Shown here piece after piece: positions 1-33,977 of a stretch of DNA of 33,977 nucleotides. Source of the DNA: Bacteroidota bacterium (GTDB lineage Bacteria > Bacteroidota > Ignavibacteria > Kapaibacteriales > UBA961); NCBI GenBank assembly GCA_018266765.1, contig JAFDZU010000042.1:45525-79501 (forward strand), written 5' to 3'. How positions within the stretch are numbered: position 1 is the first letter of the stretch; the number at the start of each line of letters is the position of its first letter. Both the position numbers and the translations under genes were made by a program. Under the pieces are notes generated by a model. The model was not told where the DNA came from and did no database searches. It saw only the letters and a program-made list of their open reading frames with translations.

Positions 1-48
1 ATACATCATACTTGGTAAAGATAACAAAAGCAAAAAGAAAAACTTCAT
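1..48 (-). CDS. 5' end of a probable secreted protein, cut by the window edge
   Basis: An ATG at 48-46 on the minus strand opens a frame that runs without a stop for 16 codons to the left edge. The peptide reads MKFFFLLLLSLPSMMY, which looks like the start of a Sec signal peptide: a lysine followed by a run of Phe and Leu. A Bacteroidota-style promoter box (TACTTTTG, 172-165) lies about 120 nt upstream on the same strand. The gene would be divergent from the M16 peptidase at 263. Nothing can be said about its function. The call rests on a short stretch, so confidence is modest. Confidence 0.4.
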   Translation of the reverse strand, partial: MKFFFLLLLSLPSMMY

Positions 49-164
49 GTAATAATAAATTTCATGGAACAAATAATTGAACGGTTCTTCATTAAACTAA
101 ACCTAAACCAATCGTTGCAATTTTGATAATTATTAATTTGGTGGTAATTTAGACGCACAGATAG

Positions 165-172
165 CAAAAGTA
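165..172 (-). promoter_or_regulatory. candidate -7 box TACTTTTG for the leftward edge gene
   Basis: On the minus strand TACTTTTG matches the Bacteroidota -7 consensus TAnnTTTG. The nearest upstream TTG (200-198) sits 25 nt away instead of the usual 19-21, so the -33 element is poor. It would drive the partial gene at 48-1. Confidence 0.3.
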
Positions 173-262
173 TGGCATGCACTTTTATTTTTTTTTGCAA
201 GTAATGCCATAGTACTATTATCCTCATCCACTCATTTTATTACAATTCTCTTTATACATCAT

Positions 263-1537
263 ATGAATTCACGTCCTATTCTTGATTCAATCCATGAACG
301 AATACTATCAAATGGATTACATGTAGTTATTGCACCAAATCACAAAGCACCCGTTGTTTGCGTAACTGTTGGTTATAAAGTCGGTTCAAAAGATGAATTG
401 CCAACCAAAAATGGTTTTGCACATTTATTCGAGCATTTAATGTTTGACGGCTCTACGAATGTGGCTCGAGGAGATTATTTTCGCATTGCCGCTTCTGCAG
501 GAGGAAGTCCAAATGCTTACACAGCTTACGACCAAACTATTTATCATATTACTGTCCCGACTCATCAGATTGAGCTTGCACTGTGGATAGAATCCGACCG
601 TATGATGAAATTTGGTGTTCAGCAAATCGGACTTGAAACTCAGCAGAAAGTAGTAACAGAAGAAATATCGGAAGTAGTTGAGAATCAGCCGTATGGCTCA
701 TGGCGTACTAAACAAGCCGAGATTGCTTTCTCGCCAAACTGTTCGTATAGCTGGGAAGTCCATGGTAGCAAAGCACATGTAGCCGCCGCAACAATGGACG
801 ATGTTCAAGAATTTTTTGATGGATATTATCGCCCTGATAATGCGATACTTACGATTGCCGGTGATATTAACCCAGATGCAGGATTTGCCCTAGCTGAAAA
901 ATATTTCGGGGATATTCCTCGTGGTAAAAATCCTATTCGTCGCAATAGCTTTACTTCAGATATGTATCGTGGTAATCAGTACGCTGTTATCACTGATAAT
1001 GTTCCACTTCCGGCCGTATTTATGTCCTTCCATTCAGATAGTTTTTTCAGCGATAATTCTTATATAGCAGATATACTTTCAGGAATAATTGGCGAAGGGC
1101 GCAGTTCGAGATTCTACCGCTCACTTGTGTATGACAAACAAATTGCATCTTCTGCGTCTGCATTCAATGACCAACGCGAAATGGCATCACTTTTTACGGT
1201 GTCGGCGACAGCTTCTTCGCCTGAAATTACGTGCGATGAGCTCAGCGAAGCATTGCTTTCTGATATAACTTTAGTTTGCGAAAAAGGAATAGAAGAATCG
1301 GAAATATTTAAATCTCGAAATTCTCTTGCAACCGGTATTGCTTATCCAATGCAAACATGTTCAGGAATTGCCGATATACTGACATATCAAACTATGTTTT
1401 GGAATAATCCCAACAGAATCAACACGTTGCTTTCACGTTACAATCAATTTACTGCCCAAGAAGTTCAAGAATACGCAAATAAAATACTCCGACCTGAAAA
1501 CATGGTGCGCGTTGATGTAGTTCCAAATGTGCAATGA
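263..1537 (+). CDS. M16 family zinc metallopeptidase (pitrilysin/processing-peptidase type)
   Basis: The 424-residue protein carries the inverted zinc motif HLFEH at residues 54-58. The third zinc ligand is probably Glu134, exactly 76 residues after His58 as is usual in M16 enzymes. The N-terminal M16 domain is followed by an M16_C-type half (roughly residues 175-355), so it has the single-unit size seen in mitochondrial processing peptidase-like and PqqL-like bacterial proteins. Family members degrade or process peptides. No signal peptide or membrane segment is visible, so a cytoplasmic or non-classically exported location is possible. There is no Shine-Dalgarno sequence ahead of the ATG, which is common in Bacteroidota. 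The Xaa-Pro aminopeptidase follows 68 nt downstream on the same strand, so the two may form a peptide-degradation operon. The substrate is unknown. Confidence 0.88.
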   Translation: MNSRPILDSIHERILSNGLHVVIAPNHKAPVVCVTVGYKVGSKDELPTKNGFAHLFEHLMFDGSTNVARGDYFRIAASAGGSPNAYTAYDQTIYHITVPTHQIELALWIESDRMMKFGVQQIGLETQQKVVTEEISEVVENQPYGSWRTKQAEIAFSPNCSYSWEVHGSKAHVAAATMDDVQEFFDGYYRPDNAILTIAGDINPDAGFALAEKYFGDIPRGKNPIRRNSFTSDMYRGNQYAVITDNVPLPAVFMSFHSDSFFSDNSYIADILSGIIGEGRSSRFYRSLVYDKQIASSASAFNDQREMASLFTVSATASSPEITCDELSEALLSDITLVCEKGIEESEIFKSRNSLATGIAYPMQTCSGIADILTYQTMFWNNPNRINTLLSRYNQFTAQEVQEYANKILRPENMVRVDVVPNVQ

Positions 1538-1605
1538 ACTGATAGTTATCCTTTATTTATTTGAATAGTACTACAAAAATAAATTGATTTTTTATTAAAA
1601 ATTCT

Positions 1606-3003
1606 ATGATATATCTTCTCATTTTCATAACAGCTTCTTCGATTTGCCTCGGACAAGCACCGGGCGTAACATTCAAATATCATTATCCTTACAAAGACGG
1701 AATACCAAATTCACGCTATAAAGAACGCCGAGAAACAGTCCTCAATTCATTATCACCAAAGTCAGCATTAATCGCATTCTCTGCTGATATTCGTAATCGC
1801 CAAAATGATGTTGATTATGAATACCGCCAAAATAGTAATTTGTGGTATCTAACCGGAATGCCAGATGAAGGTTGTGCTCTGCTTCTTGTTCCGAATGGAG
1901 TAATAATTGACGGAAAATCTTACCGCGAGATTATGTTTGTAAAGCCGCGTGCAGTCAGCCAAGAAGCATGGACGGGAGTACGAATGGGAATTGATGAAGT
2001 TGAATCTATATTGGGAATTGAAAAAGCAGTTGATAGTAAGCTCATGCAGGAGATTCTCGACTCGGTATTGGTCGGTCGTGATACACTATTTATTCCCAAT
2101 TATCCGACATCGTCAGTCAAAAAACCAATTGGCGGAAAAATGATGTATATCGAGACAGAAACAAAGAATTCCCTTCACGAGAAATTCCCTGAATTATATA
2201 TCAAATCGCCGGTTCCACTTCTTGCTAAAATGCGTGAAATTAAAGATGCCGACGAATTACGCCTCATGCAAAAAGCAATTGATATTAGTGCCGAAGGTCA
2301 TATCGAAACCATGAAAAAAGCAAAACCCGGTATGAATGAATATGAAATTGAAGCAATTATGGAATATACATTCAAACGATTGGGTGCTGAAGATGTGGGC
2401 TATCCGTCTATCGTCGGCTCTAATTATAATGCGTGTATATTGCATTATATCTCGAACCGCAAACAAACCGAATCAAATGATATGATTTTGGCAGATTGCG
2501 GGGCTGAATACCAAAATTACACAGCAGACATCACACGTACTTTTCCCGTAACAGGTAGATACACTAAAGAACAACGCATTATTTATAATATCGTGCTCGA
2601 AGCGCAAGATTCGGGAATCATTGCTTGTCGGGCCGGTAATGCTTTCCGCGAACCGCACAAAAGAGCAATGGAAGTTGTTCAAAAGCGGCTGATGGAACTC
2701 GAAATAATATCGAAACCTGAAGAAGCTCGGTGGTATTTTAATCATGGTACGTCTCATTATTTAGGGCTTGATGTACACGACGCAGGAACGTCAACCGCAC
2801 TCAAACCAAATAGTGTTATTACGGTCGAACCGGGAATTTATATCCCCGAAGGTAGTCCGTGCAATAAAAAATGGTGGAATATCGGGGTGAGAATCGAAGA
2901 TGATATTCTCATTACCGAACAAGAACCTATAAATATGTCCGCAAAAATCCCACGAAAAGCAGAAGATATCGAACGACTAATGCAGAGCAAGACTACACCG
3001 TAA
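1606..3003 (+). CDS. pepP: Xaa-Pro aminopeptidase (M24B), probably exported
   Basis: This 465-residue protein has the aminopeptidase P N-terminal domain (residues about 25-180) followed by the pita-bread M24 domain. All five metal ligands are visible: Asp297 (LADCGAE), Asp308 (TADITRT), His384 (GTSHYLG), Glu408 (VEPGIY) and Glu431 (RIEDD), with the catalytic-region His391 in VHD. It removes N-terminal residues preceding proline and normally uses two Mn ions. The first 17 residues are hydrophobic and end in CLGQ, like a short signal peptide, suggesting periplasmic or surface action. That segment has no positive charge before the hydrophobic core. An upstream in-frame ATT codon (1594) would add a lysine, but ATG at 1606 is the simpler start. 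It lies 68 nt after the M16 gene and ends at a hairpin terminator. Confidence 0.92.
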   Translation: MIYLLIFITASSICLGQAPGVTFKYHYPYKDGIPNSRYKERRETVLNSLSPKSALIAFSADIRNRQNDVDYEYRQNSNLWYLTGMPDEGCALLLVPNGVIIDGKSYREIMFVKPRAVSQEAWTGVRMGIDEVESILGIEKAVDSKLMQEILDSVLVGRDTLFIPNYPTSSVKKPIGGKMMYIETETKNSLHEKFPELYIKSPVPLLAKMREIKDADELRLMQKAIDISAEGHIETMKKAKPGMNEYEIEAIMEYTFKRLGAEDVGYPSIVGSNYNACILHYISNRKQTESNDMILADCGAEYQNYTADITRTFPVTGRYTKEQRIIYNIVLEAQDSGIIACRAGNAFREPHKRAMEVVQKRLMELEIISKPEEARWYFNHGTSHYLGLDVHDAGTSTALKPNSVITVEPGIYIPEGSPCNKKWWNIGVRIEDDILITEQEPINMSAKIPRKAEDIERLMQSKTTP

Positions 3004-3010
3004 AAATATA

Positions 3011-3047
3011 AAAAAGCGACAAAATTAAAATAATCTTGTCGCTTTTT
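3011..3047. terminator. bidirectional intrinsic terminator between convergent pepP and rseP
   Basis: A perfect 12-bp stem, AAAAAGCGACAA (3011-3022) against TTGTCGCTTTTT (3036-3047), encloses a 13-nt loop. The stem ends in an A run on one side and a T run on the other, so it can terminate transcription from both pepP (+) and rseP (-). It sits in the 70-nt gap between the two stop codons. Confidence 0.85.
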
Positions 3048-3073
3048 ACATTAACTTTTGAAACGAATTTCTA

Positions 3074-4462
3074 TCACCTCATAATATCATTATAAATCAC
3101 TAACACCATCAAACCAAGCAAGATAAACATACCCACTTGCTGAACTACCATTTTAACTTTTATCGGTACTTCTTTGCGAATAATTGCCTCGATTATGATA
3201 AATACCAAGTGCCCACCGTCAAGAGCCGGAATAGGCAAAATATTAATGACGGCAATCGAAACAGACAGCATAGCCACAAGATTCATAAACGAGCTAAACC
3301 CAAGTTCGGCAACTTTACCTGCGGCTTTCATAATTTGAATCGGCCCACCAATTGTATTTTTGAACGACAATACTCCACCAAATATTTTACCGATAACTCC
3401 AAAAAATCCGGTTACTTGGCGCACTGTTTCATTCCAACCGAAAGCAACTGATTCACCAAAACTAAATTCACGATGAACAATCTTTCCCGGCATCGTCATT
3501 CCGGGTCCTATCCCAATTCGATACCGTTTTTGAGCATCATCAAATGTAGGTAAAATCGAAGCGTGTTTTTCTTCCGAGCCATGTTTCCAAACAAATTCTA
3601 GTGGTTTATTCCCACTCGACATGATTATACTGATAAATTGGTCAGCACCTATGATTGGCTCATTATTAATCGAAACAATCGTATCACCTTCTTTTATTCC
3701 TGCTTTTCCTGCAGGCATTGCAGGTTCAATCTGTACAGCAACTAATTTTGATCCCAATGGATTAAGTCCTAATCCTTTTTTTTGAGTAGTCAGTGCATTC
3801 ACTATATCACGTCCATTAGTTGTGAGAGTATGCGTAGTGCCATTTCGTGAAACAACAACCTTTCTATTTGCGCCAATATCACTGATTGTAAGTTCTGCCA
3901 ATGCATCTTCCCACGACGTGATAGGTGTTGAGCCAATACTAATGATTTTGTCTCCAAATTGAAAACCAATTTTCTCTGCAATAGATTCTTTTTCAACAAT
4001 ACCAATTGCTGTAATTGAGTGCATTTGCTTGCCGTTGAAATATGCTAATGAAAAGAAAACAGTTATAGCAAGGATAAAATTCATAATCACACCGGCACTG
4101 ATGACAAATGCCTTTTGGAGTGCATTTTTCGAGCGGAATTCATACGGTTGTGGTTCGGATTTCAATTGGGAATCATCCATACTTTCGTCTACCATACCAA
4201 TAATTTTGACATACCCCCCAATTGGTAATAAACATAAACGATAATCAGTATGACCTCCACCATCCCAAGTTTCGGGCAATTTACCAAAAGTAAATCCTGT
4301 AATTTTATTCCAACCAAAGAGTCGCATTCCCATACCAAGAGCGAAAACATCTGCTCGCATTCCACACATCCGAGCCGCGGCAAAATGTCCAAATTCATGT
4401 AGTGAAACAATAATCCCCAACACCGCTATAAATGCCAATATTTCCTGAAAAGTAAATCCCAT
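3074..4462 (-). CDS. rseP: RIP (site-2) zinc metalloprotease RseP
   Basis: The 462-residue integral membrane protease cleaves membrane-embedded substrates such as anti-sigma factors and signal-peptide remnants. The first transmembrane helix carries the zinc motif HEFGH at residues 22-26. The third ligand lies in the C-terminal motif NILPIPALDGGHL (about residue 400). Two periplasmic PDZ segments fall between (roughly 140-300), visible as the repeats GFQFGDKIISI and GIKEGDTIVSI. Two further C-terminal hydrophobic segments complete the usual four-helix topology. In many bacteria rseP follows dxr directly. Here the restriction cassette at 4490-8260 separates them, and the restriction gene ends only 27 nt upstream of this start. 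Transcription is therefore likely to run through from the cassette or from dxr. Confidence 0.95.
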   Translation of the reverse strand: MGFTFQEILAFIAVLGIIVSLHEFGHFAAARMCGMRADVFALGMGMRLFGWNKITGFTFGKLPETWDGGGHTDYRLCLLPIGGYVKIIGMVDESMDDSQLKSEPQPYEFRSKNALQKAFVISAGVIMNFILAITVFFSLAYFNGKQMHSITAIGIVEKESIAEKIGFQFGDKIISIGSTPITSWEDALAELTISDIGANRKVVVSRNGTTHTLTTNGRDIVNALTTQKKGLGLNPLGSKLVAVQIEPAMPAGKAGIKEGDTIVSINNEPIIGADQFISIIMSSGNKPLEFVWKHGSEEKHASILPTFDDAQKRYRIGIGPGMTMPGKIVHREFSFGESVAFGWNETVRQVTGFFGVIGKIFGGVLSFKNTIGGPIQIMKAAGKVAELGFSSFMNLVAMLSVSIAVINILPIPALDGGHLVFIIIEAIIRKEVPIKVKMVVQQVGMFILLGLMVLVIYNDIMR

Positions 4463-4489
4463 AATATCTATTTTTATGATATGAATAAT

Positions 4490-5215
4490 TTATGTTTTAT
4501 TTGTTGTTAATTCTTGCAATCGTTGTAACCGTTTGACTTCTAATGCTATTTGTTCGATTACTTCATTATTTTTAATTTTATCATCTATACTATAAACGAT
4601 AAACACTTCTCCACCAAATTTTCGATTAAATTCGGTAAAACTTGCTTTCAACCTGTCAGATACAGAATAATTTCCAAAGTTTGCTTTTGCTGTTACAGGT
4701 TTTATTTGAATACCAAACGCTTTTTTACCAACCCAACCGAGATAATCAATGTCGCCTGCATGGTCAAGTTCCGGATCGCTCTGTTCAAACTTTATATTAG
4801 AAAATTCTTTAGCAAGATTATCTTCAATAACAGATTTCTCTCTGATAAAACCGTCATAAGTTCTGTTGATAGTGAGATTGAAAATGTATTCAACACAATC
4901 CTCCAAAGTCAATTGATTAAACGCTTCTGTCCATTCGGGAATTACAATCTCTTTGATTTTTACATAGAGCCGTTCACCAAGTTCTTCTAAACTTTCTTTC
5001 GTGATTTTGGTCGGTGTTTTACCGTCTGTGTTCGCATTTTCAAAATACCATTTCTCCCATTCTACATGTGTTTTGGGCTGGCACTCACGAATAAGAGCCA
5101 TAACAGTTCCAACTTTATTAGGTCGTGATAACTGATAAGTTTGAGTTGCGTAGTTGAGAACCTTCTCCTTCTTGCCGAACTCTTTTGAATAGCGTTTAGT
5201 TTCTGATTTTGGCAT
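4490..5215 (-). CDS. MjaI-family type II restriction endonuclease (predicted CTAG cutter)
   Basis: The 241-residue protein resembles the MjaI restriction endonuclease family, whose founding member cuts C^TAG. I recognise the segment around ELDHAGDIDYLGWVG followed by FGIQIKPVTAKANF. This segment fits a PD-(D/E)xK-type active site, with Asp155 in GDID and Q170-I-K172 on the next strand. This catalytic reading is my inference. The length is about right for the family. It is the last gene of a four-gene leftward cassette and its start overlaps the end of the HEPN frame by 20 nt, suggesting translational coupling. The methyltransferase at 6968-8260 would be its protective partner. The CTAG specificity is taken from the family and has not been shown for this protein. 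Confidence 0.8.
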   Translation of the reverse strand: MPKSETKRYSKEFGKKEKVLNYATQTYQLSRPNKVGTVMALIRECQPKTHVEWEKWYFENANTDGKTPTKITKESLEELGERLYVKIKEIVIPEWTEAFNQLTLEDCVEYIFNLTINRTYDGFIREKSVIEDNLAKEFSNIKFEQSDPELDHAGDIDYLGWVGKKAFGIQIKPVTAKANFGNYSVSDRLKASFTEFNRKFGGEVFIVYSIDDKIKNNEVIEQIALEVKRLQRLQELTTNKT

Positions 5216-5884
5216 AAAATCTTAAGTATAGTTTGTTTATTGCACTGTCAATAACCAATTCTTTAAAAGTGTAAAGTATACCATTTACAATTACATCATA
5301 TAAATCCTTGTATTCTTGCTCTGTTATAGGTAAATATTCACCATGCGCGATGTAGTTTCTTTTATCAACTAGATCGTTATCTATCGTTTTTTGAAGATTC
5401 CTATTATATTTTTCTCTATACCTATTATGAAATGTATTTATATCTATTCCTATCAACAAGCATACATCTTCAAAGATATCGTATTTTAAGTTTGAAGTTC
5501 GTATAGGATAAGTAGAAGAAAAATACGCTATTTCACTCTGTCTCTTAAAGAAAGTATTTATTACATCATTATGTATTATCAGTTTTTTTGTGCCTAACAA
5601 AGATTCTATTTCACTTCTTAAGACTATACTAACAAAACAATTATTTAAATCAGCAATAGTAGCACCTTGAAAAGATACAAATTGATAGTAAAGATCTGAA
5701 GACTTTTTTATAAACCCTTCCCGTGTGCAAACAACAAAGAGATTCCAGCTCTTATCATACCATCCTTTGCTTTGCCTTTAGCCTGAATAACAGAATTTCT
5801 AAAATTGGACAACTCTGTAATTCTCCATGCGTACTCTTTCGCAATTAACTTTTCTAAAATGTCAAGTGTTCTCGGCTCATTCAT
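5196..5884 (-). pseudogene. MAE_28990/MAE_18760-type HEPN nuclease, disrupted by a one-base frameshift
   Basis: Two frames together encode a complete HEPN protein of about 229 residues. The 5' frame starts at ATG 5884-5882, overlapping the DUF262 stop by 8 nt, and reads MNEPRTLDILEK..EYAWRITELS..IRAGISLLFAHGKGL before a TAA. Adding one base between 5720 and 5725 turns HGKGL-stop into HWEGFIKK, the family hallmark AHWEGFIK. The frame then stays open through SSDLYYQFVSFQG to the stop at 5198-5196. The C-terminal half holds the HEPN RNase motif R-x4-H in DKRNYIAHGEY. HEPN proteins of this type are predicted RNA-cleaving effectors in defence loci. As read, only a 55-residue fragment would be made. 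A TTG at 5600 could start a C-terminal fragment, but I see no reason to believe in it. A sequencing or assembly error is the main alternative. Confidence 0.85.
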
Positions 5885-6971
5885 GGTCTTTTTTGAAGTA
5901 TTCTTTACCGAACTTTACTGTTAAAGGAATACGAGAACTTGTATTAGCAGCTCTAGGAATCACTGAATTTATCGAGTCAATCTTATTTACTATTAGTTCT
6001 ATATCCATACTCGTATCAGAATAACTATCTATGTTATTATAGATGCCAATGGCGATTGACTCAAAGTATGACTCAATGAATTGGGTTCCTCTACCACCTT
6101 TCTTAAAGACATCTGAACCTTTAGCTTTATTTAGCAAATTAAAAGTCTTAAGAAATTTATCTTTTTCAGAAGCCAAGTCAAAATCTCCCTTTTCAATTTT
6201 CTGCATCAAAGAGTTATCATCATTATAAATAAAATTATCATTTATGAAATCATCGACTCTGTAAATTGGTTTATCTGCATACAACGAAAAAAGGAAAAGT
6301 CTTAGAACTAGTTCGTAATCATATTGTTCGTCTTTCCATCGGTCAGTTAAATCTAAACATTTAATATAATCAGGAGATTCAGCTAATTCCTTTAGCCAAT
6401 TAAATAAGTTTTTATCTCTCATAATTAAGACAGCATTTCTGAACTCCTGTCCAGACAATGTTGAACCATAGTTTAACCTTTGAAATACTTCAAACTTTGC
6501 ATTAGTATGAGAGGCACTTTTAATTATCTTAACTTCAATTTTAGTTCTTCTGAAATCAAGTTGCAAAGGTTCTTTAGGCATAGATTGCCACGTTATTCCA
6601 TCCAATGAGGGTAAAATTTTTGTTTTAATTAAAGTAGATGCTGGTAACTTAGCACCATTTTCATCTTTTAACTCACCCATAAATTGAAGTATAGTTGAAA
6701 TACGCTGGACACCATCAACAACTTCCCAAATCCCTTTATCATTTTGATACACGAAAATAGATGGTAATGGAACGCCTATTAGGATTGACTCAATTAACTT
6801 CGTTTGAAGATGATCTGACCACCTAAATTTTCTTTGAAAATCAGGATTAATGTCAATCTCTCCTTCTTTATAATTGCTTGCAATTTCACCAATAGACATC
6901 GAATATCCATCGGTAATATATTCTTGTCTACCCTTGAGTACCTCATTTAGTAACTTATCTTGTTGATTCAT
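5877..6971 (-). CDS. DUF262 (ParB/GmrSD-N-like) domain protein
   Basis: This 364-residue protein has the DUF262 signature: INPDFQRKFRW at residues 41-51 and VVDGVQR at 84-90, the latter a variant of the usual DGQQR. DUF262 is a ParB/sulfiredoxin-fold domain thought to bind or hydrolyse nucleotides. In GmrS/GmrD and BrxU-type type IV restriction enzymes it is paired with a DUF1524 HNH nuclease. No DUF1524 HNH motif is visible here, so the nuclease function may have been supplied by the neighbouring HEPN protein. Its ATG overlaps the methyltransferase stop as ATGA (6971-6968), and its own stop overlaps the HEPN start by 8 nt, so the genes look translationally coupled. I infer a regulatory or sensing role in a defence cassette. 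The specific activity is unknown. Confidence 0.85.
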   Translation of the reverse strand: MNQQDKLLNEVLKGRQEYITDGYSMSIGEIASNYKEGEIDINPDFQRKFRWSDHLQTKLIESILIGVPLPSIFVYQNDKGIWEVVDGVQRISTILQFMGELKDENGAKLPASTLIKTKILPSLDGITWQSMPKEPLQLDFRRTKIEVKIIKSASHTNAKFEVFQRLNYGSTLSGQEFRNAVLIMRDKNLFNWLKELAESPDYIKCLDLTDRWKDEQYDYELVLRLFLFSLYADKPIYRVDDFINDNFIYNDDNSLMQKIEKGDFDLASEKDKFLKTFNLLNKAKGSDVFKKGGRGTQFIESYFESIAIGIYNNIDSYSDTSMDIELIVNKIDSINSVIPRAANTSSRIPLTVKFGKEYFKKDHE

Positions 6972-8260
6972 ACTACAGTGCTTTCAAGTTTTAAAAATTT
7001 TTCTTTGTATTTAAAATCAATGCTCTCATCTACATTTGTCAAACCATTTTTAATTAAATGAGCATTAATAAATGTCTTGTTTTCTAAATAAAGATAGCAA
7101 AGTAAATTATTTTCATCATCATACTTGACTCTGTCATATCTAAGAAAAACTCGTTTCCCTTTTGTTCTGTCGGTCAAAAATGCTGTTGCTTTACCGTTAA
7201 CAATCGGATCTTCTTTAACCCCAATAAGTCTTACAATAAGTCCGTTGGTCAAACAAAGAATTTCAGGGCTGATAACTTCTTTTACCGTAAAAAATTCTTC
7301 TCTCAATGATGTGCTTTTTTGGTCAATTTTAGAACCAAACTGAAGTTTCTTTACATCAATCTTCTTATCGAGTGCGTGAGGATCTTTAAAAACATACGGT
7401 AGTTTTTGGAGTTCACTTTCAAAATCAAATTTGGTTTCATTTTGTTTGAAAAACTCATATCTTGTTCCATTCATATCTTTTTGATGTGAACCAAGCTTAT
7501 CCTTGATTAGAGGAATAAATTCAGAATTAATCTCGTATCCTACAGAATTTCTATCTAAATTTTTAGCAGCTAAAGCTGTTGTACCACTACCAGCGAAAGG
7601 GTCAAGAACTGTTTCACCAACGAATGAAAACATTTTAATAAGTCTTTTTGGTAATTCTTCAGGATACATTGCTATGTGTCCGTTCTGTCTCGCACCCGCA
7701 AAATTCCAATGTCCAGCAAAATATGTATTCCATTCTTCTGCTGTCATTTTTGAATGTTCTTTTTGTTCTCTTGTTGGTCTCGGTGCATCTCCCAATTTTT
7801 TGAAAGTCAAGATAAATTCATAGTCTAATTTCAAAATTCCATTTCGTGGATATGGATATGATCCCATTTGAACTCCACCACCAGTTGTATTAGAAGTCGT
7901 TACTTTCTGCCAAATAATAGCCCCCATGTAATCGAAGCCAATATTTTCACAAAATTTAATAATTTCCTCTCTAATAGGAATTACTTTGTAACGACCGTAA
8001 TATACAGCTCTAGCAAATTGGTCACCAATATTAACACATAGACGACAACCGTTATGGAGAACTCGATAGCATTCTTTCCAAACTAAGTTTAGATTATTTA
8101 TATAATTTTCATAGCTATCATGGAAGCCAATTTGATTATCAGTTCCATAATCTTTTAATTGCCAATACGGTGGAGAAGTAACCGCTAAATGAACTGAGTT
8201 ATTTTGCAATTCAGTCATTTGTCTGCTATCACCGTTGATTATAGTATGTATAGTTTTCAA
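6968..8260 (-). CDS. beta-class DNA methyltransferase (N4-cytosine type) with C-terminal SNase-like domain
   Basis: The 430-residue protein has catalytic motif IV TSPPYW at residues 28-33 and the SAM-binding motif I DPFAGSGTT at 220-228. The order IV before I marks the beta class, and SPPYW is typical of N4-cytosine enzymes. Given the MjaI-type endonuclease in the same cassette, it most likely protects CTAG. Residues about 328-425 form a second domain resembling the staphylococcal-nuclease OB fold: VRLIGV around Arg344, then a GKRVFLRYD strand, then CYLYLENKTFINAHLIKNGL. The SNase catalytic Asp40/Thr41/Glu43 positions are replaced (VKEDP) and the Arg87 position is missing, so this tail is probably a non-catalytic binding module. 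The start is TTG, supported by AGGAG nine bases upstream. It is the first gene of the cassette, 27 nt downstream of dxr. Confidence 0.88.
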   Translation of the reverse strand: MKTIHTIINGDSRQMTELQNNSVHLAVTSPPYWQLKDYGTDNQIGFHDSYENYINNLNLVWKECYRVLHNGCRLCVNIGDQFARAVYYGRYKVIPIREEIIKFCENIGFDYMGAIIWQKVTTSNTTGGGVQMGSYPYPRNGILKLDYEFILTFKKLGDAPRPTREQKEHSKMTAEEWNTYFAGHWNFAGARQNGHIAMYPEELPKRLIKMFSFVGETVLDPFAGSGTTALAAKNLDRNSVGYEINSEFIPLIKDKLGSHQKDMNGTRYEFFKQNETKFDFESELQKLPYVFKDPHALDKKIDVKKLQFGSKIDQKSTSLREEFFTVKEVISPEILCLTNGLIVRLIGVKEDPIVNGKATAFLTDRTKGKRVFLRYDRVKYDDENNLLCYLYLENKTFINAHLIKNGLTNVDESIDFKYKEKFLKLESTVV

Positions 8261-8269
8261 TTATTATTT

Positions 8270-8274
8270 CTCCT
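8270..8274 (-). promoter_or_regulatory. Shine-Dalgarno AGGAG fixing the TTG start of the methyltransferase
   Basis: On the minus strand AGGAG is followed by nine bases and TTG (8260-8258). No in-frame ATG gives a longer product, so this site supports the TTG start. A TATAAT hexamer (8280-8275) abuts it. That hexamer could be a -10 box for a very short leader or chance in AT-rich DNA. The strong site contrasts with the M16 and rseP starts, which lack one. Confidence 0.55.
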
Positions 8275-8287
8275 ATTATATTCCCAA

Positions 8288-9436
8288 TTAGTGCATTTCT
8301 TTTCTGACATATGCCCGAGTTTCTGCATCTGCATTTGCAATTTCGTCTAACGACGGATGAGGAACATTTTGAATGTTATCGAGAGCTTTTGCTATCAATT
8401 TGGGAATATCAGTAAACTTGATTTTCTCACCCAAAAACTCTTGAACAGCTATTTCATTTGCCGCATTAAGAATTGCAGTAGCAGTTCCTCCAACTTTCAA
8501 AGCATCAAAGGCAAGTTGCAAACAAGGAAATTTCTGCAAATCAGGTGGATAGAAGGATAAATTCCCAATTGAAAGAAGGTCGAGTCGAGGAAAATTCATC
8601 GCGATATGATGCGGATAATTCAAAGCAAAAGCAATCGGAACTCTCATATCCGGGGTACCGAGTTGCGCCTTGACACTACCGTCAATAAATTGCACAAGCG
8701 AATGAATAATACTTTGCGGATGAACTACAACATCAATTTTTTCAGGCGATAAATCAAAAAGCCATTTAGCTTCGATTACTTCAAACCCTTTGTTCATCAA
8801 GGTGGCAGAGTCAATCGTAATTTTATTTCCCATTGACCAATTGGGATGTCGAAGTGCTTGAGCGAGCGTAATCTCACCAAACTCTTCAAGCGGTAATTGC
8901 CGAAACGGGCCGCCCGATGCAGTCAGTATAATTTTCTCAATTTCCGAAGAATCTTCACCTGTTAGACATTGAAGAATTGCACTATGTTCGCTGTCAACGG
9001 CAAGAATTGGAACATTTTTTTGCTTTGCGGCTTTGGTAATTATTTCACCTGCACTTACGAGTGTTTCTTTATTCGCAAGCGCAAGTATCGCTCCTGATTC
9101 GATTGCAGAAAGCGTTGGCATTACCCCGCTAAATCCCACGAGTGACGACATGACGATTGTGTTTCGGCTGTCGCCGGCGGCCTCACAAACGCCTTCTTCT
9201 CCACAGAGTATTTCCCCTTTGAATAGTGTTGATTTTTTGAATTCACGATAATAATGAGGGTCGGAAATTGCTACTCCACGTGGATTATACAGCAAAATTT
9301 GCTTTTCAAGTTCATCAATTTTGGAATTAACTGTCAGATAGTTAATTTCCCATTCATCACGAGCAATATCAATCACTTGCAAGGTTTGGCAACCAATTGA
9401 GCCGGTAGAACCAAGAATAGAAATTGTTTTGCTCAT
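8288..9436 (-). CDS. dxr: 1-deoxy-D-xylulose 5-phosphate reductoisomerase
   Basis: The 382-residue enzyme converts DXP to 2-C-methyl-D-erythritol 4-phosphate with NADPH, the committed step of the MEP isoprenoid pathway. The N-terminal Rossmann motif GSTGSIG occupies residues 9-15. The divalent-metal and substrate region is seen in AVDSEHSAI, with NKGFEVIEAKWLF and the HPQSIIHS loop further on. The length is normal and the protein appears complete. It follows rng by 31 nt and is in turn followed by the restriction cassette. rseP, its frequent neighbour in other genomes, lies beyond that cassette. The gene is expected to be essential where the mevalonate pathway is absent. Confidence 0.96.
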   Translation of the reverse strand: MSKTISILGSTGSIGCQTLQVIDIARDEWEINYLTVNSKIDELEKQILLYNPRGVAISDPHYYREFKKSTLFKGEILCGEEGVCEAAGDSRNTIVMSSLVGFSGVMPTLSAIESGAILALANKETLVSAGEIITKAAKQKNVPILAVDSEHSAILQCLTGEDSSEIEKIILTASGGPFRQLPLEEFGEITLAQALRHPNWSMGNKITIDSATLMNKGFEVIEAKWLFDLSPEKIDVVVHPQSIIHSLVQFIDGSVKAQLGTPDMRVPIAFALNYPHHIAMNFPRLDLLSIGNLSFYPPDLQKFPCLQLAFDALKVGGTATAILNAANEIAVQEFLGEKIKFTDIPKLIAKALDNIQNVPHPSLDEIANADAETRAYVRKEMH

Positions 9437-9467
9437 TTCAGAAGAAGGGTTGATGATTTTGTAAGAA

Positions 9468-11090
9468 TTATTGGAAATCTTGAGTTATATCACGTTGCTG
9501 TTTTTGCGAATAAAATTGAAATTCATCAGGACTTAATATATCAGTTTGCTGAAGTTTGATTTTAACAAAATGCTTAATCATAAGCCGTGAAAGACGCGAG
9601 ATTGAACCTTCGAGCAAATACTCAGCCATCGAAGGATGAACAAATAAAATAATCGAAAATTCATGTGATTCAATACGAAAATTATCTAGCCATCTTTCTA
9701 TCCCATTTAAAATCACCGAGCGGGACTTTACTCGCCCAACCCCATGACATGTAGGGCAGTTATCACTTAAACGTTCAGTAATATTCTGTCGTATTCGTTG
9801 TCTGGTAATCTGCATTAAGCCAAGTTGTGTAAGCGGATAGACGGTAGTTTTTGCACGGTCACGCATAAGTTCATGACGCATTTCATTGAATATTTTCTTG
9901 CGGTTTTCTTCTTGATTCATATCGATAAAATCAATTAAAACTATCCCTGCGGCATCACGCAAACGAAGCTGTTGAGCAATTGTTCTAACGGCTTCCATGT
10001 TCGTTTTAAGCGAATTACGCTCTTGCTCGTGGTCGCTGGATGCTCTTCCTGAATTGACATCAACGACAAACATTGCTTCAGTTTGGTCGAGTACAATCGA
10101 GCCGCCACTTGGCAATCCGATTTTTCGGGAATACGTGTCAGCAATAATTTTTTCTAAACGGAACGCATCAAATATTGGCTTTCTTCCTAAATAAAGTTCA
10201 ACTTTATCAACAAGTTCGGGCGATGCCCAATTAAGATAATTGATTATTTCTTGATACAGTTTTTTGGAGTCAACTGACACGCGCTCTACATCTGTGGTAA
10301 ATAAATCTCGAATAACACTACCGGTCAGGTTTTTATCTTGATAGACTAAAGATGGATTATTATGGGATTTCTTAATATTCTTTTCTACTTCTTTCCAAAC
10401 GTCAAGCAAATATTCCCAATCTCGACGAAGTTCACTTTCACTTTTATCTTGCGAGGCAGTACGAATTATACACCCAAAACCTTCGGGTAGAATTGACCGA
10501 GCAAGTTGGCGTAGCCGTTTACGTTCACGAACCGATTGAATTTTACGAGAAACTCCGATTGCCGATTCAAAAGGCATCAAAACAACATAGCGTCCGGGCA
10601 AGGAAACTCTTGTACTTACACGTACACCTTTGCTCGAGTATGCTTCACGTACTATTTGAACAATAATATTTTGTTTGGGTTGTAATCCAATCGAAACTAC
10701 CCCGGAGCGTTTTGTGGAGAAGGTAGGAAGTGGTTTACTTGCCGGCTTTTTTTTGGCTTTCGAAGGTTTCTTTCGAGCAACTCCAGATGATGAATCACTT
10801 GTTTCGGTGAGCGATTCATCTTCTTCATCATCTTCTTCTTCGGTTATAAATGAATCTTCAATCGAAGTATCAACGTCAGAAAAATGAAGGAATCCGTCTT
10901 GTGATATTCCAATATCTACAAAAGCGGCATTCATTCCTTGAATAACTTTACCAACTCTCCCCATATATATATTACCGACTAAACGTTCTTTATCAGGAAT
11001 TTCGATAAAAAGTTCGGCTAATTCACCGCTTTCGGTTATAGCTATCCGCACTTCATTAAGCGCTGCACTTATTATAATTTCTTTCTTCAT
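9468..11090 (-). CDS. rng: ribonuclease G/E family endoribonuclease
   Basis: The 540-residue protein has an N-terminal S1 RNA-binding domain (GNIYMGRVGKVIQGMNAAFVD) and the RNase E/G catalytic core. The catalytic aspartates are Asp344 (VVDVNSGR) and Asp387 (LIDFID), 43 residues apart as in E. coli RNase E Asp303/Asp346. A zinc-link CPTC motif is at Cys445/Cys448. It lacks the long RNase E C-terminal scaffold, so RNase G is the better name. It should cut single-stranded 5'-monophosphorylated RNA, including rRNA precursors. The S1 domain is split by a low-complexity insert at about residues 75-125, first acidic (EEEDDEEDE) then basic (KKPSKAKKKPASK). It heads the rng-dxr-cassette-rseP run, and a candidate promoter lies about 165 nt upstream. 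Confidence 0.93.
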   Translation of the reverse strand: MKKEIIISAALNEVRIAITESGELAELFIEIPDKERLVGNIYMGRVGKVIQGMNAAFVDIGISQDGFLHFSDVDTSIEDSFITEEEDDEEDESLTETSDSSSGVARKKPSKAKKKPASKPLPTFSTKRSGVVSIGLQPKQNIIVQIVREAYSSKGVRVSTRVSLPGRYVVLMPFESAIGVSRKIQSVRERKRLRQLARSILPEGFGCIIRTASQDKSESELRRDWEYLLDVWKEVEKNIKKSHNNPSLVYQDKNLTGSVIRDLFTTDVERVSVDSKKLYQEIINYLNWASPELVDKVELYLGRKPIFDAFRLEKIIADTYSRKIGLPSGGSIVLDQTEAMFVVDVNSGRASSDHEQERNSLKTNMEAVRTIAQQLRLRDAAGIVLIDFIDMNQEENRKKIFNEMRHELMRDRAKTTVYPLTQLGLMQITRQRIRQNITERLSDNCPTCHGVGRVKSRSVILNGIERWLDNFRIESHEFSIILFVHPSMAEYLLEGSISRLSRLMIKHFVKIKLQQTDILSPDEFQFYSQKQQRDITQDFQ

Positions 11091-11432
11091 CAGGAAATAT
11101 TGTTCCTCTTTCTAAATTGGTTGTCTTGGGTATTTATTTTTTGTCTTTTTAATTCATACGGTAATGAGACAGACATGAATTTTAAAAGAGTATGATTGTT
11201 TGTGTTTTACTGTGAGGAATCTACCTATTCGACATAATTTCCTACACTTCCATTCAAATATACGGAAATTTAACCTCTTAGCGGCAACTCAGCAATGCTC
11301 TCAAGGTACTCTTATTCCAAGAATTGAAAATTGAGAACTCCCTACGTTGTAATTATAACTTTGGAAATGAAGAATAAGGAAGTGAATCGCGAGTAAAAAT
11401 ACTTACTGATAAGGTGACTTACATAAAATAAA
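11091..11432. other. intergenic region between rng and the SRP RNA
   Basis: No convincing reading frame is seen in either direction over these 342 nt. On the minus strand it holds a candidate rng promoter (11287-11255). The right end receives the T-rich 3' flank of the SRP RNA. Confidence 0.6.
11255..11287 (-). promoter_or_regulatory. candidate Bacteroidota-type promoter for rng-dxr
   Basis: On the minus strand TATATTTG (11262-11255) fits TAnnTTTG, and a TTG (11287-11285) lies 22 nt upstream, slightly wider than the 20 nt seen at the better promoters in this window. It would give a leader of roughly 160 nt before the rng start. Confidence 0.4.
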
Positions 11433-11433
11433 A

Positions 11434-11536
11434 ATCGGTCAAGTTGACCGTGGCGCTCTGAGAGCAAACCGACCGTTGCTTCCTTCCGGACCTGGCGGGG
11501 TTGGGCTTGTCGCAGCCGCACGGGACTTGACCGACG
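11434..11536 (-). ncRNA. ffs: signal recognition particle RNA, small bacterial type (4.5S)
   Basis: Read on the minus strand, the universally conserved SRP domain IV sequence is present: CCAGGTCCGGAAGGAAGCAA, with the GGAA tetraloop and the asymmetric loop that bind Ffh. The ends pair as CGGTCAAG (11533-11526) with CTTGACCG (11443-11436), giving a closed hairpin of about 100 nt without Alu domain. The terminal helix is followed by ATTTTTATTTT, which can act as a terminator. The RNA works with Ffh and FtsY in co-translational membrane targeting. The ends are estimated from pairing, and a good promoter directly upstream supports the 5' end near 11533-11536. Confidence 0.95.
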
Positions 11537-11537
11537 G

Positions 11538-11569
11538 CAAAAATAGGGATTTTTGGGCTTTCAGCCAAA
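11538..11569 (-). promoter_or_regulatory. Bacteroidota-type promoter of the SRP RNA
   Basis: On the minus strand TTTG (11569-11566), 20 nt of spacer, then TATTTTTG (11545-11538) matches the TTTG / TAnnTTTG consensus. The -7 box ends two to five bases before the predicted 5' end of the RNA, which is where such a promoter should start transcription. Confidence 0.7.
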
Positions 11570-11884
11570 GAAATCTTTATAAACCAAGTAGCGGCGATTA
11601 AACTGTCTGAAATATTTGGTTCACTTTTGGGTAATTTTTCCAAAGTATGAGCGTTAGATAGATATTTAAATTCAAAATTTTTCTATTATATTGATTTTTA
11701 TAATACTACGGCACATTATTTGTGGATTGCAATAGTGTTATTAAACCCTGAATAATTATTACAATTGTATTTGCTTTTTTTCTAATTTTGGAATTGCACT
11801 AATTACTTTAATTTCATATTTTTGAATTAGATAATTTCATTAGCAATCTATTGATAGACTTCTTGAAATATATTTCTGACTCAC
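11570..11884. other. intergenic region between SRP RNA and the cyclase gene
   Basis: This is very AT-rich sequence with no supportable gene on either strand. Its left border carries the SRP RNA promoter and its right part carries the cyclase promoter at 11794-11824. Confidence 0.55.
11794..11824 (+). promoter_or_regulatory. Bacteroidota-type promoter of the receiver-cyclase gene
   Basis: TTG (11794-11796), exactly 20 nt, then TATTTTTG (11817-11824) matches the TTG / TAnnTTTG consensus. Transcription would start near 11830 and leave a leader of about 55 nt before the ATG at 11885. Confidence 0.6.
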
Positions 11885-12967
11885 ATGAAAAAAATAGTTA
11901 TCATTGAAGATGAAGACTTAATCCGCGAAGGAATTGTTCTCATTTTGAAAGTGAATGGTTACGAAGTTCTAACGGCTCATAACGGGGAAGTTGGAATTAC
12001 TGTTGCAAAAGAACATTTACCGGACTTGATTATATCAGATATTATGATGCCAATTAAAGACGGCTATGATGTTCTCGAAGCACTCAGAAATTATGAACCT
12101 ACTTCTACAGTTCCATTTTTATTTTTATCAGCCAAAGCAGACCAAAGTGATATTCGTCGCGGTATGAATCTTGGAGCAGATGATTATCTCACAAAGCCGT
12201 TCGACCATGACGAACTTATCAATGCAGTTAATACACGATTAGTCAAACATGAAGAAGTACGACGTAAAGCAGAAATTGATTTTGCGGCAGATAGAGCGCG
12301 ATTTGAAGCAACGTCCGAAATCCTAAACAAAATCCTTCCTTCGTCAATTGCGACGCGTCTCATCAGTGGAGAAAAGGACATCGCAGACTATTTCGAAAGT
12401 ATTTCTATATTATTTGCAGATATAGCCGGTTTTACTCCAATTTCCGCTCAAATGCCAGCACAAAGTGTTGTTCGTTTACTCAATTTTGTGTTTGGAGAAT
12501 TTGATCGTATTATGAAGATTCACGGATGTGAGAAAATCAAAACAATTGGTGACGGATATATGGCAGTAGCCGGAGCACCAATCCGCTATGAAGACCATGC
12601 AGCGAGAATCGCAGCAGCGGCACTTGAGATGGTTGAAACCACCTTTCTACCGGATGAAATTCATAAATTATTACCAGAAAATACAACATTCAGCGTAAAA
12701 ATCGGAATTCATACAGGTGCGGCAATAGCGGGAGTTTTTGGAGAAGAGCGATTTGTTTATGATGTCTATTCTGATGCCGTCAATACAGCCGCGAGAATGG
12801 AATCACATGGTGAAGCAGGAAAAATTCATGTGTCGGAAGATTTTGTTACAGCATTACACCAGACTATCAACTTGTCGGATATAAATATGAGAATCATCGA
12901 ACGCGGTCAAATTGAAATAAAAGGAAAAGGATTAATGAAAACATACTTTTTAGAAAAAACTATTTGA
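11885..12967 (+). CDS. response regulator with class III adenylate cyclase output domain
   Basis: Residues 1-120 form a receiver domain with acidic residues near 8-10, phospho-acceptor Asp52 (ISDIMMP) and Lys104 (LTKPF). A helical linker (about 125-170) leads to a class III cyclase domain. Metal-binding Asp179 (LFADIAGF) and Asp223 (IGDGYM) are present, as are transition-state residues Asn300 and Arg304 (AVNTAARMES). The base-selecting positions are Lys219 (KIKTIGD) and Asp293 (VYDVYSD), the pair used by ATP-specific enzymes, so cAMP is the predicted product. No membrane segment is seen. Activity is presumably controlled by phosphorylation from a histidine kinase that is not in this window. 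No receptor or effector for cAMP is visible nearby. It has its own promoter. Confidence 0.92.
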   Translation: MKKIVIIEDEDLIREGIVLILKVNGYEVLTAHNGEVGITVAKEHLPDLIISDIMMPIKDGYDVLEALRNYEPTSTVPFLFLSAKADQSDIRRGMNLGADDYLTKPFDHDELINAVNTRLVKHEEVRRKAEIDFAADRARFEATSEILNKILPSSIATRLISGEKDIADYFESISILFADIAGFTPISAQMPAQSVVRLLNFVFGEFDRIMKIHGCEKIKTIGDGYMAVAGAPIRYEDHAARIAAAALEMVETTFLPDEIHKLLPENTTFSVKIGIHTGAAIAGVFGEERFVYDVYSDAVNTAARMESHGEAGKIHVSEDFVTALHQTINLSDINMRIIERGQIEIKGKGLMKTYFLEKTI

Positions 12968-13313
12968 TCTCCTACAGAGACTGAATATCTATTTATCTTT
13001 TACTCACCAAATAAAAATACTTAAGATGATAGAGAAGAAATAAAATAATAACTTTGTCTATTGTAATAAATCTGCGACCCCTCGAATTGCAAGCCATTCC
13101 TTCCTCACTGTCACCTTTTCAAATTCTACAAACCAAATTAATATATTGAGTTACTTATTATTTTTAAATTCCAGACTTATGAATTGCGAATTAAAATCAA
13201 ACTTGTAAAACCTAATAAAAATCATTTATATATTAAGGTTTATAAATTATTTACATTAAATGTGAACTACAAAGTATATCTTTGTTTTTCAATTTATTTT
13301 TAGGAGAATTTTT
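12968..13313. other. intergenic region before the lipoprotein pseudogene
   Basis: I see no gene here. A TAACTTTG (13049-13056) resembles a -7 box but has no TTG at the right distance. Near the right end are the candidate promoter box TATCTTTG and a clear AGGAG (13302-13306), seven bases before the ATG at 13314. Confidence 0.5.
13277..13284 (+). promoter_or_regulatory. candidate -7 box TATCTTTG for the lipoprotein gene
   Basis: TATCTTTG fits TAnnTTTG about 30 nt before the start codon. There is no TTG about 20 nt upstream, so the -33 half is weak. Confidence 0.35.
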
Positions 13314-14189
13314 ATGAAAAGAGGACTACAAATTTTGTCCGTTTTTATAATTTGCTTGGCTATGATTGGGTGCAGTTCAAACAATGTACCCACGATTTCT
13401 GCAGATGGATTTAAGGGATTCATCTATTACTCAACTGGTGGTAGTATCTATCGTATGAAAATGAGCGAGCAAACAACAAGTGCACTTTTTACCAATGCAC
13501 GACATCCTGATATTACGGCTAAAGGTGAAATTCTTTGTGTAGAAGAGTATTCAACTACTCGAATTATATATTCTGATTTAACAGGTGCAAACAGGAAATC
13601 GTTGGTTGTCAGCGAAAGTTACACAGGTCCTTTATTTAAATATTACCTTAATAGACCACGTATCTCTTATGACCAGCAATATGTAGTGTATGAAGGTGAT
13701 TCTGTTCATAATCCGAATTCATATGTTGTTGATGCTTCCACAGGAGAACTTGTTCTAACAATTGGTGATTATGACGCACGTCAACCAATGATATCACCAA
13801 GTTAGGCACCTGATGGCTCAATTATTGTTCAGGGGTGGACTTCAATGAATAATGGTATTTACAAAGTATCCTCTGATTTTACAACTATTCAACGTATTGA
13901 CCCCAATTTATCAAATGTGTATGACCCCAGCGTAAGCCCCGATGGCAAGATGATTGCATTTATTCGAGACGGGAAAGTATATACAATGGGCATAGATGGG
14001 TCGAATCCAACACTACATAACACAGTGGTTTCAAATTTCCACTTGACTACATGGTCGCCCGACAGTAAGTACATTGCCTCGGTCAGTAATAGTGGTCATA
14101 TGTATATTTTTGATTTAACTGCTTCAACTGTTACAGAAGTAACAAAAACTTATGTCAGCCCTGATGGACAATTATCTTGGCGATATTAA
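13314..14189 (+). pseudogene. TolB-like beta-propeller lipoprotein interrupted by an in-frame amber codon
   Basis: The gene starts at ATG 13314 with a good AGGAG. It encodes a lipoprotein signal peptide ending in the lipobox MIGC (Cys20), so the protein should be anchored in the envelope. The rest has TolB/WD40-like propeller repeats: RHPDITAKGEIL, DPSVSPDGKMIAFIRDGKVYTM and TTWSPDSKYIASVSNSGHMYIFDL. At 13803-13805 a TAG interrupts the frame, which then continues without a shift as APDGSIIVQGW to the TAA at 14187. The sequence around it (SPS-stop-APDGS) shows that the stop replaces the Trp of the repeat consensus PSWSPDGS, a one-base TGG to TAG change. Without it the protein has 291 residues. 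As read, a 163-residue half propeller would be made. The role is unknown; the family binds proteins or glycans. Confidence 0.82.
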
Positions 14190-14237
14190 GATGTTGTCTA
14201 ATTGCTTTACAGAATAGAAAGTTACAAAGAACGAAAA

Positions 14238-14288
14238 AGCTCCATCAGAGTGATTAATCATCACAAATGATGGAGCTGTATTTTTTTT
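14238..14288. terminator. intrinsic terminator after the lipoprotein gene, probably bidirectional
   Basis: AGCTCCATCA (14238-14247) pairs perfectly with TGATGGAGCT (14268-14277), and a run of eight T follows at 14281-14288. On the minus strand the stem is followed by TTTTTCG, so it can also stop transcription of the leftward gene that ends at 14322. Confidence 0.85.
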
Positions 14289-14321
14289 GTTAATGTTAAC
14301 AATGAGCGAGAATTTATATTT

Positions 14322-15056
14322 CTAACATCCACTATTTCCGACACTAAATACAAAATCTTGTTTAACTTTTACGCCTTTGGAATTTTCAGCGGGCTTCCAA
14401 TTTGGCATATTATTGATTACATTAAGCAACAGTTTGTCTATAGTTGTATCATCAGATGTTTTAGCTACTTTTGCATTAGTTATTTTACCTTCTTCGTTTA
14501 CAGTAAATCGTATTTGTGTGATTTGAAATTGTTCTGCTTTCGATTTAGGGATTTTATTAATTGCATTTTCCTTTAAATATTGGGTCATTTGTTGGTTACC
14601 GCCATTATAAACAGCTTCAATTTCTGGAACCACCGATATAGAATAATGTAATTTGTTGTTCTCTAAGTTTTCGGTTACAGCATTTCTACTTTTATAGATA
14701 ATATCAATAATTATATCACTTCCGATGTCGGCATTAGTCACTAATTTTCTTTGTTCCATGTTTAGATTTGAATTTGTGCTGACTGCTTTCATGGATTTAC
14801 CGTCGCAAGTAGCCGATATTTCTACCGAAACATAATTCGTTATCCACGCAGAGGGATACTCAGGAATAATATCACTCATAGTTTTAATACTATTGAGTTG
14901 TTCTTTTTTAACCGGATGGGAGTATGTACCTCGTATTTCATAACTTAAATCTCGAACAATTCGGGAAGATGCTCCACCAATTCCAAAATTCATATCTTGA
15001 GAGTAGCTCGTAAAAGCCATTAGAAATAAAGGCAGGAGTATTATTATATTTTTCAT
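14322..15056 (-). CDS. secreted protein with C-terminal TonB-like domain
   Basis: The preferred start at 15056 gives a 244-residue protein beginning with a signal peptide (MKNIIILLPLFLMAFTSYSQ). The frame could be extended upstream to 15101, but that would bury the signal peptide. The C-terminal 95 residues resemble the Bacteroidota TonB_C domain: TQYLKENAINKIP, then IRFTVNEEGKITNAKVAKT, then MPNWKPAENSKGVKVKQDF. The middle part (EISATCDGKSMKAVST, VVPEIEAVYNGG) looks like a small beta-sandwich often found ahead of TonB_C in this phylum. There is no N-terminal transmembrane anchor and no Pro-rich spacer, so it is unlikely to be an ordinary energy transducer working with ExbBD. It probably acts as a periplasmic protein. 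Its stop is TAG, a useful control for the amber codon next door. Confidence 0.75.
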   Translation of the reverse strand: MKNIIILLPLFLMAFTSYSQDMNFGIGGASSRIVRDLSYEIRGTYSHPVKKEQLNSIKTMSDIIPEYPSAWITNYVSVEISATCDGKSMKAVSTNSNLNMEQRKLVTNADIGSDIIIDIIYKSRNAVTENLENNKLHYSISVVPEIEAVYNGGNQQMTQYLKENAINKIPKSKAEQFQITQIRFTVNEEGKITNAKVAKTSDDTTIDKLLLNVINNMPNWKPAENSKGVKVKQDFVFSVGNSGC

Positions 15057-15209
15057 ACCGTTGTTTATTAAATGAATAAAATTACTTCTCAAAATTACCA
15101 CAAAATGATAATAGAATGATTCTATCAGCTCAATATTTAACGTTATTAACGTTTTTTAGTATTTGTATTCTGTTATCATGAATTATTCTAATTAACATTC
15201 TAAGACTCA

Positions 15210-15842
15210 TCAGCAATGGTCACAGCATTCATTCCCTTTCGACTTTTCCAATGCTTCTTTACCTTCTTTTATAGAAAAATAAATTAATCCGATTGCTCCA
15301 ATTGCATCAATATACCCGAATCCTGTTACTTGATAGATAAAACTTGAGATTAACAAAACGATACTCATATAAATACAGACTACAGTGCATTTTGCATCTG
15401 ATATGATTGGCTGTGAGTTTAGTGTTTTTCCTGTTTTTGTTTGTGAACTGGCAACATAATACATGACTCCTATTGAAAGTACTGAAATAACAATTCCCAT
15501 AAGTGTATCCTGTGGTTTGTGATTTTCAATGATACTGAGAATTGCACTGATTAATAACCCAAAAGATAATATATAGAACCCATATCCTGTTATCTGTAAT
15601 GCGGTTTTCTCAAATTGAGTTCTATCGCTGAATGGATTCTTCTGTATTCTCTTTATCATATAAATAACACCAAGATTTGACCCAACCTCAATAAAGCTAT
15701 CCATTCCAAACCCAAATAACGTTAGAGATTCATCATGAAAACCACTCACCATCGAAATAATTCCTTCGAGAATATTATATAACACAACAAATTGTGCAAT
15801 TCGTAGTGCTTTATGGTAGAGTTGCTGTTCCGATTGGTTCAA
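15210..15842 (-). CDS. cation-efflux (CDF)-like six-helix membrane protein
   Basis: The 210-residue protein has six hydrophobic segments, at about residues 12-35, 40-62, 82-106, 113-133, 150-172 and 174-191. These match the membrane part of cation diffusion facilitator transporters. The helix 2 Asp motif appears as FGMDSFIE. The helix 5 motif, usually HxxxD, is replaced by SDAKCTVVC, so Cys residues stand where His is common. The usual C-terminal cytoplasmic domain is missing and the protein ends instead in a Cys/His cluster, CCDHC. This suggests a thiophilic metal or a regulatory metal site, but the substrate is not known. The start is TTG, with AGGA seven bases upstream. It lies 108 nt upstream of the TonB-like gene's longest frame, without clear functional linkage. 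Confidence 0.75.
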   Translation of the reverse strand: MNQSEQQLYHKALRIAQFVVLYNILEGIISMVSGFHDESLTLFGFGMDSFIEVGSNLGVIYMIKRIQKNPFSDRTQFEKTALQITGYGFYILSFGLLISAILSIIENHKPQDTLMGIVISVLSIGVMYYVASSQTKTGKTLNSQPIISDAKCTVVCIYMSIVLLISSFIYQVTGFGYIDAIGAIGLIYFSIKEGKEALEKSKGNECCDHC

Positions 15843-16108
15843 TTTGAATTCCTATTGTTAACTTCAACAGTTTTTTCTATAAATTGTAAGTTCATTAAGC
15901 GAAACTACGAATATTCTCTTTAAAGACAATCTGCACTCTTAGATTGAGGTTTGAATACAAGCTTAGCAGAAAATATCGGTATGTTTGCGGATATTGCTTT
16001 AATTTGGTAAGTTGCATTGATTAAAACTTCATTTTAATTCAGAAACAACAGTACGAAATTCATTCGTGATTTCTTAAACCTTCACATAATTTAATAAGGA
16101 TAATAGAT

Positions 16109-17941
16109 ATGATTTTATATTTTATTCGTCGCAGTTTAGTATTGGTTCTAGTGTTATGTTCGACCTATGCTTCAAGTTATTCAGTTGAAATTGACACAGA
16201 GCTTGCCGCAAAACTCCAAACTCACGTTAAATACCTTACTTCTGACGAACTCGAAGGTCGTAGTTCGGGTAGCCAAGGCAATCACAAAGCAGCAGAATAT
16301 ATTGCTTCTTTTTTTAAACAGAATAATATTCTACCACTTGGAAGTTCATATTTTCAGGAATTCACTGTCCCAACTTCAATTAAGCTTGGCGAAGGAAATA
16401 AATTTGGTTTTGAAATTACAATTCAGCAAGTTGGTGTACCTATTGACCAAGCAAAACCTGTAAAAGTAAATTGGAAAGCCGGAAATGAATACACACCACT
16501 CTCTTTCAGTGAGAATGGAACAGCTTCGGGAAAACTTATATTTGCCGGCTACGGCATTTCATCTCCCGATTCAAAATATGATGATTATGAAGGGGTTGAT
16601 GTAAAGGGCAATGTCGTCATAGTTCTTCGTGGCTCACCGGATGGTAATGATAATCACGGTAAATTCGGATCTTACATTTCACTTCGCTCCAAAATTCTGA
16701 CAGCTCGCGAAAAAGGTGCATCAGGAATTATATTTGTAAGCGAAGCGGGCGATGGTGCAGATTCACTAATGGAGCTTACGCTCGGAACATCGGATAAAAA
16801 TTCAGGATTGATTGCTCTTCATGCAAAAAGAAGTTCAATCGCTAAACTCTTCCCACGAGACAATCCTCTGGCAACAATTGATGCACAGATAATTAAAACA
16901 AAAAAACCAAATAGCTTTGAAATTCCAAATTTAAAATTAAATATCAATGTTCAATTAATAAGAGTAGAAAGCCCAACTTCGAATGTTATTGGAGTGGTTC
17001 GAGGTACAAATCCAGCTCTTGCTAATGAATATATTGTTGCCGGAGCACATTTTGACCATCTTGGCTGGGGTGATGAAGGTACACTTTATTCAGGAAAAGA
17101 ACGGAAGATTCATTATGGAGCAGATGATAATGCTTCTGGAACAGCAGGAATTATGGAACTTGCCGCAATGATTGCACGAAATCCAATGGAACGTCCTGTC
17201 GCGTTTATGCTTTTTAGTGGCGAAGAGCGCGGGCTTCTCGGTTCGGCATATTATGTTAAGAATCCGATTATTCCCCTCGAAAACACGATTTGTATGTTAA
17301 ATATGGATATGATTGGACGGCTTAAAGATTCCAAACTGAATGTTCAAGGTGTTGGCACTTCATCACATTGGCAGAATTTGATTGACTCGCTTGGTAAAGT
17401 GTATTCGTTTGCTATTTCAAGCTCGGCTGATGGTTTCGGACCAAGTGACCATTCTTCATTTTATAGTAAAGAACGTCCTGTAATATTTATCTTTACAGGG
17501 TTACACAGCGATTACCATCGTCCGACTGATACATGGGATAAAATCAACTATGAAGGCGAAGCAATGGTTGTCCATTTTGCAGAATCTACACTTAGAACAA
17601 TTAGCCATACTACGGAAGTACCTGACTTTATAAAAGTAAAATCAACCACGCAAACAACCGGTGGTTTTAAAGTTTCGATTGGTATTATACCTGATTATTC
17701 TGACAATCCTAAAGGATTAAAAATAACCGGAGTTCGTGAGGGTGGCCCTGCTGAAAAAGCAGGATTGCAAGCAGATGATATTATCACACAATTTGGAACG
17801 ACTACCATCAAGAATATCTACGATTATACAGCTGTTTTAGGTCAAGCTAAGGCAGGCGAAAAACTTAAAGTAGTAGTGTTACGTGGACCAAGAGAAGACA
17901 AAGAAGTAACTTTCGAAGTTATCCCCGAAGGACGCAAATAA
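16109..17941 (+). CDS. exported M28 family metallopeptidase with PA and PDZ domains
   Basis: This 610-residue protein begins with a signal peptide (to about residue 26, ending STYASSYS). A PA domain (about 140-260: GVDVKGNVVIVLRG, ASGIIFVSEAG) lies within the M28 peptidase. The zinc and catalytic residues are visible: His314 (AHFDHLG), Asp339/340 (GADDNASG), Glu372/373 (SGEERG), Asp400 (NMDMIG) and His470 (SDYHRPTD). Residues about 515-605 form a PDZ domain (GPAEKAGLQADDIITQ). M28 enzymes remove N-terminal amino acids with a di-zinc centre. The PA and PDZ domains probably govern substrate access. AAGGA lies eight bases before the ATG. It precedes the PorU-like gene by 237 nt. No T9SS C-terminal sorting domain is seen, so the periplasm is the likely site. 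Confidence 0.92.
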   Translation: MILYFIRRSLVLVLVLCSTYASSYSVEIDTELAAKLQTHVKYLTSDELEGRSSGSQGNHKAAEYIASFFKQNNILPLGSSYFQEFTVPTSIKLGEGNKFGFEITIQQVGVPIDQAKPVKVNWKAGNEYTPLSFSENGTASGKLIFAGYGISSPDSKYDDYEGVDVKGNVVIVLRGSPDGNDNHGKFGSYISLRSKILTAREKGASGIIFVSEAGDGADSLMELTLGTSDKNSGLIALHAKRSSIAKLFPRDNPLATIDAQIIKTKKPNSFEIPNLKLNINVQLIRVESPTSNVIGVVRGTNPALANEYIVAGAHFDHLGWGDEGTLYSGKERKIHYGADDNASGTAGIMELAAMIARNPMERPVAFMLFSGEERGLLGSAYYVKNPIIPLENTICMLNMDMIGRLKDSKLNVQGVGTSSHWQNLIDSLGKVYSFAISSSADGFGPSDHSSFYSKERPVIFIFTGLHSDYHRPTDTWDKINYEGEAMVVHFAESTLRTISHTTEVPDFIKVKSTTQTTGGFKVSIGIIPDYSDNPKGLKITGVREGGPAEKAGLQADDIITQFGTTTIKNIYDYTAVLGQAKAGEKLKVVVLRGPREDKEVTFEVIPEGRK

Positions 17942-18178
17942 AACAAACTGAATCTAAAATCATAATTACAAGCTATTTTATGGAGGAAACTACAGGATAA
18001 TCTCTACAATAATTTCTTTTGGGAAATGTCGCACAATTCTAATGGAGTTATTATTAATTCTAATACTAAAAATTAGAATGGAACTTTTTAGTAGGTAGAC
18101 CGAGTATAACGAGTATGTAAAGTATTTCCAAAATATATTCTATTATAGTTTTTTAAACGTTATTAAAGTAGAGACGAA

Positions 18179-21100
18179 ATGAAATTCTCCACCATTTTAT
18201 CGCTGATTACTATTATAAGTATAGTCATTACGAATTCAGTTTATTCGCAGAAATCAGTTCATATCCATCCAAATACCAGTGGTGTTCGCATTAGTTTACG
18301 AGGATTGCAGGCCACAATAAAATCCAATCTCGATTCATCTGGGACAAGTGCATGGATCACTAATTCTCGTTATACAATTCCTCTACAAAAAGGAAATGAT
18401 GCAGCTCTGCAGAAGCTCAGAATTTCAATTGCAATTCCACCCTCAACTGAAATCACACCTCTATTACACAACTATCGTAGTCGAAATGTAGCAACTACTT
18501 CAATTGCAAGAGTATCAGCATTAAAAGACTTCTCTTCAAATACCAATCCGATGATTTTTCTGCCAAGTTTTGAAGTGAAACCATCGGTTATTTTGAGGAA
18601 AATAGGAATTCAACGTGGTGTAATAATTGCCGATATTGAAATTCAGCCGTTTCAGTATTCTTCAAAGACAGGAGAACTTTCGATACTTGATTCAGCAGAA
18701 ATTGATATTCCGTTTGGCAGGTCTATTCCAAACAGCACAGAAGAACTTACAAAAGTTGAGAATGGGTTATTTTCGGGAATAGAAAATGCAAGTCAAATTC
18801 CTGCTCTCCGACGTATCAAATTACTTGAGGATGCAAAAGCACCACGACCTTTAAATTCAATTGATTCAATTAATACATGGTATAATCCGAAAACAACCTA
18901 TCTTCGTATAGCTACTAACTCAGATGGAGTTGCACGGTTGCAGGCAAATACTATTCTCGAATCTGCTCCCGAATGGAAAGGACTTACAACCAACGGACTC
19001 CATTTGCTTTATAAAGGTAAAGAATATCCATTTGGCTCTAATGATTTTAATGACATAATTGACCAAAATGACGAGTATTATTTTGCAGGAAGACGAACAA
19101 TAGGTGACTCCACATGGCAGAATTGCATTACACCTGATGCAGTTTTTTATCTTTACTACGATGCTACGATATCCGGTAAACGTTTGGCGCAATTTCCCGA
19201 TGTGACACCAACCACAACAGATATACAATCGGTATTTATCAATAAACACATCGAAGAAGACCATCTTTATTTTTGGGGTGATAACGATCCAAATGATTCG
19301 CGACTTTCACAATATAAGTGCGATATACTGAATAATGAAGGTTTTTACTGGGTTAATTTGAATAATAGTATTTTTGAATATTACAAGACATTTAACTATC
19401 CCATTTTACTTGCTCCTTCCGAACTAACAGGTGATATGCTGACTGCCAAAGCATTTTTTCATACTACAACCAAGAATTTTACTTCAGTACCTAATTATAA
19501 TGTTATTAGCTCTATAAATTCAACCGAACAATCTAAAAATCCTATAGATGGTATATCTAACGCTAATTCAGAATTTACTATTGAGTCATCTCAATTTTTG
19601 GGAGGAATTAATAACTTTTCCATTAAATCTGATACAGTTTCAAATAACATGAATGGAACTGCACGAACCGGAGATTTATTGATTGACTATATAATACTTT
19701 CCGGTAAAGTAAAACCATTTGCAGAAAATGGAAAAGCTGATTTCAAAACTGAAAATTTAGCACAACCTTCAAAGCTGAATATTCGTGGATTCCGTTCTTC
19801 GCAAGTTGTAATAATTGATACGATTCTATCGCTTTTTACTATTAAAACCGGAACACAAGGCACAACTATTCGGTCAGGAGGAATAGGCGAGCAAACTCCT
19901 CGTTTATCAATAGTTATCAATGATAGTGTTGTGGTTTCCGTTGATTCATCAGCTCTTTTTGTATCAATAGTTGATGCACCATCCTTTTCTACTATTCGTT
20001 TGAAACGCTTTGACCAAGCAGGCAACGGACTTCGCGCATTTATTGATACTTCTCCGTCTGAAAGTATTATTACAGCTGTGAGTAATTTCCCAACAATATC
20101 TCAAGAAATCAAACAAGTTTTTGGCGGGTTAGGTAGCCAAGAAATCAATAAATTAAGCACAAATACTACTTGGACAGGAGTTTTCCAAAAAGGAAATAAT
20201 TCCATTAGAAAAGAAAAAAGTGGAGCAGTTTCGTCGCTTGCAGAATTCATACCACATATCGGCGGAAAAGCATATCAAGCTGACATTGCACTACGTGCGG
20301 GAAATAGTTATTCTCTCCAATCTGCCGATTTACTTTCTGCAGAAATTCCTTCTGTAAGTCGCGAGCCATTAAGTAACCTTCATGATACTACCCAACAATT
20401 TGATGCAATTATTATTACTCATAGTAAATTTAAAGAATCAGCTAATCGCCTTGCAAAACACCGCGCATCTCAAGGTTGGAAAATGACTGTAGTCACAGTA
20501 GAAGATATTTACAAGGAATTCTATGGAGGTGAGAAATCGCCTCATGCTATCAAAGCATTTTTGAGATACGTATATAATCATTGGCAAAAACCAACACCTG
20601 CATATCTGACAATGTTTGGAGATGCTTCGTGGGATCCGCGCAAGTTTGAATATAATTCAGTTGAAACAGATTATGTTCCATCGTATGGTTATCCTGTCAG
20701 TGATTTTTGGTTTACCCTGCTTGATGGCAATGATTTGATCCCTGAAATGGCAGTCGGACGGCTTCCCGTTCGCTCAATAGTCGAAGCAAATGACATGGTG
20801 GACAAACTCATTGAATATGATTCTTTGCCAGCAGCTCCTTGGAAAAAGAAGTTTCTATTTCTTTCAGGTGGTAGTGGTACTGAAGGTGTAAAATTCTACA
20901 ACAAGTTTTATGATTTTGCTGACTATCTCCTATTCTATCCTATTTGCGGAGATACTACTCGCATTCGAGGTGATTTGGGTGTCGAGTTTGCTAAACCGAC
21001 CACAATTAGATCAGCTATAAACGATGGAGCACTCTGGCTCTCATTCTTTGGACATAGTGCTCCAACTATTTTCGATCTTGACGGCTGGGCTGTAGAGGAT

Positions 21101-24031
21101 CTGAATAATCGTGGGCGCTACAATGTTCTTGCCACCTATTCATGTAATAGTGGTGCCTATGCAAACCCATATGGAATTGCACGTAATGAATCGTATGTAA
21201 TAACTCCACACAAGGGTTCGATTGCCTCATTTGGCAGTACATTTATAGGATATGTGGATGATGATGCAGCATTACAATATTCTTTTCACAAAAATATGGC
21301 TAATGATACGGTTCGATTACTTGGTGATATTCTCAACAAAGCAAAACGCGGTTGGGAAAGAGATTTAGAAAACACACTTATGCAATACTCTTTAATAGGA
21401 GATCCACTTACTCGTTTAACATTAGATAACAAACCGGATTTGTATGCCATGCCACAAGAAGTAATTATTACTTCAACAACCGACGACCCTCTCATATCTG
21501 AAATAGACTCGGTTGTTAAGGCCACTTTTACAATTCGTACTGCAGGACTTGGCAATAGACAAGAAATCCCATTGCTTCTCATTCATAGTTATCCTGGAGG
21601 TATTGATTCAACTCAAATGACTATAAGTGAGTTATGCAACCATGAAAAGTTAAATACATTTTTGATTGTTAGAAATCACCCCGGAACGCATACATTTACA
21701 ATCAATATTGACCCGGAAGGAACCATCAACGAAACCCAAAGAAGTAATAATTCAACGACAGTTTCTTTTGAAGTATTCAGTGCCGGACTTGCCGCTTTAG
21801 ACCCGTTGCCATTTTGGGATGTAGATGCCCAAAGCCCTACTTTTCGGTTAGTATTGCCCCAGAAGATTGCTCAAGCAGAATATGAATTTATGCTTCAAGC
21901 AACGAATGGCGATACGGTTATTTACATTAATACTGATAAGCCATCGCAAGAATTAACGCTCCATGAAGCGTATATTGAATGGTTGCCCAATATTAATCTC
22001 ATGAACGGTAATTCATATACATTTTCTGCAAGAGTAAAGAATGAAATCACAGGAAAATTAAGTGCGTGGCTCCATATTCCTTTTCATGCAGTTTCTTCCC
22101 AAACTGAATATACAGCACAGTGGAAACAGCAATCACATCAAGAAATCCTAACAAATGCATTACGAGATATTATTGTTGAAAAAAAGGTAGATTCAACCTA
22201 TCAATTACGATTGAATACATACTCAGTCCCTGTTTCAGTAGTTTCCAATAATGGAAATTCATACGCTAAGATAAAAATTGGTGAAGCAGAACCAATCAGC
22301 TTTAATATTTATACTCGGTTTAATCTTGTTCACCTAACGCCGAGTGACACTAATTTTAAATATTTCGACTACGAAACATTTTCACCATCAGGAAGATCCG
22401 GCTCGGCAGAAGACATGGTCCGTTATTTACGCGATTCAGTAGCATGGGGAGATGTTATCGTGCTTGCACCGGGTGGAGCTTCATTTAATTCGTTTTTTGT
22501 ACATTATCAACCTGACTCAATAGGGAGTATGAAGAGTCTGACTGAAACGCTGAAGAAACAATACGGCGCAAGTCTCATTGATTCAATATATTTGCGCACT
22601 CATTATCCCGACGGCACACCAATTGACTCAGTTTATTATATTGCAACAGGATATGCCTTAATAGCCCGCAAAGACTCACTTCCTCACCCTATTAAAGAAG
22701 CATACAGTTATTGGAAAGATACCGTAACTATTGAAGATACGATTCAATTTTATTCGTATTCCGGTGAAATTGCTTCTCCGATAATCGGTCCTGCATCTGT
22801 TTGGGATTCCGTCAAAATTATTTCCGACATTCCTTTAAAGTCATCGAAGAAAATAGATATTTATGGCAAAGAAAGCAGTTCCGCAACCGAAAAGCTCCTA
22901 AAAACTGATTCAGTTACGACTATTTCACTTCGAGAAGTTGATGCCAAATTGTATCCATATCTTAGCATTAAAACATCACTTAATCGAACTTCCTATCTTG
23001 TTGAACCAATTATTTCGGGATTTGAGTGTATTTATAAACCAACTGTTGAATATGCAATTTTACCAAGCAAAACGTCTATTATAGTCGATAATGTTCTGCG
23101 AGGCGATACTTCCCTCTTCAATTATGGACTAATGAATATTGCAAAACGCGGACTGCCCGACACCTCAGAAGTGGCTACAACTATTTATCCTGAACAAGGA
23201 AGTGGCAGAACATTTACGTATTACCATCCGTTGCCAAAACTTCTTTCAGAGGAAACGATTGGCTTTACCGATACAATACTAAGTAAAGAATTTGCAACTA
23301 CTTCTCGTATTCAACCCGAAATAGACGGTCAAAATAAACTTCATGAAATATATCGCTTTAATAATAAATCAGCAACTTTCTATCATGTTAGAGAAGATAG
23401 CATTAAGCCCAAAATCGAATTTCGAGTTGATGGTGTTTTGGTAAAAGATTATGATTTTGTAGCACCCGAACCATTGTTTGAAATAATCATCCATGATAAT
23501 TCAAATTTAGCGATTGATTCCGCTAAAATCCGCATTCGACTTAACAGATTTATTCAGCCGGACACTACCTCGATTAATGCTAAGTTTGAAACAATTCAAG
23601 GACAAGGTGATACTCGTGCACGACTTTCGTTTATTACCAAACGTTTAGAAGAAGAAAACATCATTCAAATTACCGTCGAAGATGCTTCAAATAATAAAGA
23701 TACACTTAAGATTCGGCTGAATATTGCTAAAAATGCTTCCATCGAAAATCTGTTTGCAATTCCTACACCGACTGACAATGAAACGACTTTGTCATTTACG
23801 TATATAGGTCAGAATCAAGATTCTCCTGCAACAGTTGATATTTTCAGTCTTTCGGGACAAGCTATTCGCTCTCTAAAGTCGAATGTACGGATAGGACATA
23901 ATTCTGTACATTGGGATGGAAATGATAATTATGGTAGTCGAGTTGCACCCGGAATTTATGTGTATCGTTTGAATGTACAAGCTCAATTATACAGTGATCC
24001 TCTGTTTGGTAAAATTATGATAACACGCTAA
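18179..24031 (+). CDS. porU: giant PorU-like C25 (gingipain-family) cysteine peptidase of the type IX secretion system
   Basis: The 1950-residue protein starts with a signal peptide (MKFSTILSLITIISIVITNS, cleavage after VYSQ likely). A long N-terminal region is followed by the C25 peptidase domain (about 741-1085), with catalytic His959 (FFGHSAP) and Cys989 (YSCNSGAY), 30 residues apart as in gingipains. A CARDB-like adhesion domain follows (about 1090-1200). Residues about 1360-1500 resemble the ILEI/FAM3 domain: FNLVHLTPSD, FDYETF, WGDVIVLAPGG, ATGYALIARKD. The C-terminus (about 1859-1950) is a FlgD-Ig/Por-type domain: VDIFSLSGQAIRSL, VAPGIYVYRL. PorU is the T9SS sortase that removes cargo C-terminal domains at the cell surface. 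Proximity to sprA supports that role, but the length is much greater than classical PorU (about 1150), so a C25 cargo protease remains possible. Confidence 0.82.
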   Translation: MKFSTILSLITIISIVITNSVYSQKSVHIHPNTSGVRISLRGLQATIKSNLDSSGTSAWITNSRYTIPLQKGNDAALQKLRISIAIPPSTEITPLLHNYRSRNVATTSIARVSALKDFSSNTNPMIFLPSFEVKPSVILRKIGIQRGVIIADIEIQPFQYSSKTGELSILDSAEIDIPFGRSIPNSTEELTKVENGLFSGIENASQIPALRRIKLLEDAKAPRPLNSIDSINTWYNPKTTYLRIATNSDGVARLQANTILESAPEWKGLTTNGLHLLYKGKEYPFGSNDFNDIIDQNDEYYFAGRRTIGDSTWQNCITPDAVFYLYYDATISGKRLAQFPDVTPTTTDIQSVFINKHIEEDHLYFWGDNDPNDSRLSQYKCDILNNEGFYWVNLNNSIFEYYKTFNYPILLAPSELTGDMLTAKAFFHTTTKNFTSVPNYNVISSINSTEQSKNPIDGISNANSEFTIESSQFLGGINNFSIKSDTVSNNMNGTARTGDLLIDYIILSGKVKPFAENGKADFKTENLAQPSKLNIRGFRSSQVVIIDTILSLFTIKTGTQGTTIRSGGIGEQTPRLSIVINDSVVVSVDSSALFVSIVDAPSFSTIRLKRFDQAGNGLRAFIDTSPSESIITAVSNFPTISQEIKQVFGGLGSQEINKLSTNTTWTGVFQKGNNSIRKEKSGAVSSLAEFIPHIGGKAYQADIALRAGNSYSLQSADLLSAEIPSVSREPLSNLHDTTQQFDAIIITHSKFKESANRLAKHRASQGWKMTVVTVEDIYKEFYGGEKSPHAIKAFLRYVYNHWQKPTPAYLTMFGDASWDPRKFEYNSVETDYVPSYGYPVSDFWFTLLDGNDLIPEMAVGRLPVRSIVEANDMVDKLIEYDSLPAAPWKKKFLFLSGGSGTEGVKFYNKFYDFADYLLFYPICGDTTRIRGDLGVEFAKPTTIRSAINDGALWLSFFGHSAPTIFDLDGWAVEDLNNRGRYNVLATYSCNSGAYANPYGIARNESYVITPHKGSIASFGSTFIGYVDDDAALQYSFHKNMANDTVRLLGDILNKAKRGWERDLENTLMQYSLIGDPLTRLTLDNKPDLYAMPQEVIITSTTDDPLISEIDSVVKATFTIRTAGLGNRQEIPLLLIHSYPGGIDSTQMTISELCNHEKLNTFLIVRNHPGTHTFTINIDPEGTINETQRSNNSTTVSFEVFSAGLAALDPLPFWDVDAQSPTFRLVLPQKIAQAEYEFMLQATNGDTVIYINTDKPSQELTLHEAYIEWLPNINLMNGNSYTFSARVKNEITGKLSAWLHIPFHAVSSQTEYTAQWKQQSHQEILTNALRDIIVEKKVDSTYQLRLNTYSVPVSVVSNNGNSYAKIKIGEAEPISFNIYTRFNLVHLTPSDTNFKYFDYETFSPSGRSGSAEDMVRYLRDSVAWGDVIVLAPGGASFNSFFVHYQPDSIGSMKSLTETLKKQYGASLIDSIYLRTHYPDGTPIDSVYYIATGYALIARKDSLPHPIKEAYSYWKDTVTIEDTIQFYSYSGEIASPIIGPASVWDSVKIISDIPLKSSKKIDIYGKESSSATEKLLKTDSVTTISLREVDAKLYPYLSIKTSLNRTSYLVEPIISGFECIYKPTVEYAILPSKTSIIVDNVLRGDTSLFNYGLMNIAKRGLPDTSEVATTIYPEQGSGRTFTYYHPLPKLLSEETIGFTDTILSKEFATTSRIQPEIDGQNKLHEIYRFNNKSATFYHVREDSIKPKIEFRVDGVLVKDYDFVAPEPLFEIIIHDNSNLAIDSAKIRIRLNRFIQPDTTSINAKFETIQGQGDTRARLSFITKRLEEENIIQITVEDASNNKDTLKIRLNIAKNASIENLFAIPTPTDNETTLSFTYIGQNQDSPATVDIFSLSGQAIRSLKSNVRIGHNSVHWDGNDNYGSRVAPGIYVYRLNVQAQLYSDPLFGKIMITR

Positions 24032-24062
24032 ATTTGATTGACTTTATTATGAACTGATTGTA

Positions 24063-24647
24063 TTAAAACTTACGAAGAGTTCGATAGAATAATTCTAAGG
24101 GTAAGCCGACGATATTATAATAACATCCAACGATATGCGAAACAAAAACGGCTCCGAAATCATCTTGAATTCCATACGCTCCGGCTTTGTCCATAGGGGA
24201 ACCGCCGGCTATGTAATCAATAATTTCTTGGTCATCTAATTCACGGAAGGTAACCTTTGTGGTAGCGACATCATTGATAATTTTGAACGTTAATGAATCA
24301 ACAAGCGAAATTCCTGTGTAAACAGTATGAGTTTTACCACTTAAACTTCTCAGCATCGTTTTTGCGTCATTTTGGTCAATTGGTTTGCCTAAAATTCTAC
24401 CGTCGAGAACTACAACAGTATCAGCTCCAAGCACAATAGAAGGTTCGGAAAGTTGCATAGCAACATCGAGTGCTTTGGCTTCGGCGAGGGATTGAACATA
24501 ATTTTCAGGAGTTATTCCATCAACCGAAAAAGTGGATTCGTCAACTTTAGAAGGACAAACAGTACATTGAAGACCAATTTGATGTAATAACTGCCTGCGA
24601 CGAGGAGAGCCGGAACCGAGAACCAACGGAAGAGGTAATGAAATCAT
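24063..24647 (-). CDS. maf: Maf family nucleoside triphosphate pyrophosphatase (dTTP/UTP type)
   Basis: The 194-residue protein has the Maf phosphate-binding motif GSGSPRRRQLL near the N-terminus, VDES, then LGADTVVVLDGRILGKP and MLRSLSGKTHTVYTG. The SPRR form is that of the YhdE subgroup, which hydrolyses dTTP, UTP and modified pyrimidine nucleotides and may clean the nucleotide pool. Length and motifs are normal. It is convergent with the PorU-like gene (31 nt between stops) and divergent from sprA. I see no terminator in the short convergent gap. Confidence 0.94.
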   Translation of the reverse strand: MISLPLPLVLGSGSPRRRQLLHQIGLQCTVCPSKVDESTFSVDGITPENYVQSLAEAKALDVAMQLSEPSIVLGADTVVVLDGRILGKPIDQNDAKTMLRSLSGKTHTVYTGISLVDSLTFKIINDVATTKVTFRELDDQEIIDYIAGGSPMDKAGAYGIQDDFGAVFVSHIVGCYYNIVGLPLELFYRTLRKF

Positions 24648-25053
24648 TATTGAAGTGTAGAATAGTTAAAAATATGAATAAGAATAGTTGTTGAATTATT
24701 GAATCACAAATTAAATTTAGCATTCAAATATAAGCATTCAATTTTCGCTGTACAATATTCTTAAGTTATCGGAGTTTCTAAGAAATACCATTTAAATAGC
24801 GAAACTCATTTTTAATCAAAATGGAATCTATAAAAGTAAATTACAAGTACTAACACAATAGTTTTTGAAGTTTTCAGAATTATATTTTAAAATTTTTCTT
24901 GCTTAAGCGAAGGAAGCAACGTACTTTTGCACTTAACTTATTAGCATCTTAATCCCTTCATAATTCTTGCACTATTTAAGTGAGCCGCCATTTGTATTAA
25001 TGCTACGATTTGGAATCAACACGAAATTCGTCTCACAATCCTTCGTAGGACTA
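24648..25053. other. divergent intergenic region between maf and sprA
   Basis: AT-rich DNA with no supportable gene. It contains a well-formed sprA promoter at 24899-24929. An imperfect inverted repeat, GAGTTTC (24772-24778) and GAAACTC (24801-24807), is also present, but it is too short to interpret. Confidence 0.5.
24899..24929 (+). promoter_or_regulatory. Bacteroidota-type promoter of sprA
   Basis: TTG (24899-24901), 20 nt, then TACTTTTG (24922-24929) is an exact fit to TTG / TAnnTTTG. Transcription would start near 24935, leaving a leader of about 120 nt to the preferred ATG at 25054, or about 70 nt to the ATG at 25003. Confidence 0.65.
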
Positions 25054-28000
25054 ATGGCTACAACCATTCAGCACTTCCGACGGTCTCGGTTTACGTCCGT
25101 CGTCTATATTGTGCCTATAATCACACTCCTTTTCTGCATTTTGCCGGAATTAGGAAGTGCGGCTACATTAGAATATAGTGACTTAACTCTACTTTCTTTA
25201 CGAATTCCATATTTCGTTCCTGAATTGATGTTTGTTGCACCGACCGATTCTACAGACACAGTTCGAAAGCCCCCGATATTCATCCAACAGCCATTATTTA
25301 GAGGTTCTATTCTGCCTCCTCAATATGGCGAGAAACACCCTGCTTTGCCTGCCGGCTACAAAATTACATCTCAAATTGATTCTTCGGGCACTACATTTTC
25401 GCAAAGAGAATCCTGGAACGGCATCGAAACTGCGTCTCCAAGTTTTCTCACACTCGATAAATATCTTGAATATCGCCGCGATAAAGAACGTCGGCGGATT
25501 TGGGATTCACTAACCTCTGCTTATGATCTTAAAAAAGCACTTTCAGGTGGTGATTTAGCAAGTATTCTCAGCCAAACCACCGGAATTTCACTTCCTTTTC
25601 CTCCGAATCCTATTTTTGGAATTTTTGGGAAACCTGAAATAAGTATAAATGTTACGGGTGATGTCAATGTGCGTGCAGGATGGCGTTGGGATTCTCAAAA
25701 TCAAGGTTCTACCTCAGCTTTCGGACAGACTCAGTCAGGTCCACTTTTCTCCCAAGATATAAACTTGAACGTCAGTGGTAAAATCGGCGACAAGCTCAAA
25801 CTTGGAGTTGATTGGAATACGAAACAAACATTTGAACTTAACAATAAATTCAATATTGGATTTTCGGGCAATGACGACGATATAATTAAACGTGTTGAGC
25901 TTGGGAATATTCAATTCCCTGTCCCGAGCACTCTTATTGGTGGGGCACAAGCTCTCTTCGGTGTGCGAGCAGATTTTCAATTTGGTCCGCTATTTTTGAA
26001 AACTGTTGCTTCACAACGTCGAGGTGAACGTAAATTTGTCCAAGTGCGGGGCGGTGGAGCACTCAAACAGCAATTTCAAATCCATGCTTATGACTATGCA
26101 CGAAATAATTTTTTCCTCGATACTGTTTACAAACGTATTTATTCGGAATATTATAAAAACACCACACCGGTAATTCCAAGCGACGCAATTCAATATCAAA
26201 TAAAAGAAATTGAAGTGTGGGAATCGGCGAGCGATGTTAAAGAAGCCGCAACTGCAAGTGAAGCAATTGCTTACGCAGACCTTGAGCCAATTCAAAAAGG
26301 ACAACGATATCCAGATTCAAAAAAATATGGAACAATTGAAGCCGGAAAAATAGAGCGCGGTAAATTCGTTCAATTAGATAAAAACCGTTATGATTACGAC
26401 CGGAACTTAGGTCGGCTTACTATCTTTAATCTTCGGAGTGAACGTACGTACGGCGTTTCGTATCGTATTGAAAATCTTAATAGTTTTTCGCCGGATGATG
26501 ACTTGGTTTATGGAGTACCTGCGGCAAACCGTGAGCATAATACCAAAGACACACTTATTCTTAAACTCATAAGTCGTCCTAACTTACAACCTGCCTTCAA
26601 AACTCTTTGGTCACGGCAGATGAAAAACATCTATTCTATTGGTCAGAGTAATGTTAATACTGCCGATGCACAAATCAATGTGTGGTATTTGCGACCAAAT
26701 AATGACTCATCTGATGTTCTGCCCGGCTCTAATGAAAAAGTCGTTACAGTACTAAGAGTCGATCAAGTAAACAACTCAACCGGTGAGCCAAAACCTGATG
26801 GTTTATTCGATATAGCGGCAACCCAAGTTACCCAACAAACACAACAACAACAATTTGGCGGTATTGGCGGACAACAGCAACCTCCTCAATTATCACAAAG
26901 TTCGGCTTTTTTTAATGCTACTCGCGGCGAAATTATTTTTCCAAGTGTCGAACCGTTCCGTAAAGGATTGCGTGATTATTTTGCATTAAAAGGAAATCCT
27001 CAAATTGCTGAACAGTATGTTTTTGATGCAGTTTACGACACAACAGTTGAGGTAGCTCGATTGCAAACAAGTCGTGATAGGTTTATTATTTCCGGTGCCG
27101 CTACCGGTACTTCTTCAGGTGGTGGAAATCGTATTTCGCTTGGTGCATTTAACCTTGCACCGGGCAGTGTTCGTGTTACCCTTGATGGAGTTGCCCTGCG
27201 TGAGAATACTGATTATTATGTGGAATATTACACCGGACAAGTAACACTCACAAACCCAAGAGCTACACTCCCGAATTCAAATTTAGGAATTGAGTACGAA
27301 CAGCAGGATTTGTTCAACCTCGCCACACGAACTATGGTAGGACTTCGAGCGGATATGGATGTTCTCAAGCGGCGAAATGTACAAAGCAGTTTGGGCATGA
27401 CTTTCATGCTGTATAATCAATCGTTGGTGCTCGACCGTGTGCGATTAGGCGATGAACCGGTAGCAAATTCCATGATTGGATTCGACGGTTCTTTAAATTT
27501 AGATACTCCATGGCTTACCAAAGCGTTAGACGCATTGCCGTTTTTGGATACAAAAGATAAATCATACTTAAAGTTAAAGGGTGAGATTGCAGCTATGTTT
27601 CCCACACCGAACAAACGAACTTCGGATGTAGCTTCGGACAATGGTTCGGCAGTGGCGTATTTAGAGGATTTTGAGGGTGCTCAGCGTTATATTTCTCTTG
27701 GACTATCTCCCTCACAGTGGTCACACGCTTCTCAACCGATCGACTCTACTATCTTCGTTAACGATACAGCATTTGCAAAGTCATTTTTCCGTGGCAAATC
27801 CTATTGGTATCAGTATTTTTTAGGACGCACTCCACAGGAATGTGTTTATCCTAACCGTTCGATTGTAGTAGGACGTTCAAATATAAACGACCTCAAAATC
27901 AGATTTAACCCTTATGAACGCGGGATTTATAATATGAACCCCGAATTTGTGGATAAATCAAATCCAACCTATCAGACTGACTCAGCAAAATACACCGACT

Positions 28001-31000
28001 ATATTACTGCAAACAAAGACAAAGTTTGGGGTGGAATGATGCGTCTTTTCTCGAATTTCAACACCAATTTCGATAATGAGAACATAGACTACATCGAAAT
28101 TATGATGAATGTTACCGACAGAGATTTTGGTGATCAACTCAGAAAAGGTACGCAAATGTTTATAGACATCGGGCAAATAAGCGAAGATGTCATTGCTAAT
28201 AAATCACTCAATACAGAAGATGGATTTACCACCGGAAGTCCAATTCCTAATAATATCATTGATCCGGGTGAAGATGTGGGATTAGATACATTAAACAACG
28301 AAAATGAAAAGCGGGTTTATCCTTTCCCGTTAAATCTTGAGGATGACCCTGCACACGATGATTATGATTTTAATTTCCAAAAAGGTGTGAACGACCAAGT
28401 AGAATCTGATTTTTATAAGTATAATAATTACGAAGGTAATGCAAGTAAAGCCGAACTCGGACAATTCCCCGATAAAGAAATCTTGAATGCCAATAATGGT
28501 CAAACGATTGCTTTAGATAATAGTTATTTCAGTTACGAAGTTAATCTGGACCCAAATCCTGCCACAAACCCTCAGATTGTGGGCGAAGGTGGATGTAATT
28601 CTAATTGGCGGCTTTATCGTATTCCTGTTCGTCGTCCGATGCGTACCGTGGGAACTCCTTCGTTTTCAAACATTCAATATGTGAGGATTTGGTACAAAGG
28701 CGGAAGACTTGCCGCTGATATAGCTGAATGGCGTTTTACCGGCTCGCAATGGCAACGTTCTAACACCTTCCAACCGGGTGTTACACCACTCGACAGCACA
28801 TTAAGTGTAGCTTTTGTCAATGTGGAAGAAAATAGCGGTGCACCGGATTACTATACTGTTCCACCCGGTGTTCAGCGTCCACGTCAATTAAATAATCCTG
28901 ACCCAAATCAAGACATTCGTCTGAATGAACAATCAATAGCAATCAGAGTAAAGAATTTGCGCTATAATGATGAACGGATGGCAGTTCGTGTGTTGCGCCA
29001 AACCGATATTTTCAACTATAAACAACTCAAATTTTTTGTTCATGGTGATGGTTCTATGCCTGATAATTTACCTGTTGGTGCAGTGCCAACTGCATATGCC
29101 TATCTTCGATTCGGAATTGACTCGGCTAACTATTACGAATATCGCCGTCCCCTGCTTCGCAATTGGCAAGATGTGGGAATTCCTCTGACAGATTTAACAG
29201 CAATCAAACAAGCACGCGATTATAATCTTCAAAACGAACGTCAGGAATTTCCTGTTCCCGGCGACCCCCAAGCTCGTTATGTAATTAAGGGAAATCCAAC
29301 TCTGACAAAAGTAATGTTCTTAGGGTTTGGTGTGGCAAATCCCGCCGCTCGCTTTCCGAATGACCTTACGACGACGATGTGGGTGGACGAACTCCGTCTT
29401 ATTGACCCCGAAAACAGCACTGATTGGTCAGCTATCGGTAGTGCGGAATTAAAACTTGCTGATGTCGGTTCGGTTATTGGTACATTTTCACGGTCGAATC
29501 CTAACTTTCATAAACTCGAAGAACGCTTTGGTAATAGAATTGCCTCAACGAATTTTACAATTCAGATGCAAGGAACATTAGAGAAATTCCTTCCCAAAGA
29601 ATTCAAAGAAACGAAACTTCCTATCAGTTACACACACTCCGAAACTTTTGAGAAACCTGTGTATGAAGCACAAAGTGATATTAATGTAGAAAAAGCTGCC
29701 GCAGTTGCCTATAATGCTGCAATTCAGGCAGGTCAGACTCCGGCACAAGCACTAAGCGTTGCTGATGCTGTAACTACTCGATCGCAAACTCTTCGTGTAC
29801 AAGATCAATGGGCAATGTCCGGTGTTAAAATCGGAGTTCCCATTAATCATTGGACTGTGCGCGAAACAATAAATCGTGTTACAATCGGCTATGATTATTC
29901 CCAAACATTTGAACGCTCACCTGTAGTCGCCGAACGTTTCAAGTGGCAATGGCATTTGAATGTTGCTTATGGTCTTAATTTGCCTAATATGGGATTAGAG
30001 CCACTAACGTGGAGCGATAAAATACCAATTATTGGCACTTATAAATCGTGGAAAATAAATTTCTTACCATCAAACTTTTCTACAAGTTTGGATATGCGGC
30101 GCGGGCGAGCTACCGAACAGTCACGTTTTCTCGAAATACCAAGTCCGGTTATCAGGGAGTTTTCAGCTCAACGTTCGGCACAATTCTCATGGAAACTGAC
30201 CGAAAACGGATTCTTAAGTCCAATTATTGATTATAATTTCTCCACCGGAAGCACTCTTGTTCCATTTGAATTAGATGAATTTGGCAGACAACGAACAGGA
30301 AACGAACTTTCCAAACTGATGTTCTTCAATGGAAAACTTGTGAATTTGGGCGACGACGGACTGCATAATCAAAATGTTACTATCAATTTCCGCCCGCGAT
30401 TCCCCGATTTATTCGGGCTCAATACCTATTTAGAAAACACAGGAGTTTATACCACTAAATATGAATGGCGCAATCCCCTTCAGCCGGATTCGACTCTTCG
30501 TGATGCTGTGAAATATGGTACTGTTACCAGCAATTTATCGCTTAGTTCACGACTTCAACTGCGACTGATGAGTGATAAATGGTTTGGTATTACTTATGGC
30601 AAAGTTGATACAAATACTTCGTTTTTTGGGACAATCGGTAAAATCTTTAAATCTATCTTTTTGGATTACGACGAAATTAAACTGACATTTAAACAAGACA
30701 ATCTTTCACGCAATCCCGGTATATTCGGCGGAAACGGAATTACTAATCAATGGCGTGGTTTATTCGGTTTGGGACAAGATAATATTTGGGGGCCGTCAGC
30801 GGCTTATCAGCTTGGTTTGGTAACAAGTCCACATGGAAATTTTAAGGTTCGTGGTAGTTCTTCATTCCCGTTTTTTGGATTTGATACCGAAGAAGGATTG
30901 CGTCCGCCGAATGCAGTTTTACCCGAGAATTTCAATCAAAATAATTCTCTTGAATTCCGTACAAGTCGGCAATTATGGGAAGGTGCAAATATTGACCTGA

Positions 31001-31974
31001 CTTGGAAATCACAGTTTGGGTATAATAAGAATCAAACAGTCGTAACGGATGCTTTTGGTAATCAACAATATACAAATCTTACAGTAACGGAAACGTATGG
31101 CAGAACATATTTGAGTTTGCCCAAATTCCTGATGTTTGCTCCGCTGAACAATACCGTCGAGCATGTTATTGATCTCTATAATGAAAAGCGGACTGCAATT
31201 GATGCTACCACCGGAACCGATACCGTTCGACGCAATCAATTACTCTCGAATGCCCTTTCGGAATCGTTCCATGATGGTTTGGAGTCGTTCAAATTTCTAC
31301 CCCTTGCTCTTCGAAAGATTATGCCAAGTGTTAATTGGTCGTTCCGCTGGGATGGTATTGAAAAATGGGGATTACTTGGCGGAGTCGCTCGGCGAATTGC
31401 TTTAGAGCATACCTACGCTTCCACCTATCAGGAGAATGCTCGTATTACCGACAACGGACGCTTTGTGGACGGACAGCAAGTTGAGCTTGGGTTTCAGCCG
31501 CTTATCGGACTTACCATGAGTTTCGACGAAACAAAACTTAAAGGTGTACTCACAGGAACTGTACGGTACAATACAAAAACGTCGTATTCGCTGACTTCGG
31601 CAACTTCTAATATTTCTCGTACTTCGTCGAGCGAACTTTCTATTCAAGGTTCGTATTCACGGCGTGGATTTACGTTTGCATTACTCGGAATTGACCTTCA
31701 AAACGACCTCGAATTTGGTTTCCTCGGTTCGATTAAACGTAGTAATCGAGCAAACTATGACCTACTTAAATCATCGAGCACAGCACCGCAAACTATTGAC
31801 GGAACTACTCAAATTACTATCGAGCCAAGTGCGCGATATTCTATGAGTAATCGTGTTACGGCTCGGCTGTTCTTCCGCTATGAAGGTACAGTAAACGAAG
31901 GGGCAACAACTCCGGGATTCAGCACAACGCAAGTAGGGTTGGATATTCGTATTTCTATTTCCGGCGGTCGGTAA
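25054..31974 (+). CDS. sprA: SprA, outer-membrane translocon of the type IX secretion system
   Basis: The protein has 2306 residues from the chosen ATG, within the usual SprA range (about 2300-2500). SprA forms the very large outer-membrane beta-barrel through which T9SS cargo leaves, and in gliding species it is also needed for motility. I recognise the SprA N-terminal region (KIGDKLKLGVDWNT, VELGNIQFPVPS, SLIGGAQALFGVRAD), the repeated beta-rich barrel segments, and conserved stretches such as SAVAYLEDFEGAQR and TTMWVDELRLI. A Gln-rich patch (TQQTQQQQFGG) lies near residue 592. The start at 25054 places a signal peptide (MATTIQHFRRSRFTS then a hydrophobic core to about residue 35) at the N-terminus. 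ATG 25003 or TTG 24967 would add 17 or 29 residues. It has its own promoter. The maf gene separates it from the PorU-like gene. Confidence 0.93.
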   Translation: MATTIQHFRRSRFTSVVYIVPIITLLFCILPELGSAATLEYSDLTLLSLRIPYFVPELMFVAPTDSTDTVRKPPIFIQQPLFRGSILPPQYGEKHPALPAGYKITSQIDSSGTTFSQRESWNGIETASPSFLTLDKYLEYRRDKERRRIWDSLTSAYDLKKALSGGDLASILSQTTGISLPFPPNPIFGIFGKPEISINVTGDVNVRAGWRWDSQNQGSTSAFGQTQSGPLFSQDINLNVSGKIGDKLKLGVDWNTKQTFELNNKFNIGFSGNDDDIIKRVELGNIQFPVPSTLIGGAQALFGVRADFQFGPLFLKTVASQRRGERKFVQVRGGGALKQQFQIHAYDYARNNFFLDTVYKRIYSEYYKNTTPVIPSDAIQYQIKEIEVWESASDVKEAATASEAIAYADLEPIQKGQRYPDSKKYGTIEAGKIERGKFVQLDKNRYDYDRNLGRLTIFNLRSERTYGVSYRIENLNSFSPDDDLVYGVPAANREHNTKDTLILKLISRPNLQPAFKTLWSRQMKNIYSIGQSNVNTADAQINVWYLRPNNDSSDVLPGSNEKVVTVLRVDQVNNSTGEPKPDGLFDIAATQVTQQTQQQQFGGIGGQQQPPQLSQSSAFFNATRGEIIFPSVEPFRKGLRDYFALKGNPQIAEQYVFDAVYDTTVEVARLQTSRDRFIISGAATGTSSGGGNRISLGAFNLAPGSVRVTLDGVALRENTDYYVEYYTGQVTLTNPRATLPNSNLGIEYEQQDLFNLATRTMVGLRADMDVLKRRNVQSSLGMTFMLYNQSLVLDRVRLGDEPVANSMIGFDGSLNLDTPWLTKALDALPFLDTKDKSYLKLKGEIAAMFPTPNKRTSDVASDNGSAVAYLEDFEGAQRYISLGLSPSQWSHASQPIDSTIFVNDTAFAKSFFRGKSYWYQYFLGRTPQECVYPNRSIVVGRSNINDLKIRFNPYERGIYNMNPEFVDKSNPTYQTDSAKYTDYITANKDKVWGGMMRLFSNFNTNFDNENIDYIEIMMNVTDRDFGDQLRKGTQMFIDIGQISEDVIANKSLNTEDGFTTGSPIPNNIIDPGEDVGLDTLNNENEKRVYPFPLNLEDDPAHDDYDFNFQKGVNDQVESDFYKYNNYEGNASKAELGQFPDKEILNANNGQTIALDNSYFSYEVNLDPNPATNPQIVGEGGCNSNWRLYRIPVRRPMRTVGTPSFSNIQYVRIWYKGGRLAADIAEWRFTGSQWQRSNTFQPGVTPLDSTLSVAFVNVEENSGAPDYYTVPPGVQRPRQLNNPDPNQDIRLNEQSIAIRVKNLRYNDERMAVRVLRQTDIFNYKQLKFFVHGDGSMPDNLPVGAVPTAYAYLRFGIDSANYYEYRRPLLRNWQDVGIPLTDLTAIKQARDYNLQNERQEFPVPGDPQARYVIKGNPTLTKVMFLGFGVANPAARFPNDLTTTMWVDELRLIDPENSTDWSAIGSAELKLADVGSVIGTFSRSNPNFHKLEERFGNRIASTNFTIQMQGTLEKFLPKEFKETKLPISYTHSETFEKPVYEAQSDINVEKAAAVAYNAAIQAGQTPAQALSVADAVTTRSQTLRVQDQWAMSGVKIGVPINHWTVRETINRVTIGYDYSQTFERSPVVAERFKWQWHLNVAYGLNLPNMGLEPLTWSDKIPIIGTYKSWKINFLPSNFSTSLDMRRGRATEQSRFLEIPSPVIREFSAQRSAQFSWKLTENGFLSPIIDYNFSTGSTLVPFELDEFGRQRTGNELSKLMFFNGKLVNLGDDGLHNQNVTINFRPRFPDLFGLNTYLENTGVYTTKYEWRNPLQPDSTLRDAVKYGTVTSNLSLSSRLQLRLMSDKWFGITYGKVDTNTSFFGTIGKIFKSIFLDYDEIKLTFKQDNLSRNPGIFGGNGITNQWRGLFGLGQDNIWGPSAAYQLGLVTSPHGNFKVRGSSSFPFFGFDTEEGLRPPNAVLPENFNQNNSLEFRTSRQLWEGANIDLTWKSQFGYNKNQTVVTDAFGNQQYTNLTVTETYGRTYLSLPKFLMFAPLNNTVEHVIDLYNEKRTAIDATTGTDTVRRNQLLSNALSESFHDGLESFKFLPLALRKIMPSVNWSFRWDGIEKWGLLGGVARRIALEHTYASTYQENARITDNGRFVDGQQVELGFQPLIGLTMSFDETKLKGVLTGTVRYNTKTSYSLTSATSNISRTSSSELSIQGSYSRRGFTFALLGIDLQNDLEFGFLGSIKRSNRANYDLLKSSSTAPQTIDGTTQITIEPSARYSMSNRVTARLFFRYEGTVNEGATTPGFSTTQVGLDIRISISGGR

Positions 31975-32160
31975 TTCTTGGCTTCTTGCTATTTGTGAAT
32001 TACCAAACTGTAAGAATCGGTTTCCTTCCGAATGTATGGGCAGTGTTTTGTATTTTTGTAGTCAGAATTGCAATAATTACCGAACCCAAACGATACTTAG
32101 TACCAATTCCTTTGGTTGTAGAATCTAATTTTGTAGAAACATTTACAGAGTTGTTAAAAC

Positions 32161-33066
32161 GTGAATACTATGCCTACTCAAACGCTTACATTAGAATTAC
32201 CTGTCCTCAATCTTGAACAAGACATTCCTTCCAATCGCCGTCCCGAATGGCTGAAAGTACGTGCCCCCGGTGGTGAAACATACGCCGGTATCAAAAAGAT
32301 GATGCGCTCAAAATCCTTGCATACAGTCTGCGAAGAAGCCAGATGCCCGAATATTACCGAGTGTTGGAATGCAGGAACTGCCACCTTTATGATTCTCGGA
32401 GATACATGCACTCGTTCCTGTGGATTTTGCGCCGTAAAGACTGGTCGTCCGTTGGAAATTGATGATGATGAGCCGCGCAAAGTAGCCGAATCCGTCCGTG
32501 AAATGAACTTGGTTCACGCCGTTATTACTTCGGTTAATCGCGATGAGCGTCCCGATGGCGGTTCGATTATTTGGGCTGAAACCATTACCGAAGTACGACG
32601 ACTAAGCCCAAATACGACAATCGAAGTTCTCATTCCTGATTTCAAAGGGAAAATTGAGCCGCTCCAACGAATAATTGATGCAAAACCTCATGTCCTCAAT
32701 CATAATACCGAAACCGTACCTCGTTTGTATCGAAGAGTGCGCCCTCAAGGGAAATACGCGTGGTCTCTCGCACTCCTGAAAGAAGCAAAAGCACAAAATA
32801 TGCGGACTAAAACTGGTGTCATGCTCGGTCTGGGTGAAACTCGTGAAGAAGTATTGGAAGTAATGAATGATTTGCAAGCTGTTGGTGTGAATGTTCTTAC
32901 ACTTGGGCAATACTTACAGCCCACCAAAAATCATTTGCCGGTAGATAGATTTGTTCACCCTACTGAATTTGACGAATACAGAATACTTGGGTTGGAAATG
33001 GGATTTGATATTGTGGAGTCCGGCCCGCTTGTTCGGAGTTCGTATCATGCCGAACGGCATGTGTAA
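32161..33066 (+). CDS. lipA: lipoyl synthase
   Basis: The 301-residue radical SAM enzyme inserts two sulfurs into octanoyl groups on carrier proteins to make lipoate. Both iron-sulfur cluster motifs are intact: the auxiliary cluster cysteines Cys57, Cys62 and Cys68 (CX4CX5C) and the radical SAM cysteines Cys83, Cys87 and Cys90 (CX3CX2C). The C-terminal RSSYHAE carries the conserved serine that ligates the auxiliary cluster. Length is standard. The start may be GTG at 32161 (used for numbering) or ATG at 32170; no Shine-Dalgarno helps to choose. A TATTTTTG box at 32051-32058 could be its -7 element, but there is no well-spaced TTG. No lipB or other lipoate gene is in the window. Confidence 0.96.
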
Positions 33067-33129
33067 GAGGTGGTTTTGTGGCGTTTAAGTTTTTAATTAA
33101 CCGCTTTTATGTCGAGACTATCAATTCCT

Positions 33130-33200
33130 CATTTCAATTGCCTTCGGCTTTAGCCGGAGGATAGATAAATGTATTCTATGGGCTTTAGCCAAATGAAATG
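33130..33200. repeat. REP-like element: two TTTA-loop hairpins inside an 11-bp inverted repeat
   Basis: CATTTCAATTG (33130-33140) and CAAATGAAATG (33190-33200) are inverted copies with one mismatch. Between them lie the hairpin CCTTCGGC-TTTA-GCCGGAGG (33141-33160, one G-T pair) and the smaller hairpin GGC-TTTA-GCC (33181-33190). From memory this layout matches short palindromic elements that are abundant between genes in Bacteroidota and are thought to be moved by RAYT (TnpA-REP) transposases. No such transposase is in the window. It lies between lipA and the convergent yoeB. Confidence 0.65.
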
Positions 33201-33203
33201 ATA

Positions 33204-33461
33204 TCAGTCATAGTGAAATCTACATTTTGCAATTAATATTTCATCATTATTTACTCTGTAAATCAACCTATGTTCGCCATCAATTCTTCGCGACCAGTAA
33301 CCTTTATACTTATGCTTCAATGGTTCAGGTTTTCCTATACCCGAAAATGGTGTTCGTGAAATGTCTTTTAACAAATCATTTATTCTCGACAAAATTTTCC
33401 TATCAGTCTTTTGCCAATATACATAATCATCCCATGACTCATCAACAAATATGTATCTCAT
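33204..33461 (-). CDS. yoeB: YoeB/Txe family toxin (ribosome-dependent mRNA endonuclease)
   Basis: The 85-residue protein matches YoeB nearly end to end (EESWDDY-like start, RTPFSGIGKPEPLKH, YWSRRIDGEHRLIY, CRFHYD). The catalytic residues of E. coli YoeB fall at the same numbers: Glu46, Arg65, His83 and Tyr84. It should cut mRNA in the ribosomal A site and be neutralised by the YefM-like antitoxin encoded just upstream. Its ATG overlaps the antitoxin stop by one base (TAATG), the usual coupling in this family. Confidence 0.96.
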   Translation of the reverse strand: MRYIFVDESWDDYVYWQKTDRKILSRINDLLKDISRTPFSGIGKPEPLKHKYKGYWSRRIDGEHRLIYRVNNDEILIAKCRFHYD

Positions 33462-33712
33462 TATTCTATGAGGTCTTTTTGAAATGAAGATTTTGTGTTG
33501 AGTTTTTCAATAGCTGAATCTAACCTTTTCTCATTTGTCTTGGAGGACAATTCGTGATAGGTAGCATGTAACGAATTATACTCATCCAACGACATAATGA
33601 CCACGCCGCTATCTTTGCCCCTGTTGATTATCAAGGTTTCAAAGTTTTCAGTTACACGGTCAAGATAATTTTTAATATCTTTTCGGAAATCGGAAATTGT
33701 TGTTGTTAACAT
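33461..33712 (-). CDS. yefM: YefM/Phd family antitoxin
   Basis: The 83-residue protein, from ATG 33712, has the Phd/YefM fold signature: FRKDIKNYLDRVTEN, then LIINRGKDSGVVIMSLDEYNSL. A longer frame to 33787 exists, but its extra residues do not belong to the family and the operator lies inside that stretch, so the shorter start is correct. The N-terminal half should dimerise and bind the operator at 33731-33747. The C-terminal part should wrap YoeB. It is the first gene of the pair and is expected to repress its own promoter together with the toxin. Confidence 0.93.
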   Translation of the reverse strand: MLTTTISDFRKDIKNYLDRVTENFETLIINRGKDSGVVIMSLDEYNSLHATYHELSSKTNEKRLDSAIEKLNTKSSFQKDLIE

Positions 33713-33730
33713 ACTAATACCCTTTTTATA

Positions 33731-33753
33731 TGTACATTTTTCGTACAAAAATA
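33731..33753 (-). promoter_or_regulatory. yefM-yoeB operator and overlapping -7 box
   Basis: TGTACA (33731-33736) and a one-mismatch copy CGTACA (33742-33747) lie 11 bp apart, about one helical turn, starting 19 bp upstream of the antitoxin ATG. TGTACA cores are what YefM recognises in E. coli. On the minus strand TATTTTTG (33753-33746) fits the TAnnTTTG -7 box and runs into the operator, so repressor binding would block the promoter. No good TTG lies at the -33 distance. Confidence 0.65.
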
Positions 33754-33911
33754 AGTATAAATCGTTGGATTTTGGTGATTGTTCCAATTATTATTATCTA
33801 CCAAATTTTTCGAGAAAACTCACCTGCTTTCATCGGTGCAATAATTTTTCAAGTCAAGTCAGGTTCTAAATCTGACTTCCAATTACTCACCAAAGTTAAA
33901 GTTATCACAAA

Positions 33912-33942
33912 CAAAAAGCCCACGAAAAATACTCGCGGGCTT
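33912..33942 (-). terminator. intrinsic terminator for a leftward gene beyond the right edge
   Basis: On the minus strand AAGCCCGCGA (33942-33933) pairs with TCGTGGGCTT (33925-33916), including one G-T pair, and is followed by TTTTTGT. The G-T pair and the T run favour the minus strand. It would end a transcript entering from the right, upstream of yefM. Confidence 0.7.
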
Positions 33943-33977
33943 AAAATCTATGTGACCTATGTACCTATGTGGTTAAA

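Follow-up and report, generated by a model that had tools for sequence, protein, structure and literature searches.

The stretch of DNA analysed here (33,977 nucleotides, hereafter the window) encodes a long C25 peptidase that resembles PorU, the sortase of the type IX secretion system (T9SS), and that contains domains of the ILEI/FAM3 type. Is this protein the PorU of its genome in an enlarged form, an additional sortase or a cargo protease, and what might the ILEI domains contribute? PorU keeps its own C-terminal domain and stays on the surface, and FAM3-type domains are familiar chiefly from cytokine-like proteins of animals and from a glycosyltransferase implicated in muscular dystrophy; domains of this sugar-binding type in a PorU relative suggest a joining of protein to surface polysaccharide. 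The question bears on how the T9SS picks the cargo to be anchored and its glycan acceptor, since a widespread PorU relative with such a domain, often beside polysaccharide genes, is a candidate for another way of anchoring proteins and extends FAM3-type domains to a bacterial sortase family. The reading that we tentatively prefer (probability about 0.45) is an accessory T9SS sortase or protease, separate from PorU, with a second ILEI domain (ILEI-2) that docks a glycan in the family at large.

The reading frame proved exact in coordinates and length as initially annotated, and its features are collected in Table 1. The C25 dyad named from the sequence is equally secure: the motifs FFGHS and TYSCN fix the positions of the two catalytic residues, which are invariant throughout the alignment, the window protein included. 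The three motifs on which a FAM3/ILEI-like segment had been proposed start at residues 1396 (FDYETF), 1425 (DVIVLAPGG) and 1492 (YALIARKD).

Table 1. Features of the window protein and of two neighbouring genes (nucleotide positions in the window)
Feature	Position	Strand	Basis or remark
C25 peptidase with two ILEI/FAM3-like domains, PorU2-like clade	18179..24031	+	1950 aa
Probable Sec signal peptide, residues 1-23	18179..18247	+	Translation judged by eye
ILEI-1, residues 593-673	19955..20197	+	Pfam PF15711, 28.0 bits, cut-off 27; inserted after the PorU-like N-terminal beta region, ahead of C25
C25 catalytic domain, residues 744-1080	20408..21418	+	Pfam PF01364, E 5e-73
Catalytic His959	21053..21055	+	29/29 aligned homologues
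Catalytic Cys989	21143..21145	+	29/29 aligned homologues
Weak CARDB-like Ig segment, residues 1140-1194	21596..21760	+	19.5 bits, cut-off 22.7
ILEI-2, residues ~1362-1500	22262..22678	+	Segments of orthologues and profile comparisons
Ig-like domain, residues ~1737-1850	23387..23728	+	phmmer alignment with P. gingivalis PorU 6za2
T9SS type A sorting-domain-like C-terminus, residues ~1862-1936	23762..23986	+	TIGR04183, 20.0 bits, cut-off 23
M28 peptidase with PA and PDZ domains	16109-17941	+	Same strand, directly upstream; Pfam
SprA/Sov translocon gene	24967..31974	+	TIGR04189, 932 bits; next same-strand gene

The regions following the peptidase domain are less distinct. A CARDB-like domain had been reported and a match is present, but it falls below the Pfam cut-off and is suggestive only. 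The C-terminal FlgD-Ig/sorting domain also gave scores under the thresholds (FlgD_ig 25.3 against 27 bits, Por_Secre_tail 20.0 against 23), but the region aligns to the C-terminus of PorU, and in the 29-homologue alignment the residues P1862, P1864, G1893, G1925 and Y1927 are conserved there, the motif residues being invariant. CHU_C scored 14.3 bits in the window protein, under its Pfam cut-off of 27. In a phmmer comparison with PDB sequences, P. gingivalis PorU (6za2) was matched at residues 714-1083, which is the C25 domain, and at 1737-1934, which corresponds to the last two domains. Among named records the closest, at 65% identity, belongs to an Ignavibacteriae groundwater MAG (L036).

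Relation to PorU and PorU2

The presence of C25 with both catalytic residues and of matching flanks is what one would expect if the window protein were the genome's PorU, enlarged. This reading was rejected on three grounds, namely a PorU gene next to PorV elsewhere in the genome, the C25 tree, and a score of only 242.7 bits with the T9SS_sortase/PorU model NF033707, whose equivalog cut-off is 420. The genome, of 3.7 Mb, has Pfam C25 matches at three sites: on contig C81, in the window, and, weakly, on contig C8. A separate, shorter PorU, whose presence had been named at first reading as refuting the proposal, does exist: it is the one on C81, a frame of 1350 aa that scores 883.9 bits with NF033707 and has a PorV-family gene (298 bits) next to it on its downstream side. 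PorZ is found on C8 (344.8 bits, cut-off 260), and the genome has five PorV-family genes above the cut-off. Since canonical PorU, PorV and PorZ sit elsewhere, the window protein is an additional one; it is related to PorU in its C25 domain, as the initial annotation had it, but it is not an oversized form of the genome's own PorU. The weak C25 match on C8 (25.6 bits; L003, 1072-3222) belongs to a 716-aa protein whose C-terminus looks sorting-domain-like by eye.

The C25 phylogeny that had been called for separates the two proteins in the same sense. In a quick IQ-TREE analysis of 81 rows, which carries a long-branch warning and leaves the placement of the short C25 rows unsure, the window protein lies outside the PorU clade (26 rows, SH-aLRT 100) and within a single clade formed by all 42 C25-ILEI rows (SH-aLRT 92, not starred), so that the genome's own PorU and the window protein stand on opposite sides. 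The proteins of the window's order, including the window protein, form a clade of 22 (SH-aLRT 96). Short C25 rows resembling gingipains are placed separately, with weak support (76), and His and Cys are present in every PorU and C25-ILEI row. The tree omits 11 of 91 C25 rows, these being the near-duplicates L009, L016, L018, L019, L030 and L031 and the partial or odd extractions L006, L012, L100, L121 and L127; L055 yielded no C25.

With PorU (6za2; NF033707) the window protein shares the C25 Cys and His, a PorU-like stretch before them, and an Ig-like domain and a sorting-domain-like C-terminus after them; it differs in belonging to a separate clade, in being about 600 residues longer, in having two ILEI domains and in not lying beside PorV. 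Its best NCBIfam model is PorU_rel_Nterm/PorU2 (NF052324, a putative T9SS sortase), with 260.3 bits. Four other C25-ILEI proteins scored 393.8, 221.8, 434.2 and 359.5 bits, and all five are under the cut-off of 450; the one nearest to it (L053, 434.2 bits) shares the C25 clade of the window protein (support 92). That both NCBIfam sortase models fall below their cut-offs speaks against our preferred reading. The PorU2 model does not cover ILEI-2, because its 879 positions end soon after C25, and the window's order adds ILEI-1 to the PorU2 arrangement. NCBIfam already lists the putative PorU2 family, so the notion of a further sortase related to PorU has a precedent; the present analysis contributes the ILEI-2 that constantly follows C25, the ILEI-1 specific to the order, a partly conserved sugar-contact triad and the polysaccharide gene neighbourhoods. 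Literature searches that covered neither preprints nor subscription journals found no paper naming PorU2 and none joining ILEI with gingipain, and the matches for PorU with ILEI look, by title, like chance word matches.

The family is widely distributed. Within the order, 53 of 61 genomes gave a long match to the window protein, and the eight others all belong to one family (f8), in which only a shorter C25 frame was matched. Across the phylum sample, ILEI was detected in 77 of 296 genomes (E<=0.001). When the 17 order matches are excluded, 57 of 65 ILEI matches share a reading frame with C25, and 56 of these 57 start 784-1078 nt after it, the remaining one, at 2701 nt, being a tandem second copy. 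Among the eight matches in no C25 frame, one (G235) adjoins a C25 frame and is probably a split gene; the rest are close to the end of a contig or belong to shorter frames.

These data bear on a rival explanation, namely that the protein is a cargo protease of the gingipain/PorU superfamily, on the surface or secreted, which digests external proteins and which the ILEI domains only hold to the surface or matrix. The separate existence of canonical PorU, PorV and PorZ and the protein's own sorting-domain-like C-terminus are in keeping with it, as are tandem copies in some genomes (G112, G214 and G288), which would also fit ordinary cargo and to that extent count against the reading that we prefer. 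However, a gene present in 53 of 61 relatives with conserved PorU-like N- and C-terminal architecture, the separate (if weakly supported) position of the short gingipain-like rows, and the proximity of polysaccharide genes in relatives from outside the order argue against this explanation, which we regard as rather unlikely. The existence of a shorter PorU does not by itself make the protein a mere cargo protease, because the clade is distinct and widespread and has a fixed C25-ILEI architecture.

ILEI domains and sugar-contact residues

The FAM3/ILEI-like segment at about 1360-1500 noticed at first reading is real, although the window copy itself gives no Pfam match there. Its identity comes from orthologues and profiles: in segments aligned to residues 1330-1515, ILEI (PF15711) was found in 24 of 29 (E<=1, best 1.1e-8), with the next family in only 2 of 29, and a profile of the 29 sequences reached, in PDB, the POMGnT1 stem (3.5e-5), FAM3B (6.9e-5), FAM3C (2.7e-4) and FAM3A (0.0033). 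At the weak end of this list, Apolipoprotein L chains (0.0013-0.018) are intermixed, followed by dihydrofolate reductase at 0.04. The same profile matched the region after C25 in C25-ILEI proteins of other families at 99.5% (13 rows, most of them from the same class) and still at 96.7% with seven C25-ILEI rows that share only the phylum; the flanks of PorU (0.1%) and of other long C25 proteins (0.3%) gave no match.

A further ILEI domain, ILEI-1, had gone unnoticed at first reading and is the sole ILEI above the Pfam cut-off in the window protein, if narrowly. Over the segment aligned to 500-740, ILEI was matched in 15 of 25 orthologues; the corresponding profile reaches FAM3B in PDB (4.6e-8), and the ILEI-1 and ILEI-2 profiles match each other (hhalign 92.1%, 6.4e-7). 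In PorU, and in C25-ILEI proteins from outside the order, the stretch preceding C25 aligns with no more than the first ~50 columns of this 500-740 segment, at probabilities of 47-61%; ILEI-1 therefore appears to be an insertion that is restricted to the window's order. AlphaFold models of the two ILEI segments, made with two-sequence alignments only, had pLDDT values of 34.8 and 33.8, too low to be informative on the beta-beta-alpha FAM3 fold; this counts against the reading that we prefer.

In the POMGnT1 stem, Arg129, Asp179 and Arg207 touch GlcNAc, and C. elegans Fam3L1, which lacks two contact residues, fails to bind whereas Fam3L2 binds, as described in passages of PMC9802357; parts of PMC9437275 describe the Arg/Asp pair for a module encoded by a phage. 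Mapped onto the family through the profile-to-PDB alignment, with residue numbers counted by hand along the sequence, the complete triad is found in 21 of 77 ILEI-2 domains, that is in 0 of 27 from the order and in 21 of 50 from elsewhere. At least two of the three residues are present in 40 of the 77, and none in 23; the set omits L030, L051, L054, L080, L083, L091, the second copies of L038 and L044, and others. The window ILEI-2 has T, G and A at the triad positions, with Arg1380 one position off, and in the alignment of the ILEI-1 profile with FAM3 structures no contact residue is seen by eye. Both window domains are homologous at the profile level to the POMGnT1 stem, FAM3A-C and PF15711, from which they differ in being fused to a bacterial C25 peptidase and, in the window copy, in having lost the triad.

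The T, G and A of the window and the want of a full triad in any of the 27 order members weigh against the preferred reading. They would suit an accessory sortase in which the ILEI domains bind no sugar and serve instead a structural purpose or protein-protein contacts, docking to a PorV-like barrel or to SprA. The incomplete triad in all 27 order members tested, the contact-free ILEI-1 and the position of SprA as the next same-strand gene in the window are all compatible with this, but the triad is intact in 21 of the 50 members outside the order, sugar genes adjoin many of those members, and the adjacency to SprA is not conserved. We consider such a purely protein-docking role improbable.

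Gene neighbourhoods and a possible glycan acceptor

PorV, the usual though not strictly defining neighbour of PorU, does not adjoin the window gene, whose neighbours are the M28 peptidase, a Maf-like gene on the opposite strand between it and SprA, and SprA itself; a lipoyl synthase gene lies downstream. No sugar genes were recognized by Pfam or NCBIfam among the identified neighbours. A conserved linkage between PorU2-type genes and SprA was considered and discarded, since the two adjoin only in the window's genome among 55 genomes tested; in G073, coordinates place the C25-ILEI gene about 9 kb from SprA, and the distance in G031 is about 14 kb. Of 41 genomes of the order inspected by eye, only 1 has an initiating sugar transferase (PF02397) at a distance of up to 30 kb from the gene, which, like the lack of sugar genes beside the window gene, weighs against the preferred reading.

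A different picture emerged outside the order. The 25 commonest families in the flanks of 18 C25-ILEI loci (122 ORFs) are headed by GT4 (11 members for its top model), GT2 (10) and WecG/TagA/CpsF (7), together with GDP-mannose dehydratase and epimerase families, while the corresponding list for 17 PorU loci (87 ORFs) is led by PorV (13) and includes starch-synthase-type transferases (4). Homology searches of the flanking ORFs placed WecG relatives at 7 of 18 C25-ILEI loci versus 0 of 17 PorU loci, GT2 at 6 of 18 versus 0 of 17, and GT4 at 7 of 18 versus 3 of 17; these loci are related among themselves, so the counts are descriptive and we claim no independent-sample p value. At least one of six seed families occurs at 12 of the 18 loci, a figure to which the ImpL63-like family, of unproven role, adds no locus. 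In one genome (L046), the C25-ILEI gene lies amid WcaJ, Gmd, Fcl and ManC-type genes. PF02397 is within 30 kb of at least 11 of 56 C25-ILEI genes outside the order (2.46 expected) and, among the matches listed, of 0 of 51 PorU genes (2.23 expected). Long C25 genes without ILEI also have it nearby in at least 7 of 17 cases (0.70 expected), and the polysaccharide linkage is therefore not specific to the ILEI clade. This, with GT4 at 3 of 17 PorU loci, counts against our preferred reading. The initial suggestion of glycan docking thus has indirect backing in the relatives, through triad residues and polysaccharide gene neighbourhoods, but not in the window copy, which has neither the three contact residues nor sugar genes among its identified neighbours; glycan binding by the window protein itself is putative.

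The accessory-sortase reading draws on the architecture, the His/Cys dyad, the separate clade, the separate canonical set and the gene neighbourhoods of the relatives, from which export, cleavage, transfer and sugar binding by the window protein are predicted. According to it, the protein would leave the cell via the T9SS by means of its own C-terminal domain and would stay on the surface, as PorU does. There it may cleave the sorting domain of some cargo and hand the acyl-enzyme to a glycan acceptor; it would be a second PorU-like enzyme, with an acceptor or cargo of its own. Across the family as a whole, ILEI-2 would be the docking site for that acceptor, probably a polysaccharide produced by the glycosyltransferases encoded next to many relatives, and might serve it as PorZ serves A-LPS. 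In the window's order, ILEI-1 appears to have been inserted and the canonical sugar contacts to have decayed; binding there may therefore be weaker, altered or replaced by protein contacts. A more far-reaching proposal would make the C25-ILEI proteins a second class of T9SS sortases, in which a lectin-like ILEI-2 captures the polymer of the WecG/GT4/GT2 clusters, not an A-LPS-type acceptor, and presents it to the C25 thioester. We think this unlikely; if true, one cell would run two parallel lines of protein-to-glycan anchoring.

To our knowledge, exosortases are unrelated to C25 peptidases. In the PEP-CTERM/exosortase-EPS system, genes for a sorting enzyme likewise lie among polysaccharide genes, as outlined in parts of PMC7468200; exosortases are described there as inner-membrane enzymes, while the window protein is a predicted outer-surface C25 peptidase that works with the T9SS. 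A further FAM3/POMGnT1-stem-like domain on the prokaryotic side is CBM_1 of streptococcal phage Tal, which has the same Arg/Asp pair and is designated a carbohydrate-binding module; in the passages of PMC9437275 that deal with it, it belongs to a tail protein without a peptidase.

Other combinations of C25 and ILEI were also encountered. In the same phylum, ILEI occurs without an in-frame C25 in G265, G217 and G084 (frames of 287-288 aa) and in G185 (708 aa), and L055 has ILEI in a 600-aa frame without C25 (E 5.7e-23). L038 encodes a 2399-aa C25 protein with tandem ILEI domains after C25 (3874-4146 and 5749-6018), and two adjacent C25-ILEI genes occur in one genome in L044 and L051 and, by coordinates, in G288. 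A further C25 type is represented by L128, L129 and L130 from genus g9 (family f6) of the order, with frames of 1661-1686 aa; its C25 clusters with some of the long C25 proteins that lack ILEI (SH-aLRT 95). Finally, L056 encodes a 1889-aa C25 protein without an ILEI match (1802-7471), and directly next to it lies a PorV2-like gene (7490-8569) that scores 58.5 bits with NF052325, below the cut-off.
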